Below are positions 1-64,000 of a stretch of DNA of 64,000 bases, in pieces. Source of the DNA: Rhizobium sp. SL42 (GTDB lineage: Bacteria > Pseudomonadota > Alphaproteobacteria > Rhizobiales > Rhizobiaceae); assembly GCF_021729845.1 (NCBI RefSeq), contig NZ_CP063397.1, forward strand, positions 1,874,001-1,938,000. The letters run 5' to 3'. The translations under genes and the position numbers were made by a program. Within the stretch, counting starts at the first letter, position 1. The number at the start of each line of letters is the position of its first letter. Under the pieces are notes generated by a model. The model was not told where the DNA came from. It saw only the letters and a list, made by a program, of their open reading frames with translations, and did not search any database.

Positions 1-1
1 C

Positions 2-373
2 TTTGCGCCACAAATCCACGCCCGGGCACACGGTCAGGGACGCCCTCTCGGCTTCGTCCTGACGGACGGGGAGGCTTCAGACGACAACGCCGTTCCGGAC
101 CTGCTGGCGATACCGGTCGGCAAGAAGAGGCTGCCCTTTGCTGGCAAAGGCTACGACGGTGATTTCCTGCGTGAACAACTCCTGATCCACAGGATCGGGC
201 CGGTACTTCTGCCGAAGGCAAGCCGGAAGAACCCGCCCACCGAGGACTACCGGGCCCACAAGCACCGAAACCGCATTGAGCGGATGTTCAACCGCCTCAA
301 GCAATTCCGTCGCGTGGCGACCCGATGCGACAAGACACGAAAAATCGCCTTCCACCCCTTGACCCTCCCATGA
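2..373 (+). pseudogene. IS5-family transposase remnant, 3' part
   Basis: The frame is open from base 2 to a TGA at 371-373 and begins outside the window. It encodes the C-terminal half of an IS5-type DDE transposase: GFVLTDGEASD, then GKGYDGDF, then the RNRIERMFNRLKQFRR block that carries the catalytic Glu. The usual last 20-30 residues after RRVATRCDKT are missing and replaced by unrelated residues (IAFHPLTLP), so the copy looks truncated and inactive. Its stop codon lies inside the MerR-type operator of the copper ATPase downstream. No terminal inverted repeat was identified at this end. Confidence 0.8.
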
Positions 374-389
374 TGGGAAGGTCCATGTA
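359..389 (+). promoter_or_regulatory. CueR/MerR-type promoter and operator of the copper ATPase
   Basis: A -35 TTGACC (359-364) and a -10-like CATGTA (384-389) are separated by 19 bp, the long spacer typical of MerR-family activated promoters. The spacer holds a 10+1+10 inverted repeat, ACCCTCCCAT-G-ATGGGAAGGT (362-382), with one mismatch between arms and close to the known CueR operator pattern. A CueR-like gene lies at 3204. The predicted transcript start is only a few bases before the ATPase start codon. Confidence 0.75.
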
Positions 390-399
390 GGGGGCAGAG

Positions 400-3033
400 G
401 TGATGATGATGAATGTGCAATCCAGAACGTTTTTCGATGTTCCGCCGCTGCAGGTCCCGGTCGAGGGCATGACCTGCGCGTCCTGCGTGCGCCGTGTCGA
501 GAAGGCGGCGGCTGGCGTTGAGGGCGTCGCGGCGAGTGCGGTGAATTTCGCCACCGAGACGCTGAGCGTCACGCCGGGGCCGGGCTTTTCGGCGGCGGCG
601 CTGATGCGGGCGATCGCCGATGCCGGCTATGAGGCGCGGGCGGAAAAGCTGGTGCTCGAGGTCGAGGACATGACCTGCGCCTCCTGCGTCAGCCGGGTGG
701 AAAAGGCGCTTCTGTCGGTGCCGGCGGTGGAGACGGCCTCGGTCAATCTGGCGACCGGCGAGGCGATCGTCACCGTGCTGGGCGGCGCGCTGGCGCTTGC
801 CGACATGCAGGCGGCCGTCGACAAGGCCGGTTACCGGCTGCGGCCGGTTGTGCCGCAGGCAACAGGCCGGCCGGCGGTAAATGCCTCGGACCCTGCCGGC
901 GGCAGGGATGGCACGCGCCACGGGCCGATGGCAGATGCGGGCGTAGGCGGACAGCCCGACGACAGCCGCGAGGCGCGCCGCGCCCGTGAGATCGCCGCGT
1001 TGACGCGTGACATGTGGATCGCGCTTGTCCTGTCGCTGCCGCTCTTCGTCATGGAAATGGGCAGTCATCTCTATCCGCCGCTGCATCACATGCTGATGCA
1101 GGTATTCCCGGGTAACACGTTGTATTATCTGCAATTCGTGCTGGCGACGCTGGTGCTTTTCGGCCCCGGCCGGCGCTTTTTCGCCAAGGGCGTGCCGGCC
1201 CTCATCCGGCTGGCGCCCGACATGAACGCGCTGGTCGCGATCGGCACCGGTGCCGCCTATCTGTATTCGCTGGTGACGACGTTTGCGCCCGGCCTGCTGC
1301 CGGCCGAAGCCCGGCATGTCTATTATGAAGCCGCCACCGTCATCGTCACGCTGATCCTGCTTGGCCGCCTGCTCGAGGCCCGCGCCAAGGGCCGCACCGG
1401 CGCGGCGATCCGCAAGCTGGCCGGTCTGCAGGCAAAAACCGCGAGGGTCGAGCGCGACGGCCGCACCGTCGATCTCGACATTGCCGAAGTCGTGGTCGGC
1501 GATACGGTGTTGGTCCGGCCGGGCGAACGCATTCCGGTCGACGGAACGGTGATCGACGGCACGAGCGCGGTCGACGAGGCGATGATTTCGGGCGAGCCGA
1601 TCCCGGTCGAGAAGGGGCCGGGGGCCACCATGATCGGCGGCACCGTCAACGGGTCCGGCAGCCTCAGGTTCACCGCGACCGGCGTCGGCGCCGACATGAT
1701 GCTATCGCGCATCATCCGCATGGTCGCGGAGGCGCAAGGGGCCAAGCTGCCGATCCAGAAGCTGGTCGACCAGGTGACGGCCTGGTTCGTGCCGGCGGTC
1801 ATCGCCGTGGCGATCGCCACCTTCTTCGTCTGGCTGGCCGTCGGGCCGGAGCCCGCCTATACTTACGGATTGATCGCCGCCGTCGCCGTGCTGATCATCG
1901 CCTGCCCCTGCGCCATGGGTCTGGCCACCCCGACCTCGATCATGGTCGGTACCGGCAGGGCGGCCGAACTCGGCGTGCTGTTCAGGAAGGGCGAGGCGCT
2001 GCAGACCCTGGCCGGCATCGACACCGTGGTCATGGACAAGACCGGCACCATCACCCGCGGCCGGCCGGAACTGACCGGGATCGTGGTGGCCGAGGGTTTT
2101 GACGAGGCGGAGGTGCTTGGCCTCGTTGCGAGCCTGGAGGCGCGCTCCGAACATCCGCTCGCCGACGCGATCGTCAGGGCGGCGGAAGGGCGCGGGCTTG
2201 GCCTATTGCCGGTCGAGGCCATGCAGGCCGTGCCTGGCTTTGGTCTTTCCGGAACAGTGGCCGGTCGCAAGGTTTCGGCCGGCGCGGATCGCTACATGGT
2301 GAAGCTCGGGCTCGATGTGACACCATTCTCGACACGTATTGCCGAACTGGCCGATCAGGGCGCAAGTCCGCTCTATGTCGCGATCGATGGCAGGCTTTCG
2401 GCGGCTTTGGCGGTGGCCGATCCGCTGAAGGAGACCAGCGCTGCTGCGATCGCCGCCCTGAAGGGGCTTGGCCTGAAGGTGATGATGGTGACGGGCGACA
2501 ACGGCCGCACCACAAGGGCGATTGCTAAAAAGGCCGGCATCGACGACTTTGTCGCCGAGGTTCTGCCGGAAGGAAAGGTCAGCGTAATCAGGGACCTGCA
2601 GGCACGTGGCGCAAAACTCGCCTTTGTCGGCGACGGCATCAATGACGCGCCGGCGCTGGCCACTGCCGATGCCGGCATCGCGATCGGCACCGGCACCGAT
2701 GTGGCGATCGAAAGTGCCGATGTGGTTCTGGTCGGTGGCGATCTCGCCGGCGCCCTGCATGCGATCGAACTTTCGAGAAAGGTCATGCGCAATATCGGCG
2801 AGAACCTGTTCTGGGCCTTCGGCTACAATGTGCTTTTGATCCCGGTTGCCGCCGGCGCGCTCTATCCGGCCTTCGGCTGGATGCTCTCGCCGATGATCGG
2901 CGCCGGCGCCATGGGCCTGTCGAGCGTGTTTGTGCTGTCGAATGCGCTGCGGTTGAAGCGGGCGAGGGTGACGGATGTTGTGGCTGATGCCGTCGTCGGG
3001 CCGTCCCCCTCATCTGCGAAATCTAGCACTTAG
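400..3033 (+). CDS. copA: Cu(I)-translocating P1B-type ATPase (CopA/ActP)
   Basis: Exports Cu(I) across the inner membrane at the cost of ATP. Two N-terminal HMA domains carry metal-binding GMTCASC (Cys26, Cys29) and a second DMTCASC. The membrane CPC motif is at 502-504, the phosphorylated Asp of DKTGT at 546, SEHPLAD in the nucleotide-binding domain, and GDGIND near 744-749. At 877 residues it has the usual CopA length. The start is ambiguous: GTG at 400 is followed by ATGs at 403, 406 and 409 behind GAGG, and one of the ATGs is likely the real start. It is the first gene of a copper module with the regulator and chaperone downstream. Regulation by Cu(I)-CueR is inferred from the operator at 359-389. 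Confidence 0.97.
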
Positions 3034-3172
3034 CTGAAGCTAAGGTGCTGATTTCGCTTCTTCTCCCTCCAGGGGAGAAGAAAGGCGGCGCAAATCCTCT
3101 CCCTTGGAGGGAGAGGACAGAAAATCACGATCTTAGCGTCAGCTAAGTCGTAGATTTTCCAGGTGAGGGGGC
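3005..3172. repeat. MITE/RIME-like palindromic element (modules A and B, head to head)
   Basis: A block of about 168 bp starts with CCCCCTCATCTGCGAAATCT and ends with its imperfect complement (AGATTTTCCAGGTGAGGGGG). It holds four palindromes. Module A is AAATC..TTAGC..GCTAA..GATTT plus TTCTCCCTCC..GGGGAGAA, and module B is CCTCTCCCTT..GGGAGAGG plus the AAAATC..GATTTT stem. Related modules recur at about 6.06, 6.6, 6.7, 15.39 and 21.9 kb. It begins inside the copA 3' end, so the last copA codons come from the repeat. Confidence 0.8.
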
Positions 3173-3203
3173 TTTGTCATGCGAAAAAACCATGGAGAGA
3201 CAG

Positions 3204-3635
3204 ATGAATATCGGTGAAGCCTCGGCGGCCTCCGGCGTGTCGGCCAAGATGATCCGCTACTACGAGGAAATCGGGCTGATCGAGCCGGCCGGGCGCACGG
3301 CCGCCAATTACCGGGTTTATGATGAGGACGTGGTCAACCGGCTGCGCTTCGTCCGGCGGGCCCGCAATCTCGGCTTCTCGCTGGAGGAGACCGAGCGGCT
3401 GCTGAAGCTCTGGGCCGACAAGGAGCGGGCCAGCAGCGAGGTCAAGGCGCTGGCGGTCAGCCATATCGCCGACCTTGAGGTCAAGATCGCCGAGATGCAG
3501 TCGATGGTCGACACGCTGACGCATCTGGCCGACAGCTGCCATGGCGACACGCGGCCGCATTGCCCGATCCTCGCCGACCTTGCCGGTCGTCCGGTGCGGC
3601 AAAAGGCCGGGGGCGAAGTGGTGAAAAACCCTTGA
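3204..3635 (+). CDS. cueR: CueR/HmrR-type MerR-family copper regulator
   Basis: DNA-binding activator of copper efflux. It has the MerR N-terminal winged helix (NIGEASAASGVSAKMIRYYEEIGLI), a long dimerisation helix, and a C-terminal metal loop with two Cys separated by seven residues (CHGDTRPHC), the spacing that senses monovalent Cu/Ag in CueR. ATG 3204 is preferred over an upstream in-frame start at 3174 because GGAGA sits 5 bases before it and the HTH begins at once. The product is 143 aa, normal for CueR. It lies between copA and a copZ-like gene, and its likely target site is the palindrome at 362-382. Confidence 0.93.
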   Translation: MNIGEASAASGVSAKMIRYYEEIGLIEPAGRTAANYRVYDEDVVNRLRFVRRARNLGFSLEETERLLKLWADKERASSEVKALAVSHIADLEVKIAEMQSMVDTLTHLADSCHGDTRPHCPILADLAGRPVRQKAGGEVVKNP

Positions 3636-3706
3636 CCTTGCCATCGGGGCAGGGTGCAGAAGGGTGATCTAGAGATCGGCGACATTGGAATTTACAGGAG
3701 TGTGAC

Positions 3707-3916
3707 GTGAGCATGCGTGCAGAATTTTCGGTCGAGGACATGACCTGCGGCCATTGCGAGAAGGCCGTGACGAAGGCGCTGGCCGACTCGCTGCCGGGGG
3801 CGGCCGTGCACATCGATCTGACAGCCCATACCGTCAGCATCGAGGGCGACACCGGCGTTGCCGGCAAGGCCGAAGCCGCGATCCGCGAGGCGGGATACAC
3901 GCCCGTCAGGCTCTGA
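3707..3916 (+). CDS. copZ: CopZ-like heavy-metal-associated copper chaperone
   Basis: A single HMA domain of 69 aa with the metal-binding motif DMTCGHC near residues 11-17 and the usual ferredoxin-like fold pattern. It would carry Cu(I) in the cytoplasm and hand it to the HMA domains of the ATPase at 400. The start is GTG 3707, with CAGGAG ending 6 bases upstream; ATG 3713 is an in-frame alternative. It is the last gene of the copper module, 71 bp after the regulator. Confidence 0.92.
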   Translation: MSMRAEFSVEDMTCGHCEKAVTKALADSLPGAAVHIDLTAHTVSIEGDTGVAGKAEAAIREAGYTPVRL

Positions 3917-4211
3917 CGGATCGCCCGGCTCATTCCCGTTTCCATGCCTATTCCCAAGGCGCTCCGCGCCGCCGGACGCGCTCGGATCGCCTGTTCCTAT
4001 CCCTTGCGATAATCACCTTGCCGGCGCGCCGGGCCAGCTCGCCTGAGCCGATCCCGGTGCTCGGACTGTGGCGGAAAGGCCGAAATACCGGGGAAAATGA
4101 CGGTCGTTTCAACTTTTAGCGATTGTCGCGTCTAATTTAGAAAGCTGTTTGCGAGACAAGCGGATCTGTTGTCGGACGCGCCATGCGTTTCCCGACGGTC
4201 GAGGCTTTGGC

Positions 4212-5372
4212 ATGCAGGCAATGAAACGGGGTGGCGCCAGGCAGGACTGGCTTTTGCGGATGGGCGCCGAGGTCGAGGCGGCCCATGAGCGCGCCTATGG
4301 CGCCATGCGCATCGTGCACCTGCGCCAGACCATTCTGGTCGGACTTGCGGTCTACAATGTCTACAACCTGACCAGTTTCTACCTGATGGCCGATATCCAG
4401 TTCTGGACCGTCTTCCTGCGCCTCTGCGTGCTGACGCCCGGTTCCCTGCTGATCTTCTGCCTCGTGCCGCGCCTGCCGGCAGCTTGGCGGGAACTGATCC
4501 TTTTGCCGGGGGTGATGGTTGCAAGCCTGCTGCCGCTCTTTCTGCTCTGGTTGTCGCAATCGCCGCTGGCGACCTACACGATCGGCGAATTGCCGCTGAC
4601 GCTTGTCTTCGGCAACATGCTGCTGGTGCTGCGGTTTCGTTATGCCGTTCCGTTCACCGTGATCACCTGCGGTGTCGCCATGCTTGTGGTATCGACCAGG
4701 GCCGGCATCGATCCGGCGCTGCAATTCCCGTTTTTCGTGCAGATCGTCACCGGCTCCTTCCTGACGCTTTATGCCAACTGGCATGTCGAGCGCGTGCGCT
4801 GCCGGTCCTATCTTGCCGAGTATGATGCGCGCAGCCGCGCCGACCGGGCCGAACGGCTGGGCGACCGGCTGCGTGACCTGTCGCGCACCGACACGCTGAC
4901 CGGCATCGCCAATCGCGGCCACCTCGACGAGACGCTGGCGGGCTGGCTGGAGGACGGTTCCGACGTGCTGGTGATGATGGTCGATGTCGACCACTTCAAG
5001 GCCTATAACGACCTGCTTGGCCACCCCGCCGGCGACGAATGCCTGAAGCTGGTGGCGCAGCGTCTGGCCGACTACGCCCGCTACTATGACGGCTTTGCCG
5101 CCCGCTATGGCGGCGAGGAATTTACCCTGATTTTCCAGATGGATGCGGCCAATGGCGGATCCTTTCTCGCCGACCGCGTCGTCAAGGCGGTGCGCACGCT
5201 CGCCATTCCCCATCCGGCCCGCAGCGACGGGCTCTCGGTGGTGACCGTCAGCGCCGGTTTCGCCGGCACGCAGGCCGGATTGCCGCGCACGGCCGGCACG
5301 CTTCTCGCCCGCGCCGACCAGGCGCTCTACGAGGCCAAGCGCCAGGGTCGCGACCGCTCGCGGGCAGCCTGA
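4212..5372 (+). CDS. Membrane-anchored diguanylate cyclase (GGDEF)
   Basis: About 200 residues of hydrophobic sequence with roughly five or six predicted membrane segments are followed by a GGDEF domain (from about DTLTGIANRGHLDE to the end) with active-site RYGGEEF. The family makes cyclic di-GMP from two GTP. A possible I-site (RYYD) lies six rather than five residues before GGEEF, so product inhibition is uncertain. The frame is open from TTG 4149; ATG 4212 or 4221 is preferred. I do not recognise the sensory membrane region as a named family. No EAL domain is present. Confidence 0.88.
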   Translation: MQAMKRGGARQDWLLRMGAEVEAAHERAYGAMRIVHLRQTILVGLAVYNVYNLTSFYLMADIQFWTVFLRLCVLTPGSLLIFCLVPRLPAAWRELILLPGVMVASLLPLFLLWLSQSPLATYTIGELPLTLVFGNMLLVLRFRYAVPFTVITCGVAMLVVSTRAGIDPALQFPFFVQIVTGSFLTLYANWHVERVRCRSYLAEYDARSRADRAERLGDRLRDLSRTDTLTGIANRGHLDETLAGWLEDGSDVLVMMVDVDHFKAYNDLLGHPAGDECLKLVAQRLADYARYYDGFAARYGGEEFTLIFQMDAANGGSFLADRVVKAVRTLAIPHPARSDGLSVVTVSAGFAGTQAGLPRTAGTLLARADQALYEAKRQGRDRSRAA

Positions 5373-5409
5373 GGGGCAGGGTAAAATAGGCGAGATAGGA
5401 AAATAATCC

Positions 5410-5526
5410 TTGACGGCGTGACGCTGCTTTGCTAGTGTTTGGTCATGGTCGGGAATCTGCGGATGGCGGCCGGTCTGGTTCGGTACTGACGTTGAAAGCT
5501 CGGGTCTGCCCGGGCTTTTTTGTTTT
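5410..5526 (+). promoter_or_regulatory. Promoter, short leader and intrinsic terminator before the GTA cluster (attenuator or small RNA)
   Basis: TTGACG (5410-5415), 17 bp, then TAGTGT (5433-5438) gives a plausible sigma-70 promoter. About 60 bases later GCTCGGG-TCTG-CCCGGGC followed by TTTTTTGTTTT (5498-5526) forms a textbook intrinsic terminator. A 14-codon ORF (ATG 5445 to TGA) lies between them. The next gene's Shine-Dalgarno (GGGAGG) starts right after the T-tract. The arrangement fits either an attenuated leader for the GTA cluster or an independent sRNA of about 75-80 nt. Inference only. Confidence 0.5.
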
Positions 5527-5538
5527 CGGGAGGCAGAC

Positions 5539-6021
5539 ATGATGGCCGATGACGAGGCTGTGGATCTGGCTTTGCTGGCCCCGCTCGAGATGAAATCGGG
5601 TGATGAGGTGGTTGATGGTGCGGGTAGTGGAATGCCGGTTGGTACGCGCGGTGGCGCTGAGGGCGAACTGGCGCGGCTGCTCTCCGATTTCACCCTCGAG
5701 ATGCGGGCGCAGTTTGATCTGTTCCGCCGGCTGCGCTCGGCGGCGGAGGCGCTGCTCGACGGTGCCGATGAGGCAGCGGCCAAGCTGGCCCGCGCCGACA
5801 TCAAGGCGGCGACCGATGCGATCGCGCTGATCATCCGCACGCTGGAAAAGATCGACAGCCTGCAGCGCCAGCTGGCGCGCGACCGGACCGAGGCCGATGA
5901 ACGCCGGCAGCTGGAACGCGATCCGCAGGGCCTGCGCCGGAAGCTCGCATTGATGATCGAGGCGCGGGTGGCGGAGCGGGTCGAAATGGAGTTGGCCGCG
6001 CGGGCGCCGCCTTGCGGGTGA
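5539..6021 (+). CDS. GTA g1-position protein, candidate small terminase subunit
   Basis: A 160-aa protein immediately upstream of the large-terminase region, the position of RcGTA g1 (small terminase). The N-terminal 45 residues look disordered. The rest is almost entirely helical and includes a charged coiled-coil-like stretch (IRTLEKIDSLQRQLARDR). No enzymatic motif is visible. The start ATG 5539 follows GGGAGGCAGAC and ATG 5542 is equally possible. The TerS role is inferred from position, size and helicity; I do not recognise the sequence itself. Confidence 0.6.
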   Translation: MMADDEAVDLALLAPLEMKSGDEVVDGAGSGMPVGTRGGAEGELARLLSDFTLEMRAQFDLFRRLRSAAEALLDGADEAAAKLARADIKAATDAIALIIRTLEKIDSLQRQLARDRTEADERRQLERDPQGLRRKLALMIEARVAERVEMELAARAPPCG

Positions 6022-6058
6022 GTGTTGGCGCGCGGGCGAGTTGCCGGCCGCGGTATGT

Positions 6059-6150
6059 CCCCTCATCTGCGAAATCTGAGGTTTAGCCTGCGGCTAATTC
6101 CTCGATTTCGCTTCTTCTCCCTCGATGGGGAGAAGAAAGGCGTCGAGGTT
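6059..6150. repeat. MITE/RIME-like module A, left copy
   Basis: CCCCTCATCTGCGAAATC..., stem TGAGGTTTAGCC..GGCTAATTCCTCGATTTCG, then TTCTCCCTCGATGGGGAGAA and GGCGTCGAGG. It is a near-perfect inverted copy of 6597-6684, and the two enclose the DUF559 gene. Confidence 0.8.
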
Positions 6151-6239
6151 GGCGCTGATGGCGCCACCATAGATGGAGTTTCGGGGCTGGGCTTTTGTTT
6201 CGACGGGCTTTTGGCACAATTTCGAAAAGAGGTTTCGCC

Positions 6240-6593
6240 ATGTCCAGGACCCTTCCGCCACTTGCCCGCAGCAGAGCGCGATCGATGCGCCTGGATGCGA
6301 CGGATGCCGAGGCGATCGTCTGGTCGCATATTCGAAATCGTTTGTTGAATGGCTTCAAGTTTCGCCGACAGGTGCCAATCGGTCCGTATATCGCGGATTT
6401 TGGCTGTCAGGAGCGAAAGCTTGTCGTGGAACTGGACGGGTTTCAGCATGCGGAAAGCAGCCATGACTTGGTGCGGGACCAATATCTGAACACGCTCGGC
6501 TACCGGGTTTTGCGCTACTGGAACCAGGACGTCTATTCCAGCCTTCACGATGTGCTTCGCCATCTTGTCGAGGTTCTCGAAGGCCGCGCTTGA
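6240..6593 (+). CDS. DUF559-family protein (Vsr/restriction-endonuclease-like fold)
   Basis: A 117-aa protein with the DUF559 pattern: DATDAEAIVWSHIRNRLL near the N-terminus, then KFRRQVPIGPYIADF, then KLVVELDGFQH, and C-terminal GYRVLRYWNQDV. The Asp of YIADF and the Glu-x-Asp of VELDG fit a PD-(D/E)XK-type metal site, so nuclease activity is plausible but unproven. ATG 6240 is chosen because AAAAGAGG lies about 8 bases upstream; the frame is open from 6195. It sits alone between two inverted copies of the module-A repeat, inside the GTA cluster, with no apparent role in particle assembly. Confidence 0.85.
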   Translation: MSRTLPPLARSRARSMRLDATDAEAIVWSHIRNRLLNGFKFRRQVPIGPYIADFGCQERKLVVELDGFQHAESSHDLVRDQYLNTLGYRVLRYWNQDVYSSLHDVLRHLVEVLEGRA

Positions 6594-6596
6594 ACG

Positions 6597-6684
6597 CGAC
6601 GCCTCGCTTCTCCCCTTGAGGGAGAAGAAGCGAAATCGAGGGCTTAGCCGAAGGCTAAACCTCAGATTTCGCAGATGAGGGGGG
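6597..6684. repeat. MITE/RIME-like module A, right (inverted) copy
   Basis: Reverse complement of the left copy at 6059-6150 with only a handful of differences. It begins four bases after the DUF559 stop codon and ends with GCAGATGAGGGGGGGGG. Confidence 0.8.
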
Positions 6685-6699
6685 GGGCTCGGAGTGAAC

Positions 6700-6787
6700 G
6701 TCCCCTTCACCAGGAAAATCTACGACTTAGCCTTTGGCTAAGATCGTGATTTTCCGTCCTCTCCCTCAAAGGGGAGAGGAAAGGCGT
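6700..6787. repeat. MITE/RIME-like module B
   Basis: TCCCCTTCACCAGGAAAATC, stem ACGACTTAGCC..GGCTAAGATCGTGATTTTC, then CCTCTCCCTCAAAGGGGAGAGG. It is the same module as the right half of 3005-3172. It ends beside the Shine-Dalgarno of the terminase gene, so the repeat has replaced the native upstream region. Confidence 0.75.
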
Positions 6788-6798
6788 CAGGAGTGGCG

Positions 6799-8310
6799 AT
6801 GACCAGGAGCAGTGATGATCGGGTGCAGCGCGGTCAGGAGCGTAGGGCGATTGGCATCTTGGATCGATATTCAACCGGTATGGACGCTGTCAATGCGCAT
6901 CGCACCATGGCTTTGGCCTCGGGAAGGGCGGCAGCGGAGGCGATCGGTGGATCGATCCATGGGCGGAGCGGCCGGGAAATCGCCGGGCCGGTTGATGCGC
7001 TCGGCGCTGCTTCGGTGCCGGGTCGCATGGTTTCCGACCTGGTGGGGATGGACCTTTCCGGCACGCTTTCAGACCTTGAACCTTCGGCGCTGGCCTTTCT
7101 GCTGCGCGACTGGTCGCTGGTCGGCCGGGCCGAGCAGCAGCCGCCGGACGGCGACTGGCTGACCTGGCTGATCCTCGGCGGTCGCGGCTCGGGCAAGACG
7201 CGGGCCGGGGCCGAATGGGTGCAGGCGCAGGTATTGGCCGCCGGGCGGCGCACGGACCTGCGCATCGCGCTGGTCGCCGAGACGCTGGGCGATGCCCGGG
7301 AAGTGATGATCGACGGGGCTTCCGGCCTTGCGCGCCTTGCCGGGCCGATGGTGCCGGAGGTCGAGATCAGCCGCAGGCGGCTGGTCTGGCCGAATGGCGC
7401 GATGGCCCAGATCTTTTCCTCCGAAGATCCCGAAAGCCTGCGCGGACCGCAGTTTCATCTCGCCTGGTGCGACGAGCTGGCCAAATGGAAACATGCGGAC
7501 GCGACGTTCGACATGCTGCAGTTTGCCCTCAGGCTGGGCGAGCGGCCGCGCCAGGTGGTGACGACGACGCCGCGCGCCGTGTCGCTCTTGAAGCGGCTGA
7601 TCACGGACGCAACCACGGCGTTGACGCGGATATCGACGGCGGGCAATGCCGGCAATCTGGCACCGGGTTTCATCGCGACGCTTGACGCCCGCTATGGCGG
7701 CACGCGGCTCGGGCGCCAGGAACTGGACGGTGAACTGATCGAGGACCGGCCGGACGCCTTGTGGAAACGCGAGCGGCTGGACGACATCGTCGTCAGGGTG
7801 ACCGAACCCTTGCGCCGCATCGTCGTGGCGGTCGATCCGCCGGCCGGCGGCACATCATCCTGCTGCGGCATCGTGGTCGCCGGGCTGAAGGAGAACGGCC
7901 AGGCAGTGGTGCTCGCCGATGTTTCGGTCGAAGGCGCCAGTCCGGCGGTCTGGGCCCGCGCCGTGGTCGCGGCGTTTCGCCGGTTCGAGGCCGACCGGGT
8001 GGTGGCCGAGATCAACCAGGGCGGCGACATGGTGGCAAGCGTCCTGACCGGCATCGAGGCATCGCTGCCGATTACGACGGTGCGGGCGACGCGCGGCAAG
8101 TTCCTGCGCGCCGAACCGGTGGCCGCACTCTACGAGCAGGGCCGGGTCGTGCATGCCGCGCGGTTCTCGGCGCTGGAGGACCAGATGTGCGATTTCGGCC
8201 CGGACGGCCTGAGCAGCGGCCGTTCGCCCGACCGGCTCGACGCGCTGGTCTGGGCGCTGACGGCGCTTTTGCTCGAGGCCGGCGGCGAGCCGCGCATCCG
8301 GGGGATCTGA
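6799..8310 (+). CDS. GTA large terminase subunit (TerL, g2-type)
   Basis: ATPase/nuclease that cuts and pumps DNA into GTA heads. Walker A GGRGSGKT lies about 129 codons from the in-frame GTG at 6793; the Walker B-type strand is FHLAWCDEL. The C-terminal RNase H-like nuclease shows RIVVAVDPP and AEINQGGDM. ATG 6799 follows AGGAG by 5 bases. The protein is 503 aa, about 75 residues longer at the N-terminus than expected for GTA terminases; the extra part is low-complexity and begins next to a repeat. Internal ATG 7027 (MVSDLVGMDLSG) could be the ancestral start. Confidence 0.93.
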   Translation: MTRSSDDRVQRGQERRAIGILDRYSTGMDAVNAHRTMALASGRAAAEAIGGSIHGRSGREIAGPVDALGAASVPGRMVSDLVGMDLSGTLSDLEPSALAFLLRDWSLVGRAEQQPPDGDWLTWLILGGRGSGKTRAGAEWVQAQVLAAGRRTDLRIALVAETLGDAREVMIDGASGLARLAGPMVPEVEISRRRLVWPNGAMAQIFSSEDPESLRGPQFHLAWCDELAKWKHADATFDMLQFALRLGERPRQVVTTTPRAVSLLKRLITDATTALTRISTAGNAGNLAPGFIATLDARYGGTRLGRQELDGELIEDRPDALWKRERLDDIVVRVTEPLRRIVVAVDPPAGGTSSCCGIVVAGLKENGQAVVLADVSVEGASPAVWARAVVAAFRRFEADRVVAEINQGGDMVASVLTGIEASLPITTVRATRGKFLRAEPVAALYEQGRVVHAARFSALEDQMCDFGPDGLSSGRSPDRLDALVWALTALLLEAGGEPRIRGI

Positions 8311-8340
8311 GCGGAAGCACGGGTCTGACGTTGAATTGGA

Positions 8341-8440
8341 GACTGGCCCTGATGAGGCTGGCCCGGACGAGATAGGCCCGGACAGGACTGGCCCAGAACA
8401 AAGACGGCCCGGACAAAAGACGGCCCGGACAAAAGACTGG
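8341..8440 (+). repeat. Degenerate 15-17 bp tandem repeat (minisatellite)
   Basis: About six head-to-tail units of a motif close to GACTGGCCCGGACAA, directly after the terminase stop. The last full units are near-identical 16-mers. Similar 15-bp-period arrays lie at 9497-9565 and 13018-13066. Confidence 0.75.
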
Positions 8441-8445
8441 GCAAA

Positions 8446-8475
8446 ACAAAACCGGCGCCTTTCGACGCCGGTTTG
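8446..8475 (-). terminator. Intrinsic terminator of the 49-aa minus-strand gene
   Basis: Read on the minus strand: AAACCGGCG-TCGAAAGG-CGCCGGTTTTGTTTT, a strong GC stem with a T-rich tail, 21 bases after the stop of the small gene at 8496-8645. Confidence 0.75.
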
Positions 8476-8495
8476 AAATCTGGGCGGTGGATCGC

Positions 8496-8645
8496 TTATT
8501 TCGAAGCGGATGATGGCTGGGACGAACTTGCGCGCATCTGGCGCCACTCGTTTTCCAGGCGTTCCAGCACATGGGCCGGGATGGGCGCCGCTGACGTGGC
8601 TGCTACGGCCGTGGCCTTGGTCTGGGAAGCGGTATTCGTCTGCAT
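8496..8645 (-). CDS. Small 49-aa protein, antisense in the GTA cluster, stress-type promoter
   Basis: A 49-aa ORF with a complete transcription unit of its own: an EcfG-type promoter at 8680-8704, Shine-Dalgarno AGGAGGATACAC just before ATG 8645, and an intrinsic terminator at 8446-8475. The product is Thr/Ala/Ser-rich with an amphipathic centre (AHVLERLENEWRQMR) and no membrane segment or Cys. I do not recognise it. It is convergent with the terminase gene. Because of its perfect expression signals it is far more likely to be real than the long frame around it (8496-9332, minus), which overlaps the endolysin gene. Confidence 0.75.
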   Translation of the reverse strand: MQTNTASQTKATAVAATSAAPIPAHVLERLENEWRQMRASSSQPSSASK

Positions 8646-8679
8646 GTGTATCCTCCTCGCGTTGGAAGTCTGTGCCTCA

Positions 8680-8704
8680 AACGTCCTTGTGAGACGAAGG
8701 TTCC
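8680..8704 (-). promoter_or_regulatory. EcfG (general stress sigma)-type promoter
   Basis: On the minus strand GGAAC (8700-8704), exactly 16 bp, then CGTT (8680-8683). This matches the GGAAC-N16/17-CGTT consensus of the alphaproteobacterial general stress sigma factor EcfG/RpoE2. It lies 35 bases before ATG 8645. Confidence 0.75.
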
Positions 8705-8852
8705 ACAGTGTTAAATCTTTGTAAATATGGGCCGATGCCCCTTTAAACGATTGAATTTTCTTCAATCGGTTTAAATCCGCAGATTTTTTCAGAGCCACCT
8801 CAGCGCCCTTGACCTTCGCCATTTTTTCACCCGCCAGAAGTGAGGGATCGCC

Positions 8853-9467
8853 ATGCCGATCGCCAGAAAGACGTTCTTTGCCGGCGTCCGCGCTGCCGTG
8901 TTCGGCGGCCGGCTGACGGCTGATCAGGTGGCGGGCATGGAGGCGATTCTCACCCGGTTCGAGCGGCGCGGCTGGGGCGATCCGCGCTGCCTTGCCTATA
9001 TGCTGGCCACCGCCCATCACGAGACGGCGGCAAGGATGCAGCCGGTGCGCGAGACGCTGGCGGCAACGGACGACGAAGCAATCGCCATCCTGGAACGCGC
9101 CTGGCGCGGCGGCCGGCTGCCCTGGGTGGCGACGCCGTACTGGAGGCGCGATGCAGACGGAAAGAGCTGGCTCGGCCGCGGGCTGGTGCAGCTGACGCAC
9201 CGGGCGAATTACGCGGCCATGAGCCGGGTGACGGGCGTCGACCTGGTGGCCGACCCCGATCTCGCCCTGCGCACCGATATCGCGGTGACGATCATGCTCG
9301 CCGGCATGACCGAAGGCACGTTCACCGGCCACCGGCTGAAGGACTATTTCGATGGCCAGAAGGCCGACTGGACCGGTGCGCGCCGGATCATCAACGGGCA
9401 GGAGCGAGCCGGCAAGGTAGCGGCGACCGCGCGGCTGTTCGACGCGGCGATCCGGGCAGGGCTCTGA
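8853..9467 (+). CDS. GH19-type endolysin (chitinase/lysozyme-like)
   Basis: A 204-aa protein of the GH19 lysozyme/chitinase fold. AYMLATAHHETAARMQPVRE carries the likely catalytic Glu (HHET), and KSWLGRGLVQLTHRANYAAMS is the conserved substrate-cleft block. There is no signal peptide, so release would need a holin or lysis, as for phage endolysins. A holin-like gene lies at the far end of the cluster (26386). ATG 8853 follows GAGGGATCGCC. In Rhodobacter the GTA lysis genes are encoded elsewhere; here the candidate endolysin is inside the structural cluster, between terminase and portal. Confidence 0.85.
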   Translation: MPIARKTFFAGVRAAVFGGRLTADQVAGMEAILTRFERRGWGDPRCLAYMLATAHHETAARMQPVRETLAATDDEAIAILERAWRGGRLPWVATPYWRRDADGKSWLGRGLVQLTHRANYAAMSRVTGVDLVADPDLALRTDIAVTIMLAGMTEGTFTGHRLKDYFDGQKADWTGARRIINGQERAGKVAATARLFDAAIRAGL

Positions 9468-9496
9468 GTGCTGGGGCTAAACGGGCGGGGGGCTGA

Positions 9497-9565
9497 GACT
9501 TTGGGACCGAGATTTGGGGGGCCAGGACTTGGGGGCCTAAGACTTTGGAGCCTAGGACTTGGGGC
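9497..9565 (+). repeat. Degenerate 15-bp tandem repeat (minisatellite)
   Basis: About 4.5 units of a motif near GACTTGGGGGCCTAG, 30 bases after the endolysin stop. The period is 15 bp. Related in period and position to the arrays at 8341 and 13018. Confidence 0.75.
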
Positions 9566-9707
9566 GTGCGCGAAACCGACCGCCGATCGCCGGTCCTGGG
9601 TCAGGCAGGCGAACGGAAGCAGCGCCCGGCGCGGCGGTCCGGCATTGAGCCGGGCAGGCGGTCATGCTATCGCGCCGCAGCATTCGTTTGTTGCCGGGAG
9701 CCTGTCC

Positions 9708-10013
9708 ATGATCCGCCATATCGTCTTCTTCACCGTCCGGCCGGAGAATCTGGATGCGGTGCGCGCGGGGCTGTCGATCCTGACCGGCATTCCGCATGCA
9801 AACAGGCTTGAAATCGGCACCAATGTGAAGACCGACCAGTTCGATCAGGGCATCGACCTGGTCGTCTACGGCGAGTTCGACGATGCGGCGGCGCTGGCCG
9901 CCTACAAGGCGCATCCGCTCTATCAGGAAAGCATCGACCGGGTGAAGCCGCTGCGCGACGAGCGTTATGCCGCGGACTACGAGGTTGGCGCGGCGGTGAC
10001 GGCGGCGATCTAG
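9708..10013 (+). CDS. Dabb (stress-responsive A/B barrel) domain protein
   Basis: A 101-aa single-domain protein. MIRHIVFFTVRPENLDAVRAG begins the ferredoxin-like dimeric A/B barrel; FDQGIDLVVYGEFDDAAALAAYKAHPLYQ is the typical Dabb centre with the HP near the end. Function in bacteria is generally unknown. ATG 9708 follows GGGAG; the frame is open from 9468 through the minisatellite but that part is not protein-like. It is a host-type gene lying between GTA genes and is not expected in the particle. Confidence 0.85.
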   Translation: MIRHIVFFTVRPENLDAVRAGLSILTGIPHANRLEIGTNVKTDQFDQGIDLVVYGEFDDAAALAAYKAHPLYQESIDRVKPLRDERYAADYEVGAAVTAAI

Positions 10014-10043
10014 CTCAGGCGATCGGGACGGCGCTTTGGGGCA

Positions 10044-10258
10044 CCCCCCTCTGTCGGCTACGCCGACATCTCCCCCACACGGGGGGAGATCGGCCGCCAG
10101 CCTTGTGCTCGACCCACATACCCGACGCATTGTGCCTTTGATATTTGCCGCGCCGCCTTTGTGATGTTGGAGCGATACTGCTGAACATTTGGGGCAGAGC
10201 CGTGCGGCAGATCGATCTCCCCCCGTGTGGGGGAGATGCCCGGCACGGCAGAGGGGGG
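10044..10258. repeat. RIME1-like element (module C, inverted pair)
   Basis: Two copies of the CCCCCTCTGTC..GACATCTCCCCCACACGGGGGGAGATCG module face each other at 10044-10093 and 10211-10258 and enclose about 120 bp of non-coding sequence. Termini CCCCCCTCTG and CAGAGGGGGG form inverted repeats. It fills most of the gene-free stretch 10014-10359. The same paired form occurs at 33578-33765. Confidence 0.8.
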
Positions 10259-10359
10259 TAACCTCCCTGTCGCTGTGTGTGCATCCCCGACCCTAACCGC
10301 AGGCGAAACGCCGCATTCGCGCAGAACGACCGTTCCTCCACGATCAACGGAGACACCCG

Positions 10360-11508
10360 ATGAAAATCCCATTTCGAATGCCGTGGACCTGGTCTTCGGC
10401 AGGCAAGGCCGTGCGGGACGAAAAGGCCCTAACGGGTCCCTTGGCGCTGATTGCCGGCGAGGGGCAGGCGCGCTGGACCGGGCGCTCCTACGGCGCCCTG
10501 TCGCGCGAGGGCTTCATGAAGAACCCGGTCGCCTATCGTGCGGTGCGGATGATATCCGAGGCGGCGGCCAGCATTCCCTGGCTTGCCTATCAGGGTGCAA
10601 CCGAGCGGCCGGATCATCCGGCGCTGGCGCTTCTGGCGCGGCCCAACGCGGCGATGACCGGGCCGGATTTCTTCGAGACGCTTTATGGCCACCTGCTGCT
10701 TGCCGGCAATGCCTATGTAGAGCCGCTGAGCCTTGCCCAGCGCGCCGCCGAACTGCATCTGCTGCGACCGGACCGGACAGGCGTGGTGCTTGGCGCCGAT
10801 GGCTGGCCGGTCGGCTACGACTACCGCGCCGGTGCCGCGGCACGGCGGATCGCGGCGGGCGGGCTGCTGCATCTGAAACTGTTTCATCCGCTCGACGACC
10901 ACCAGGGCTATCCGCCGCTGGCGGCAGCCCAGGTGGCGCTCGATCTGCACAATGCCTCGGGCCGCTGGAACAAGGCGCTGCTCGACAATTCGGCGAGGCC
11001 GTCGGGCGCGCTGGTCTACCAGCCGAAGGAGGGCGGCAACCTGTCGTCCGACCAGTATGAGCGGCTGAAGACTGAACTCGACGAGGGATATTCCGGCCCG
11101 ATGCGCGCCGGCCGGCCGTTGCTGCTCGAGGGCGGGCTCGACTGGAAGTCGATGGGGCTGTCGCCGAAGGACATGGATTTCGTCGAGGCGAGGAATGATG
11201 CCGCTCGCGACATCGCGCTCGCCTTCGGCGTGCCGCCGATGCTGATCGGCATTCCGGGCGACAATACCTATGCCAATTACCAGGAGGCCAACCGCGCCTT
11301 CTACCGGCTGACCGTGCTGCCGCTGGTGGCGCGCATCGCCGCCAGCCTGTCTGTGTTCCTCGGCGACCTCACGGGCGAGGCGTTGCGGTTGGCCCCGGAT
11401 CTCGACACCGTGGCGGGACTGGCCACCGAGCGCGACGCGCTCTGGGCACGGGTGGGCGCGGCGGGGTTCCTGAGCGACGACGAGAAGCGCGAGGCTGTGG
11501 GCTATTGA
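10360..11508 (+). CDS. GTA portal protein (HK97 family, g3-type)
   Basis: The 382-aa portal forms the dodecameric ring through which DNA enters and leaves the head. Family blocks are GFMKNPVAYRAVRMISEAAASIP, an ALLARPNAAMTG..FFETLYGHLLLAGNAY stretch, and GVPPMLIGIPGDNTYANYQEANRAFY toward the C-terminus. ATG 10360 follows AACGGAGACACCC. It lies downstream of a RIME1-like element and is separated from the terminase by the endolysin and Dabb genes. Confidence 0.94.
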   Translation: MKIPFRMPWTWSSAGKAVRDEKALTGPLALIAGEGQARWTGRSYGALSREGFMKNPVAYRAVRMISEAAASIPWLAYQGATERPDHPALALLARPNAAMTGPDFFETLYGHLLLAGNAYVEPLSLAQRAAELHLLRPDRTGVVLGADGWPVGYDYRAGAAARRIAAGGLLHLKLFHPLDDHQGYPPLAAAQVALDLHNASGRWNKALLDNSARPSGALVYQPKEGGNLSSDQYERLKTELDEGYSGPMRAGRPLLLEGGLDWKSMGLSPKDMDFVEARNDAARDIALAFGVPPMLIGIPGDNTYANYQEANRAFYRLTVLPLVARIAASLSVFLGDLTGEALRLAPDLDTVAGLATERDALWARVGAAGFLSDDEKREAVGY

Positions 11509-11596
11509 GGGTGCGGGAGCGTTTGCCGGTGGCGCGTTGTCGCGCGCGCTGCAGATGCTATCCTCGCCCGTCTGGGTTCCTTCACAAGGGCAGCAT

Positions 11597-12241
11597 ATGA
11601 ACAAGGCCATTCTGTTCGGCGCCGATGACAGCGTCTATGTCCGTATCGCGCGTCTGACCCTGTATGAAAAGGGCGTCAACTACGAACTGGTGCCGATCGA
11701 CATATTTGCACCGGACAGCGTGCCGGCGAGTTATGGCGACAGGCAGCCCTTCGGCAAGATCCCGTCCTTCGACCATGACGGTTTCCGCCTGTACGAGACC
11801 GGAGCCATCACCCGCTACGTTGACGAGGCATTTCCCGGACCGGCGCTGCAACCCGAAGACCCGAGGCAGCGGGCCCGGATGAACCAGTTGATCAGCATTG
11901 CGGACGCCTACATCTATCGGCACCTTGTCTGGGGACTGTATGTCGAGCTGGTTTCGAAACCGGCCGATGGCGAGATGCCCGATCCGCGACGGGTTGGTGA
12001 AGCGCGTGCCAAGATGCCGGTATGCCTCGGTGTCCTGTCGGATTTTCTCGCGGACGGCCCCTGGCTCTGTGGCGACAGACTGACGCTTGCCGACCTCTAT
12101 CTCGCGCCGATGCTCGACTATTTTCTGATGGTGCCCGAAGCCAGACAAGCCGTGGGCAAGATCATCAACCTGCAAAGATGGCATGAACGCATCGGGAGCC
12201 GGGCAAGCTTTGTAGCGACATGCACCACCAACGGGCGTTGA
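11597..12241 (+). CDS. Glutathione S-transferase family protein
   Basis: A 214-aa GST. The N-terminal thioredoxin-like domain shows a PFGKIPSFDHDGFRLYETGAI block with the cis-Pro and the glutathione-binding E/T. The C-terminal helical domain contains PWLCGDRLTLADLYLAPML, the GST N-capping box region. ATG 11597 has AAGGGC before it. It may detoxify electrophiles with glutathione; the substrate cannot be told. Another host-type gene interposed in the GTA cluster, 88 bp after the portal stop. Confidence 0.9.
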   Translation: MNKAILFGADDSVYVRIARLTLYEKGVNYELVPIDIFAPDSVPASYGDRQPFGKIPSFDHDGFRLYETGAITRYVDEAFPGPALQPEDPRQRARMNQLISIADAYIYRHLVWGLYVELVSKPADGEMPDPRRVGEARAKMPVCLGVLSDFLADGPWLCGDRLTLADLYLAPMLDYFLMVPEARQAVGKIINLQRWHERIGSRASFVATCTTNGR

Positions 12242-12582
12242 AAGTGTGTGGCACTGGGGCGGAGCCTACTGGCTCGCCCGATGGCGATTGGGCCGAATGA
12301 TGATGGTCGGCTGGGAGCTTCTTCGAGTTCGCCGCTTCCTCAACCTGAATCGGAACCGCAAGCACTTCATCCGCCACATTGAGGCGCGGACTCAAAACCT
12401 GAGCTTTGGCGCCTAAGCGATTCCATCGACTCGCGAAAACGATCGCACTTCATGTGAGACATGAAGCGCTAACCGCCGGATGACGCGGGTCTTGCGAGGG
12501 GGAAGTTGCGCCGGCCGACGCCTACAGAGGCGGGATCGTTCAGGCCGGCGCGGGTAAAAGACTAATCGCGAAAGATGAACAA
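12242..12582. other. 341-bp gene-free stretch with a short palindrome
   Basis: No convincing gene. A 39-codon frame (ATG 12298) is Arg/Asn-rich and lacks a ribosome site. CTTCATGT-GAG-ACATGAAG (12448-12466) is a perfect 8-bp inverted repeat that could be an operator for the following gene. Confidence 0.5.
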
Positions 12583-12903
12583 ATGACTGACTTCAGCCAC
12601 GACGGCGGCGTGTTTTCGGCACGGCTGATCGGTGCTGTCGCGGGTTCCGCGATCTCGCTGATCTATCTCCTGCCCAAGGGTCGCCGCGAGGCGGCGGTGC
12701 GGCTCGCGACCGGGGTCGCCTGCGGGCTGATCTTCGGCGGACCGGCAGGCGTCTGGTGCGCGACGCGGCTGGGACTGACGCAGCATCTGCGGGCGTCGGA
12801 GGTCATGCTGGCCGGCGCGACGCTCGCTTCGTTCACCGCCTGGTGGGGGCTCGGACTCCTGGTCCGGCTGACCACGCGGGCGGGGCCGAAGTCGGGGATG
12901 TGA
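12583..12903 (+). CDS. Small membrane protein between GTA portal and protease genes (DUF6107-like)
   Basis: A 106-aa protein with about three predicted hydrophobic helices (residues roughly 12-32, 40-62, 75-95) and a short hydrophilic N-terminus (MTDFSHDGG). It sits where rhizobial GTA clusters carry a small conserved membrane protein between portal and protease; from memory this is the DUF6107 family, not certain. No catalytic motif is visible. Size and topology would allow a holin-like or chaperone role, but nothing in the sequence decides. Confidence 0.7.
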   Translation: MTDFSHDGGVFSARLIGAVAGSAISLIYLLPKGRREAAVRLATGVACGLIFGGPAGVWCATRLGLTQHLRASEVMLAGATLASFTAWWGLGLLVRLTTRAGPKSGM

Positions 12904-12942
12904 GGGGTGGTTTTTTGGGGGGCACGTTTGCGGTCCGGGATA

Positions 12943-12992
12943 CCCCCCTCTGCCCTGCCGGGCATCTCCCCCACAAGGGGGGGAGATCGGCC
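12943..12992. repeat. RIME1-like module C
   Basis: CCCCCCTCTGCCCTGCCGGGCATCTCCCCCAC..GGGGGGAGATCGG: two adjacent palindromes, single copy. It lies in the 300-bp non-coding gap 12904-13203 together with the minisatellite at 13018 and module D at 13066. Confidence 0.8.
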
Positions 12993-13017
12993 GGATGGGC
13001 GGCACTGGCCTTTTTGG

Positions 13018-13066
13018 GCGTTGGCGAGCTGGGCTTCGGGGGGCTGGGCGTTGGTGGGCTGGGCCG
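13018..13066 (+). repeat. 15-bp tandem repeat (minisatellite)
   Basis: Three and a bit units of GGCGTTGGTGGGCTG (GGCGTTGGCGAGCTG, GGCTTCGGGGGGCTG, GGCGTTGGTGGGCTG). The third 15-bp-period array in GTA intergenic space. Confidence 0.75.
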
Positions 13067-13125
13067 TCACCCCACCCCGGACCTTTTGTCCGACCCTCCC
13101 CTTCAAGGGGAGGGTGGCGGCTGGG
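13066..13125. repeat. Palindromic module D
   Basis: CACCCCACCCCGGACC-TTTT-GTCCGACCCTCCCCTTCAAGGGGAGGGTGG. It contains the palindrome CCCTCCCCTT-CAAGGGGAGGG. A similar module is at 19490-19540. Confidence 0.65.
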
Positions 13126-13203
13126 GTTGGTCTCTCAATCCGGCGACAAGCTCTGGGCGCCGAGACGCCCGACACAGATCATCACGACTACGAGGAGAGC
13201 AAG

Positions 13204-13803
13204 ATGCTGCGACCATCAAGGGCGGGGGCAGGAGCAGGTCAGGGAACCGGAGCTCCGAGTTTCAAATATGCCGACCTGGTGCTCAAGGGCGTGGCCGGCG
13301 ACGGCACGTTTTCCGGCTATGCCAGCTTGTTCGGCGAGGTCGATCTCGGCCGCGATGCGATCGAGCCCGGCGCGTTCAGGGCCTCGCTCGCCAAGCGCGG
13401 AGCGGGCGGCGTGCGCATGCTCTACCAGCATGATCCGGCCGACGTGATCGGCACATGGACGGCGCTGCGCGAGGACGAGCGCGGCCTGTATGTCGAGGGC
13501 CGGCTGGCGACTGACGTTGCCCGCGCCCGCGAGGTGCATGCGCTGATGAAGGCGGGCGCGCTCGACGGGCTGTCGATCGGCTTTCGCGCGGTGAAATCGC
13601 GCAATGATCGCAGGACCGGCGTGCGGCGCATCCTCGAGGCGGATCTCTGGGAAATCTCGGTGGTGACCTTTCCCATGCTGCCGACAGCCAGGGTCTCCAA
13701 CGTCAAGCATCAGCGGTTCTACCGCGACAGGGAAACCGAACTCGTCCGGCTGATGCGCCGGGCGGCACGGTCGATGGCAGGAACACTCTTCACGAAAGGA
13801 TGA
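13204..13803 (+). CDS. GTA prohead protease (HK97/U35 family, g4-type)
   Basis: A 199-aa assembly protease that trims the capsid N-terminus and scaffold. The likely catalytic His is in MLYQHDPADVIG and the Ser in LDGLSIGFRAV, with EADLWEISVVTFPM as the conserved following block. ATG 13204 follows GAGGAGAGCAAG and gives a normal length; the frame upstream to 12907 runs through repeats and is not protein-like. The capsid gene follows after 4 bp. Confidence 0.93.
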   Translation: MLRPSRAGAGAGQGTGAPSFKYADLVLKGVAGDGTFSGYASLFGEVDLGRDAIEPGAFRASLAKRGAGGVRMLYQHDPADVIGTWTALREDERGLYVEGRLATDVARAREVHALMKAGALDGLSIGFRAVKSRNDRRTGVRRILEADLWEISVVTFPMLPTARVSNVKHQRFYRDRETELVRLMRRAARSMAGTLFTKG

Positions 13804-13807
13804 CGCG

Positions 13808-15148
13808 ATGAACGAACAGGGGATAGAGGATAGCGCGATGACGCGGCGGACAGGTCGACGGGCAGGTCAACAGGCAGGCGATGCAATGGCGCCGGTGGCG
13901 CCCGAGGTCAAGGCAGCGCCGGATACGGTGACGGCGGCGTTCGAGGACTTCATGCAGGCCTTCGAGGCCTTCAAGGAAGGCAATGACCAGCGGCTGTCGG
14001 AGATCGAGCACAAGCTGACTGCCGATGTCGTGACCCGCGACAAGGTCGAGCGGATCAACAAGGCGATGGACGACCATGGCCGGCTGCTCGATGAACTGGC
14101 GTTGAAGAAGCTCAGGCCGCCGCTGTCGCGCGGCAGCCGCGATAGCGGGCACGATGGGGGCCATGATGGTGGGGGCGATGCCGAGCACAAGGCGGCTTTC
14201 GAGGCCTATATCCGCCGCGGCGACGATGCGGCACTGCGTGACCTCGACCAGAAGGCGCTGAATGCCGGCGTGTCCGGCGAGGGCGGTTATCTGGTTCCGC
14301 CGGAAACAGACGGCGAGATCGGTCGGCGGCTGGCCGTGATTTCGCCGATCCGCGCGCTGGCGACGGTCCGCCAGGTATCGGGTTCGGTGCTGAAGAAGCC
14401 GTTTTCGGCCGCGGGCTTTGCCGCCGGCTGGGTGGCGGAGACAGCGGCCCGACCGCAGACGGCGACGCCCGAACTGTCCGAACTGTCGTTTCCGACCATG
14501 GAACTCTATGCCATGCCGGCCGCAAGCCAGGCGCTGCTCGACGATGCCGCCGTCGATATCGAGGTGTGGATCGCCGCGGAAGTCGACATCGCCTTTGCCG
14601 AGCAGGAAGGAACCGCCTTCGTCTCGGGTGACGGGATCAACAAGCCGAAGGGTTTCCTCAGCTATACGCAGGTCGCCGACAGCGCCTGGACCTGGGGCAG
14701 CATCGGCTACAAGGCGACCGGCGTCGCCGGCGGTTTTGCCGCCAGCGGCGCCTCGGACGTGCTGATGGACGTCATCTATGCGCTGAAGGCCGGGCATCGT
14801 CAGAACGGCAGCTTCGTCATGAGCCGCAGGACGCAAGGCGAGATCCGCAAGCTCAAGGATGCCGACGGCAACTATCTCTGGCAGCCGCCGGCACGGGTCG
14901 GCGACACGGCGTCACTGGTCGGTTTCCCGGTCGCCGAGGCGGAAGACATGCCGACGATTGCCGCCGGCGCGACCGCGATCGCCTTTGGCGATTTCCGCGC
15001 CGGCTATCTGGTCGTCGACCGGGTCGGGGTGCGCGTGTTGCGCGATCCCTATTCGGCCAAGCCTTATGTGCTGTTCTACACCACCAAGCGCGTCGGCGGC
15101 GGGGTGCAGAACTTCGAGGCGATCAAGCTGGTGAAGTTTTCGGCTTGA
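13808..15148 (+). CDS. GTA major capsid protein (HK97 fold, g5-type)
   Basis: A 446-aa HK97-type capsid subunit. Residues about 30-130 are a charged, coiled-coil-like delta/scaffold region that the upstream protease would remove. The mature part begins near EGGYLVPPETDGEIGRRL and includes the E-loop and P-domain region (FPTMELYAMPAASQALLDDA) and C-terminal FGDFRAGYLVVDRVG. The start ATG 13808 has AAAGGA upstream; ATG 13838 is an alternative. It forms the GTA head. Confidence 0.95.
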   Translation: MNEQGIEDSAMTRRTGRRAGQQAGDAMAPVAPEVKAAPDTVTAAFEDFMQAFEAFKEGNDQRLSEIEHKLTADVVTRDKVERINKAMDDHGRLLDELALKKLRPPLSRGSRDSGHDGGHDGGGDAEHKAAFEAYIRRGDDAALRDLDQKALNAGVSGEGGYLVPPETDGEIGRRLAVISPIRALATVRQVSGSVLKKPFSAAGFAAGWVAETAARPQTATPELSELSFPTMELYAMPAASQALLDDAAVDIEVWIAAEVDIAFAEQEGTAFVSGDGINKPKGFLSYTQVADSAWTWGSIGYKATGVAGGFAASGASDVLMDVIYALKAGHRQNGSFVMSRRTQGEIRKLKDADGNYLWQPPARVGDTASLVGFPVAEAEDMPTIAAGATAIAFGDFRAGYLVVDRVGVRVLRDPYSAKPYVLFYTTKRVGGGVQNFEAIKLVKFSA

Positions 15149-15220
15149 GGGGCAGGGGGGTGCCGCCGGGTAAGTGTGGGGTTAGCCCAGTAGCCCGGTA
15201 GCCGACTGGTGCCGTGGTTA

Positions 15221-15267
15221 CCCCCCTCTGCCCTGCCGGGCATCTCCCCCACACGGGGGGAGATCGG
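15221..15267. repeat. RIME1-like module C
   Basis: CCCCCCTCTGCCCTGCCGGGCATCTCCCCCACACGGGGGGAGATCGG, in the 372-bp gap between capsid and adaptor genes, which also holds module A at 15387. Confidence 0.8.
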
Positions 15268-15386
15268 TTGGGGCGGCGGCGGTGCATCCACGAAACCTTC
15301 GAAAGCTCGGATACGACAACCAGATCGATTGCGCGTGGCCGCGACGCGTCGGTTCATCTCCCCCCTTGAGGCGGAGACGTCATCGT

Positions 15387-15469
15387 CCCCCTCATCTGCA
15401 AAATCTGAGGTTTTGCCTTCGGCTAAGCCCTCGATTTTGCTTCTTCTCCCGCAAGGAGAGAAGCGGGCT
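15387..15469. repeat. MITE/RIME-like module A
   Basis: TCCCCCTCATCTGCAAAATC..TGAGGTTTTGCC..GGCTAAGCCCTCGATTTTGCTTCTTCTCCC..GAGAAG, a variant of the modules at 6059 and 6597. Confidence 0.75.
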
Positions 15470-15520
15470 GCGGCGCTGACGCAGCTCCAATCTTCCAATC
15501 CATACAACAGGAAAAAAACC

Positions 15521-16090
15521 ATGACCTATATCCGGACGGCGCCGCCTGCGGTGGAGCCGCTGACGCTGGTCGAGACGCGGGCGCATCTGCGGCTTGATGG
15601 CGAGGATGAAGACGCGCTGCTGCTCGGCCTAATCGCTGCGGCGCGCCAGCATCTGGAGCGCGAGACGGGTCTGTCGCTGATCGCGCAGGGCTGGCGCCTG
15701 TGCCTCGATCGCTGGCCGGACGACGGTATCCTGCCGCTGGCGCACGGGCCGGTGAGGGCGGTGACGTCGGTGATCGTCTACGATGGCGAAGGCGCGCCGC
15801 AGGCGGTGTCGCTCGACGGGCATCTGCTCGATGGCGAAGCGCGGCCGGCGCGGCTCTGGTTGCGGGACGTGCCGCAGCCGGGCCAGGCGCTGAACGGCAT
15901 CGAGGTGGATTTCGAGGCGGGCCTGGGCGCGACCGGTGCCGATGTTCCCGACACGCTGAAGCGGGCCATGCTGTTGCATGTGGCGGCGATGTTTGCCTTT
16001 CGCGGCGTGGTGGCGCCCGATGCCCAGCCGGCTGTGGTGCCGCCGGGCTACGACCGCCTGATTGCGCCCTATTGCCGGCGGAGGCTCTGA
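15521..16090 (+). CDS. GTA head-tail adaptor (phage gp6-like, g6-type)
   Basis: A 189-aa connector protein that docks under the portal. The N-terminal pattern PLTLVETRAHLRLDGEDEDALLLGLIAAARQHLERETG is the hallmark of the phage gp6-like family, and the C-terminal helices (VPDTLKRAMLLHVAAMFAFRG) also fit. ATG 15521 follows ACAGGAAAAAAACC. The stopper gene follows after 2 bp, so the two are co-translated. Confidence 0.92.
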   Translation: MTYIRTAPPAVEPLTLVETRAHLRLDGEDEDALLLGLIAAARQHLERETGLSLIAQGWRLCLDRWPDDGILPLAHGPVRAVTSVIVYDGEGAPQAVSLDGHLLDGEARPARLWLRDVPQPGQALNGIEVDFEAGLGATGADVPDTLKRAMLLHVAAMFAFRGVVAPDAQPAVVPPGYDRLIAPYCRRRL

Positions 16091-16092
16091 AA

Positions 16093-16428
16093 ATGACGCT
16101 TATGGATCTCGATCCCGGCCGGCTGACGGCACGGGTGGTGCTGGAGCGACCGGAGCCCGTCGGTGACGGCCAGGGCGGGACCGAGATTGGCTTTGTCGAG
16201 ATCGCCAGCGTCTGGGCGCTGATCGAGCCGGTGAGTTTTGCCGAGGAAGAGCGGGCGGCGGGCGCGGTTTCGAGCGTGACGCACCATGTGACGCTGCGGG
16301 CAAGGGCCGATCTGGCGCCCGGCCAGCGGTTTCGCAAAGGCGCGCGACTGTTTGTCATTGCCGCCTTGCGCGATCCCGACGAGACGGGGCGCTATGCGCT
16401 TGCCCGCTGCCGGGAGCTTGTCGGATGA
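16093..16428 (+). CDS. GTA head-tail joining/stopper protein (g7-type)
   Basis: A 111-aa phage head-tail joining family protein: LTARVVLERPEPVGDGQGGTEIG at the start, then WALIEPVSFAEEERAAGAVSSVTHHVTLR and RFRKGARLFVIAALRDPDETGRY. It closes the packaged head and connects to the tail. ATG 16093 is 2 bp after the g6 stop. Its stop overlaps the start of a 55-aa ORF (ATGA). Confidence 0.88.
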   Translation: MTLMDLDPGRLTARVVLERPEPVGDGQGGTEIGFVEIASVWALIEPVSFAEEERAAGAVSSVTHHVTLRARADLAPGQRFRKGARLFVIAALRDPDETGRYALARCRELVG

Positions 16429-16592
16429 CGACGCTTGAGGAAACGGGAACGGCTCTGGCGCGTCTGCTGCGACGGGCCTTGACGATGCGCCTCGAGCGCC
16501 GGGAGCCCGAACGTCCATTGCCGGTGGAAACCGGACAGCATGACGCAATCGCAAACATGGCGGAGGGCAATGATGAGCGCGCCGGTAAATGA
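16425..16592 (+). CDS. Possible 55-aa coupled ORF between g7 and g8
   Basis: Starts on an ATGA overlap with the g7 stop and ends 20 bp inside the g8 gene. The product is helical and Arg/Glu-rich (LEETGTALARLLRRALTMRLERREPERP). The double overlap is typical of real phage-operon genes, but the ORF lacks its own clear ribosome site and I recognise no family, so it could equally be the space between g7 and g8. Confidence 0.45.
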   Translation: MTTLEETGTALARLLRRALTMRLERREPERPLPVETGQHDAIANMAEGNDERAGK

Positions 16593-16971
16593 ACTGCTGG
16601 CCGCCCTGCAGAGGGCGGTCGTGGCCGACGCGGCGCTGGCCGCATCAATCGGCGCGGAGGGGTTCTCAGACCGGAGGTTGCGCGCGACGCGCCTTCCAGC
16701 CGCCAGCATCGGCAATGTCGAGGCGCGAGACTGGTCGACGGGAACCGAGACCGGCTTCGAGATCATCCTGACGCTGGAGGCCTGGAGCGAACGCGGACGG
16801 CGCGAGGCGGAAGAGGTGGCGGAGGGTCTGCGGCGGGTGGCACAGGGATTGCCGCCGGAACTGGCAAGTTTTCGGTTGGTCAACATGGTCCATCGCCGCA
16901 CTGTCAGCCGGCGGGAGGCGAAGACGGGGCTGTTCGTGGCGGAGGTGACGATGCGGGCGGTGGTGGAGTAG
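16573..16971 (+). CDS. GTA tail terminator (DUF3168, g8-type)
   Basis: A 132-aa DUF3168/tail-completion family protein: MSAPVNELLAALQRAVVADAALAASIG, then RLPAASIGNVEARDWSTGTETGFEIILTLEAWSERGRREAE and a VNMVHRRTVSRREAKTGLFVAEVTMRAVVE C-terminus. ATG 16573 follows GGAGGGCA; ATG 16570 and 16540 are in frame. It caps the tail tube at the head side. The cluster is interrupted after it by a repeat and a reversed transporter gene. Confidence 0.9.
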   Translation: MSAPVNELLAALQRAVVADAALAASIGAEGFSDRRLRATRLPAASIGNVEARDWSTGTETGFEIILTLEAWSERGRREAEEVAEGLRRVAQGLPPELASFRLVNMVHRRTVSRREAKTGLFVAEVTMRAVVE

Positions 16972-17007
16972 CGGGGGCTGGTTGAATGTTCGGAACCCAG
17001 CCGAGGT

Positions 17008-17053
17008 CCCCCTTTGCCCTGCCGGGCGTCTTCCCCACAAGGGGAGAGATCAG
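17008..17053. repeat. RIME1-like module C, degenerate
   Basis: CCCCCTTTGCCCTGCCGGGCGTCTTCCCCACAAGGGGAGAGATCAG: the same module as 12943 with several substitutions, between g8 and the reversed MFS gene. Confidence 0.7.
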
Positions 17054-17090
17054 TCGGACGCGCGATGGTAGTACAGAGACAGGCGGCTCC

Positions 17091-18287
17091 TCAGGCCGTC
17101 GCTGCGGACCGACGCGCGATCATGGCAAGCGCCACCACGCTGAGCAGGGCGACAAGGGCGAAGGCGGTGCACAGATAGAGGCCTGCATCGACGCCGGAGC
17201 GGTCGATGATTGCGGTCATCAGCACGGGGGCCAGCGCATTGGCGAGGTTTTGCGGCAGGGCAAGGCGGGCCGATTGCGCGGCGAAGCGGCTTGCCGAAAA
17301 GAAGCTCAGCGGCAGAAGCGCGCGGGCGATCGTCGAGACGCCGGAGCCGAAACCGTAAAGCGCGGTAAAGATGAAGAGGCCGGTGGTGTCGCCGGTTGAA
17401 AAGATCAGCGACAGGGTGGCCAAGACCAGCAGGCCGGTGCCGATCAGGCCTGTGATCAGCGGCGTCGACCGCGTGCCGAAGACGACATCGACGGCGCGGG
17501 CGGAAATGCCGAACACCGCGCGCAGTGCGCCGAGTTCGAGCGCCAGCTGCGGCGTGGCACCCGAGAGTTCGAGGATATGCAAGAGCGACGGCGACAGGCC
17601 GAAGGTGATCAGGCTGACCAGCGAGGTCGACAGGGCGATCAGCAGGAAGGCGGCGATGCCCATGCGCCGGCTGAGCGCCAGCGGCTCGACGCTGTCGGCG
17701 GCGCGCTCCGCATCGGAGCGCTCGATCGCGATCCGGCCGATGCCGAGATGGATCGGCAGGCAGAGGATCAGCTGCGCAAGGCCCGATGCGACCAGCGCAC
17801 CGCGCCAGCCGAGCGCCTGTTCGGCGAGCGCCAGCAGCGGCCAGCAGATCGCCGACGACAGGCCGGTGAAGATCATCAGAATGCCGATCGTGCGCTTGGC
17901 GCCGCGGCCTTCGCGCTCGACGACGGCGGCAAAGGCCGGCACCGAGAGGCCGAAACTGCCGCCGAGGCCGAGCAGCAGCCAGCCGAGGCCGTAGACAACG
18001 AGCCCCTGCGCGGCCGCCAGCGTGAACAGTCCGAAGGCCATCAGCAGCGAGCCGAGCGCCAGCGTGCGCGCCGCGCCATGCTGGCGGATCAACCGGCCGG
18101 TCAGCGGCCCGAGGGCAGCCATCACCAGCATCATCACCGTCAGGCCGGCAAAGGCCGCCTCATTGGCCATGCCGAGATCGGCGGCGATCTTGCGGCCGAG
18201 CAGGCCGGGCATGTCATAGCTTGTGCCCCAGCCGATGATCTGGCTGGCAGACAGGGCGGCAATCAGGGCGGTGCGGGAGATGTTCAT
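17091..18287 (-). CDS. MFS transporter inserted antisense in the GTA cluster
   Basis: A 398-aa protein with 12 predicted membrane helices in two six-helix halves, Major Facilitator pattern (GPLTGRLIRQHGAARTLALGSLLMAFGLF in the first half). The substrate cannot be told. It is read opposite to all GTA structural genes and splits g8 from g9, so transcription of the tail genes cannot simply run through from the head genes without making antisense to it. Codon use resembles its neighbours. ATG 18287. Confidence 0.88.
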   Translation of the reverse strand: MNISRTALIAALSASQIIGWGTSYDMPGLLGRKIAADLGMANEAAFAGLTVMMLVMAALGPLTGRLIRQHGAARTLALGSLLMAFGLFTLAAAQGLVVYGLGWLLLGLGGSFGLSVPAFAAVVEREGRGAKRTIGILMIFTGLSSAICWPLLALAEQALGWRGALVASGLAQLILCLPIHLGIGRIAIERSDAERAADSVEPLALSRRMGIAAFLLIALSTSLVSLITFGLSPSLLHILELSGATPQLALELGALRAVFGISARAVDVVFGTRSTPLITGLIGTGLLVLATLSLIFSTGDTTGLFIFTALYGFGSGVSTIARALLPLSFFSASRFAAQSARLALPQNLANALAPVLMTAIIDRSGVDAGLYLCTAFALVALLSVVALAMIARRSAATA

Positions 18288-18414
18288 GGCGACTCAGATG
18301 GGGGATACAACCGGAGGGATGGCGCGGTTGTAGGGGCAAAACACGCACTGCGACAGCGGTAAATCTCGTCCAGTGAGACATTCCAATAGTTCTGTAAACA
18401 GAGGGATCGTGGCC

Positions 18415-18822
18415 ATGGTGGCACAGAAGGGCAAGGACCTGCTGCTCAAGATTGACGAGGGCACGGGGTTTGTGACGGTGGCGGGGCTGCGGGCGCGGCG
18501 GCTGGCGTTCAATGCGCAGACGGTCGACGTGACCGATGCCGAGAGCGCCGGGCGCTGGCGCGAATTGCTGGCGGGTGCTGGCGTCCGGCGGGCCTCGCTG
18601 ACCGGGGCCGGGCTGTTCAAGGACCAGGCATCGGACGCCTTGGTCAGGGCGAGTTTCTTTGCCGGTTCGATCCTCAACTGGCAGGTCGTGATCCCCGATT
18701 TCGGCACGGTAACGGCAGCGTTCCAGGTGACCGCGCTGGAATATGCCGGCAATCACGACGGCGAACTGACCTTCGAGCTGGCGCTGGAATCGGCCGGCGC
18801 CGTCTCCTTTGCCGCGTTGTGA
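18415..18822 (+). CDS. GTA major tail protein (g9-type)
   Basis: A 135-aa phage major tail protein of the TP901-1 type: VAQKGKDLLLKIDEGTGFVTVAGLRARRLAFNAQTVDVTDAES, then GRWRELLAGAGVRRASLTGAGLF, and C-terminal ITALE/FELALESAG strands. It polymerises into the tail tube. ATG 18415 is preferred to the open frame from 18373; AGAGGG lies upstream. Confidence 0.92.
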   Translation: MVAQKGKDLLLKIDEGTGFVTVAGLRARRLAFNAQTVDVTDAESAGRWRELLAGAGVRRASLTGAGLFKDQASDALVRASFFAGSILNWQVVIPDFGTVTAAFQVTALEYAGNHDGELTFELALESAGAVSFAAL

Positions 18823-18829
18823 GGTGGCG

Positions 18830-19201
18830 ATGCGCGACCCTGTGACGGTAAACCGTGCCAATCGCCATCGCGGCGAGGTCGAGGCGATGATCGATGGTGA
18901 ACGGCGCATCCTGTGCCTCACGCTCGGCGCGCTGGCGGAGCTGGAAACCGCCTTTTGCGCCGAAAGCCTGGCGGATCTCGGCACGCGCTTTTCCGGCAAC
19001 CGGCTGAAAAGCGCCGACCTGATCCGCATCCTGGCCTGCGGCCTGCGTGGCGGCGGCAACCGGCTGTCCGACGACGATGTCGCCGACATGATGGTCGAGG
19101 GCGGGCTGGCGGGAGCCGCAAGACTGGTCGGGGACCTGCTGGCGGTGACGTTTGCGGATGGCGATGTCTCGGGGGCGCAGGAGAAAAGTCGGTCCCCTTG
19201 A
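18830..19201 (+). CDS. GTA tail assembly protein (g10-type, gene transfer agent family)
   Basis: A 123-aa tail-assembly-chaperone-like protein in the g10 position: NRHRGEVEAMIDGERRILCLTLGALAELETAF is the typical opening, followed by LKSADLIRILACGLRGGG. ATG 18830 has GAGG upstream; GTG 18824 is possible. The stop overlaps by one base with the next start, so the two chaperone genes are coupled, which resembles the overlapping tail chaperone pairs of long-tailed phages. Confidence 0.88.
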   Translation: MRDPVTVNRANRHRGEVEAMIDGERRILCLTLGALAELETAFCAESLADLGTRFSGNRLKSADLIRILACGLRGGGNRLSDDDVADMMVEGGLAGAARLVGDLLAVTFADGDVSGAQEKSRSP

Positions 19202-19416
19202 TGGCCGCAGGCGATGAGACGACAGGCGCGCCGCGTCCCTTTCCATGGGACATGGCGATGGCTGTCGGGCTCGGTCGTCTGCGGCTTGAACCAAGCGTGT
19301 TCTGGGCGCTGACAATGCGCGAATTTGCCGCCGCGGCCGGGTTGATCGGCGAGGGCGGCGGTGCGCTGACGCGGCCGGTTCTGGCGGGGTTGATGCAGCG
19401 GTTTCCCGATCAGTGA
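19201..19416 (+). CDS. GTA tail assembly chaperone (g10.1-type)
   Basis: A 71-aa protein. The pattern PFPWDMAMAVGLGRLRLEPSVFWALTMREFAAA is that of the small phage tail chaperones encoded between g10 and the tape measure in GTAs. ATG 19201 shares its A with the g10 stop codon. It would bind the tape measure before tail assembly. Confidence 0.87.
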   Translation: MAAGDETTGAPRPFPWDMAMAVGLGRLRLEPSVFWALTMREFAAAAGLIGEGGGALTRPVLAGLMQRFPDQ

Positions 19417-19489
19417 CCCGCTGGCTGGAGGTTCTCCTTGTGGTGATACGCCATCAGGGCGGAAAATCACGGTTGACGGGACGGGGGAT

Positions 19490-19540
19490 CACCCCCACCC
19501 GCCGCTTCGCGTCGACCTCCCCCTCAAGGGGGAGGTGGGG
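19490..19540. repeat. Palindromic module D
   Basis: CACCCCCACCCGCCGCTTCGCGTCGACCTCCCCCTCAAGGGGGAGGTGGGG: a central palindrome ACCTCCCCCTCAAGGGGGAGGT between the chaperone and tape-measure genes. Confidence 0.65.
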
Positions 19541-19611
19541 AGCGCTGCCGGCATTCGTAGTAGCCTCTTATCGATGCGGCGCATTCGGCAAACAATCACA
19601 GGAGAGACCCG

Positions 19612-20241
19612 ATGACCGATGATGATGATCGGCTTGCCGTTTCGCTCGATCTCGACGGATCGGCGGCGCTGGCCGTGCTCGACGACCTCGAAAACCGCTC
19701 GGCCAGTTTTGGGCGTGCGCTGACCGGGGCGCTGAAGACGGCGACAACGGGTGGCAAGGGGCTGGAGGAGACGTTGCGCACAGTCGGGTTGCGGCTCTCC
19801 GATATTGCTCTGTCCGCCGGGCTGAAGCCCCTGGAAAACCTGCTGGGCCAAGCGGCGTCGGGGCTGGTGTCGACCCTGACTTCTGGCCTGACCTCGGGTC
19901 TTGCATCCGGGCTTTCCGCCGGCGCGGCCTCCACAACGGCCTTTGCTGCCGGCGGCTTGCCGGGGCGCATCATGCCGTTTGCCGATGGCGGCGTGGTCTC
20001 TGCGCCGAGCTATTTTCCGATGGCCGGCGGCTTCGGCCTGATGGGCGAAGCCGGGGCCGAGGCGATCCTGCCGTTGAAGCGCGGCGCCGACGGATCGCTC
20101 GGCGTGGCATCCGCAAGCGGTGGCGCGCCCCAGATCCATTTCAACGTGACGGCGACCGATGCGGCAAGTTTTGCCCGCAGCGAGGGCCAGATCACCGCAA
20201 TGCTGGCCCGCTCCGTCGGGCGCGGCCGGCGCAACCTGTAG
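19612..20241 (+). CDS. GTA tape measure protein (short, g11-type)
   Basis: A 209-aa protein that sets tail length. The N-terminus is helical; the centre is Gly/Ser/Thr-rich (LVSTLTSGLTSGLASGLSAG); the C-terminus carries the phage pattern ADGGVVSAPSYFPMAGGFGLMGEAGAEAILPLKR. Such a short tape measure fits the short tail of RcGTA-like particles. ATG 19612 follows CAGGAGAGACCC. Confidence 0.92.
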   Translation: MTDDDDRLAVSLDLDGSAALAVLDDLENRSASFGRALTGALKTATTGGKGLEETLRTVGLRLSDIALSAGLKPLENLLGQAASGLVSTLTSGLTSGLASGLSAGAASTTAFAAGGLPGRIMPFADGGVVSAPSYFPMAGGFGLMGEAGAEAILPLKRGADGSLGVASASGGAPQIHFNVTATDAASFARSEGQITAMLARSVGRGRRNL

Positions 20242-20363
20242 GCCAATCGGCGTAAGGCGTAGCGGCTACGGGCGATGACGTCGGCGGTAAGGCAGGAATA
20301 GGCGAGAACCGCGTCGCCGCTGGCGCCATGGCTGTGGCCGACATTGATCAATCGGAGAGAACC

Positions 20364-20999
20364 ATGAGCTTCCACGAGGTGCGCTTTCCGCTGCGCCTGT
20401 CGCTGTCGGTCAGCGGCGGGCCGGAACGCAAGGTCGACATCGTCAACCTGTCGAACGGCCGCGAGGCGCGCAACCGGCGCTGGCGCGATGCACGGCGGCG
20501 CTACGATGCAGGATCGGGCGTACGGTCCGTTGCCGATCTGTACGTGCTGCTCGAATTCTTCGAGGCGCGCGGCGGCGCATTGCATGGCTTCCGTTTTCGC
20601 GATCCGGTCGACTTTTCCTCGAGCGCGCCGGGGGATCCGGTGACCGGCCTCGACCAGCCGATCGGGATCGGTGACGGCGAGACGGCGGTTTTTCAGCTGA
20701 CAAAGACCTATGGCGATGTTGCCGCGAGCCATCGGCGGCGGATCGAAAAGCCGGTCGAGGCAACCGTGCGGGTCGCGGTCGGCGGCATGCCGGTGGCGGC
20801 AGACGCCTTTGCCGTCGATACGGCGACCGGCATCGTGCATTTTGCCGAGGGCCATGTGCCGGCAGAGGGGGTCGCCATCCGCGCCGGTTTTGAGTTTGAC
20901 GTGCCGGTGCGCTTCGACCTCGACCGCATCGAACTCAACCTCGAAGCCTTTCGCGCCGGCCGCATTCCCTCCATCCCGCTGATCGAGATCGCACCATGA
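20364..20999 (+). CDS. GTA distal tail protein (DUF2460, g12-type)
   Basis: A 211-aa DUF2460 protein: SFHEVRFPLRLSLSVSGGPERKVDIVNLSNGREARNRRW at the start, LLEFFEARGGALHGFRFRDPVDFSS in the middle and FDVPVRFDLDRIELNLEAF near the end. It forms the distal tail ring in RcGTA. ATG 20364 follows CGGAGAGAACC. Its stop overlaps the next start (ATGA). Confidence 0.93.
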   Translation: MSFHEVRFPLRLSLSVSGGPERKVDIVNLSNGREARNRRWRDARRRYDAGSGVRSVADLYVLLEFFEARGGALHGFRFRDPVDFSSSAPGDPVTGLDQPIGIGDGETAVFQLTKTYGDVAASHRRRIEKPVEATVRVAVGGMPVAADAFAVDTATGIVHFAEGHVPAEGVAIRAGFEFDVPVRFDLDRIELNLEAFRAGRIPSIPLIEIAP

Positions 21000-21892
21000 G
21001 AACGCTGCCCGAGGCCTTGAAGGCCCATATCGCCTCAGGCGAAACGACGCTGTGCCGCGCCTGGCGGCTGACGCGACAGGACGGCGCGGTGCTCGGCTTT
21101 ACCGAGCATGACCATGCGCTGGACTTTGCCGGCACGACATTCGAGGCGGCAAGCGGCTTTGCGGCGACCGAGGCGCGGGCGGCGAGCGGATTGCAGGCGC
21201 CTGCAGCGGGTGTCGAAGGCGGGTTTTCCAGCGTGTCGATTAGCGAAGCCGATCTCGCCGCCGGACGCTATGACGGTGCCCGTGTCGAGTTGTTCATGGT
21301 CAACTGGCAGGTGCCACGGGATCAGCATGTGCTGCTGGCGGTGCAGGAGATCGGCGAGGTCAGCCGGGCAGGGCCGGGTTTCACGGCGGAACTTCGAAGC
21401 TTTGCCCATCGGCTGCAGCAGCCGACGGGGCGGATCTACAACCGCCGCTGCGATGCCGAACTCGGCGACATCCGCTGCCGTGTCGATCTTGCAATTGCCG
21501 GCCGCCGCGTAACGGGTCTGGTCGCGGCGGTGGAGACGCCCGACAGGCTGCTGATTGCGGGCCTGCCGGACCTGGGCGCCGGACATTTTCGCCTCGGCCG
21601 CCTGCGGTTTGATGGCGGCGCACTGGCCGGGCGAACGGTGGCGATCGAAGACAGCGGGGCGACGGACGAAGGCAGCGCAAGGGTGCGGCTGTGGCTGCCG
21701 CTGGAGGCGGCGCCTGCGGTCGGCGACGCTGTGACGCTCAGTGTTGGCTGCGACAAGAGTTTTGCCATGTGCCGGGAGCGCTTTGCCAACGGACTGAACT
21801 TCCAGGGCTTCCCGCACATGCCGGGCAGCGACTTTGCCTATTCCTATGTCGGCGGCGAGACCACGCATGATGGGTCGGTGTTGTTTGAGTGA
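20996..21892 (+). CDS. GTA hub protein (DUF2163, g13-type)
   Basis: A 298-aa DUF2163 protein, starting MRTLPEALKAHIASGETTLCRAWRL. Four Cys in two pairs (RRCDAELGDIRC and GCDKSFAMCRERF) form the conserved set near the centre and C-terminus, the latter followed by NFQGFPHMPG. In the RcGTA structure the hub protein is, as I recall, reported to hold an iron-sulfur cluster; these Cys would be the ligands. It overlaps g12 by 4 bp. Confidence 0.92.
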   Translation: MRTLPEALKAHIASGETTLCRAWRLTRQDGAVLGFTEHDHALDFAGTTFEAASGFAATEARAASGLQAPAAGVEGGFSSVSISEADLAAGRYDGARVELFMVNWQVPRDQHVLLAVQEIGEVSRAGPGFTAELRSFAHRLQQPTGRIYNRRCDAELGDIRCRVDLAIAGRRVTGLVAAVETPDRLLIAGLPDLGAGHFRLGRLRFDGGALAGRTVAIEDSGATDEGSARVRLWLPLEAAPAVGDAVTLSVGCDKSFAMCRERFANGLNFQGFPHMPGSDFAYSYVGGETTHDGSVLFE

Positions 21893-21910
21893 GTATCGTT
21901 ATGCGGGGGT

Positions 21911-22000
21911 CCCCCTCACCAACAATTTCTAGCACTTAGCTAAAGCTAAGCTGATGAAATTGTGTCCTCTCCCTCGATGGGGAGAGGGAAGACGTCGAGG
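21911..22000. repeat. MITE/RIME-like module (A/B hybrid)
   Basis: CCCCCTCACCAACAATTTCTAGC-ACTTAGC..GCTAAGCTGATGAAATTGTGTCCTCTCCCTCGATGGGGAGAGGGAAGACGTCGAGG. It combines a stem like module A with the CCTCTCCC..GGGAGAGG hairpin of module B, between g13 and g14. Confidence 0.75.
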
Positions 22001-22047
22001 TTGGCGAGGCCTTTGTGGCCCAAACCACTTTCATCAAGGATAGTCGG

Positions 22048-22551
22048 ATGAGCATCAATGCGCGGGTGCTGGGCATTGCCGAGCAATGGATCGGCACGCC
22101 CTACCGGCATCAGGGCTCAGCGATCGGTGTCGGCTGTGATTGCCTGGGGCTGGTGCGCGGCATCTGGCGCGAGCTCTATGGATGCGAGCCGGAACGGGTG
22201 CCGGCCTATGCGGCCGACTGGGCCGAGCGCTCGGGCGAAGAGCGGTTGCTGGAGGCGGCCGGACGGCATTTCGAGCCGGTGGTCTCGCGGCATCTGAGCC
22301 TGCCAGGCGATCTGGTGATCTTTCGTTTTCGGCCAGGCTGTGCGGCCAAGCATGCGGGCATTCTCGCCGGGCCGGGTGGCTCCTCCAACGGTGTTTCGGC
22401 CGCAGGTGTTGTGTCCGGCGCGCGGTCGCCTGCCTGGGACGCACCCGACCATTTCATTCATGCCTATGAGCAGGCCGCGGTGATCCGCTCGACGCTGGTG
22501 CCGGCGTGGCGACGGCGGATCGCCGGGGTCTACAGGTTTCCGGAGGTCTGA
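22048..22551 (+). CDS. GTA NlpC/P60 cell-wall peptidase (g14-type)
   Basis: A 167-aa peptidase of the NlpC/P60 fold. GVGCDCLGLVRGIWRELYG holds the catalytic Cys (CDCLGL), and AKHAGILAG carries the His. It is expected at the tail tip to open the peptidoglycan of the recipient. ATG 22048 follows AAGGATAGTCGG; the frame is open from 22015. The next gene starts 3 bp downstream. Confidence 0.93.
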   Translation: MSINARVLGIAEQWIGTPYRHQGSAIGVGCDCLGLVRGIWRELYGCEPERVPAYAADWAERSGEERLLEAAGRHFEPVVSRHLSLPGDLVIFRFRPGCAAKHAGILAGPGGSSNGVSAAGVVSGARSPAWDAPDHFIHAYEQAAVIRSTLVPAWRRRIAGVYRFPEV

Positions 22552-22554
22552 TCC

Positions 22555-25500
22555 ATGGCGACAGTCTTATTGCAGGCGGCGGGGGCCGCGCTTGGCTCGG
22601 TATTCGGGCCGGTCGGCGCGGTGCTCGGCCGGGCAGCCGGCGCCCTGGCCGGCAGCGTGATCGACCGCAGCCTGCTGGGCGGCACGACGGTCTCCGGCGC
22701 GCGGCTGTCGTCGGCGCGCCTGACCGGCGCCAGCGAGGGTACGGCCATCCCGCGCCTCTATGGCACCGCAAGGCTTGGCGGAACGCTGATCTGGGCGACG
22801 CGCTTCGAGGAGGAGACGGTGACAGAGCGGGCCGGCGGCAAGGCGAGCGGCACGCGGACCAAGAGCTATCGCTACTTTGCCAATCTGGCGCTGGCGCTGT
22901 GCGAGGGCGAGATTGCCGGCGTGCGGCGGGTTTGGGCCGATGGACGCGAGCTGGATCTTACCGGCATCGAGATGCGTGTTTATCGCGGCACGTCCGACCA
23001 GCCGGCCGATCCTTTGTTGCTGGCTCGGCAGCGGGAGACCAGGGTTCCGGCCTATCGCGGACTGGCCTATGTCGTCTTTGAGCGCTTGCCGCTCGACGAC
23101 TTCGGCAACCGTATCCCGCTCTTGCAATTCGAGGTTATCCGGGCTGTCGGCGAGCTGGAAAGCCGGATACGCGCGGTGACGATCATTCCGGGCGCGACCG
23201 AACATGGCTACGCGACGATCAAGGTGTCGGAGCAGCCAGGCGACGGTGAGCAGCGTTTTCTCAACCGCAATACGCTGACCGCCGAGACAGACTGGCAGGC
23301 GTCGCTGGACGAGCTGCAGGCGCTGTGTCCCAATCTTGTCCATGTGGCACTGGTGGTCGCCTGGTTCGGTACCGACCTTCGCGCCGGGCAATGCCGGGTT
23401 CTGCCCGGTGTCGAGGTTCCGGTGCGCGAGGGTGAAAGCCGCGCATGGAGCGTGGCGGGCATCGCTCGCGACGGCGCCCATGTCGTCAGCCGCTACGATG
23501 GAGGGCCGGCCTATGGCGGCAGTCCGAGCGATGACAGCGTCATCGAGGCAATCCGCGACCTGAAGAACCGTGGCCTGAAGGTCACGCTCTATCCCTTTGT
23601 TATGATGGATATTCCGGCCGGCAACGGCCTGCCCGATCCTTATGGCGCAGCCGAGCAGGCGGCCTATCCCTGGCGCGGGCGCATCACCGCCTTTCCGATG
23701 TCGGCCGATGGCACGGCGGCGGCGCGGGTCGATGTCGATACCTTCGTCAACCGCGCCGAGGGCTATCGGCGCTTCATCCTGCACTATGCGGGGCTTGCAG
23801 AAGCGACGGGCGGCGTCGACGGCTTCCTGATCGGGTCGGAGCTGCGCGGGCTGACGACACTCAGGGACGGTGCCGACGGCTTTCCCTTTGTTGAGGCGCT
23901 GGTCGGGCTGGCGCAGGCGGCAGGCACCGTGCTTCGGGCCGGCACGGCAATCACCTACGGCGCCGACTGGAGCGAATATTTCGGCCATCAGCCGAGTGAC
24001 GGGTCCGGCGACGTGTTCTTTCATCTCGACCCGCTCTGGGCCGCGCCGGCGATCACCGCTGTCGGGATCGACAATTACATGCCGCTGGCCGACTGGCGCG
24101 ACGAGGATCTGGAAAGCGCAAGTCCGGACGGGTTTTCCGGTGCGGACGACCGGGCGGGTTTTGCCAGGATGATCACGGCGGGCGAGGGGTTTGACTGGTA
24201 CTACGCCTCGGACAGCGATCGGCAGAGCCGCATTCGCACGCCGATCACCGATGGTGCGGCGGGGAAACCCTGGGTTTACCGGTTCAAGGATCTCCAGGGC
24301 TGGTGGGGTAACCGGCACTACAACCGGCTGGGCGGCGTGGAAGTGGCGAGCCCGACGGTCTGGCAGCCGGGCATGAAGCCGATCTGGTTCACCGAACTTG
24401 GTTGCGGCGCGGCCGACAAGGGGGCGAACCAGCCGAATGTCTTTGTCGACGGCAAGTCGGCGGAAAGCGCGAGGCCGCATTTGTCGGCGGGCCGGCGCAG
24501 CGAAAGCCAGCAACGTCGCTTTCTCGAGGCGCATCTTGCCCATTGGCAGGATGGTGCTGCCGACGGTGGGGCACCGGTCGGCATGGTCGATCCGGATCAT
24601 GTCTTCGTCTGGACTTGGGACGCCCGGCCGCAGCCGGCATTTCCGGCCGACACAAGGCTCTGGGCCGACGGCCACAACTGGCGCACGGGGCATTGGCTGA
24701 ACGGCAGGCTCGGCACGGCAACCCTGGCCGATACCCTCGCGGGCATCCTGACGGATCACGGCTTTTCCGAATTCGATGTGTCGGAGGTGGCCGGCGATCT
24801 CGGCGGCTATGTCAAGGGCGACCTGACCTCGGCGCGCGAACTGATCGAACCGCTGATCGAGGTGTTCCAGATAGATGTGATCGAGGATGCCGGGATCCTG
24901 CGCTTTCGCACCCGCACGACGGCAAGCCTGCCGGCACGCCGGATCGATGTGCTCGCCGACATCGACGGGCAGACGCTGTGGCGCGAGACGCGGGGCCATG
25001 ACGGCGATTTTGCCTCGGAAGCGCTGATCACGTTTTATGATCCGGCGGCAGATTATGGTGAGAGCAGCGCCCGCTCGCGCAGGCTGAACGCCGCCACGCA
25101 ACGGCAACTGGCCCGCGACCTTCCGGCGGTGATTGCGGAGGAGACTGGAATTGCGGCCGCCGAAACCTGGCTGCGCGACAACCGTCTGGCGCGCCGGACA
25201 TTGCAGCTGGCGCTGGGGCCGGGCGAGATGGCGGTGCAGCCGGGCGATGTGCTCAGCATCGCCGATGGTCCATCCGGCCGCTTTCTTGTCACCGAGATCG
25301 ATGACGGACTGGAGCGGCGGCTGACGCTGCGCAGCTTTGCCGGGCAGGTCTCGGCACCGGTGCTGCCATCGGAGACGGGCCGCAGCCCGGACAATCCGGC
25401 AGCCCAAGGCTTCGCGCCGATCGTGCGATTTCTCGATCTGCCAAGGCTGGAGGATGGCGCAAGCGCCGGCGATGCGGCCGTGGCTGCGTTTTGCCGGCCC

Positions 25501-26352
25501 TGGCGGCGTATCGTCGTGTCGAGTTCGGTGGAGGCGGAGGGCTACCGGCCACGGCTGGTGCTGGAGCGGCCGGCAACGCTCGGACGACTGGTCGAGCCGC
25601 TTGCGCCGGGGCCGCCGGGGCGGTTCGACCGTGCCAATGCGCTGGTTGTCGACCTTGCATTCGGGGCATTCGCGTCCGCCAGCCGGCTTGCTGTGCTGAA
25701 CGGCGAAAACCGGCTGGCGCTCGCCTGCGCGAACGGGCTGCTGGAGGTCATCGCCTTCACCACGGCCGAGGAAATCTCGGTCAACCGGTTCCGCCTGACC
25801 GGTTTGTTGCGTGCGCTCGGCGGCACCGAAGATGCGATGGCGTCGGGTGCTGTCGAGGGGGCGGCGGTGGTCCTGCTCGATCAGGCTGTGCAGCCGCTCG
25901 GGCTTGCCACGGGCGAGCGCGGCAGGGTGCAGAACTGGATGTTCGAACCGCTCGGCATGGCTGCTGGCCAGGCGCAACGGCATGTATTTTCCGGCGGCAT
26001 GCGGGCGGAAACGCCACTGACGCCGGTGCATCTGACGGCGACCCGCAAGCCGGGCGGCGATGTCGAGATCACCTGGACAAGGCGCGGGCGCATCGAGGCG
26101 GATGGCTGGGCCGCAGCCGATATTCCGCTCGATGAGCCGGCCGAGGCCTATCGGCTGGAGATCTTTGACGCGGTCACGTCGGGTGGGAGCGCGAAGCGCC
26201 TGCTGGACGTCGCCGCGCCGCGCTGGACCTATGCGCGGCTTGCGGAAATCGCCGATTTCGGCGCGCCGCAGGTCACGCTGGCGCTGCGGGTCACCCAGAT
26301 CGGCCGGCTTTCGGCCGGTATTGCAGCCGAGGCGACGGTCCGCATCCGCTGA
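22555..26352 (+). CDS. GTA tail-tip/host-specificity protein (TIM-barrel, g15-type)
   Basis: A 1265-aa megatron-like protein. A hydrophobic N-terminus and SVIDRSLLGGTTVSGARLSSARLTGASEG..IPRLYGTARLGGTLIWAT open it. The glycoside-hydrolase-like TIM barrel follows (about 400-760; TYGADWSEYFGH and MKPIWFTELGCGAADKG), and the phage-tail_3 region after it (EALITFYDPAADYGESSAR). It caps the tail and probably contacts the recipient. Length is close to that of RcGTA g15. ATG 22555 lies 3 bp after g14. Confidence 0.95.
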   Translation: MATVLLQAAGAALGSVFGPVGAVLGRAAGALAGSVIDRSLLGGTTVSGARLSSARLTGASEGTAIPRLYGTARLGGTLIWATRFEEETVTERAGGKASGTRTKSYRYFANLALALCEGEIAGVRRVWADGRELDLTGIEMRVYRGTSDQPADPLLLARQRETRVPAYRGLAYVVFERLPLDDFGNRIPLLQFEVIRAVGELESRIRAVTIIPGATEHGYATIKVSEQPGDGEQRFLNRNTLTAETDWQASLDELQALCPNLVHVALVVAWFGTDLRAGQCRVLPGVEVPVREGESRAWSVAGIARDGAHVVSRYDGGPAYGGSPSDDSVIEAIRDLKNRGLKVTLYPFVMMDIPAGNGLPDPYGAAEQAAYPWRGRITAFPMSADGTAAARVDVDTFVNRAEGYRRFILHYAGLAEATGGVDGFLIGSELRGLTTLRDGADGFPFVEALVGLAQAAGTVLRAGTAITYGADWSEYFGHQPSDGSGDVFFHLDPLWAAPAITAVGIDNYMPLADWRDEDLESASPDGFSGADDRAGFARMITAGEGFDWYYASDSDRQSRIRTPITDGAAGKPWVYRFKDLQGWWGNRHYNRLGGVEVASPTVWQPGMKPIWFTELGCGAADKGANQPNVFVDGKSAESARPHLSAGRRSESQQRRFLEAHLAHWQDGAADGGAPVGMVDPDHVFVWTWDARPQPAFPADTRLWADGHNWRTGHWLNGRLGTATLADTLAGILTDHGFSEFDVSEVAGDLGGYVKGDLTSARELIEPLIEVFQIDVIEDAGILRFRTRTTASLPARRIDVLADIDGQTLWRETRGHDGDFASEALITFYDPAADYGESSARSRRLNAATQRQLARDLPAVIAEETGIAAAETWLRDNRLARRTLQLALGPGEMAVQPGDVLSIADGPSGRFLVTEIDDGLERRLTLRSFAGQVSAPVLPSETGRSPDNPAAQGFAPIVRFLDLPRLEDGASAGDAAVAAFCRPWRRIVVSSSVEAEGYRPRLVLERPATLGRLVEPLAPGPPGRFDRANALVVDLAFGAFASASRLAVLNGENRLALACANGLLEVIAFTTAEEISVNRFRLTGLLRALGGTEDAMASGAVEGAAVVLLDQAVQPLGLATGERGRVQNWMFEPLGMAAGQAQRHVFSGGMRAETPLTPVHLTATRKPGGDVEITWTRRGRIEADGWAAADIPLDEPAEAYRLEIFDAVTSGGSAKRLLDVAAPRWTYARLAEIADFGAPQVTLALRVTQIGRLSAGIAAEATVRIR

Positions 26353-26385
26353 ACTTCACTCACCTTGAACAAACGGAGAGACATC

Positions 26386-26595
26386 ATGCTGGATATGAAA
26401 CCCTGGTACCAGTCGAAGACCGTTTGGGGCGCCCTGATCGCCATGGCGGCCCCGCTGCTGCGCGGCGTGGGGCTCGATCTCGGAGGCAGCGATCAGGCAG
26501 CCCTTGCCGATGCGCTGGTGACGCTGGCCGGCACGTTCGGCGGCCTGCTGGCGCTCTATGGCCGGTTGACGGCGACGAAGGGCGTAGGCGGCTGA
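26386..26595 (+). CDS. Small holin-like membrane protein ending the GTA cluster
   Basis: A 69-aa protein: a short polar start (MLDMKPWYQSKTVWGAL), then two hydrophobic segments (about 15-30 and 42-62) and a basic C-terminus. This opening is common among small phage holin-like proteins. ATG 26386 has CGGAGAGACATC before it and lies 33 bp after g15, so it is co-transcribed. With the GH19 enzyme at 8853 it could form a lysis pair for particle release; the holin role is inferred. Confidence 0.65.
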   Translation: MLDMKPWYQSKTVWGALIAMAAPLLRGVGLDLGGSDQAALADALVTLAGTFGGLLALYGRLTATKGVGG

Positions 26596-26650
26596 CGGCC
26601 GAAAAGGCGGCCGGATCACGCTCATCCACACCACATGGACAAGCATTCAT

Positions 26651-26678
26651 TTGCCATTCAGAAGGCTTGCGGTACATA
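26651..26678 (+). promoter_or_regulatory. Candidate promoter of feuN
   Basis: TTGCCA (26651-26656), 16 bp, TACATA (26673-26678), 38 bases before ATG 26716. No regulator site is evident. Confidence 0.4.
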
Positions 26679-26715
26679 AATTCATGAGAGTGGACCTCAC
26701 CAAGAAGAAGCAGCA

Positions 26716-27030
26716 ATGGCATTATTCATGAAAATCACGGGATTGGCCTTCGCCATAGCCGTGTCTGGGGCCGTATCGGTTGCCGCGTCCGCGGCGGTGG
26801 CGCCCCTGCCTGCATCCGGGCAAGAGGCTGCGAAGCCGAAGCGGGTTGAAGGTCAGATGGTGGCGCAAAACGCGGCCGATTGCCGCGCGGCGGCGGCGCG
26901 TGTCGTGGCGGAAATCGGCGGGCAGTTGCTTTCGGTGCGCGAATCGGGCGGTGAATGCGTGATCATCGTGCTCGTGCCGGGCAATGGCAGCGAGCGTCCC
27001 CGCAAGGTTACCATGCGGGTTGCCGGATGA
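26716..27030 (+). CDS. feuN: Small periplasmic protein upstream of feuPQ (FeuN-like)
   Basis: A 104-aa protein with a signal peptide (MKITGLAFAIAVSGAVSVAASAAVA) and a PepSY-like C-terminal half with two Cys (ADCRAAAARV and GGECVIIVLV) that could form a disulfide. In Sinorhizobium meliloti a small periplasmic protein, FeuN, encoded just before feuPQ, holds the FeuQ kinase in check; position and size match. ATG 26716 or 26728 are possible starts. The assignment rests on context. Confidence 0.65.
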   Translation: MALFMKITGLAFAIAVSGAVSVAASAAVAPLPASGQEAAKPKRVEGQMVAQNAADCRAAAARVVAEIGGQLLSVRESGGECVIIVLVPGNGSERPRKVTMRVAG

Positions 27031-27115
27031 TTTGACTCCGGCCGCCTGGCCGGGGCGCCGATACATTTGCCAGGACATGTGACGATGCACATGTCCAATA
27101 CAGGGGTGGGGCTTC

Positions 27116-27781
27116 ATGCGCATTCTCGTCGTCGAGGACGATATCAATCTCAATCGCCAGCTGGTCGAGGCCCTGCAGGAGGCCGGCTATGTTGTCGACA
27201 AGGCCTTTGACGGCGAGGAAGGTCACTTCCTTGGCGATACCGAGCCCTATGACGCCGTCATCCTCGATATCGGCCTGCCGGAGATGGATGGCATCACGCT
27301 TCTGGAAAAATGGCGGGCCTCGGGTCGTGTCATGCCGGTGTTGATCCTGACGGCCCGCGACCGCTGGTCGGACAAGGTTGCCGGCATCGACGCCGGCGCC
27401 GACGACTATGTCACCAAGCCGTTCCATGTCGAGGAAGTGCTTGCCCGCATCCGCGCGCTGATCCGCCGCGCCGCCGGCCATGCCTCGTCGGAAATCGTCT
27501 GCGGTCCGGTGCGCCTCGACACCAAGAGTTCCAAGGCCGTGGTCAACGGCGTGACGCTGAAGCTCACCTCGCACGAATACCGGCTCCTGTCCTATCTCAT
27601 GCACCACATGGGCGAGGTCGTGTCGCGCACCGAGCTGGTCGAACATCTCTACGATCAGGATTTCGACCGTGACAGCAACACCATCGAGGTGTTTGTCGGC
27701 CGTCTGCGCAAGAAGATCGGCATCGACATGATCGAGACCGTGCGCGGCCTCGGCTACCGTATCCAAGCCCCTGCTGCATGA
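27116..27781 (+). CDS. feuP: OmpR-type response regulator FeuP
   Basis: A 221-aa regulator. The receiver domain has the phospho-acceptor Asp51 (VILDIGLPEMDG) and the Lys of DYVTKPF; a winged-helix OmpR/PhoB DNA-binding domain follows (HEYRLLSYLMHHMGEVVSR, VFVGRLRKKIG). With FeuQ it controls cyclic glucan export (ndvA) and other genes in Sinorhizobium. Its stop overlaps the kinase start (ATGA). Confidence 0.9.
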   Translation: MRILVVEDDINLNRQLVEALQEAGYVVDKAFDGEEGHFLGDTEPYDAVILDIGLPEMDGITLLEKWRASGRVMPVLILTARDRWSDKVAGIDAGADDYVTKPFHVEEVLARIRALIRRAAGHASSEIVCGPVRLDTKSSKAVVNGVTLKLTSHEYRLLSYLMHHMGEVVSRTELVEHLYDQDFDRDSNTIEVFVGRLRKKIGIDMIETVRGLGYRIQAPAA

Positions 27782-29172
27782 AGATCCGCTCGCTCACCGC
27801 GCGCGTCCTCCTGCTCGCCACCCTGTGGTCGGCGCTGTCATTTGTGACGATTGCGGTGGCGATTTCCACCCTCTACCGGGAGGGTGTCGAGCGCGGCTTC
27901 AACAATCTCCTGCGCGCCCAGCTCTACAATGTCGTCAATTCCGTCTCGATCGGCGATGGCGACAGCCTTGCCGGCAGTCCGGCACTCGGCGACCTCAGGT
28001 TTTCGCAGCCGGAGACAGGCTGGTACTGGCTGGTCGAGCCGCTGGGGAACTACGCGACCGCGCCGCTAGCCTCGGCTTCGCTCGGCATGGCCAATCTCGC
28101 GGTGCCGGGTCTCGACGAGACGCCGTTCGACGAGAATTACGAGCGGTTCTATGAAATGGACGACAGCGTCGGAAACCGCATCCGTGTCGTCGAAACCGAG
28201 GTCGTGCTTGACGACCAGGGCAGGGCGGCGCGGTTTCGTGTTTCCGGCAATCTGGAAGTCATCGAGGAAGAAATCGCCTTCTTCAGCAACCGTCTCTATG
28301 CGGCGCTGGCCGTGGTCGGCATCGGCGGTCTGATCGTCAACGGCCTCGCCATTCTCTACGGCTTGAAACCGCTCGACCGTGCCCGCCGGGCGCTGGAGCG
28401 TATCCGCCGCGGCGAAGCCGAGCGGATCGAGGGTGAATTCCCCCGCGAGATCCAGCCGCTGGCAAGCGAAATCAATGCGCTGATCGAGAGCAACCGTCGC
28501 CTGGTCGAGCGCGCTCGCATGCAGGTCGGCAATCTCGCCCATTCGCTGAAGACGCCGATTGCGGTCTTGCTCAACGAGGCACGCACGCTCGACAAGACCC
28601 ATGCCGAGGTGATCAGCAGCCAGGCGGAGGCGATGCAGGCGCAGGTCGGCTCCTATCTCAACCGCGCCCGGATCGCCGCCCAGCGCGACAGCGTGCTGGC
28701 GAGGACGGATGCCCAGCCTGTGCTGGAGCGTCTGGTGCGGGTGATGCGCAAGCTGAATGCCGAGATCGATTTTGTCCTGGAGGTCGCACCCGACCTGACC
28801 TTTGCCATGGAGCAGCAGGATGTCGAGGAGGTCGTCGGCAACCTGCTCGAAAACGCGTCGCGTTTTGCAAAGACGCGCGTCGTCACCCGCATTGCCGCAA
28901 CGACACCCGTCGAAGGCGCCCAGGACGGACGGCGCAGCTGGGTCGAGGTGACCGTCGAGGACGACGGACCGGGACTGAAGCCCGAACAGATCGGCGAGGC
29001 GCTGAAGCGTGGCCGTCGGCTCGACGAAAGCAAGCCGGGAACCGGGCTGGGTCTGTCGATCGTCAAGGAGATTTCCGGCGAATACCAGGGCAGTTTTGGC
29101 CTGTCGCGGGCCGATATCGGCGGACTTCGCGCACAAGTGACGCTTCCGGCTGTGACAAAGGACACTGCGTGA
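27778..29172 (+). CDS. feuQ: Sensor histidine kinase FeuQ
   Basis: A 464-aa kinase with an N-terminal membrane helix, a periplasmic domain of about 140 residues, a second helix near 175-200, HAMP, and the H-box NLAHSLKTPI with His255. The ATPase domain shows NLLENASRFAK (N-box), VEDDGPGL and GTGLGLSIVKEI. The periplasmic part is where FeuN would act. It overlaps feuP by 4 bp. Confidence 0.9.
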   Translation: MKIRSLTARVLLLATLWSALSFVTIAVAISTLYREGVERGFNNLLRAQLYNVVNSVSIGDGDSLAGSPALGDLRFSQPETGWYWLVEPLGNYATAPLASASLGMANLAVPGLDETPFDENYERFYEMDDSVGNRIRVVETEVVLDDQGRAARFRVSGNLEVIEEEIAFFSNRLYAALAVVGIGGLIVNGLAILYGLKPLDRARRALERIRRGEAERIEGEFPREIQPLASEINALIESNRRLVERARMQVGNLAHSLKTPIAVLLNEARTLDKTHAEVISSQAEAMQAQVGSYLNRARIAAQRDSVLARTDAQPVLERLVRVMRKLNAEIDFVLEVAPDLTFAMEQQDVEEVVGNLLENASRFAKTRVVTRIAATTPVEGAQDGRRSWVEVTVEDDGPGLKPEQIGEALKRGRRLDESKPGTGLGLSIVKEISGEYQGSFGLSRADIGGLRAQVTLPAVTKDTA

Positions 29173-29303
29173 TCAATTTTCCTATGAGATTACATAGAGC
29201 TATGAAAGTATGGCGGTGGGCCGTAAATATGCCATGTGTTTGACACAGCAAGGCGGATACCGTGGTAATGCTTGAACGTTTCGATGAGACTTGGACTGGT
29301 GTG

Positions 29304-29717
29304 ATGGGTGTTTCGCGATATGGGTCCGCGGCTGTCGCCATTGTGGCGATGCTGGCGCTTTCGGCTTGCACCACGACGGGTGGCAAGCAGGGCGCGTCGA
29401 CAAAGACTGATTCCGCCGTGTATATTGCCGCCCTTCAGGGTGGCATCGTATCGCGCACCGGCGTCAAGCTGTCGAAGAGTGAAACGCAGCGGGCCCTCGA
29501 GGCCGAATACCGTGCGCTGGAAGCAGCCGCCGGCGGCCAGCCGGTGATCTGGGCAGGCAGCAGCGTCAGCGGCCAAGTGGTGGCGGCGGCTCCCTATCAG
29601 GTTGGCAAGCAGAATTGCCGCCAGTTTACCCACAAGCTGAACGACGGCGGACGCGAGATCCAGGCCCGCGGCGTTGCCTGTCGCAATGCCAACGGCACGT
29701 GGACACCTTTGAGCTGA
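29304..29717 (+). CDS. Small outer-membrane lipoprotein (surface-antigen-like)
   Basis: A lipoprotein signal peptide MGVSRYGSAAVAIVAMLALSAC is followed by a domain of about 115 residues with GVKLSKSETQRALEAEYRALEAAAGGQPVIW and a C-terminal Cys pair, typical of the 17-kDa-antigen/glycine-zipper-associated lipoproteins of alphaproteobacteria. The frame is open from GTG 29262 and ATG 29268, but the longer N-terminus is acidic and unlike a signal peptide. A TTGACA at 29240 also suggests a start downstream of 29268. Confidence 0.75.
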   Translation: MGVSRYGSAAVAIVAMLALSACTTTGGKQGASTKTDSAVYIAALQGGIVSRTGVKLSKSETQRALEAEYRALEAAAGGQPVIWAGSSVSGQVVAAAPYQVGKQNCRQFTHKLNDGGREIQARGVACRNANGTWTPLS

Positions 29718-29902
29718 CGCAGGTCTGAACCGGTGCCGACGGTGACTTGATCGTCGCCGAAAACCCCGTCTGGAATTGCGCTAGGTCAAAGTCGGGCGCC
29801 ATTCGCTCCCCTATAGATCCGGCTTGCGGCCAAACGCCTCAACTTTGTGTCATTGGCCGTTTGTCTGTTGGAATGCGACTTGCGTTGAAGTAATTGGGCC
29901 TC

Positions 29903-31105
29903 ATGCTGTTCTGGATCCTATCCGCCTTGTTGACGGTTGCCGTCGCTGTCCTGCTCCTGCTGCCGCTGATGCGCGCTGGTGCCCGTACCCATGGTGAGGA
30001 CGAAGGCGAAGCCGCTGTCTACCGCGACCAGCTGCGCGAACTCGAGCGCGACAAGGCAGGCGGGCTGATCTCGAGCGAGGACGCCGCCTATGCCCGCGCC
30101 GAAATCGGCCGGCGGCTCCTGGCCGTGTCCGTGGCGGACAGTGCCGCTGAGACGGAGGAAGCCGGGCCCGAGCCGACCGCCGCACCGGCGAGGCGCAAGG
30201 CCTATACCCTGTCGCAGGCCTTCATCATTCTCTGTCTTCCCGCCGTCGGGCTCTATGTCTATCTGCTGACCGGCAGTCCCGGCACGCCGGCAGCGCCGCT
30301 GGCAGCGCGCATCGAGAACCCCGGCGACGACGTGACGCTGCTGATCGCCAAGGTCGAGCGGCATCTGGCGACCAGTCCCGAGGACGGCGCCGGCTGGGAC
30401 GTCCTGGCACCCGTCTATGTTCGGGTCGGACGGCTCGGCGATGCCGAGCTTGCCTATCGCAATGCCATTCGCCTGCTGGGGCCGGGCGCCGATCGCATGA
30501 ACGGGCTTGCCGAAACCCTGGTCACGCTCAACGACGGCATCGTGACCGAGGACGCACGTCAGGCCTTCCAGGCCTCGGTGCAGCTCCAGCCGGACAATCC
30601 GCGCGCCGACTACTATCTTGCCCTGGCACTGGAACAGGCCGGCCGGAAGGTGGACGCACTGGCGGCGTTCGAGGCGATCGCCAAGGCTTCGCCGCCAACG
30701 GCGCCCTGGATGGACCTGATCAACCAGCACATCGCCGCCAACAGCGCCGGCATGCCGCGGGCCGATGCCCCGGCCGCAGCCGCTGCCGAGGCCGGCGGTC
30801 CCAAGCCGCTCGGCGCACCGACGGCCGAGGATGTGGCTGCGGCTCAAGGCATGACCGAGGGTGACCGGTCGCAGATGATCCGCGGCATGGTCGACAGCCT
30901 CGATGCCAAGCTGAAAGAAGATCCGAACAATTTCGAAGGCTGGATGCGGCTAGTCCGCTCCCATGCCATGCTCAAGGAACCGGACCGCGCCGTTGCCGCA
31001 TTGAAGGAAGGCCTGAAGACCTTTCCGGCATCGGGTGCAGAAGGCCAGCAGCTGATCGCCGCCGCGCGCGAGCTCGGGCTGGCTGTCGAGGAGATCGTGC
31101 AATGA
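29903..31105 (+). CDS. ccmI: Cytochrome c maturation protein CcmI (CycH)
   Basis: A 400-aa membrane chaperone that holds apocytochrome c for the CcmF/H heme ligase. It begins [23 protein letters not shown], then [36 protein letters not shown], the classic CcmI opening. A second membrane helix lies near 105-125, and TPR repeats follow (ETLVTLNDG..; [14 protein letters not shown]). The last gene codons overlap ccmE (ATGA). First gene of ccmIEFH. Confidence 0.95.
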
Positions 31106-31551
31106 CCCGCAAGCAGAAGCGTCTCGCCGTGATCGCCGGCGGCATGGGCTTCATCCTGACGGCGGTGCTTCTGGTGATGTTCGCCTTCGGGCAGTCGATC
31201 GCCTATTTCTACATGCCGTCCGACATCGCCGAAAAGGGCGTCGGCCCCGATACCCGCATCCGCCTCGGTGGGCTTGTCGCCGAGGGCTCGGTGGTGCGCG
31301 GCGAGGGCTCGACGGTGAAATTCTCCGTGACCGACGGCAACGGCACCGTGCCGGTCACCTATACCGGCATCCTGCCTGACCTGTTCCGTGAGGGGCAGGG
31401 CGTGGTGACCGAAGGCATGTTCACCGCCGGCAGCCAGGTCTTCGTCGCCGATACCGTTCTGGCCAAGCATGACGAGAACTACATGCCGAAGGAAGTCGCC
31501 GACCGCCTGAAAGAGGACGGCGTCTGGCAGGGCGAGGAAAAGACCCAATGA
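31102..31551 (+). CDS. ccmE: Heme chaperone CcmE (CycJ)
   Basis: A 149-aa membrane-anchored OB-fold protein that carries heme in the periplasm. One N-terminal helix ([22 protein letters not shown]) is followed by the beta barrel; the heme-binding motif is HDENY with His123 and Tyr127. It overlaps ccmI and ccmF by 4 bp each. Confidence 0.97.
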
Positions 31552-33548
31552 TCATCGAGCTTGGTCATTATGCGCTGGTGCTGGCGCTTGCCACCTGTCT
31601 CGTCATCTCGGTGCTGCCGGTGATCGGCGCAAGGCGCGGCGACGCCGCCCTGATGGCGGTGGCGACCACCGGAACCTATGCCCTGTTCGGCCTTGTCGCC
31701 TTCTCTTTCAGCGTTTTGACCTGGGGTTATGTCGTCTCGGATTTTTCGGTGCAGAACGTCTACGAGAATTCGCATTCGATGAAGCCGATGATCTACAAGA
31801 TCTCCGGCGTCTGGGGCAATCATGAAGGCTCGATGATGCTCTGGGTGCTCATCCTGACCCTGTTTTCGGCGATGGTGGCCTTTTTCGGCACCAATCTGCC
31901 GGACCGCCTGAAGGCCAATGTGCTGGCGGTGCAGGCCTGGATCACCACGGCGTTCACGCTGTTCATCCTCCTGACGTCCAACCCCTTCATCCGCCTGTCG
32001 CCGGTACCGGCCGAAGGCCAGGACCTTAACCCGGTGCTTCAGGATGTCGGGCTCGCCATTCATCCGCCGCTGCTCTATCTCGGCTATGTCGGCTTTTCCG
32101 TCTGCTTCTCCTTTGCCGTCGCCGCCCTGATCGACGGCCGCATCGACGCTGCCTGGGCGCGCTGGGTCCGGCCCTGGACGCTGACCGCCTGGACCTTCCT
32201 GACAGCGGGCATCTCGATGGGCTCGTACTGGGCCTATTACGAGCTGGGCTGGGGCGGCTGGTGGTTCTGGGACCCGGTCGAAAACGCCTCCTTCATGCCA
32301 TGGCTCGCCGGCACGGCGCTCCTGCATTCGGCGCTGGTGATGGAAAAGCGCGATGCGCTGAAGATCTGGACGGTGCTGCTGGCGATCATCGCCTTTTCGC
32401 TGTCGCTGCTCGGCACCTTCCTGGTGCGTTCCGGCGTTTTGACCTCGGTGCATGCCTTTGCCACCGATCCGACACGCGGCATCTTCATTCTCGGCATCCT
32501 GGTGATCTTCATCGGCGGCGCGCTCTCGCTCTTTGCCCTGCGCGCACCGATGCTGAAGGCCGGCGGCCTGTTCCAGCCGATCTCGCGCGAGGGCTCGCTC
32601 GTCCTCAACAACCTGATCCTGACAGTTTCGGCAGCGACCGTCCTGATCGGCACGCTCTATCCGCTGCTGCTCGAAACGCTGACCAACGAGAAGATTTCGG
32701 TCGGGCCTCCCTTCTTCAACCTGACCTTCGGCTTCCTGATGTCGCCGCTTTTGCTGGCGGTTCCCTTCGGGCCGATGCTCGCCTGGAAACGCGGCGACCT
32801 GCTGGCGGCGCTGCAGCGGCTCTATCTGGCGGCCGGACTGGCGCTGGTGGCGGGGCTTGCCCTCTTCTATGCCGAGAACGGCGGTCCTGTGCTCTCGGTC
32901 TTCGGCCTTGCCGCTGCCTTCTTCCTGATCTTAGGGGCGCTCGCCGATCTCTGGTATCGCGCCGGCTTCGGCAAGCAGACCGCAGCGGTCGCCTGGGGCC
33001 GCTTCAAGGGCCTGCCGCGCTCGGCCTTCGGCACGTCGCTTGCCCATATGGGGCTTGGCATCACCGTGCTCGGCATTGTTGCCGTGACCACATTCGAGAC
33101 GGAAACCGTGGTCGAGATGAAGCCCGGCATGACGGCCGAGGCGGGTGGCTTTGTCCTGACCTTCGACGGCCTGCGCCCGGCCCAGGGACCGAACTATACC
33201 GAGGACCGCGGCCATTTCACCATCCGCAAGGGCGGCGTGGCGGTCGCAGACGTCTGGTCCTCGAAACGTCTCTATACGGCGCGACGCATGCCGACGACCG
33301 AGGCCGGTATCGTCACATTCGGGCTCAGCCAACTCTATGTCTCGCTCGGCGACCCGATGGCCGACGGCGGTCTGGTCGTGCGGATCTGGTGGAAGCCGTG
33401 GATCCTGTGCATCTGGCTCGGCACGCTGGTGATGATGGCGGGCGGTGTCGTGTCACTGTCCGACCGGCGTCTGCGCGTCGGCGTGCCGAAGCGCAAGGCC
33501 AAGGCGGCGACGCCCGTGCCCGAACAGGTGGCGGAGGCGGCGGAATGA
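31548..33548 (+). CDS. ccmF: Heme lyase subunit CcmF (CycK)
   Basis: A 666-aa polytopic membrane protein, core of the heme-to-cytochrome c ligase. The WWD domain is clear ([19 protein letters not shown]) with flanking His-bearing segments ([13 protein letters not shown] and [11 protein letters not shown]). About 14-15 membrane helices. It overlaps the next start by 4 bp (ATGA), where a RIME-like element begins after about 30 bp. Confidence 0.97.
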
Positions 33549-34255
33549 AACTGTCGGATATGTGTGCCAGACAAGCACCCCCCTCTGTCCTGCCGGACAT
33601 CTCCCCCAGACGGGGGGAGATCGATGCGCGGACAGCATTCCGATCCTCTCTGACCTCAACCCAGCGGATGGCGAACTCGCATCTTGACCTCTGCGAGAAA
33701 CGTGAACCGGCGCTCCATGCGATCTCCCCCCGTGTGGGGGAGATGTCCGGCAGGACAGAGGGGGGTATCGAGACGGCGCGACCGGCGACCAAACGGATCG
33801 CTGCCGTGGCGCGCCTCGGCGCAATGCTGATGCTGCTCCTTGCCCCCATCCATGCCTTTGCCGTCAATCCCGACGAGGTGCTGGCGGATCCCGTGCTGGA
33901 ACAGCGGGCGCGCACCCTGTCATCCGAATTGCGCTGCATGGTTTGCCAGAACCAGTCTATCGACGATTCCAATGCCGAGCTTGCCCGCGATCTCCGGCTT
34001 GTCGTGCGCGAGCGGCTGGTCAATGGCGACACCAATGAGCAGGTGCTCGACTATGTCGTGTCGCGCTACGGCGAATTCGTGCTGTTGAAGCCGCGCCTGA
34101 GCGCCAAGACGCTGATCCTGTGGGGCGCCCCCGCGACGCTGGCCCTCATCGCGATGATCGTCGCGGTCTTCTATGCGCGCCGCCGGGCAAGCGAGCCGGT
34201 GGAAAAGCTGTCGGCCGAGGAAGAAGCCCGCCTCGGCAAGCTGCTGGACGAGTGA
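33545..34255 (+). CDS. ccmH: CcmH (CycL), with an N-terminal extension from a RIME-like element
   Basis: Thiol-reducing component that prepares apocytochrome Cys pairs. [16 protein letters not shown] holds the redox CxxC (Cys131, Cys134 when counted from 33545). A C-terminal membrane anchor ([21 protein letters not shown]) follows. The coupled start ATG 33545 gives 236 aa, about 80 more than usual, because the palindromic element 33578-33765 is read in frame ([25 protein letters not shown]). The true signal peptide ([19 protein letters not shown]) starts after it, so translation may restart near GTG 33805. Confidence 0.9.
33578..33765. repeat. RIME1-like element (module C, inverted pair) within ccmH
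   Basis: CCCCCTCTGTCCTGCCGGACATCTCCCCCAGACGGGGGGAGATCG, then about 90 bp, then the inverted copy ending GACAGAGGGGG. Same paired architecture as 10044-10258. It has no stop codon in the ccmH frame. Confidence 0.85.
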
Positions 34256-34350
34256 GGGACGGATCAGTTCGGCAAAAGGCTGCCGACTAGAGCATTTCCA
34301 GCCGAAGCGTAATCGCTTCGGCGTCGGACAATGCGGAAAAACAAAAGCCT

Positions 34351-34390
34351 AGAGCATTTCCGGTGATCACGGGATCACCGGAAATGCTCT
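34351..34390. terminator. Long palindrome between convergent ccmH and parE genes
   Basis: AGAGCATTTCCGGTGAT-CACGGG-ATCACCGGAAATGCTCT: perfect 17-bp arms. A partial copy of the arm (AGAGCATTTCC) precedes it at 34292. It probably terminates both genes; the AGAGCATTTCC motif is a common dispersed rhizobial palindrome. Confidence 0.65.
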
Positions 34391-34727
34391 AGTCTCCCGG
34401 GATGTCACGGTCCACCGCTTCATAGTCGAAGTCGTCCTCAATCTCGATCCCGGGCGGACGCTGGCGTCCATGCCGGATTGCCAGGATGACGATTGCGGGC
34501 CCCTGAAATTCGTAATCGATCAGATAGGAGCCGACGACCAGCCGGCGTATCCCGGCGACTGGGATTTCCTCCGCGACATGCCCCAATTCAGGAAAGCGGC
34601 TGAGGTCGCGGCGTACTTGCTTGAGAATTGCGCCGAACTGCTCCGCTGCCTGCGGACTTCGTTCTTTCAGGTAAGTCGCTTCGGCGACGGCATATGCTCT
34701 GGCATCCGGTGACAGGACAACCTTCAC
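34389..34727 (-). CDS. ParE/RelE-superfamily toxin
   Basis: A 112-aa protein of the RelE/ParE fold: MKVVLSPDARAYAVAEATYLKERSPQAAEQF at the start and GHVAEEIPVAGIRRLVVGSYLIDYEF then VILAIRHGRQ at the end, as in ParE toxins. The stop codon overlaps the palindrome arm. It overlaps the antitoxin by 4 bp, forming a typical type II toxin-antitoxin operon that lies between ccmH and degP. Confidence 0.9.
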   Translation of the reverse strand: MKVVLSPDARAYAVAEATYLKERSPQAAEQFGAILKQVRRDLSRFPELGHVAEEIPVAGIRRLVVGSYLIDYEFQGPAIVILAIRHGRQRPPGIEIEDDFDYEAVDRDIPGD

Positions 34728-34984
34728 GCGGCAGCGCCCTTGACGATCGCATCGACCTCATCAATCACGTCATCGAGATCGACGCCGAGGCCAGCGCCGA
34801 CATCGCGCCTTGCCTTGTCGAGTTCGATGATTTCACGACCTTCGGCGGCGAGAAAGGATTTCAACGCGCGGACAAGAACCCAGCTGCGGCTTCGCTCACA
34901 GATAGCGGCGATATCTTCGATTTCGGCCAGCAGGTCGAGCGGCAGGCGCACCGTGATCGGGTCGGAAAGTTCACGTTCTGACAT
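34724..34984 (-). CDS. Ribbon-helix-helix antitoxin
   Basis: An 86-aa CopG/ParD-like antitoxin. The ribbon is DPITVRLPLDLLAEIEDIAAICERSRSWVLVRALKSFL; the acidic C-terminus (VGAGLGVDLDDVIDEVDAIV) would bind and neutralise the toxin. ATG 34984 follows AGGGAAAAACG on the minus strand. It probably represses its own promoter in the 280-bp gap before degP. Confidence 0.88.
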   Translation of the reverse strand: MSERELSDPITVRLPLDLLAEIEDIAAICERSRSWVLVRALKSFLAAEGREIIELDKARRDVGAGLGVDLDDVIDEVDAIVKGAAA

Positions 34985-35264
34985 CGTTTTTCCCTTCATT
35001 TGTAATACAAGACTACAATGCCATGGCAAACGCGTCAAACAATGCCCAGGTCGTCGGCAAGCGCTGCATCATGTCTCATAGGACGATCGCCATTTTGGCA
35101 CGCGCCGGTTGGCGGAACAGGCCCGTTCCTTGCCGGAACCTTTCTGCCAAGATTACGAAGAATTCATCTGCCGTACAGTTCGCAGTAAGGTGACAACACC
35201 TATATCTCTCTTCATCCACCGCTTCAAAACCGCCGATAGCCGGCGGCTCCAGTCGGAAGAAACG

Positions 35265-36842
35265 ATGAAGGTAAGATCCATGACCGAGACTAAAGATCGC
35301 TCCCACCTCAAGACGATCCTGAAGAATTCGACCGTTGCCGGCCTGGCTGCCGCGATGATGGTCGGCGCGGTTCCGCTTGTTGTGCTCAACGCCTATGCCG
35401 ATCCGGTACAGGTCGCCGCGCCCCAGGTTCCGAGCTTCAGCGATGTCGTCGCCGCCGTACAGCCGGCCGTCGTGTCGGTTCGTGTTCAGTCGAACATCCA
35501 GAACACGTCCAACGACGAAAGCAATTTCTCCTTCAATTTTGGCGGTCGCGATTTCAACGACCTGCCGGACGACCATCCGCTGAAGCGCTTCTTCAAGGAA
35601 TTCGGCGGTCCGGGCGGCCCCAACGAGGAAGCGCGCCCGCCGCGTGGCCCCAAGGGTCCCGGCCGTCATGAAGGTCGCCTGCGTCCGACGTCCCAGGGTT
35701 CCGGCTTCTTCATCTCCGAAGACGGCTATATCGTCACCAACAACCACGTCGTCGATGACGGCGCTGCCTTTACCATCGTGATGAACGACGGCAAGGAACT
35801 CGATGCCAAGCTGGTCGGCAAGGACAGCCGCACCGACCTTGCGCTGCTCAAGATCGAAAACCCGAAGCAGAAGTTCACCTATGTGAAGTTCGCCGATGAC
35901 GAAAAGTCCCGCGTCGGTGACTGGGTCGTCGCTGTCGGCAATCCCTTCGGCCTTGGCGGCACCGTGACCGCCGGCATCATCTCGGCCCGTGGCCGCGACA
36001 TCGGCTCCGGCCCCTATGACGACTACCTGCAGATCGACGCAGCGGTGAACCGCGGCAACTCCGGTGGTCCCGACTTCAACCTGAATGGCGAAGTCGTCGG
36101 CATCAACACCGCGATCTTCTCGCCGTCCGGCGGCAATGTCGGCATTGCCTTTGCCATCCCGGCTTCCGTGGCCAAGGATGTCATCGAAAAGCTGAAGGAT
36201 GGCGGCACCGTCGAACGCGGCTGGCTCGGCGTCCAGATCCAGCCGGTGACCGACGACATCGCCGACTCGCTCGGCCTGTCGGAGGCGTCGGGTGCGCTGG
36301 TCGTCTCGCCGCAGGCGGGTTCGCCGGGTGAAAAGGCAGGCATCAAGCAGGGTGACGTGGTTACCGCCGTCAATGGCGAGCCGGTCAAGGATCCGCGCGA
36401 TCTTGCTCGCCGCATTGCAGCCTTTGCCCCCGACACCACGGTTGATGTTGCCGTCTGGCGTGAGGGCAAGTCGACCGAAATCAAGGTCAAGCTCGGCGAA
36501 CTGCCGACGGAACAGGCTTCGGCTGCCGACGGCACCGAAGAGGATGCCGCACCGGCACCGGCCGTCGAGCAGGAACTGGCCAATCTCGGCCTCTCCGTTC
36601 GCCCGGCTGAGGACGGCAAGGGCCTGGCCATCGTCGATGTCGATCCGGATAGCGACGCGGCCGACAAGGGCCTGAAGGCCGGCGAGACCATTACCTCGGT
36701 CAACAACCAGCTGGTCTCTTCGGTTGAAGAAGTTCAGAAGGTGGTCGATCAGGCCAAGAAGGACGGCCGTACCCGGGCCCTCTTCCAGGTTGAATCGGAA
36801 AGCGGCAGCCGCTTCGTCGCTCTCCCGATCAACCAGGGCTGA
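35265..36842 (+). CDS. degP: Do/DegP-family periplasmic serine protease
   Basis: A 525-aa protease-chaperone of the envelope. A signal segment (LAAAMMVGAVPLVVLNAYA) is followed by a trypsin-like domain with His161 (TNNHVV), Asp191 (SRTDLALL) and Ser266 (GNSGGP), then two PDZ domains (GWLGVQIQPVTDDIA.. and LSVRPAEDG..). A Pro/Gly-rich loop sits before the His. ATG 35265 follows GGAAG; ATG 35280 is possible. Its neighbour is an OmpR-type two-component pair. Common order in rhizobia after ccmH. Confidence 0.95.
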   Translation: MKVRSMTETKDRSHLKTILKNSTVAGLAAAMMVGAVPLVVLNAYADPVQVAAPQVPSFSDVVAAVQPAVVSVRVQSNIQNTSNDESNFSFNFGGRDFNDLPDDHPLKRFFKEFGGPGGPNEEARPPRGPKGPGRHEGRLRPTSQGSGFFISEDGYIVTNNHVVDDGAAFTIVMNDGKELDAKLVGKDSRTDLALLKIENPKQKFTYVKFADDEKSRVGDWVVAVGNPFGLGGTVTAGIISARGRDIGSGPYDDYLQIDAAVNRGNSGGPDFNLNGEVVGINTAIFSPSGGNVGIAFAIPASVAKDVIEKLKDGGTVERGWLGVQIQPVTDDIADSLGLSEASGALVVSPQAGSPGEKAGIKQGDVVTAVNGEPVKDPRDLARRIAAFAPDTTVDVAVWREGKSTEIKVKLGELPTEQASAADGTEEDAAPAPAVEQELANLGLSVRPAEDGKGLAIVDVDPDSDAADKGLKAGETITSVNNQLVSSVEEVQKVVDQAKKDGRTRALFQVESESGSRFVALPINQG

Positions 36843-36860
36843 TTACCCGCCAGATGACGA

Positions 36861-36898
36861 GGGCGCCGACGGTTTTGCCAACCGGCGGCGCCCTTTTC
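36861..36898 (+). terminator. Intrinsic terminator after degP
   Basis: GGGCGCCG-ACGGTTTTGCCAACCGG-CGGCGCCC followed by TTTT, starting 19 bases after the degP stop. It separates degP from the response regulator gene. Confidence 0.65.
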
Positions 36899-37018
36899 CA
36901 TTCACGGACAGGGAGAAACGGTATGGCCGGCGAGCAGACGACGAACCTGGATGGCACAGCCGTGCAAAGTGGTGAAACCGGTTGGACGGATGCGACAGCC
37001 GGCGCTAATGTCGCCCAT

Positions 37019-37696
37019 ATGAAAATACTGGTGATTGAAGACGACCTCGAGGCTGCGGCCTATATGACGAAGGCTTTCCGCGAGGCCGGCATTGTCGCCG
37101 ACCATGCGAGCGACGGTGAAAGCGGGCTCTTCATGGGCTCGGAGAACACCTATGACGTGATGGTGGTCGACCGCATGTTGCCGCGCCGCGATGGCCTGTC
37201 CGTGATCACCGAACTGCGCAAGCGCGGCGTCGATACGCCGGTGCTGATTCTCTCGGCCCTCGGGCAGGTCGACGACCGCGTCACGGGCCTGCGCGCCGGC
37301 GGCGACGATTATCTGCCCAAGCCTTACGCCTTTTCCGAACTGCTCGCCCGGGTGGAAGTTCTCGGTCGCCGCAAGGGCAAGCCGGAACAGGACATGGTCT
37401 ACCGCGTCGGCGACCTGGAGCTGGACCGGCTCTCCCATGAAGTGAAGCGCGCCGGCAAGGATGTGCTGCTGCAGCCGCGCGAATTCCGCCTGCTCGAATA
37501 TCTGATGAAGAATGCAGGACAGGTGGTGACCCGCACCATGCTGCTGGAAAATGTCTGGGACTACCACTTCGACCCGCAGACCAATGTCATCGACGTGCAT
37601 GTCTCGCGCCTGCGCTCGAAGATCGAGAAGGATTTCGACCGGCCGTTGCTGAAAACAGTGCGCGGCGCCGGCTACATGATCAAGGACGAAGGCTGA
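37019..37696 (+). CDS. OmpR-family response regulator next to degP
   Basis: A 225-aa regulator. The receiver domain has Asp51 (VMVVDRMLPRRDG), a Lys in DDYLPKPY, and the winged helix (PREFRLLEYLMKNAGQVV, VHVSRLRSKIEK). ATG 37019 gives the usual length. In-frame ATG 36923 has a far better ribosome site (AGGGAGAAACGGT) and would add 32 polar residues, so the start is uncertain. It forms a pair with the kinase one base downstream; a role in envelope stress is suggested only by the degP neighbour. Confidence 0.9.
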   Translation: MKILVIEDDLEAAAYMTKAFREAGIVADHASDGESGLFMGSENTYDVMVVDRMLPRRDGLSVITELRKRGVDTPVLILSALGQVDDRVTGLRAGGDDYLPKPYAFSELLARVEVLGRRKGKPEQDMVYRVGDLELDRLSHEVKRAGKDVLLQPREFRLLEYLMKNAGQVVTRTMLLENVWDYHFDPQTNVIDVHVSRLRSKIEKDFDRPLLKTVRGAGYMIKDEG

Positions 37697-37697
37697 C

Positions 37698-39146
37698 ATG
37701 CCGGTGAAAAGCCGTTTGGGCGTGTTGTTCAAGTCGACGGCCGTCAGGCTGTCTGCGCTCTACATCCTGCTCTTTGCCCTCTGTGCGGCATTCCTCGTGT
37801 TTTACGTGACGGGCCTTTCCGAGCGCATCCTCAACAACCAGACCCGCGAAAGTCTGAAAGAGGAAGTGCAGGAGATCGAGAAGGCCTATGAGCGGGGCGG
37901 GGTCACCCAGCTTCTGCGCACCATGGAACGGCGCTCCCGCCAGCCGGGCGCAAACCTCTATGTCATCGCCGGGCCGAACGGCGAGATCGTTGCCGGCAAT
38001 GTCGCATCCGTCCAGCCGGGTGTCTTCGATGAGGAGGGCTGGACAGGTTTTCCCTTCCGCTACGAGCGCTACAACGACAGCGGCGGCGTGAAGCGGCATC
38101 TGGCGACGGCGCATGTGTTTTTCCTCGACAACGGCTTTCGTGTCCTGGTCGGGCGCGATCTCGGCGAACCGAGCAAATTTCGGCTGCTGGTGCGCCAGGC
38201 CCTGATGGTGGCCCTGCTGATCATGGGCATTGGAGCCGTGGTGATCTGGTTTGCCATCGGCCGCAATGCGCTGAAGCGCATCGACCGCGTCTCGGCCGCA
38301 AGCCAGAAGATCACCGCGGGCGACTTGTCGCAGCGCCTGCCGGTTTCCGGCTCGGGCGACGAATTCGACCGGCTGTCCTCGTCGCTGAATGGCATGCTGG
38401 GCCGTATCGAGCAGTTGAACGAGGGATTGCGCCAGGTCTCCGACAATATTGCCCATGACCTGAAGACACCCCTGACACGGCTGCGCAACAAGGCGTCCGA
38501 TGCGCTGTCGGCTGTGGACGAGAGTGCCAAACATGCAGCGCTGGAAGCGATCATCGTCGAATCCGACCAGTTGATCCGCACGTTCAATGCTCTGTTGATG
38601 ATTTCACGCGTCGAGGCAGGCTCGATCGCCGCCGAACTGACGGATATCGATCTTTCCGCCATTGCCGCCGACAGTGCTGAACTCTACGAGCCGGTTGTCG
38701 AGGAGGCGGGACAGCAGATGGTCTGTGACATCGCGCCGGGGCTGTCCGTGCGTGGCAACCGCGAACTGATCGGACAGGCGATTTCAAACCTGATCGACAA
38801 CGCCATCAAGTATGGCGCGGGCAATTCCGACGCTGTGCATTCCGATGATCCGGCCAAGGCGGCGCCAAAGATCACGGTCAGGGTTGCCAGGGGTGCGTCA
38901 GGCGTCGAGATTTCCGTTTCCGACCAGGGGCCGGGCGTGCCGGCAGACAAGCGGGCCGAGGTGGTCAAGCGCTTCGTTCGGCTCGACAAGAGCCGTTCCA
39001 AGCCGGGAACCGGGCTGGGCCTGTCGCTGGTCGAAGCGATCATGGCTCTGCATGGCGGGCGGCTTGTGCTGTCCGATACAAACGGCGGCGACGAAGGCGC
39101 GCGTGGCCTGACGGCAACCATGGTCTTTCCCGGCATGAAGCCATAA
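37698..39146 (+). CDS. Sensor histidine kinase paired with the 37019 regulator
   Basis: A 482-aa kinase: membrane helices near 15-38 and 170-190, a periplasmic region between them (SERILNNQTRESLKEEV..), HAMP, an H-box NIAHDLKTPL with His253, N-box NLIDNAIKYGAG, and GTGLGLSLVEAIM. A Gly/Ser-rich insert follows the N-box. It begins one base after the regulator stop. The signal is unknown. Confidence 0.9.
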   Translation: MPVKSRLGVLFKSTAVRLSALYILLFALCAAFLVFYVTGLSERILNNQTRESLKEEVQEIEKAYERGGVTQLLRTMERRSRQPGANLYVIAGPNGEIVAGNVASVQPGVFDEEGWTGFPFRYERYNDSGGVKRHLATAHVFFLDNGFRVLVGRDLGEPSKFRLLVRQALMVALLIMGIGAVVIWFAIGRNALKRIDRVSAASQKITAGDLSQRLPVSGSGDEFDRLSSSLNGMLGRIEQLNEGLRQVSDNIAHDLKTPLTRLRNKASDALSAVDESAKHAALEAIIVESDQLIRTFNALLMISRVEAGSIAAELTDIDLSAIAADSAELYEPVVEEAGQQMVCDIAPGLSVRGNRELIGQAISNLIDNAIKYGAGNSDAVHSDDPAKAAPKITVRVARGASGVEISVSDQGPGVPADKRAEVVKRFVRLDKSRSKPGTGLGLSLVEAIMALHGGRLVLSDTNGGDEGARGLTATMVFPGMKP

Positions 39147-39206
39147 CCTGCCAGCGCTTGAGAGATTCGGCGAGATCTCCGGCGCAAGGGAAGGGAGGCT
39201 CATGCG

Positions 39207-42179
39207 ATGGCGCAGCAATCTGAGGCGAAACAGGCGGCAAGACGGCTGGCCGAGGTGACGGACGGGATCATCCGGCCGTTCAACCAGGCCGAACTGAAGG
39301 CCGCCAACGCGACGCTGAAGGATCTGGCCAGGCAGGAGCCGCTGATTGCCGAGCTGATGGCGGGCGATGGGCCGCTGAAGACATTCCTCGCCACGGCTTT
39401 CACCCTGTCTCCCTATCTGCGCGACATAGCCAACCTGAAGCCGGCACTTCTGGCCGAGGCGATCAGCCAGCCGCTGGAACCGCTGCTCGAGACCGCGGTC
39501 GCCGAGGCGAGGGCAGCCTGGCTGCCAAGCGCGGAGGGGATCGTTCCGACGGAAGCCGAGGTGATGACCCGACTGCGCAATGCCAAGCGGCGGGTGTCCT
39601 TCTTCACCGCGCTGGCCGATCTCGCCCGGATTTTCGACGCGCGCGACACGACGGCCTGGCTGAGTGCAGTGGCCGACGCGACCGTGGCCGCGGCTATCGA
39701 CCATCTGCTGCTGGCGGGCCATCAGTCCGGCAAGCTGACTCTGAAGGACACGGCGGCACCGGCGACGGGGAGTGGCCTGATCGTGCTCGGCATGGGCAAG
39801 CTCGGTGCCTGCGAGCTGAACTATTCCTCCGACATCGACCTTGTCGTCTTCTTTGATCCCGAAGCCGGCATCCTCAAGGACCGGGACGATGCGACAGAAA
39901 CCTATGGCCGCATGATGCGCCGGCTGGTGCGCATCCTGCAGGAGCGCACGGCCGACGGCTATGTCTTCCGCACCGACCTCAGGCTCAGGCCCGATCCAGG
40001 CTCTACGCCGCTCGCCGTGCCCGTCGAGGCGGCACTGATCTATTACGAGGGTCGCGGCCAGAACTGGGAACGGGCCGCCTATATCAAGGCGCGGCCGGTC
40101 GCCGGCGACCTGAAGGCGGGCGAGGGCTTCCTGCGTGAACTGACGCCCTTCGTCTTCCGCAAATATCTCGACTACGCAGCGATCGCCGACATCCACTCGA
40201 TCAAGCGGCAGATCCATGTGCACAAGGGCCATGGCGCGATCGCGGTGAAGGGCCATAACGTCAAGCTCGGCCGTGGCGGCATCCGGGAGATCGAGTTCTT
40301 CGCCCAGACCCAGCAGCTGATCGCCGGCGGCCGCATGCCGGACCTGCGGCTACGTCCGACCGAGGCGGCACTGAATGCACTGGCCGGTGCCCACTGGATC
40401 GATCCGCTGACGGCCGAGGAACTGATCGGCTGCTACTGGTTCCTGCGCGATGTCGAGCACCGCATCCAAATGGTGCATGACGAGCAGACCCATGTCCTGC
40501 CCGATACCGAGGCCGAGCTGAAGCGCATCGCCTTCATGCTGGGCTTCATCGACACCACGGCCTTTTCTAGCCGGCTCGAAACCGTGCTGAAGACGGTGGA
40601 GCGCCGTTATGCGCGGCTGTTCGAGAAGGAGGAGGGCCTGTCGAGCGCGACCGGAAACCTGGTCTTTACCGGTCAGAAGGACGATCCAGACACGCTGAAG
40701 ACGCTGAAAGGGCTCGGCTTCGAGCGCCCCGAAGACATCTCTCGCGTCATCCGCACCTGGCATTATGGCCGCTACCGCGCAACGCAATCGGTCGAAGCGC
40801 GCGAGCGCCTGACCGAACTGACGCCGGACCTGTTGAAAGCCTTCGGCGAAAGCCGGCGTGCCGATGAGGCGCTGCTGCGCTTCGACAGTTTCCTCGCCGG
40901 ACTGCCGGCCGGCATCCAGCTGTTCTCGCTGCTCGGCAACAACCCGGCCCTCCTGGACCTGCTGGTCAACATCATGTCCTCGGCGCCGAGACTGGCCGAG
41001 ATCATCGCAGCCCGGCCGCATGTCTTCGACGGCATGCTCGATCCGGGCCTGATGGTGGAGATCCCGACCCACGATTATCTGGCGAAACGGCTGTCCGCCT
41101 TTCTCGGCGGCTGCCGGCACTATGAAGAAATCCTCGACCGGCTGCGTATCTTTGCCGCCGAGCAGCGTTTCCTGATCGGCATTCGCCTGCTCACCGGCTC
41201 GATTGCCGGCAGCCAGGCCGGGCGCGCCTTCACCGACCTCGCCGGGCTGGTGATCGAAAGCGCATTGAAGGCAGTGATTGCCGAAATGGAGCTGGCCCAT
41301 GGCCGGCTGGCGGGCGGGCGCGTGACATTGGCCGGAATGGGCAAGCTCGGTTCCTATGAACTGACGGCGGGCTCCGATGTCGACCTGATCCTGCTCTATG
41401 AGCATGACGACGACGCGCACGAATCCGACGGGCCAAAGCCGCTCGATCCCGTGCGCTACTATACCCGCCTGACCCAGCGGCTGATCGCGGCTTTGTCGGC
41501 GCCGACGGCTGAAGGCGTGCTCTACGAAGTCGACATGCGGTTGCGTCCGTCCGGCAACAAGGGACCGGTCGCGACACGGCTGAGGGCTTTTGCCAAATAT
41601 CAGCGCGAGGAGGCCTGGACCTGGGAGCACATGGCACTGTCGCGCATGCGGCTGCTGTGTGGCGATGCCTCGCTCATTGCCGATGCCGAGGCGATCGTCG
41701 CCGAAATCATGGCGCTGAACCGCGACGAGGCCAAGACCGCCAGGGACGTCTCCGAGATGCGGGCGCTGATCGACAAGGAAAAGCCGCCCCGCGATATCTG
41801 GGACCTGAAGCTTGTTGCGGGTGGACTGATCGACATCGAGTTCATTGCCCAGCATCTGGCGCTGGTTGCCGCCGGCCGCGGCGTCCCCGTGCGGACCAAT
41901 GGACTGTCGACGACAGAGGCGCTGAAGGCGCTGGCCGCCCTGATCGATCCGAACGATCTGGACACCTGCCAGCAGGCGCTGAAACTCTACACCGATGTGT
42001 CGCAGGTGATCCGGCTGTGCATTGAAGGCCCGTTCGAGCCGGCCCATGTCCCGGCCGGCCTGACCGACCTTGTTGCCCGGGCCGGCGACAGCCCGGACCT
42101 GAAATCGCTGGAGGCGGAGATCAGGCGGTTGTCCAAGGCGGTGCGCAAGGTGTTCGGCAGGGTCGTCCAGCGCGGCTAA
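39207..42179 (+). CDS. glnE: Bifunctional glutamine-synthetase adenylyltransferase/deadenylyltransferase
   Basis: A 990-aa enzyme that attaches and removes AMP from glutamine synthetase in response to PII. Two nucleotidyltransferase domains each carry the hallmark GMGKLG..EL..SD.DL: GACELNYSSDIDLVVF in the N-terminal (deadenylylating) half and GSYELTAGSDVDLILL in the C-terminal half. Length is typical. ATG 39207 follows a GGAGG-like stretch. It converges with the kinase gene at 42236. Confidence 0.97.
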   Translation: MAQQSEAKQAARRLAEVTDGIIRPFNQAELKAANATLKDLARQEPLIAELMAGDGPLKTFLATAFTLSPYLRDIANLKPALLAEAISQPLEPLLETAVAEARAAWLPSAEGIVPTEAEVMTRLRNAKRRVSFFTALADLARIFDARDTTAWLSAVADATVAAAIDHLLLAGHQSGKLTLKDTAAPATGSGLIVLGMGKLGACELNYSSDIDLVVFFDPEAGILKDRDDATETYGRMMRRLVRILQERTADGYVFRTDLRLRPDPGSTPLAVPVEAALIYYEGRGQNWERAAYIKARPVAGDLKAGEGFLRELTPFVFRKYLDYAAIADIHSIKRQIHVHKGHGAIAVKGHNVKLGRGGIREIEFFAQTQQLIAGGRMPDLRLRPTEAALNALAGAHWIDPLTAEELIGCYWFLRDVEHRIQMVHDEQTHVLPDTEAELKRIAFMLGFIDTTAFSSRLETVLKTVERRYARLFEKEEGLSSATGNLVFTGQKDDPDTLKTLKGLGFERPEDISRVIRTWHYGRYRATQSVEARERLTELTPDLLKAFGESRRADEALLRFDSFLAGLPAGIQLFSLLGNNPALLDLLVNIMSSAPRLAEIIAARPHVFDGMLDPGLMVEIPTHDYLAKRLSAFLGGCRHYEEILDRLRIFAAEQRFLIGIRLLTGSIAGSQAGRAFTDLAGLVIESALKAVIAEMELAHGRLAGGRVTLAGMGKLGSYELTAGSDVDLILLYEHDDDAHESDGPKPLDPVRYYTRLTQRLIAALSAPTAEGVLYEVDMRLRPSGNKGPVATRLRAFAKYQREEAWTWEHMALSRMRLLCGDASLIADAEAIVAEIMALNRDEAKTARDVSEMRALIDKEKPPRDIWDLKLVAGGLIDIEFIAQHLALVAAGRGVPVRTNGLSTTEALKALAALIDPNDLDTCQQALKLYTDVSQVIRLCIEGPFEPAHVPAGLTDLVARAGDSPDLKSLEAEIRRLSKAVRKVFGRVVQRG

Positions 42180-42197
42180 GGCGCGGGGCTGGAGGGA

Positions 42198-42222
42198 GCG
42201 GGTCCGTTGTCGACCGACCCGC
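42198..42222. terminator. Short GC hairpin between convergent glnE and kinase genes
   Basis: GCGGGTC-CGTTGTCGACC-GACCCGC, 7-bp arms without a T-tract. A weak bidirectional terminator candidate. Confidence 0.35.
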
Positions 42223-42235
42223 GTGTGCGGAGCCG

Positions 42236-44653
42236 TCAGGCCCGACGGCGCATCGGCATCACGATCATGTCCGGGATGCGCAGCGACACGACGGTGCCCT
42301 GTCCTTCGCGGGAGCGGATACGCAAGGATCCGCCGTGCAGCGAGACCAGCGAGCGCGAGATGGCGAGCCCAAGGCCCGAACCACCCTTCGATTTGGCATA
42401 CTGGCTTTGCACCTGCTCGAACGGGCTGCCGATCTTGCTCAGCGCGCTTTTCGGAATGCCGATGCCGGTGTCGACGATCGACACGATGACGGCACCTTCG
42501 ACCTTGTGCGCACGCAACGCGATCTTGCCGCCGTCATTGGTGAATTTGACTGCATTTGACAGGATGTTGAGCAGGATCTGTTTCATCGCGCGGCGGTCTG
42601 CGACCACCGACAGGCCATCATCGACACGCTGCGAAACGGTGATGTTCTTTTCCAGCGCCGGGATGGCGGTGAGGCGCATGCTCTCTTCGATAAGCGGTCC
42701 GAGATCGATGGTCTCGCAGCGAATTTTCATCTGCCCGGCCTCGATCTTCGACATGTCGAGAATGTCGTTGATGACGTTCAGCAGATGTTTGCCGCTCTCG
42801 TGAATGTCCTTGGCATATTCCTCGTATTTCGGCGAACCGACCGGGCCGAACATGCCGGCGAGCAGGATTTCCGAAAAGCCGAGGATGGCGTTGAGCGGCG
42901 TGCGCAACTCGTGGCTCATGTTGGCGAGGAATTCCGACTTGGCCTTGTTGGCCGCTTCCGCACGCTGTTTCTCGGCCAGGTATTTTTCGTTCGCATCCGA
43001 CAGTTCGGTCTTCTGCCGCTCGAGGATTTTCTGTGAGGACGACAGATCGCCGATGGTCGCCATCAGGCGGCGCTCCTGGTCACGCAGCCGTTCCTGGTGA
43101 CGCTTGAGCAGGGTGATGTCGGTGCCGACAGAGACGAGGCCGCCGTCACGGGTACGGCGCTCGTTGATCTGCAGCCAGCGTTCGTCGGCAAGCTGGACTT
43201 CCGTGGTCCGCGACGTGGTGCCGAGATCCGGATCGGCGATGCGGCGCTGGATGATCGGACGCGAGGCCGAGCCGAGCACGCTGGCGCGTTCGGTGCCGGG
43301 CACGAGCACGCTGTCCGGAAGGCCGTAGACCTTCTGAAAATGCGCATTGCACATCACCAGCCGGTCGTTCTTGTCCCACAGCACGAAGGCTTCGGACGTG
43401 CATTCGATCGCGTCGGCAAGGCGCTGGTCTGCTTCGGCGTAGCGCTGCGCCAGGCGGTGCTGTTCGGTGACGTCCATCGCGATGCCGATGACATGCAGGC
43501 AGCCGGTATTGGAGCAGATGATCTGGGCGCGGGCGCGCAGCCAGACATAGTGGCCCTGGGCATGGCGCATGCGGAAGACCTGATCGATCTGGCGCGAGCT
43601 GCCACGGCCGACCGAGCGGGCCAGTGCATAGAGATTGCCGTCGGCCGGATGCATCAGGCGGGCCGCATCGGCAAAGGCCAGCGGCTGGTTGGACGGCGCG
43701 AGACCGAGCATCTCGTACATCGAGCGCGACCAGATCAGCTTGCGGCTTGACAGGTCGAAATCCCACAGCCCGCAGCGGCCGCGTGACAGGGCGGCTTCGA
43801 CGCGCATGTTGGATTCGAGGAAGATATCGTCCGCCTCGCGGGCCCGCCGAACCTGATGGAAATAGGCGTAGAGTACTACCAGCAGCGTCAGCGAGATGCC
43901 GGCAAACAGCGTCACATTGAGCGCCAGTTCGCGGCGCCAGAACTCGTTGACCGATTGCAGCGAATGGGCGGTCAGGATCAGGGCGCCATCGGTGCCGACG
44001 GGGGTGACGACCGCATAATGCGGCTCACCGTTGATATTGGTCTCGATCGCGCCGGATCGGTCGCCGAAGCGACGGATGGTGGTCACCTCCGGCAGCAGGC
44101 TCGCGAGCATGAAGCCGACCTGGCCGGAGGCGCCCGGCGATGCGCCGAACACGCGGCCCGCCGGATCGACCAGCAGCACGAAGGCGCCGTCGGACAGATA
44201 TCCCGGTGTCAGATAGGAAAACAGCGCCTGTTCGGCACCTTCGCGATTGCGACCGGCAAACAGCTCCGGCCGGGTCGCAAGCACCGACTGAGCCGTGAGC
44301 GAGATCAGCGAGGTGGATTGCCGGATCGACGCTTCCATCCTGCCATGCTCGGACACGATGCCGACGAACCGCGCCAGGGCGACGACGGACAGGAATGCGA
44401 TGATCAGGATCGGGATGGACCGGCGCAGCAAGGTTTCGACGGGGCTCGACGGCCCGCTGCCATCCTCCCGCAGGGACGGTGAAGACCGGAGCAGCCTCCG
44501 GCCGAATTCTTCGAACACTGCCGCAACACCCGAAAATTTGATGCGCAACCGATCATCGGCTGCGGAAACCCGCCGCGCGTTCAACATTGCCCCTGCCTCT
44601 ATCCCTCGTGTGATTCGCTGCGCCGCTCGCCCGAACCGTATCCAAGGAATCAT
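42236..44653 (-). CDS. PAS-domain histidine kinase with PleC/DivJ-like core
   Basis: An 805-aa membrane kinase. Two helices (about 80-100 and 247-268) bracket a periplasmic sensory region; then PAS domains, a coiled coil, and the H-box FLANMSHELRTPLNA (His581 counted from 44653). The catalytic core resembles the PleC/DivJ/PdhS group of cell-cycle kinases (MFGPVGSPKYEEYAKDI, NDILDMSKIEAGQM, FEQVQSQYAKSKGGSGLGLAI). Whether it acts on DivK is an inference. ATG 44587 (MLNARRVSAADD) is an equally plausible start. Confidence 0.88.
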   Translation of the reverse strand: MIPWIRFGRAAQRITRGIEAGAMLNARRVSAADDRLRIKFSGVAAVFEEFGRRLLRSSPSLREDGSGPSSPVETLLRRSIPILIIAFLSVVALARFVGIVSEHGRMEASIRQSTSLISLTAQSVLATRPELFAGRNREGAEQALFSYLTPGYLSDGAFVLLVDPAGRVFGASPGASGQVGFMLASLLPEVTTIRRFGDRSGAIETNINGEPHYAVVTPVGTDGALILTAHSLQSVNEFWRRELALNVTLFAGISLTLLVVLYAYFHQVRRAREADDIFLESNMRVEAALSRGRCGLWDFDLSSRKLIWSRSMYEMLGLAPSNQPLAFADAARLMHPADGNLYALARSVGRGSSRQIDQVFRMRHAQGHYVWLRARAQIICSNTGCLHVIGIAMDVTEQHRLAQRYAEADQRLADAIECTSEAFVLWDKNDRLVMCNAHFQKVYGLPDSVLVPGTERASVLGSASRPIIQRRIADPDLGTTSRTTEVQLADERWLQINERRTRDGGLVSVGTDITLLKRHQERLRDQERRLMATIGDLSSSQKILERQKTELSDANEKYLAEKQRAEAANKAKSEFLANMSHELRTPLNAILGFSEILLAGMFGPVGSPKYEEYAKDIHESGKHLLNVINDILDMSKIEAGQMKIRCETIDLGPLIEESMRLTAIPALEKNITVSQRVDDGLSVVADRRAMKQILLNILSNAVKFTNDGGKIALRAHKVEGAVIVSIVDTGIGIPKSALSKIGSPFEQVQSQYAKSKGGSGLGLAISRSLVSLHGGSLRIRSREGQGTVVSLRIPDMIVMPMRRRA

Positions 44654-44871
44654 GCTCGATTCGGCTTGTCCAGACCGGGTGGGTAAAGAAATTCTTAAGC
44701 CATTCTTCCGAATCCGTTTTTTCTGCGCCGGTATCTGACGATGAAGGGTCAGGATTGAATATCTGCCTCGCTGCCGCCTCTCGCTGTAGTCCGGCGCATA
44801 CGCAAACCGATGGCTTTGGCCTCAGGTTTGTCCCCTGCGGCAGTGCTTCGGCTCCACGGTTTTCAGGATTG

Positions 44872-44914
44872 CAAACGAAAGTGGCGCGGGACTTGCCCGC
44901 GCCACTTTCGTTTG
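44872..44914. terminator. Perfect 19-bp-arm hairpin downstream of pepN
   Basis: CAAACGAAAGTGGCGCGGG-ACTTG-CCCGCGCCACTTTCGTTTG, 27 bases beyond the pepN stop (minus strand). The T-rich outer arm would give an intrinsic terminator for pepN. Confidence 0.75.
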
Positions 44915-44940
44915 TTCGGCATGGTTCGTTGCGAAGGCGA

Positions 44941-47589
44941 TCAGCCCTTCAGGATACGCTCGACGATATCGCTGACATCGGTGGAAAGCGTGCCGGTGCT
45001 TTCGATCACCTGCAGGGCCGAGCGGGCATGCTCTGCCCGAACCGGCTCCAGCAGGCGCCAGGAGCGCAGCGCCGTCAGCAGGCGCGCTGCAAGCTGCGGG
45101 TTGCGCGGGTCGATGTCGAGGATCTGCTCGGCGAAAAACCGATAGGCCTTGCCGTCGGCGCGGTTGAAGCCGGTCGGGTTCGAGAAGGCAAATGTGCCGA
45201 CCAGCGAGCGGACGCGGTTCGGATTGCTGGCGATGAAGTGCGGGTTCTTCATCAGTTCCTGCACACGCTCGAGTGCGGCAGCACCCGGAATGGTCGCCTG
45301 GATGGCGAACCACTTGTCCAGCACCAGCGCATTGCTGGCGAAACGCTGTTCGAAGCTGGAGAGCGCCGACTTGGTTTCGGCAGCGTCGGGGAAGCGATGG
45401 GCCAGCACCGTCAGCGCCTGCGACAGGTCGGTCATGTTGTCGGCCTTGGCGAAAGCGTCTGCGGCGAGTGCCGGGCTGTTTTCCGCCTGGGTCAGGAAGG
45501 CAAGGGCGGCGTTCTTCAGCGCGCGGCGACCGGCGCCGGCCGCATCCGGAGTAAAGGCGCCTGTGTCCGAATGGGTCGCGTGCAGCGTGCGGAAGATCTC
45601 CACGCCGGCATTGGCGATGGCGCCCAGAACGGCTTGGCGGCCGGCATGGATCGCATCTGGATCGTTGTTGCTGCCGAGTTCGCGGGCGATGTCGGCTTCG
45701 CTGGGCAAGGCGAGCGCCTGGGCGCGGAAGGCCGGCTCCAGGCTTTCGTCGGCCGCGATGGCCAGAAGTGCGTCGGTGAGAGCCGCATCGGCGAGAATTT
45801 CGCCACCGCTGCGGGCCGCATCGGCCGATGCCGTGAGGATCGGCAAGGCGAGGTCGGTGATCGCCTGCCAGCGGGCGAAGAGATCGCTGTCGTGGCGGGC
45901 AATATGGGACAGATCGTCCTTGCTCTGGTCAAAATGCAGCGTGACCGGGGCAGAGAAACCGCGGTTGAGGGACACGACCGGACGCGCGCCGATGCCGGAG
46001 AAGGTGAAGGTCTGGCTGCGCTCGGTCAGGTGCAGCACGTCGTCCGAAACCTCGCCGCCGGCAATGGCGGTTGCGGTGGCCTCCGCGCCGTTCTCCGTCA
46101 GCAGCGAGAAGCGCAGCGGAATGTGCATCGGTTCCTTGGCCGTCTGGCCGGGGGTCGCGGCAACCATCTGCTCGAGCGAGAGCGACAGGGTCTTGGAGGC
46201 GGCATCGAAGGTCGAGGACACGGTGATCTGCGGCGTACCCGCCTGGTGATACCAGAGCGAGAACTGCTTGAGATCGCGACCGCTCGCTTCCTCGAAGCAC
46301 TTGACGAAATCCTCGACGGTGGCGGCATCGCCGTCGTGACGTTCGAAATAGAGGTCCATGCCCTTCTTGAAATCGTCGCGGCCGAGAATGGTCGCGATCA
46401 TCCGGGTGACCTCTGAGCCCTTCTCATAGACCGTCGTCGTGTAGAAGTTGTTGATCTCGCGGAAGGTGGTCGGGCGGACCGGATGGGCGAGCGGGCCGGC
46501 ATCTTCCGGGAACTGTTCCGAGCGCAGGTGGCGCACTTCGGCGATGCGCTTGACCGACCGCGAGCGCTGGTCGGCGGAGAATTCGTGGTCGCGGTAGACC
46601 GTCAGGCCTTCTTTCAGGCACAGCTGGAACCAGTCGCGGCAGGTGATGCGGTTGCCGGTCCAGTTGTGGAAATATTCGTGGGCGATGATCGCCTCGATGT
46701 TGGCATAGTCCTGGTCGGTCGCGGTTTCAGGGTCGGCCAGCACATACTTGTCGTTGAAGATGTTGAGGCCCTTGTTCTCCATGGCGCCCATGTTGAAGTC
46801 GGACACGGCGACGATCATGAATATGTCGAGGTCGTATTCGCGGCCGAAGACCTCTTCGTCCCATTTCATCGAGCGCTTCAGCGCGTCCATGGCATAGGCG
46901 GCACGCGCCTCCTTGCCATGCTCGACATAGATCTTCAGCGTCACTTCGCGCTCGGACATGGTGACGAATGTATCTTCGACCACGCCGAGATCGCCGGCAA
47001 CCAGTGCGAACAGATAGCTCGGTTTCGGATGCGGATCGAACCAGGCGGCGAAATGTTTGTCCGGGCCGAAGCCGGCACCGCCGAGGAAATTGCCGTTCGA
47101 CAGGAGCAGCGGATTGGCCGCCTTGTCGGCGATGATGTTGACTGTGTAGACGGCGAGCACATCCGGGCGATCGGGGAAATAGGTGATGCGGCGGAAACCT
47201 TCGGCTTCGCACTGCGTGCAATAAATGCCGTTCGACCGATAGAGGCCCATCAGCTGGGTATTGGCCTCCGGATTGATCATCGTGGTGACCGTGATCTCGA
47301 AGGGAGTTTCGGCCGGAAGGCCGTTGATCGTCAGGCTCTCGGGCGTCGCGGTGTAGCGGTCTTTCGCCATTTCGACCTGGTCGAACAGCAGGCTGGTCAT
47401 GTTGAGATCGTCGCCATCAAGCACGAGCGGTGTGGAGGCATCGACGCCTTCGCGCCGGTGGAAGATCAATCGGGCTTCCACCTTGGTATCAGTAGGGTCC
47501 AGTTCGAAGGTCAGATCAACCCGTTCCAGAACGAAGTCAGTGGGGCGGTAGTCTGCCAGATGAACGATCCGGCCCGTGTCTGTGCGCAT
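44941..47589 (-). CDS. pepN: Aminopeptidase N (M1 family)
   Basis: An 882-aa zinc aminopeptidase. The substrate motif GAMENKGLNIF is followed by the zinc-binding AHEYFHNWTGNR (His304-Glu305, His308) and the downstream Glu of LKEGLTVYRDHEF. Family C-terminal helical domain is complete; length matches Escherichia coli PepN. ATG 47589 follows CAGGACAAAAC on the minus strand; the frame is open to 47631. It removes N-terminal residues from peptides in the cytoplasm. Confidence 0.96.
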   Translation of the reverse strand: MRTDTGRIVHLADYRPTDFVLERVDLTFELDPTDTKVEARLIFHRREGVDASTPLVLDGDDLNMTSLLFDQVEMAKDRYTATPESLTINGLPAETPFEITVTTMINPEANTQLMGLYRSNGIYCTQCEAEGFRRITYFPDRPDVLAVYTVNIIADKAANPLLLSNGNFLGGAGFGPDKHFAAWFDPHPKPSYLFALVAGDLGVVEDTFVTMSEREVTLKIYVEHGKEARAAYAMDALKRSMKWDEEVFGREYDLDIFMIVAVSDFNMGAMENKGLNIFNDKYVLADPETATDQDYANIEAIIAHEYFHNWTGNRITCRDWFQLCLKEGLTVYRDHEFSADQRSRSVKRIAEVRHLRSEQFPEDAGPLAHPVRPTTFREINNFYTTTVYEKGSEVTRMIATILGRDDFKKGMDLYFERHDGDAATVEDFVKCFEEASGRDLKQFSLWYHQAGTPQITVSSTFDAASKTLSLSLEQMVAATPGQTAKEPMHIPLRFSLLTENGAEATATAIAGGEVSDDVLHLTERSQTFTFSGIGARPVVSLNRGFSAPVTLHFDQSKDDLSHIARHDSDLFARWQAITDLALPILTASADAARSGGEILADAALTDALLAIAADESLEPAFRAQALALPSEADIARELGSNNDPDAIHAGRQAVLGAIANAGVEIFRTLHATHSDTGAFTPDAAGAGRRALKNAALAFLTQAENSPALAADAFAKADNMTDLSQALTVLAHRFPDAAETKSALSSFEQRFASNALVLDKWFAIQATIPGAAALERVQELMKNPHFIASNPNRVRSLVGTFAFSNPTGFNRADGKAYRFFAEQILDIDPRNPQLAARLLTALRSWRLLEPVRAEHARSALQVIESTGTLSTDVSDIVERILKG

Positions 47590-47835
47590 GTTTTGTCCTG
47601 GTCGCTTCGAGGCTAGGCCGGAACAAGGCAAGGGTTTCCCTCACCTCTCCAGGCCAAATCGAGGGCGATGATTGCACCAATTTCTGAACGATTATTAAAA
47701 CACGATACAATTTAATGCGCGAAAGACCGATAAAGGTCGAACCACGCGAGGCAAATCCGGACGGTCGCATAGAATAGCGATCCGCCTGTCGCCGGTTCAA
47801 CTTCGCCTGCATGCGTATTTGTCGACGCCGGGGTG

Positions 47836-48945
47836 TTACTTCAGCGACAATTGGCGACGGATCGCGTCGTCGCTGTCGGATTGCTGGATGATGACGCCGT
47901 ACCAGCCGAGGCCATCGTAATCCTCGTAACCAAGGGTCCGGGCGAAGGCGACGATTGCGCCGTTGTTGTCATAGTAACTGCCACGCATGGCGCGCTGCGG
48001 ATTGTGCAGGGCGAAATGCGTATAGGCGCGCTGCGGCCGGCTCGAGGCGATCACCATGTTATTGCCGTCGAGCAGCAGGACTTCCGTCTTTTCGGCAATC
48101 TGCGGCGGCAGGTTGGCTTCCTTCTCGACGATGGCCGTGCCCTGGCCCTGCCAGTCGAAATAGACGCCGAGCGTGCCGACAAGCGCGCCATCGCTGCGGC
48201 CGCCGTCGCGGATGCCTGTGGCATAGACGAGCACGTCGCGATCGTCATGCAGGGCGCTGCGCCTGACTTCGTCGACGACATAATCGTCACCGCTCTTGCA
48301 TTCGCGCGCCGCCTTGAACCAGGCTTCGGTGGCAAGATTGCAATCCTTCGTCTTGCGCTGGTGTTTCGGGTTGGCCGAGGCGACGACCCGCCCCTTGGTG
48401 TCGGTCATGACAAGATCGAGATACACGGTGTAGAAGCGATTGATTACGCCCAACCTCTCGGCGGCATGGGCAAAGGCGTCGGCCGAAGGCTGCGCCAGCG
48501 CGCCCCAGAGCGCCGAGTCCGTCGCCCACCAGCGCACATCCGCGGTGCGTTCGAACAGGTTGCGGACGATGAACTGCACCAGCGTCTGGGCCAGATCTAT
48601 CAGCCGCACGCCTTCCATTTCCTCGACCAGTGCATCGGCCATCGACCGGCTGAGACCAATGCGGGTCAGCACGTTTTCCTGGAAGCGATCGGCAATGTCG
48701 GCCGCGCCCTGTGCCAGTCGCTGGACCTCGTTGGCAACGACGGCAAAGCCTTTGCCGCTTTCGCCGGCCCGCGCCGCCTCGATCAGCGCATTGATGGCGA
48801 GCAGCCTGATCTGCCGCACGACATGAGTATTGTCGGCGCTGAACTGTTCAAGATCCGCGCCGATGCTCTCGGTGATCAGCCGCATGGAACGGGGCGTGGC
48901 GAGTTCGGCTGCGAAGGGGGCTGTTTTGGCCGCTGTCTGTGTCAT
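47836..48945 (-). CDS. Soluble chemoreceptor-like protein, signalling domain first
   Basis: A 369-aa protein without a membrane helix. Near the N-terminus (about 45-85) it has the conserved hairpin tip of methyl-accepting chemotaxis proteins (LLAINALIEAARAGESGKGFAVVANEVQRLA). The C-terminal 230 residues form a Cache-like sensory domain (FYTVYLDLVMTDTKGRVVASANPKHQ). The order is reversed from classical receptors. It could signal to CheA from the cytoplasm. ATG 48945 is preferred to 48993. Confidence 0.82.
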   Translation of the reverse strand: MTQTAAKTAPFAAELATPRSMRLITESIGADLEQFSADNTHVVRQIRLLAINALIEAARAGESGKGFAVVANEVQRLAQGAADIADRFQENVLTRIGLSRSMADALVEEMEGVRLIDLAQTLVQFIVRNLFERTADVRWWATDSALWGALAQPSADAFAHAAERLGVINRFYTVYLDLVMTDTKGRVVASANPKHQRKTKDCNLATEAWFKAARECKSGDDYVVDEVRRSALHDDRDVLVYATGIRDGGRSDGALVGTLGVYFDWQGQGTAIVEKEANLPPQIAEKTEVLLLDGNNMVIASSRPQRAYTHFALHNPQRAMRGSYYDNNGAIVAFARTLGYEDYDGLGWYGVIIQQSDSDDAIRRQLSLK

Positions 48946-49256
48946 GGCAACATCCGGGGGTAAAAAAGGAACCGTTTCAAAAATCAATGTCATGCGAACC
49001 GCAATTCGGCGGCCAAACTTGCTACTGGCGGGAAAGATAATTAATTGAGATTAAAATAACCGTTAAGGAAATCAGGCGAGAAACCCCCGATTTCAAGCCA
49101 TTTCTGGGTTTAATCTGGTTAATTTGCGGGCTTGTCTGTCGGCTGGCGAAGTGCAAGGTTGGTTGCAGCGATTCATCCCGTGGCATTCCCGGTCACGGAA
49201 CTTTCCCGTCGCCGTTCTCCGTCGCCCTGTTCCGCATCGATACGTTAGTCAATTGC
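48946..49256. other. 311-bp divergent promoter region
   Basis: Between the receptor-like gene (minus) and the DMT transporter (plus). The central part (about 49030-49130) is AT-rich (AAAGATAATTAATTGAGATTAAAATAACC) and probably carries the promoters. No gene or clear operator is seen. Confidence 0.5.
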
Positions 49257-50195
49257 ATGGCATTTGCCGACCCTGATCCGCTTCGCGGCATTATCCTGAA
49301 AATCTGTTCCGTCACCGTTTTCGTCGGCATGCAAACCTGCATCAAGCTTGCCGGTACCGGCATTCCGGCGGGCCAGATCAGCTTTCACCGATCGGCATTC
49401 GCCATCCTGCCGATCATGCTCTATCTCGGCTGGCGGGGCGAATTGCGCCAGGCGCTGCAGACTGACAATCCCTTCGGCCACGTCAAGCGCGCGCTTCTCG
49501 GCGTGTTTGCCATGGGCGCCGGTTTCTACGGCCTCGTGCATCTGCCGCTGCCGGATTCGATCGCCATAGGCTACGCCATGCCGCTGATTGCCGTCGTGTT
49601 CGCCGCGGTCTTTCTCGGCGAAACGGTAAGGCTTTACCGCTGGACCGCCGTCGTGGTCGGCATGATCGGGGTGCTGATCATATCGCTACCGAAGCTGAGT
49701 CTGTTCGGTGATGGCGAAATGGGATCGGAACAGGCTTTCGGCGCCATTGCCGTGCTTGTCGCCGCAATGCTCGGTGCTGCCGCCATGCTGCAGGTCCGCC
49801 AGCTCGTGCGGGTGGAAAAGACCTCGACAATCGTCCTGTTCTTTTCCGTCATCGCGGCTTTGCTCTCCGCCTGCACCTGGTTCTTCGGTTGGGTCGAGCT
49901 GTCGTGGACCGCGCTCGGCCTCCTGGCGATTGCCGGCTTCTGCGGTGGGCTGGGGCAGATCCTGCTGACCGAGAGCTATCGCTTCGCCGATGTTTCGACG
50001 ATCGCCCCGTTCGAATACTGTTCGATCATCATGGGCTCGGTCATCGCCTATATCCTGTTCGACGACATCCCGACCTCGACCACGTTGATCGGGGCGGCGA
50101 TCGTGGTCGGCGCCGGGATCTTCATCATCTTCCGCGAGCACCAGCTGGGCCTCGAGCGCCGTGCGGCGCGCAAGGCCTCGACCCCGCAGGGCTGA
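49257..50195 (+). CDS. DMT-family (EamA) transporter
   Basis: A 312-aa membrane protein with ten predicted helices in two EamA repeats; GMIGVLIISLPK ends the first half and FGWVELSW opens the second. Likely exports a small metabolite; substrate unknown. ATG 49257. It converges with the MFS gene 12 bp downstream. Confidence 0.88.
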   Translation: MAFADPDPLRGIILKICSVTVFVGMQTCIKLAGTGIPAGQISFHRSAFAILPIMLYLGWRGELRQALQTDNPFGHVKRALLGVFAMGAGFYGLVHLPLPDSIAIGYAMPLIAVVFAAVFLGETVRLYRWTAVVVGMIGVLIISLPKLSLFGDGEMGSEQAFGAIAVLVAAMLGAAAMLQVRQLVRVEKTSTIVLFFSVIAALLSACTWFFGWVELSWTALGLLAIAGFCGGLGQILLTESYRFADVSTIAPFEYCSIIMGSVIAYILFDDIPTSTTLIGAAIVVGAGIFIIFREHQLGLERRAARKASTPQG

Positions 50196-50207
50196 GCGGC
50201 CTGCCTG

Positions 50208-51497
50208 TCAGCGCAGCCGCTCGTCCGGGTCCGGCGTGTTTGGCGAGCCGGTGACGTCGGTGCCCTGCATCGGCAGGGCAACGGCGAGGAAGTCTGTCTT
50301 GTCGGCCTGGTTGCCACTGTCGGGGCGGCGCGAAATGCGCCAGCCGGCATAACCCGCATAAAGCGCAAAGGCCGTTGCCAGGAACCAGATCAGCGCACCG
50401 GGACCAAGCCACTGCATCAACGAGCCCGCCATGACCGGTCCGGTGACTGTGCCGAGACCGTAGAGGATCATGATGGCGCTGGACAGCGTCACATATTCAT
50501 CCGGCTCGGCCAGGTCATTGGCATGGGCGACGTTCAGCGAATAGACCGGATAGAGAACGGTGCCGACGAAAAAACCGGCGATATAGACAGCGACGGCATT
50601 GTCGGCATCGAACATCGTCATCATCAGGCAGGCCAGGACGCCGAAGATCCCGGCCCCGATCATCACCAGTCGGCGATCGATCCGGTCCGACAGTCGCCCG
50701 ATCGGCACTTGCGATATGGCGCCGCCGGCGAGAAGGGCCGCCAGAAGCGTTGCGCCCTCCGTCGTGTTCATGCCGATATTCTGCGAATAGACGCCCCCCA
50801 GGCTGCCCCAGGTGCCGGACAGCGCGCCGGACAGCAGCGAGCCGAAGAAGGCCAGGGGAGAACGGCGATAGAGCCGCTTCAGGTCGAACTTGGCCTCGGC
50901 GATCGGGGTCGGCGACTGGGCCGTCGACAGCGCCACCGGAAACAGCGCCAGCGAAAAGATCAGCGCGCAGACCATGAACAGTTCCGGTCCGTCGGGGTTG
51001 CCGAGCGGCACGATATACTGGCCGCCGATCGAGCCGACGAGGCAGGTGACCATGTAGACAGAAAACAGGGCGCCGCGATTGGCATTGTTCACCCGTTCGT
51101 TCAGCCAGCTCTCGATCAGCAGATAGGCACCGGCAATGGCGAAACCGGACATGCCGCGGAAGATCATCCATGCCCACCATTCGACCACCAGCGCGCAAAG
51201 CAGGATGGACACGGTGAGCAGGGTGATCAGCGCGCCGAACACCCGCACATGTCCGACGCGGCGCACGAAGATCGGCGTGACGATGCACGAGACCGTGAAA
51301 CCGAACGTATAGCCGGTGGCGATGACGGAAATGGTGAAGGTGGACCAGCCCTCGCTGATCGAGCGGATCGGCAGCATGAATCCCATCAGCCCGAAGCCGG
51401 CCATCATCAGCAGCGTCGAGAACATCAGGGTGGCGATCGAGGCGAGGCTATTGATCAATGGGGTACCTATCCAGCGCGGGAAAACGGACTCTGCCAA
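50208..51497 (-). CDS. MFS transporter (YcaD-like)
   Basis: A 429-aa protein with 12 predicted helices. The first-half cytoplasmic loop IFVRRVGHVRVFG, IFRGMSGFAIAGAYLLIESWLNERVNNANRG and second-half GRLSDRIDRRLVMIG loops place it in the Major Facilitator superfamily near YcaD. The annotated start is TTG 51497; no better ATG gives the full first helix. A 13-bp-arm palindrome lies about 30 bp upstream. Confidence 0.87.
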   Translation of the reverse strand: MAESVFPRWIGTPLINSLASIATLMFSTLLMMAGFGLMGFMLPIRSISEGWSTFTISVIATGYTFGFTVSCIVTPIFVRRVGHVRVFGALITLLTVSILLCALVVEWWAWMIFRGMSGFAIAGAYLLIESWLNERVNNANRGALFSVYMVTCLVGSIGGQYIVPLGNPDGPELFMVCALIFSLALFPVALSTAQSPTPIAEAKFDLKRLYRRSPLAFFGSLLSGALSGTWGSLGGVYSQNIGMNTTEGATLLAALLAGGAISQVPIGRLSDRIDRRLVMIGAGIFGVLACLMMTMFDADNAVAVYIAGFFVGTVLYPVYSLNVAHANDLAEPDEYVTLSSAIMILYGLGTVTGPVMAGSLMQWLGPGALIWFLATAFALYAGYAGWRISRRPDSGNQADKTDFLAVALPMQGTDVTGSPNTPDPDERLR

Positions 51498-51877
51498 TAT
51501 TCGCTCTTGGGTGAACTGTCGATTGCGACGTGAAACGACGCAAAGCTTCTACGTCGTTTCACGTATTGTCATGTTGGCGCGGCAATAATTGATTGAAAAA
51601 GCGACACGAATTCATTTACGATATTAAGAATTCCCAAACGGTGAACGTGACGTGCGGGGAATGCTTAAAGCCACAGGGGTTCCATGCATCTTGAACACTC
51701 TCCAATGCTGCGACGCGCTGTCCCTTGCCGGACGGCGATCGATGCATTGTGCCGGTTTGGTTCAGGTGCCGACCGGCTGGCGCGGATTTATCGAGACAGG
51801 GCCCATGGACGCCAGGTCAATGGGCACCCGAGCAATGGCCAAGTGACCCGTGAAGCATCGGCTGCTGGAGATTGCCG
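51498..51877. other. 380-bp stretch without a convincing gene
   Basis: Contains the palindrome at 51528-51564, an AT-rich part at about 51575-51640 and two short overlapping frames (51652-51846, 51684-51887) without protein-like composition or ribosome sites. Probably promoters for the flanking divergent genes. Confidence 0.5.
51528..51564. promoter_or_regulatory. Perfect 13-bp inverted repeat upstream of the MFS gene
   Basis: ACGTGAAACGACG-CAAAGCTTCTA-CGTCGTTTCACGT. Arms are perfectly complementary. It could be an operator for the divergent genes or a hairpin in the MFS leader. The inner GAAACGACG/CGTCGTTTC halves recur nowhere else that I saw. Confidence 0.55.
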
Positions 51878-52774
51878 ATGGCTTTGAAGGTGGAAGACGT
51901 GACGGGCCATCCCGGCTTTATCGAGGCATTGCAGGGATTTGCCGCCACGCTTCGAGCGCAGTTCGATGAAAGTCCCCGGCTGTCACGCATGCTGGCGTCG
52001 CATCAGCGGTGGCTATTGAGCCAGGCTGCCTTTGCCCTACAGCTCGAATACGATGCCAGCCAGCCGGGAAGCGGCCTGACGACCACGAACCTGCGCGAGA
52101 TCATCACGTCCAGCAATGCGGCGAGCCGCAACACCGTGCTCAACTTCCTCGACCAGTTGCTGAGCTATCGCTTCCTGCGCATCGCCGGGGAAAGCAACCG
52201 TCGCCCACGCCGCTATGAGGCAACCGAAATCTCCACGGCGGCGATGTATCGCTGGGTTCTGGCCAATCTCTCCGTTCTTGATCGGCTTGACGGAGCAGGG
52301 CGCGTGGCGCGGCTGATCGAAGAACCTGCGTTGATGCACAAGATACAGCCGCAGATCGCAAGGCGCGCCTGCCTTGATCCGCGCTGGCTCGAGCCGCCGC
52401 CGCGTGTGGCGCTGTTTTTATGGACCGAAGCCGGCGGCCTGGTGATGGACGATCTGATCCGCCGGGCGATCCATCTGGCGCCGGGTGCCGACGGTTACGA
52501 CATCGGCCGTATCGACGCCCGGCTGATGGCTGAGCAGTTCATGATATCGAGAACGCACCTGCAGCGCCTGGTGCGCCGTGCCGTCGAGACCGGTTGCCTC
52601 GCCTGGTCGGACAAAGCCAAGAGCCGGTATCTGCTGAAAGCTGATTTTCTAGCGGAATATTGCGGCTGGCAGGCGGTGAAATTCTCGATCGTCGATCATG
52701 CCTACGAGATGATCTGCGGGCCGGCCCGTCTGGAAGACCCGGAACCGCATCTGGCGGCGGTCTGCGAGGCGTGA
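51878..52774 (+). CDS. Putative DNA-binding protein with two winged-helix-like regions
   Basis: A 298-aa protein, not recognised. Residues about 65-110 (TTNLREIITSSNAASRNTVLNFLDQLLSYRFLRI) and 205-245 (ARLMAEQFMISRTHLQRLVRRAVETGCLAW) each resemble a winged helix-turn-helix. The rest is helical without membrane segments. ATG 51878 follows GGAG; TTG 51872 is in frame. Plausibly a transcription regulator. Target unknown. Confidence 0.7.
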   Translation: MALKVEDVTGHPGFIEALQGFAATLRAQFDESPRLSRMLASHQRWLLSQAAFALQLEYDASQPGSGLTTTNLREIITSSNAASRNTVLNFLDQLLSYRFLRIAGESNRRPRRYEATEISTAAMYRWVLANLSVLDRLDGAGRVARLIEEPALMHKIQPQIARRACLDPRWLEPPPRVALFLWTEAGGLVMDDLIRRAIHLAPGADGYDIGRIDARLMAEQFMISRTHLQRLVRRAVETGCLAWSDKAKSRYLLKADFLAEYCGWQAVKFSIVDHAYEMICGPARLEDPEPHLAAVCEA

Positions 52775-52871
52775 GCCTGCGAGCATTGGTTTACCGCAAT
52801 GCCTGATAGGCCGGGCGATTTCGCCGCGGGCCTCATCCTGTGTCGGGCTGTATTTTAAGCTATCGGATCAA

Positions 52872-53030
52872 TCAGAAAGCCAGCGGCTGAACCGCCGGAC
52901 GTTCGCCGCGTGACAGAGAGGCCTGACGCTGGCGGGCGGCGTGGGAATATTCGGCCGAGGCGTTGACGGCGTGGCCGATCTGATCAACGACCTGGCGCAG
53001 GCTGCGGACGGGATGGAAGGGTAGGGTCAT
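52872..53030 (-). CDS. Small 52-aa basic protein
   Basis: MTLPFHPVRSLRQVVDQIGHAV... : an amphipathic helix followed by a Gln/Arg-rich tail (HAARQRQASLSRGERP). ATG 53030 has AGAGGACTGACC upstream on the minus strand, and a promoter-like TTGCAC-N18-CTAATA precedes it. No known family recognised. Expression signals make it likely to be real. Confidence 0.6.
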   Translation of the reverse strand: MTLPFHPVRSLRQVVDQIGHAVNASAEYSHAARQRQASLSRGERPAVQPLAF

Positions 53031-53093
53031 GGTCAGTCCTCTGCTTTCGATGCATGTCAGCGTGAAGGTCTTTATTAGTTCATGACTGAACGT

Positions 53094-53110
53094 TTTGTGC
53101 AATGCACAAA
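53094..53110. promoter_or_regulatory. Palindrome TTTGTGCA-A-TGCACAAA
   Basis: Perfect 8-bp inverted repeat with a one-base centre, at the -35 region of the promoter proposed for the 52-aa gene. Operator candidate. Confidence 0.45.
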
Positions 53111-53286
53111 TCGAAGACCCTGCTATGCGCCATATGCAGGCGTGACCGCGGCAGGCCGCACCGAACTGTGCCGGGCTAGTAATCCCTGCGGATTATATCG
53201 GAAAAGCGGCGCTGATCGAATGCTGGCGGCACGATCCGCGCGTCGCTGAAGAAGCGCTGCGCGGCTAGGGCTTCACGCCAATTGGC

Positions 53287-53478
53287 TCAGGCGCGGAAAT
53301 CGGCGAACACGCTCGCCGGGCGAGCGATGCGACCATTGGCTTCGGTGAAGCGGGCGCTCAGTTGTTCGCAGGCGGCAAGTGCGGCGCCGCGGTGATAGGG
53401 GTTGCTTGTTCGTGCGTATTCGCCCGCGAGGCGCACGGTTTCAAACTTGCAGTGGATCGGGCGTGTGCGAAGGCTCAC
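53287..53478 (-). CDS. Small 63-aa protein
   Basis: GTG 53478, with AAGGA 7 bases upstream on the minus strand, gives 63 aa: SLRTRPIHCKFETVRLAGEYARTSNPYHRG then AALAACEQLSARFTEANGRI. Two Cys. It resembles short rhizobial hypothetical proteins but I recognise no domain. The frame upstream to 53598 is less protein-like. Confidence 0.55.
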   Translation of the reverse strand: MSLRTRPIHCKFETVRLAGEYARTSNPYHRGAALAACEQLSARFTEANGRIARPASVFADFRA

Positions 53479-53621
53479 GATGAAATTCCTTGTTAAGCAC
53501 GTCCTCCCTTTCTGCGGACAGATATCGCAGTGCAACATAGATTCGGCAAGCTCGCCAAGCGCGGCTCTGCCTTGCGTAAAACGCATGGCTGATTTCATAT
53601 TTCTTTAATGATGGCGCTTTT

Positions 53622-54503
53622 TTAGTCAGTTTCGCCGGTTTGGATCCGCGCGGCAAAGGCCAAAAGATCCTGCCAGGCCAATGCCTTGCTGGCCGGCGCG
53701 GTCAACAGCTCTTGCGGATGCAGGGTTGCCATGGATTGCACCGCGTGGCCGCCGGCGCCAAGCGAGCGCCACTGTCCGCGCAGGGCATGGATCGTGCCGT
53801 TCTCGCCAAAAAAGAATCGTGCGGCAAAATTCCCGAGCACCAGCACCTGTTTCGGTGCGGCAAGCGCGATCTGTCGTTCGATGAACGGCCGGCAGATCGC
53901 GCATTCCGGAACGGACGGCATGCGGTCGCCGGGCGGGCGCCAGGGAATGATGGTGGTGATCGTCACCGTCTCGCGGGTCTGGCCGATTGCGGCCAGCATC
54001 CGGTCGAGCATGAGGCCGGCGCGTCCGGAAAAGGCCTGTCCCTCGCGGTCGTCATCGGCGTTGGGCATCGGCCCGATCAGCATGATCCCGGATTCAGCAC
54101 CGCCCGCGGCCGAGATGGTCGAGCGGGCGCTGGTTTTCAGGTTGCAGCTGGCAAAGCCTTCGATGGCCGTCTTCAGTTCAGCCAGCGAGCGTGCGCTTTC
54201 AGCGGCAAAACGGGCTTCCGCCACGGCGTTTTCATCGGGAATGGCGGGCAGGGCAGAGGACAGCGACGGGGCCGGCCGTGCCGCCTGGCGTTCATTCGCG
54301 GATGTTCCGCGTTGTGCCTGCGCAGCGGAGGCCGCTTGCGGCTCGGGCGCTGTCCGCGCGACCTGCCGTGCCGTCTTCTCCGCGGCAAAGGCTGCGATCC
54401 TGTCGATCGGCTGATCTTCGACCAGCCACTCGACCCCGGCTTCCGCATGGAAATGCAAAAGCGCGGCCAGTTCGGCATGCGTCATGTCACGGGCTTGGAT
54501 CAT
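53622..54503 (-). CDS. Uracil-DNA glycosylase family protein (family 4/5-like)
   Basis: A 293-aa protein of the UDG fold. An N-terminal region of about 110 residues is Ala/Gln-rich and probably disordered. Then ASCNLKT, GPMPNADDDREGQAFSGRAG (uracil-pocket motif), ITTIIPWRPPGDR, CAICRPFIERQIALAAPKQVLVLG and TLHPQELLTAP (His loop). Cys residues in ASC and PECAIC could be iron-sulfur ligands as in family 4 enzymes. It would remove uracil from DNA. ATG 54503; ATG 54485 is possible. Confidence 0.85.
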   Translation of the reverse strand: MIQARDMTHAELAALLHFHAEAGVEWLVEDQPIDRIAAFAAEKTARQVARTAPEPQAASAAQAQRGTSANERQAARPAPSLSSALPAIPDENAVAEARFAAESARSLAELKTAIEGFASCNLKTSARSTISAAGGAESGIMLIGPMPNADDDREGQAFSGRAGLMLDRMLAAIGQTRETVTITTIIPWRPPGDRMPSVPECAICRPFIERQIALAAPKQVLVLGNFAARFFFGENGTIHALRGQWRSLGAGGHAVQSMATLHPQELLTAPASKALAWQDLLAFAARIQTGETD

Positions 54504-54579
54504 GGCCTTGTTCTAGCCTTGCCCGCCATCGTAATGCAAACCGATTCCGCGGTCGCAAGCCTGTCGCCAGCCTTTGGCC

Positions 54580-55872
<1,293 letters not shown>

Positions 55873-56024
55873 GGCCGCCGCTCCTTCATGGTGATACTGT
55901 CAGAGAATGCCGGTCAAGCCGGCACATGGCCCGGGCGTCTGGCCGGGCACGGGAAAGCGCGCCTGATGCCACAGGGGTGGCTGAAGGGCAAGCAGAAATG
56001 CTGCGTTGCGAAGCGCGGCAAGGT

Positions 56025-56225
56025 CTATCTGCGCCGCCGGACGAACAGGAGGACGGTAAAGCCGACAGCCGCGAGGATCGCGCCGCGCAGGATCCACGGC
56101 GTTTGGTTGATCATGAAACTGGAGGCCGGGTAGGGGAAGACGCCGGTTCCCTGGCCGATCCAGATCAGGCCGATCAGCGCGGCGAGCACGCAGATGACCT
56201 GCAATACGATACGAATGACTGCCAT
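56025..56225 (-). CDS. Small 66-aa membrane protein
   Basis: Two membrane helices (about 5-25 and 45-62) joined by a loop GQGTGVFPYPASSFMINQTPW, ending in RRRR. The loop motif (GVFPYPxSSFM) is shared by a family of tiny conserved bacterial membrane proteins. ATG 56225. Function unknown. Confidence 0.72.
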   Translation of the reverse strand: MAVIRIVLQVICVLAALIGLIWIGQGTGVFPYPASSFMINQTPWILRGAILAAVGFTVLLFVRRRR

Positions 56226-56408
56226 GACACGGATCCTCTGGACGAATAGGGGCATGCAAGCTTGGCAATGACGCGGCCGATATGCCGCCGTTTCACCGAA
56301 GGGCGCTGTGATGATGCGCACGAAGGGTGGCAAACATGCGCGTCGATAGTCATCTGGTCTCTGCACAGGCAGGCAATGGAGTGCCATGCCCGCCTGTGCC
56401 GATTGCAC

Positions 56409-57194
56409 TCAGTTCGATTTCGCCGCGCCGCCGTCGACGCGCAGCATGGTGCCGGTGATGTAGCTGGCCTGGGCCGAGCAGAGGAAGGCGCCGGCTGCGG
56501 CGAATTCCTCGACGGTGCCCAGTCGCTGGGCCGGGATCGACTTGACCGAAGCGCTGCGGATTTCCTCCAGCGACTTGCCGCTACGCTTGGCATTGGCGCC
56601 GTCGAGTTCATCGATGCGGTCGGTGTGGATCCGGCCGGGCAGCAGCATGTTGGCCGTCACGCCATAGGAGGCGACCTCCGAGGACAACGTCTTGTTCCAG
56701 CCGACGAGCGCGCCGCGCAGCGTGTTGGACAGCGCAAGGTTCGGGATCGGCTCGAACACGCCCGAGGACGCGACGGTGAGGATGCGGCCGAAGCCTTGCG
56801 TCTTCATCAGCGGCACGAGCGCATTGGTGAGCGTGATGACGCGCACGACCATGGACTGGAAGAAGTTGTAGAGCTTCTCGGCATCCATATCCTCGACCGT
56901 GCCGGGGGTCGGCCCACCGGTATTATTGACCAGGATGTCGATGCCGCCGAGCTTGTGATGCACTGCCGAAAGCATGGTATCGACGAAATGCGCGTCGGCG
57001 AGATCGGCAACGACATAGTCAGCCTTGCCGCCGGAAGCCTGGATCGCCGCGACATTGGCCTTCAGCTTGTCTTCCGTGCGGCCGCAGATCAGCACATGCA
57101 CGCCTTCAGCCGCAAGGACCTTGGCGATGCCGAGGCCAAGGCCGCGCGAAGCGGCGAGTACGAGAGCGCGTTTACCGGAAATACCGAAATCCAT
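56409..57194 (-). CDS. SDR-family oxidoreductase-like protein lacking the catalytic Tyr and Lys
   Basis: A 261-aa Rossmann-fold SDR. Cofactor loop LAASRGLGLGIA, NNTGGP and ASSGVFEPIPN are present, but where classical SDRs have YxxSK this has LALSN, so the Tyr and Lys of the catalytic tetrad are absent. It fits the atypical beta-ketoacyl-reductase-like SDR subgroup. C-terminal GTMLRVDGGAAKSN is typical. It heads an oxidoreductase group on the minus strand. ATG 57194. Confidence 0.88.
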   Translation of the reverse strand: MDFGISGKRALVLAASRGLGLGIAKVLAAEGVHVLICGRTEDKLKANVAAIQASGGKADYVVADLADAHFVDTMLSAVHHKLGGIDILVNNTGGPTPGTVEDMDAEKLYNFFQSMVVRVITLTNALVPLMKTQGFGRILTVASSGVFEPIPNLALSNTLRGALVGWNKTLSSEVASYGVTANMLLPGRIHTDRIDELDGANAKRSGKSLEEIRSASVKSIPAQRLGTVEEFAAAGAFLCSAQASYITGTMLRVDGGAAKSN

Positions 57195-57286
57195 GGCGAT
57201 GTCCTTGTCTGATGCAAATGTATTGAACGCAGTCTATCGAGCGTTGATGGCGGACGGAAGCCTGACCTCCGTCGGCAGTCGCAAAA

Positions 57287-58690
57287 TCAAAACGGCACCT
57301 TGCCCGGATTGAACAGGCCGTCCGGATCGAGCAAGGTTTTGAACTGCCGCGCGAGTGCCTGTTTTCCCGGGTCTGCGTGTTCGAGATAGGCACGGTGCTT
57401 GTCCAGCCCGACGCCGTGTTCAGCCGAAAAACTGCCGCCGCAGGCGGTGATCCCAGCATAGACGGCGTCTTCCACATCATGCTTGATGTCGGGCGAAAGA
57501 GGGCCGGGCGTGGCCAGCGCGATATGCAGATTGCCATCGGCAATATGACCATAGACATAGGTGTCGTAGCCGCTTCCGATTGATCGAAGGCGGTGGGTGA
57601 GTTCGGCCACATAGTGGTCGACGAGCGTCGGCGGCAGAGAGACGTCGAAAGAGGGAGCCTGTGGAAAAGCTGAAAAATAGAAGCCCGAGTCTTCGCGCAG
57701 GTCCCAGAAACGCCGCGCCTGCTCCGAAGATTGGGCGACGATGCCGCCCTTGATCTCGGCCGCGTCCCAGATTGCCGCGAGTTCTTCTTCGAGAAGCGAG
57801 GTCGCGTGGTCACCGCTCTGCGCCGATATTTCGACCAGAAGCAATGAGGCACGGTCTTCGAGCCATGAGAGGTCGAAACTCTTCAGCTGTGCATGGTCGC
57901 GCACATAGCGCGGCCACATCATTTCGGCGGCTTCGAGCAAGAGGGACGGATGGCGTCGCAGGCGTGCCGCGACCTCGAGCGCACGGCCGGCATTCGTAAC
58001 GCCGAGAAGGGCCACCGCCCGATGCGGCCGTATCCGCTCCACCTTCATCACCACCCGCGTCACGAAACCGAAGGCGCCTTCGCCGCCTATGAAGATTTGC
58101 TTGATGTCGGGGCCGGCCGACACCTTCACCACTCGTGTCATGTCCGACAGGATCTCGCTCGAGGGCAGGACGGCTTCCAGACCGAGGATCTGATGGCGCA
58201 TCACGCCATTGCGGAAGGCGAGGATGCCGCCGGCGTTGGTCGAAATCATGCCGCCGATGGTGGCGGATCCTCGCGAACCGAGATCGATGCCGGTGGTCAG
58301 ACCATGCGGCGCGAGTGCGGCCTGCAGCCCTTCCAAGGTCACCCCGGCTTCGACCTCGACGGTCTCCTCATCTGCATGGATGGCAATGACGCGGTTGAGC
58401 CGGGCGCTGGAAAGGATGACATCTCCATGCCGGCTGACGCCGCCGCCGACCAACCCGCTGAGGCCTCCTTGCGGAACGATCGCGACATGATTTGCCCGGC
58501 ACCAGGAAATCAGTGCCGCCGCCGCAGCCGTCGAAGCAGGCTGCGCCACGACGCCAGCGGCCAGATTAGTCGGATCCTCGCCGGGATGGCGGCCAGCCAT
58601 CGCGTCCGGACCGAGGATGCGCAGATCCGGGTGCAGCCCGTCGAGTGCGCGGGCGATATCATGGGGAGAGAGGGGCGGATGTGATGCCAT
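57287..58690 (-). CDS. FAD-linked oxidase (GlcD/D-lactate/2-hydroxyglutarate dehydrogenase type)
   Basis: A 467-aa flavoprotein. VPQGGLSGLVGGGV binds FAD pyrophosphate; DLGSRGSATIGGMISTNAGG follows. The C-terminal cap shows YGHIADGNLHIAL, GGSFSAEHGVGLDKH and LDPDGLFNPGKVPF, the standard end of the family. It oxidises a D-2-hydroxy acid; substrate open. ATG 58690 is preferred to the longer frame to 58951, whose extra part is low-complexity. Confidence 0.92.
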   Translation of the reverse strand: MASHPPLSPHDIARALDGLHPDLRILGPDAMAGRHPGEDPTNLAAGVVAQPASTAAAAALISWCRANHVAIVPQGGLSGLVGGGVSRHGDVILSSARLNRVIAIHADEETVEVEAGVTLEGLQAALAPHGLTTGIDLGSRGSATIGGMISTNAGGILAFRNGVMRHQILGLEAVLPSSEILSDMTRVVKVSAGPDIKQIFIGGEGAFGFVTRVVMKVERIRPHRAVALLGVTNAGRALEVAARLRRHPSLLLEAAEMMWPRYVRDHAQLKSFDLSWLEDRASLLLVEISAQSGDHATSLLEEELAAIWDAAEIKGGIVAQSSEQARRFWDLREDSGFYFSAFPQAPSFDVSLPPTLVDHYVAELTHRLRSIGSGYDTYVYGHIADGNLHIALATPGPLSPDIKHDVEDAVYAGITACGGSFSAEHGVGLDKHRAYLEHADPGKQALARQFKTLLDPDGLFNPGKVPF

Positions 58691-58769
58691 GGGAAAAGCC
58701 TGGAAATGTCTTTCGGCTTCTTCGCCGGAAAGACGGATCGCCGCAAGTGACGACGTTCGCTTTGCTCGC

Positions 58770-59681
58770 TCAAAGCTCCGCCGGAAAGCCCGGTGCGCGC
58801 AGATCCGTGCCGGTGGCGTCTTCGAGCAGCTTGACCACCTGCGACGACCAGGCGTCTCCGCCATAGGTGGAGCGGGCGCGGATGAAGGTCTGCAACGCAT
58901 GGCCGGCAAGATCGAGCGGTACGCCGTATTCGCGGCCGAAGCCGAGGGCAAAGCCGAGATCCTTGACCGCGAGATCCATGGTGAAATTGATGTTGTAACT
59001 GCCGTTCAGGATCACCTGGCCCTCGGTCTCGTGCACGAAGCTGTTGCCCGAGGAGGCCTTGATGATGTTGAAGGCACCGGTGAGGTCGATGCCGCCCTTC
59101 TTCGCCAGCATCAGCGCCTCGCCGGTCGCGATCAGGTGGATGAAGGCGAGCATGTTGGTGATCACCTTGATCACCGAGGCCTTGCCGAGCGGGCCGGCGC
59201 GGAAGATCTTGTTACCCATCGCTTCGAACGCCGGCAGGTGCAGGGCATGCAGGTCGGCGTCGCCACCGGTAATCACGGTGATCTCGCCGGAGGCCGCCAG
59301 ATGCACGCCGCCCGTGACCGGCGCCTCGAGCATGCGCACGCCATGATCGGCCGCAAGTTTGCCCAGTCTAAGCACCTCCTGCTCGTCGAGCGTGCTCATC
59401 TCGATCCAGGTTCTACCCGATTTCAGTCCGGCAAGGATGCCGCGCTCGCCGGCCAGCACCTTTTCGCTGACACGCGGCGAGGGCAGGCAGGTGATCACGG
59501 CATCGACGGCCTCTGCCACCGCTTGCGGATCGTCCGCCCAGCGTGCGCCACCGGCGAGAAGGTCTTTTGCGTTGTCCCGGTCGAGGTCATGGACCGTGAC
59601 GTCAAATCCTGCCCTGACCAGGCTGCCCGCCAGATGCCGGCCGAGATGGCCGAGACCGATGAAACCGTATGTGACTGCCAT
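58770..59681 (-). CDS. 3-hydroxyisobutyrate dehydrogenase-family NAD(P) oxidoreductase
   Basis: A 303-aa beta-hydroxyacid dehydrogenase. The NAD fold is GFIGLGHLGRHLAGSL; the substrate motif is EAPVTGGVHLAASGE; the catalytic Lys is in GKASVIKVITNML (about residue 171). With the FAD-linked oxidase and SDR downstream on the same strand it may belong to a hydroxy-acid pathway. ATG 59681. Confidence 0.9.
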   Translation of the reverse strand: MAVTYGFIGLGHLGRHLAGSLVRAGFDVTVHDLDRDNAKDLLAGGARWADDPQAVAEAVDAVITCLPSPRVSEKVLAGERGILAGLKSGRTWIEMSTLDEQEVLRLGKLAADHGVRMLEAPVTGGVHLAASGEITVITGGDADLHALHLPAFEAMGNKIFRAGPLGKASVIKVITNMLAFIHLIATGEALMLAKKGGIDLTGAFNIIKASSGNSFVHETEGQVILNGSYNINFTMDLAVKDLGFALGFGREYGVPLDLAGHALQTFIRARSTYGGDAWSSQVVKLLEDATGTDLRAPGFPAEL

Positions 59682-59896
59682 GTCGCGCTCTTCTCCTTCA
59701 GTCGTTGCAAGGGAGACTGCGCCAAAGCGGGCGGGTGTTCAAATGCAGTTTTTGGGGCGGGCACGTAATTGCTATCAAGGACAGGCCGGCCACGCGATAG
59801 GGTCAGGGATTTTGCCGGCGTTGTCGGCCGGCAAGAACGATCGCTGCGCGATCGATCTGTTTGCCAAAATCCATCGACCTTTGGTCATGCCGGCGA

Positions 59897-61294
59897 TCAG
59901 CGACGGCGCATCTCGTCGATCTGAGCGGTCAGCACGGCATACATGGCCGGATCCTGGCAATGGGCAACATTGAAGCGGAGGAAGGCGCCGGCCGATTGCG
60001 CCACGCTGAAGACATTGCCCGGCGCCAGGACCACGCCTTTTGCCAGGGCCGACTGTGCCAGTTCGGCCGAGTCCAGGCCGTCCGGCAGCCGGCACCAGAG
60101 ATAGAAGCCGCCGCGCGGCATGTGCCACGGCTCGATGCCGAGATGCTGCAGGCGTTCGGCGGTCTGGCGCCGTGCGCGCGCCAGCTTCTGGCGCAGTTCG
60201 TCCATGTGTTTGCGATAGTTGCCGCCGGCAAGAACGTCGAGGGTCAAGGCCGCGGCAACGGGACTTGCGCCACCGAAATTGGTCGCCACCTGCAGGTCGA
60301 CAAGCGCCTCGATCCAGTCCGCCCGGCAGGCGATGTAACCGCAGCGGACCGATGACGACAGCGTTTTGGAGAAGCTGCCGATGCGGATGACGCGGTGCAA
60401 TCCGTCAAGGGCCGCCAGCCGCGATGACGGCTCGGGCTCGAAATCGGCAAAGATATCGTCTTCGATGATCGTCAGGTCGTGCAGCGCTGCCGCGTTCAGC
60501 AGGCGGTGTGCGACCTGGGGCGCAAGCGTTGCCCCGGTCGGGTTGTGCAGGGCGGAATTGGTGATGTAGAGGCGGGGCTTCTCGGCGGCAAGCACAGCCT
60601 CGAAAGCGGCGACGTCCGGGCCGGTGGTCGTATACGGCACGCCGACGATCCTGACCTGATGGGCGCGCAGCAGCGCCTGGAAATTGAAATAGCAGGGATC
60701 GTCGATCAGCACGGTCTCGCCGGGCCGAAGCAGGAACCGGCACAGCAGGTCCAGCGCCTGGGTACCTGATCCGGTGAGCAGCAATTGCTCGGGTGCGGCT
60801 TGAATGCCATCTTCGGCAAAGCGCGACAGCAGCAGCCGACGCAGAGCCAGCGGGCCGCGCGTATTGCCGTAGTCCGACAGCAGCGCGTCATCGGCGCGCG
60901 ACAGGCTGCGCAGCGCCCGCCTGAGCGCCGTATTCGGCATCCACGCTGCCGGCAGCCAGCCACAGCCGGGCCTCAGCACCGCGGCATCTGCATCGAGCGA
61001 CTGGCGCGAGACCCAGAATGGATCGACCGCCCGCTCGAGCGGTGCGGATGCCTCGGCGAGCTTCAGGGGCATGAGCGCACTAGTCGAGACATAAAAGCCC
61101 GAACCGCGTTGCGCCCGGATCAGACCTTCCGCCGCCAGGCGGTCATAGGCCTCGACCACGGTGGAAGGGGAAACGCCCATCGTGCCGGCAAAGCTTCGAA
61201 TCGACGGCAGGCGGTCGCCGGAGCCCAGCGCCCGGCCGGCGATCCTTTGCCGGATGGCTGCCATCACCTCGCCGGTGCGCGTGTTGCTGTCCAT
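59897..61294 (-). CDS. MocR-family regulator (GntR wHTH plus aminotransferase-like domain)
   Basis: A 465-aa protein: N-terminal GntR winged helix (GDRLPSIRSFAGTMGVSPSTVVEAYDRLAAEGLI) fused to a fold-type I aminotransferase domain with the PLP Lys310 (GSFSKTLSSSVRCGY). MocR proteins sense PLP-linked metabolites. ATG 61294. It diverges from the EamA transporter at 61424, its probable target. Confidence 0.93.
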   Translation of the reverse strand: MDSNTRTGEVMAAIRQRIAGRALGSGDRLPSIRSFAGTMGVSPSTVVEAYDRLAAEGLIRAQRGSGFYVSTSALMPLKLAEASAPLERAVDPFWVSRQSLDADAAVLRPGCGWLPAAWMPNTALRRALRSLSRADDALLSDYGNTRGPLALRRLLLSRFAEDGIQAAPEQLLLTGSGTQALDLLCRFLLRPGETVLIDDPCYFNFQALLRAHQVRIVGVPYTTTGPDVAAFEAVLAAEKPRLYITNSALHNPTGATLAPQVAHRLLNAAALHDLTIIEDDIFADFEPEPSSRLAALDGLHRVIRIGSFSKTLSSSVRCGYIACRADWIEALVDLQVATNFGGASPVAAALTLDVLAGGNYRKHMDELRQKLARARRQTAERLQHLGIEPWHMPRGGFYLWCRLPDGLDSAELAQSALAKGVVLAPGNVFSVAQSAGAFLRFNVAHCQDPAMYAVLTAQIDEMRRR

Positions 61295-61342
61295 GGTTCT
61301 GAAACTCTCCGGAAGGCTCGACTGTATGGGCAATGAACCAGT

Positions 61343-61370
61343 ACAGTTTTGCTCAATTGTACCGAACTGT
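61343..61370. promoter_or_regulatory. Candidate MocR operator
   Basis: In the 129-bp divergent gap: ACAGTT (61343-61348) and AACTGT (61365-61370) form an inverted repeat, with overlapping GTACAGTT and TGTACCGAACTGT half-sites close to the CTGTACC-type sites of MocR regulators. Confidence 0.5.
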
Positions 61371-61423
61371 TGCTGTCTTCGCCAGTGTTCCAAAGCTAGG
61401 ACGGTGTCAGAAAGCGAGGGCCA

Positions 61424-62287
61424 ATGAAAACATCCATGGACGGTTGGGGCAGCGGTCTGCTCGGCGTATTGATCTTCAGTGGATCATTACCGGCGACACG
61501 CGTCGCCGTCGGCGGTTTTTCACCGCTGTTCCTGACTTCGGCGCGGGCCGTGATCGCAGCCCTGCTGGCCGCAGTCCTGCTGGTCATCTGGCGTCAGGCG
61601 CGTCCGGTTCGCCGCGACATGGTCTCGCTTGCCATCGTTGCGCTCGGTGTCGTCGTCGGTTTTCCGCTGCTGACCGCCTTGGCGCTGCAGACCATTACCG
61701 CGGCGCATTCGGTGGTTTTTGTCGGCCTGCTGCCCCTGATGACGGCAGTCTTTGCGGTCCTGCGCGGCGGAGAGCGACCCAAGCCACTGTTCTGGCTGTT
61801 CTCCTGCCTCGGCAGCGCCATCGTTGCCGGCTTCGCCCTGGTCACCGGTGACGCAACATCAAGCCTGGGCGATCTTCTGATGATCGCGGCCATTGTGCTC
61901 TGTGGATTGGGTTATGCCGAAGGCGCCCGGTTATCGCGCCGGCTCGGCGGCTGGCAGGTGATTTCCTGGGCGCTGCTGTTGTCGCTGCCGGTCATGGTCG
62001 CGCTTGCCCTGCTGACCATGCCCGTGTCCTGGCAGGCCGTCACCATGCCCGCATGGCTCGGGCTCGCTTATGTCTCGGTGTTCAGCATGCTGGTCGGTTT
62101 CGTCTTCTGGTATCGCGGACTTGCGCTCGGAGGGATCGCCGCGGTCGGCCAGTTGCAATTGTTGCAGCCGTTTTTCGGCCTGGCCCTTGCCGCGACGCTG
62201 CTGCACGAACAGGTGAGCCTCGGCATGCTGGCAAGCACGGTGGCGGTCGTGCTGTGCGTCGCCGGTGCAAAACGGTTCGCCCGGTAG
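61424..62287 (+). CDS. DMT-family (EamA) transporter divergent from MocR
   Basis: A 287-aa exporter with ten predicted helices and two EamA repeats (SARAVIAALLAAVLLVIWRQARPVRR; VFWYRGLALGGIAAVGQLQLLQPFFG). ATG 61424. The MocR/EamA divergent pair is a recurrent arrangement in which the regulator controls the exporter. Substrate unknown. Confidence 0.88.
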   Translation: MKTSMDGWGSGLLGVLIFSGSLPATRVAVGGFSPLFLTSARAVIAALLAAVLLVIWRQARPVRRDMVSLAIVALGVVVGFPLLTALALQTITAAHSVVFVGLLPLMTAVFAVLRGGERPKPLFWLFSCLGSAIVAGFALVTGDATSSLGDLLMIAAIVLCGLGYAEGARLSRRLGGWQVISWALLLSLPVMVALALLTMPVSWQAVTMPAWLGLAYVSVFSMLVGFVFWYRGLALGGIAAVGQLQLLQPFFGLALAATLLHEQVSLGMLASTVAVVLCVAGAKRFAR

Positions 62288-62428
62288 ACGGTATGCGCTG
62301 ACAGGTCGTTGGCCCCATCAGTCGTTCACAGTCGCTGCTTGGGGGAGGGCTGGCCGCCGGGCATTCTGCACATGGCGACAGCCCGAAACAGGGTAGGGGC
62401 ACTCCCTATTTTGCCTCTGGCTACCTGA

Positions 62429-62457
62429 TTGACGCTTACGTGCACGTCAGATATTCT
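62429..62457 (+). promoter_or_regulatory. Promoter of the ETF-QO gene with a spacer palindrome
   Basis: TTGACG (62429-62434), 17 bp, TATTCT (62452-62457). The spacer holds the 10-bp palindrome ACGTGCACGT (62438-62447) within TTACGTGCACGTCA, resembling the TTnACGTnnACGTnAA sites of LiuR-type regulators of branched-chain/fatty-acid catabolism. Regulator assignment is inferred. Confidence 0.55.
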
Positions 62458-62575
62458 CGTCCTTCACACCACCCTGCCGGAATTTGCGCCTGTGCGTGTC
62501 GCGCTTCGGCTCGACAATCAGGTTGGGTTTTGTCAAGGAGATAGGCGCAAAGAACCGCCGCGCGGAGGATTGACG

Positions 62576-64000
62576 ATGAGCACTGAGATGGAACTGCCGG
62601 AACGCGAAAGCATGGAATTCGACGTGGTGATCGTCGGCGCGGGGCCAGCGGGCCTGTCTGCGGCGATCCGGCTGAAACAGGTCAATCCGGACCTGACCGT
62701 GGTCGTTCTGGAAAAGGGCGCCGAAGTCGGCGCGCATATCCTGTCGGGTGCCGTGGTCGATCCGATCGGCATCGACAAACTCTTGCCCGAATGGCGCAAA
62801 GAGGCCGACCATCCGTTCAAGACGCCGGTCACCGATGACCAGTTTCTGCTTCTCGGGCCTGCTGGCTCCATCCGCTTGCCCAATTTTGCCATGCCGCCGC
62901 TGATGAACAATCACGGCAATTACATCGTCTCGCTCGGCAATGTCTGTCGCTGGCTGGCCGGCCATGCCGAAGCGCTGGGCGTTGAAATCTATCCGGGCTT
63001 TGCTGCGACGGAAGTGCTTTACAACGACGAAGGTGCCGTCATCGGCGTGGCGACCGGCGACATGGGCATCGAGAAGAATGGCGAGCCGGGTCCGAACTTC
63101 ACCCGTGGTATGGAACTGCTCGGCAAATATGTGCTGATCGGCGAGGGCGTGCGCGGATCGCTGGCCAAGCAGCTGATCGCCAAATTTGACCTTTCCCGCG
63201 ACAGCGACGTCCAGAAATATGGTATCGGCCTGAAGGAACTCTGGCAGGTCAAGCCTGAGCACCACAAGCCGGGCCTCGTGCAGCACTCCTTCGGCTGGCC
63301 GCTCGGCATGAAGACCGGTGGCGGCTCCTTCCTCTATCACCTCGAGGACAACACGGTAGCGGTCGGTTTTGTCGTGCACCTCAACTACAAGAACCCCTAT
63401 CTCTATCCTTTCGAGGAATTCCAGCGCTTCAAGACCCATCCGGCGATCGCCAAGACCTTCGAAGGGGCAAAGCGCCTGTCCTATGGCGCCCGTGCGATCA
63501 CCGAAGGCGGCTATCAGTCGGTGCCGAAGCTGTCCTTCCCCGGCGGCGCGCTGATCGGCTGTTCCGCCGGCCTCGTCAATGTGCCGCGCATCAAGGGCAG
63601 CCACAATGCCGTGCTTTCGGGCATGCTCGCGGCCGACAAGATCGCCGATGCCATTGCCGCCGGCCGCGCCAATGACGAGCCGATCGAGATCGAAAACGAA
63701 TGGCGCAAGACCGATATCGGCAAGGATCTGAAGCGCGTGCGCAACGTCAAGCCGCTGTGGTCGAAGTTCGGTACCGCACTCGGCGTAGCGCTCGGCGGCC
63801 TCGACATGTGGATCAACCAGATCTTCGGCACCTCGCCGTTTACGCTGAAGCATGGCAAGACCGACGCCCAGTCGCTGGAGCCCGCTGCAAAACACAAGCC
63901 GATCGCCTATCCGAAGCCGGATGGCGTCCTGACCTTCGACCGCCTGTCGTCGGTCTTCCTGTCCAACACCAATCATGAGGAGGACCAACCGGTCCACCTC
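62576..64000 (+). CDS. Electron-transfer-flavoprotein:ubiquinone oxidoreductase (partial)
   Basis: Open to the window end; 475 codons visible of about 555. Passes electrons from ETF (acyl-CoA and amino-acid oxidation) to ubiquinone at the membrane. FAD motif DVVIVGAGPAGLSAAI near residues 16-30; the ETF-QO pattern GAHILSGAVVDPIGIDKLLP; GCSAGLVNVPRIKGSHNAVLSG. The C-terminal 4Fe-4S Cys set lies outside the window. ATG 62576 follows GGAGG. Confidence 0.95.
   Translation, partial: MSTEMELPERESMEFDVVIVGAGPAGLSAAIRLKQVNPDLTVVVLEKGAEVGAHILSGAVVDPIGIDKLLPEWRKEADHPFKTPVTDDQFLLLGPAGSIRLPNFAMPPLMNNHGNYIVSLGNVCRWLAGHAEALGVEIYPGFAATEVLYNDEGAVIGVATGDMGIEKNGEPGPNFTRGMELLGKYVLIGEGVRGSLAKQLIAKFDLSRDSDVQKYGIGLKELWQVKPEHHKPGLVQHSFGWPLGMKTGGGSFLYHLEDNTVAVGFVVHLNYKNPYLYPFEEFQRFKTHPAIAKTFEGAKRLSYGARAITEGGYQSVPKLSFPGGALIGCSAGLVNVPRIKGSHNAVLSGMLAADKIADAIAAGRANDEPIEIENEWRKTDIGKDLKRVRNVKPLWSKFGTALGVALGGLDMWINQIFGTSPFTLKHGKTDAQSLEPAAKHKPIAYPKPDGVLTFDRLSSVFLSNTNHEEDQPVHL

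What the first reader, a model, noticed from the sequence alone, without database searches (positions are those of the whole stretch)
6059..6684. DUF559 nuclease-like gene framed by about 90-bp near-identical inverted repeats
The DUF559 gene (6240-6593) lies exactly between two inverted copies of the same palindromic module (6059-6150 and 6597-6684); the right copy starts four bases after its stop. The copies agree over about 85 of 92 positions by eye. Gene-free versions of the module occur elsewhere (3005, 15387, 21911). The layout recalls REP-associated transposases framed by REPs, so DUF559 may act on, or travel with, these repeats. A link between DUF559 and RIME-like repeats is not one I know to be described.
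Basis: partly seen in the sequence, partly recalled or inferred. Interest (0 to 1): 0.7.

Follow-up and report, generated by a model that had tools for sequence, protein, structure and literature searches.

The report
Nuclease partner of bacterial palindromic repeats
A small DNA-cutting-type gene (DUF559) sits between two mirror-facing copies of a repeated hairpin sequence, and comparison with many other bacteria suggests that such genes and such repeats belong together, which gives a widespread family of "orphan" repeats a candidate enzyme that can be tested.

Summary
In detail: the DUF559 gene (6240-6593) lies between inverted copies of an ~87-bp two-hairpin repeat, 92% identical. The association is general. 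Among 129 DUF559 genes from the window's genus and family, 49 have inverted flanking repeats against 9 of 2161 other genes in the fetched loci; in named loci 54 of 84 against 4 of 867. DUF559 subfamilies match repeat variants even at unrelated loci: within the genus 46 of 46 pairs at >=65% protein identity share the repeat, 52 of 1300 below 45%. The repeat hairpin occurs in 144 of 148 family genomes with DUF559 and 32 of 92 without; with one genome per family, 20 of 30 against 2 of 72 are repeat-rich. One DUF559 subfamily occupies three slots of one gene cluster, between the repeats each time. The repeats have the build of E. coli's BoxC / intrastrand-triplex motifs, for which no mobility gene was found; E. 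coli's DUF559 gene, ycjD, has such a copy beside it. Best reading: DUF559 is the dedicated Vsr-like nuclease of these repeats, analogous to RAYT for REPs. Cutting and mobilisation are inferred.

The parts
6057..6147 (+). left repeat arm (tag CCCCTC outermost, hairpin A, hairpin B innermost)
   Evidence: covariance model 100.7 bits (the copy is one of the 7 the model was built from); 92% identical to the right arm over 87 bp; fold z -6.0
6240..6593 (+). DUF559 gene, 117 aa, Vsr-like PD-(D/E)XK nuclease family; invariant E24, D53, E64, D66, H70, D76, R79, N95
   Evidence: Pfam PF04480 E 4e-37; invariant in 20 aligned members and in the 7 including E. coli YcjD; dN/dS 0.07-0.16 in 8 of 10 comparisons, not computable in 2; AlphaFold model pLDDT 89.4
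6595..6684 (-). right repeat arm, inverted; begins at 6597, four bases after the last base of the stop codon
   Evidence: 103.8 bits
6701..6791 (+). third repeat arm, head-to-head with the right arm
   Evidence: 100.2 bits
3004..3092 (+). gene-free copy, first arm of a tail-to-tail pair
   Evidence: 101.6 bits
3084..3172 (-). gene-free copy, second arm of the tail-to-tail pair
   Evidence: 90.7 bits
15386..15475 (+). single gene-free copy
   Evidence: 89.5 bits
21910..21999 (+). single gene-free copy
   Evidence: 90.1 bits

Best explanation
DUF559 is the dedicated nuclease of a superfamily of intergenic repeats whose copies consist of a CCCTC-type tag, a variable loop or hairpin A, and a TCTCCC..GGGAGA hairpin B, the build of the BoxC / potential-intrastrand-triplex motifs. 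Each DUF559 subfamily recognises its own repeat variant. It most likely nicks or cuts DNA at, or next to, the cognate repeat when the repeat is folded or single-stranded (replication), and repair or recombination then copies the repeat, or the unit repeat-DUF559-repeat, to other sites. In the window the unit is left arm - DUF559 - right arm, and the gene-free tail-to-tail pair at 3004-3172 corresponds to the non-autonomous form. Shown: association, variant matching, co-occurrence, presence in different slots, purifying selection on the protein. Inferred: binding, cutting, the copying route and its direction.
For: Flank enrichment: inverted 49/129 against 9/2161 controls, 1/202 among small isolated genes; 54/84 against 4/867 in named loci; 11 of 18 loci with no homologous neighbourhood elsewhere in the set. 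Tag-plus-hairpin arm within 300 bp: 174/213 DUF559 against 383/3028 genes and 196/868 isolated genes; on both sides 73/213 against 17/3028 and 15/868. Matching of subfamily and repeat at non-homologous loci. Genome co-occurrence: Fisher p 7e-28; more copies with than without DUF559 in 23 of 26 genera that have both kinds; one genome per family 20/30 against 2/72, genomes of 3.4 Mb or more 15/21 against 1/23. Slots. Site turnover with 97.9-99.1% identical adjacent flanks. Hairpins kept by paired changes: 444 double-change cells against 128 in shuffles. Adjacent copies are opposed: 23 tail-to-tail, 13 head-to-head, 0 in the same direction. Tag mirrors hairpin B. Other families and classes. Active-site spacing close to that of the DUF559 protein VsrA.
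Against: No binding or cutting was tested. 39 of 213 DUF559 genes have no such arm within 300 bp, for instance five Rhizobium loci with inverted scores 9.5-12 (L196, L197, L201, L215, L231). 22 of 92 family genomes without DUF559 carry 5 or more hairpins, and 6 of 32 genera without DUF559 do. Isolated control genes in the genus often have a repeated sequence in one flank (165 of 354). Arm orientation relative to the gene differs between clades. I saw no target-site duplication (not searched systematically) and found no clean empty site for the window's own slot, whose DUF559 is shared by four species, so it has not moved lately. The strict E. coli motif is absent from all 129 rhizobial loci and, in named loci, sits in a flank of 3 of 84 DUF559 genes and 4 of 867 controls. 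A DUF559 protein of Caulobacter has been given another role, mismatch repair. In E. coli the repeat lies on one side only.
Confidence: 0.6

Rival explanations
1. Homing-type nuclease: DUF559 is a free-standing homing endonuclease whose target is the repeat. It cuts gene-free repeat sites and is copied into them by recombination with its own flanks; the repeats themselves spread by other means.
For: A weak profile match to the mobile-intron protein 3R3P (E 0.023; recalled: I-Bth0305I, a Vsr-like homing enzyme). At the G112 site a relative (G325) keeps a gene-free pair similar to G112's where G112 also has the gene.
Against: The number of repeats follows DUF559 across genomes, which homing into existing repeats does not by itself explain. 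The 3R3P match is weak.
Confidence: 0.2
2. Housekeeping nuclease: DUF559 processes or repairs folded repeats (or mismatches in methylated sites), so genomes rich in such repeats keep it; its flanking arms serve its own control.
For: Caulobacter VsrA, a DUF559 protein, is needed for the SOS response seen when a cytosine methyltransferase is missing, and its authors propose mismatch repair (passages read). Purifying selection.
Against: Does not predict that subfamily and repeat variant match at unrelated loci or that one subfamily sits in three slots of one cluster.
Confidence: 0.13
3. Passive hot spot: repeat-rich intergenic sites take up small foreign genes, DUF559 among them.
For: Repeats are abundant: 165 of 354 isolated control genes in the genus have a repeated sequence in a flank. 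The G112 site holds different repeats in different relatives.
Against: Small isolated genes in the same loci show inverted flanks in 1 of 202 and 1 of 64. Variant matching and co-occurrence are unexplained.
Confidence: 0.05

Closest known systems
REP / RAYT (REP-associated tyrosine transposases) and REPINs
   Same: A small nuclease-type gene framed by two inverted copies of a multicopy intergenic palindrome; inverted doublets without the gene; a different repeat group beside each enzyme gene (passages); few enzyme genes per genome (here 1-8 in the family genomes with a match).
   Different: The enzyme is a Vsr-like PD-(D/E)XK protein, not a tyrosine transposase; the repeats carry no GTAG head but a CCCTC-type tag and a second hairpin.
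BoxC / PIT / TM intrastrand-triplex repeats (Holder 2015, PMC4666352)
   Same: Tag plus pyrimidine/purine hairpin with near mirror symmetry and usually one mismatch; intergenic; inverted pairs occur. The strict E. coli consensus lies beside E. coli ycjD and beside some DUF559 genes of other families.
   Different: Rhizobial variants have long loops, often with an extra hairpin, and do not fit the strict consensus (0 of 129). I found no enzyme named for BoxC in what I read.
CGTC-tagged REPs, mostly of alphaproteobacteria (Di Nocera 2013, PMC3733652)
   Same: Palindromes in inverted dimers, reported to seem to lack a dedicated transposase (passages).
   Different: Stem of 8-9 bp starting with A/T after a CGTC (or TGTC, CCTC) motif; the window repeats begin CCCCTC and have two hairpins.
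Vsr mismatch endonucleases; Caulobacter VsrA (PMC12907096)
   Same: Same superfamily (passages) and near-identical active-site spacing to VsrA; VsrA is itself a DUF559 protein.
   Different: The Vsr model's cut-off is not met (16.1 bits against 97.85); I did not look for a methyltransferase gene beside the window gene.

Membership tests
DUF559 (PF04480) | profile match above the curated cut-off | tested here: met
   126.8 bits against 20.6
RAYT | tyrosine (Y1/HuH) transposase protein | tested here: not met
   Pfam-A at E <= 0.001 gives only DUF559 and a restriction-enzyme model below its cut-off; a fold search could not be run
RAYT/REP-like arrangement | gene framed by two inverted copies of a multicopy intergenic palindrome | tested here: met
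REPIN-like doublets | inverted pairs of the repeat without a gene between | tested here: met
   36 adjacent pairs (gap 60 or less) among 115 copies in 19 sources, all in opposite orientation; 43 copies unpaired
BoxC/TM intrastrand-triplex repeat | strict consensus CCCTCNCCC N3-6 GGGNGAGGG N3 GGGNGAGGG | tested here: not met
   0 of 129 rhizobial loci; 3 of 84 named loci (controls 4 of 867); met at E. coli ycjD and at 6 of 20 loci of other families; on both sides at 2 of 9 loci
BoxC/TM-like architecture | tag mirrors the pyrimidine arm of the hairpin | tested here: met
   positions 2-4: 75, 81, 64% against 43, 64, 40% shuffled; position 1: 24 against 16%; 287 arms; shuffles ignore relatedness
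Vsr / VSP repair | Vsr model above cut-off | tested here: not met
   16.1 bits against 97.85
Nuclease activity | cleavage of DNA | not testable with these tools
   conserved E24, D53, D66, H70, D76 only
RIME | sequence match to published RIME | not tested
   no RIME sequence was fetched; a listing of papers only

The most novel reading that the evidence does not exclude
DUF559 proteins are the missing enzymes of the BoxC / intrastrand-triplex repeats throughout Pseudomonadota: nucleases that recognise a folded tag-plus-hairpin, possibly the triplex itself, and thereby spread both the repeat and their own gene. This would be a second, independently evolved REP-type system, built on a Vsr-like fold in place of a tyrosine transposase.
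Probability: 0.45. Interest if true: 0.93.

Novelty: new variant of a known kind. Interest (0 to 1): 0.85.

Why it matters
BoxC/PIT/TM repeats have been known in E. coli since the 1990s, occur in more than 260 genomes and mark unstable loci (PMC4666352, abstract and passages); its authors found no transposase or integrase remnants around them and no link to gene classes. DUF559 is a large family without an assigned function in Pfam. Pairing the two gives each a testable partner, in E. coli K-12 itself (ycjD; 23 motif copies in MG1655 by that paper, median 18 places per E. coli genome). It would also be a second solution to the REP/RAYT arrangement with an unrelated enzyme fold.

Tried and rejected
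Chance flanking: rejected by controls in the same loci. Host relatedness as the cause of subfamily-repeat matching: not supported by the within-genus and within-genome tables (same-genome pairs below 45% identity 1 of 44, 45-55% 3 of 16, at 55% or more 5 of 5). Genome size as the cause of co-occurrence: 15/21 against 1/23 among genomes of 3.4 Mb or more. A first all-against-all flank comparison used loose scoring, linked every locus and was dropped. Presence of a repeated sequence in at least one flank is a weak signal in this genus (52 of 68 DUF559 against 165 of 354 isolated genes); presence in both is the strong one (31 of 68 against 23 of 354; rest of the family 7 of 61 against 2 of 250). 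Rfam at gathering thresholds gave nothing. Enterotoxin rows in the solved-structure search (E 0.2 and above) are taken as chance and were not followed. PADLOC and PHROGs gave weak hits to other families.

What was left out. Of 79 DUF559 places listed in the genus 71 were in the stretches examined; the other eight were weak hits (E 3e-8 or worse), mostly in very long frames. From the rest of the family 60 places were fetched, each from a different genome, from the top of a capped list. The 20 class-level loci were picked by me; 12 of them are from genomes with five or fewer hairpins. Of the 20 loci I examined 9; the others were genomes already seen, weak hits, or (L323, L327) members of the window's family. 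No control genes were run for the class- and phylum-level loci. Seven and twelve genomes with only weak DUF559 hits were set aside; of the twelve, two were repeat-rich. Named and unnamed loci overlap in part; eight identical loci were removed only, so the pooled counts hold some loci twice.

Literature searches for a DUF559-repeat link: (three returned nothing; one search listed 25 of 174). None of the listed titles or abstract beginnings reports one. The library lacks most subscription journals and bioRxiv, so 'not in print' is not claimed.

Full report
What is there. The gene at 6240-6593 encodes a 117-aa DUF559 protein. It is framed by inverted copies of an ~87-bp repeat, 92% identical. Three copies were folded and each forms two hairpins. 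A third copy follows the right one after 18 bases. Seven copies lie in the first 22 kb of the window; the whole genome has 10 matches above 60 bits (candidates capped). The neighbours (large terminase, GH19-type protein, portal) look like a phage-like or gene-transfer-agent-like cluster; that name is my recollection, not a test.

The genome's second DUF559 gene has, just upstream, an inverted pair of a different palindrome of the same general build. This prompted a general test.

Flank test. From the window's genus and family I examined 133 DUF559 hits in 130 loci of up to 20 kb; 129 had full flanks. Comparing 300-bp flanks, inverted similarity (score 25 or more) occurs at 49 of 129 DUF559 genes, 9 of 2161 other genes, and 1 of 202 other genes of at most 200 aa with at least 100 bp of intergenic space on both sides; direct similarity at 48 of 129 against 17 of 2161. 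Genes were called with a simple script. Five of the nine flanked control genes are the terminase of the window's cluster, four of them beside a DUF559 unit. Loci are not all independent: grouped by homologous neighbourhood, 207 loci form 33 groups (the largest 102), 24 of which have at least one flanked member, and 11 of 18 ungrouped loci are flanked.

Build of the repeats. In the arms listed for 54 loci and for the flanked named loci most share a tag (CCCCTC or a close form), a variable hairpin or loop A, and hairpin B (TCTCCC..GGGAGA). In 287 distinct arms found by a script that requires tag and hairpin, the tag mirrors the pyrimidine arm of hairpin B: positions 2-4 after the tag match at 75, 81 and 64% against 43, 64 and 40% in shuffles; position 1 at 24 against 16%, the commonest pairs there being A against T (shuffling ignores relatedness). 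In 115 copies of the window's variant, paired changes abound: 444 double-change cells against 128 in shuffles, and 94.7% of cells paired (the alignment was fitted to the structure). Adjacent copies within 60 bp are opposed: 23 tail-to-tail, 13 head-to-head, 0 in the same direction; 43 copies are unpaired. This is the build of BoxC/PIT/TM repeats, described by Holder et al. (PMC4666352; abstract, passages, sections 15 and 18 and part 1 of section 20 read), who never found transposase or integrase remnants near them.

Variant matching. Among pairs of loci without homologous neighbourhoods, the share with the same flanking repeat rises from 2% at 35-45% protein identity to 8, 39 and 89% at 45-55, 55-65 and 65-75% (Mantel r 0.52, 0 of 999 permutations as high). 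Within the window's genus, different genomes, it is 46 of 46 at 65% or more, 123 of 145 at 55-65%, 62 of 514 at 45-55% and 52 of 1300 below 45%; among paralogues of one genome, 5 of 5 at 55% or more, 3 of 16 at 45-55% and 1 of 44 below 45%.

Co-occurrence. In 247 family genomes the hairpin pattern occurs 0-386 times, the reversed control pattern 0-2 times. It is present in 144 of 148 genomes with DUF559 and 32 of 92 without; five or more copies in 124 of 148 and 22 of 92; of 26 genera with both kinds, 23 have more copies with DUF559, 2 fewer, 1 equal. Six of 32 genera without DUF559 still have 5 or more copies. With one genome from each of 114 families of the class, 20 of 30 genomes with DUF559 and 2 of 72 without are repeat-rich, and 15 of 21 against 1 of 23 among genomes of at least 3.4 Mb.

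Movement. The gene order around the window (copper ATPase, MerR, GGDEF, hypothetical, terminase, GH19, portal) is largely shared by 23 genus loci examined, as far as their contigs reach; GGDEF was not found in some. The window's DUF559 subfamily (67.5-95% identity) lies between hypothetical and terminase (window, G006), between terminase and GH19 on the other strand (G037), or between GH19 and portal on either strand (G022, G038; G030, G034), with arms of the window's repeat on both sides each time. In G030 the nearest right arm has the same direction as the left one and the opposed arm follows it. A second subfamily (49-54% identity; G010, G032, G025, G017, G003) lies between terminase and GH19, between two tail-to-tail pairs or a pair and a single arm. 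Of 12 clusters without DUF559, 7 hold strong copies (45 bits or more), some at the same slots (G008, G002), and 5 hold none (L096, L097, L100-L102). In the window's slot the gene is shared by four species and evolves under purifying selection, dN/dS 0.07-0.16 in the 8 of 10 comparisons where it could be computed. At one site in another genus, G112 carries arm-DUF559-arm-arm; G255, with adjacent flanks 97.9-99.1% identical (97 and 92% over 1.4 kb), lacks the gene and holds a gene-free pair of a different variant; G325 holds a gene-free pair like G112's; G336 and G341 hold only a short hairpin.

Beyond the family. E. coli K-12 ycjD is a DUF559 gene and has in its 3' spacer a copy fitting the strict TM consensus; that repeat is found in 5375 of 5426 E. 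coli genomes, at a median of 18 places. It is on one side only, and no inverted flank similarity is seen there (score 9). Of 20 loci from 15 other families of the class, inverted similarity reaches 18 in 14 and 25 in 7, and 6 hold the strict TM motif, two of them on both sides of the gene (L300, L301; in L292 both copies are on one side). Of 9 further loci (7 outside the class, 2 of the order), 4 reach 25, 2 hold the strict motif on both sides, and by eye all 9 have a motif of this type close by, weakly in L312. No control genes were run for these two sets.

The protein. Residues E24, D53, D66, H70 and D76 are invariant from the window to E. coli YcjD among 7 aligned, with nearly the spacing given for Caulobacter VsrA (E73, D102, D115, H119, D124; passages of PMC12907096). 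YcjD was already counted in the PD-(D/E)XK superfamily, with Vsr as a profile hit, in 2005 (passages of PMC1189080). The nearest solved chain is 3HRL, 'Endonuclease-Like Protein', E 9e-37. The AlphaFold model is confident (pLDDT 89.4, pTM 0.82); a fold search could not be run.

Reading. The layout, variant specificity and co-occurrence resemble those of RAYT and REP (passages of PMC2817692, PMC3116915 and PMC3733652), with an unrelated enzyme and a different repeat. I hold the partnership as well supported (about 0.85), and nuclease-driven spread as the likeliest working (0.6). How the ends are made, and whether the triplex itself is recognised, is open.

Noticed in passing
window 3004-21999: Seven of the genome's ten strong copies of this repeat lie in 19 kb around the terminase-portal cluster, and in several other genus members many of the listed matches also lie near it (a capped list ranked by likeness to a copy from this cluster). 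Why is unexplained.
   Followed up: partly
L291:2206-2240 (E. coli K-12, beside ycjD): E. coli's DUF559 gene ycjD has a BoxC/TM copy in its 3' spacer; a 2026 paper (PMC12817139, passages) reports that ycjD occupies the place of the eef operon in some phylogroups.
   Followed up: partly
L003:9300-9980: The genome's second DUF559 gene has an inverted pair of a CCCTCCCC-type palindrome upstream; none was seen downstream.
   Followed up: partly
L200 (Bipolaricaulota MAG), about 7800-8670: DUF559 flanked by long inverted repeats of a different type (GGGAACCGG...), suggesting that other repeat classes may have DUF559 partners.
   Followed up: no
G412: A 3.4-Mb genome with 10 DUF559 matches (two of them weak) and 168 hairpin copies, a possible host for watching the system at work.
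   Followed up: no
Many DUF559 open frames run far beyond the domain (up to 500 aa and more), probably because they read into the flanking repeats; annotated starts may often be wrong.
   Followed up: no
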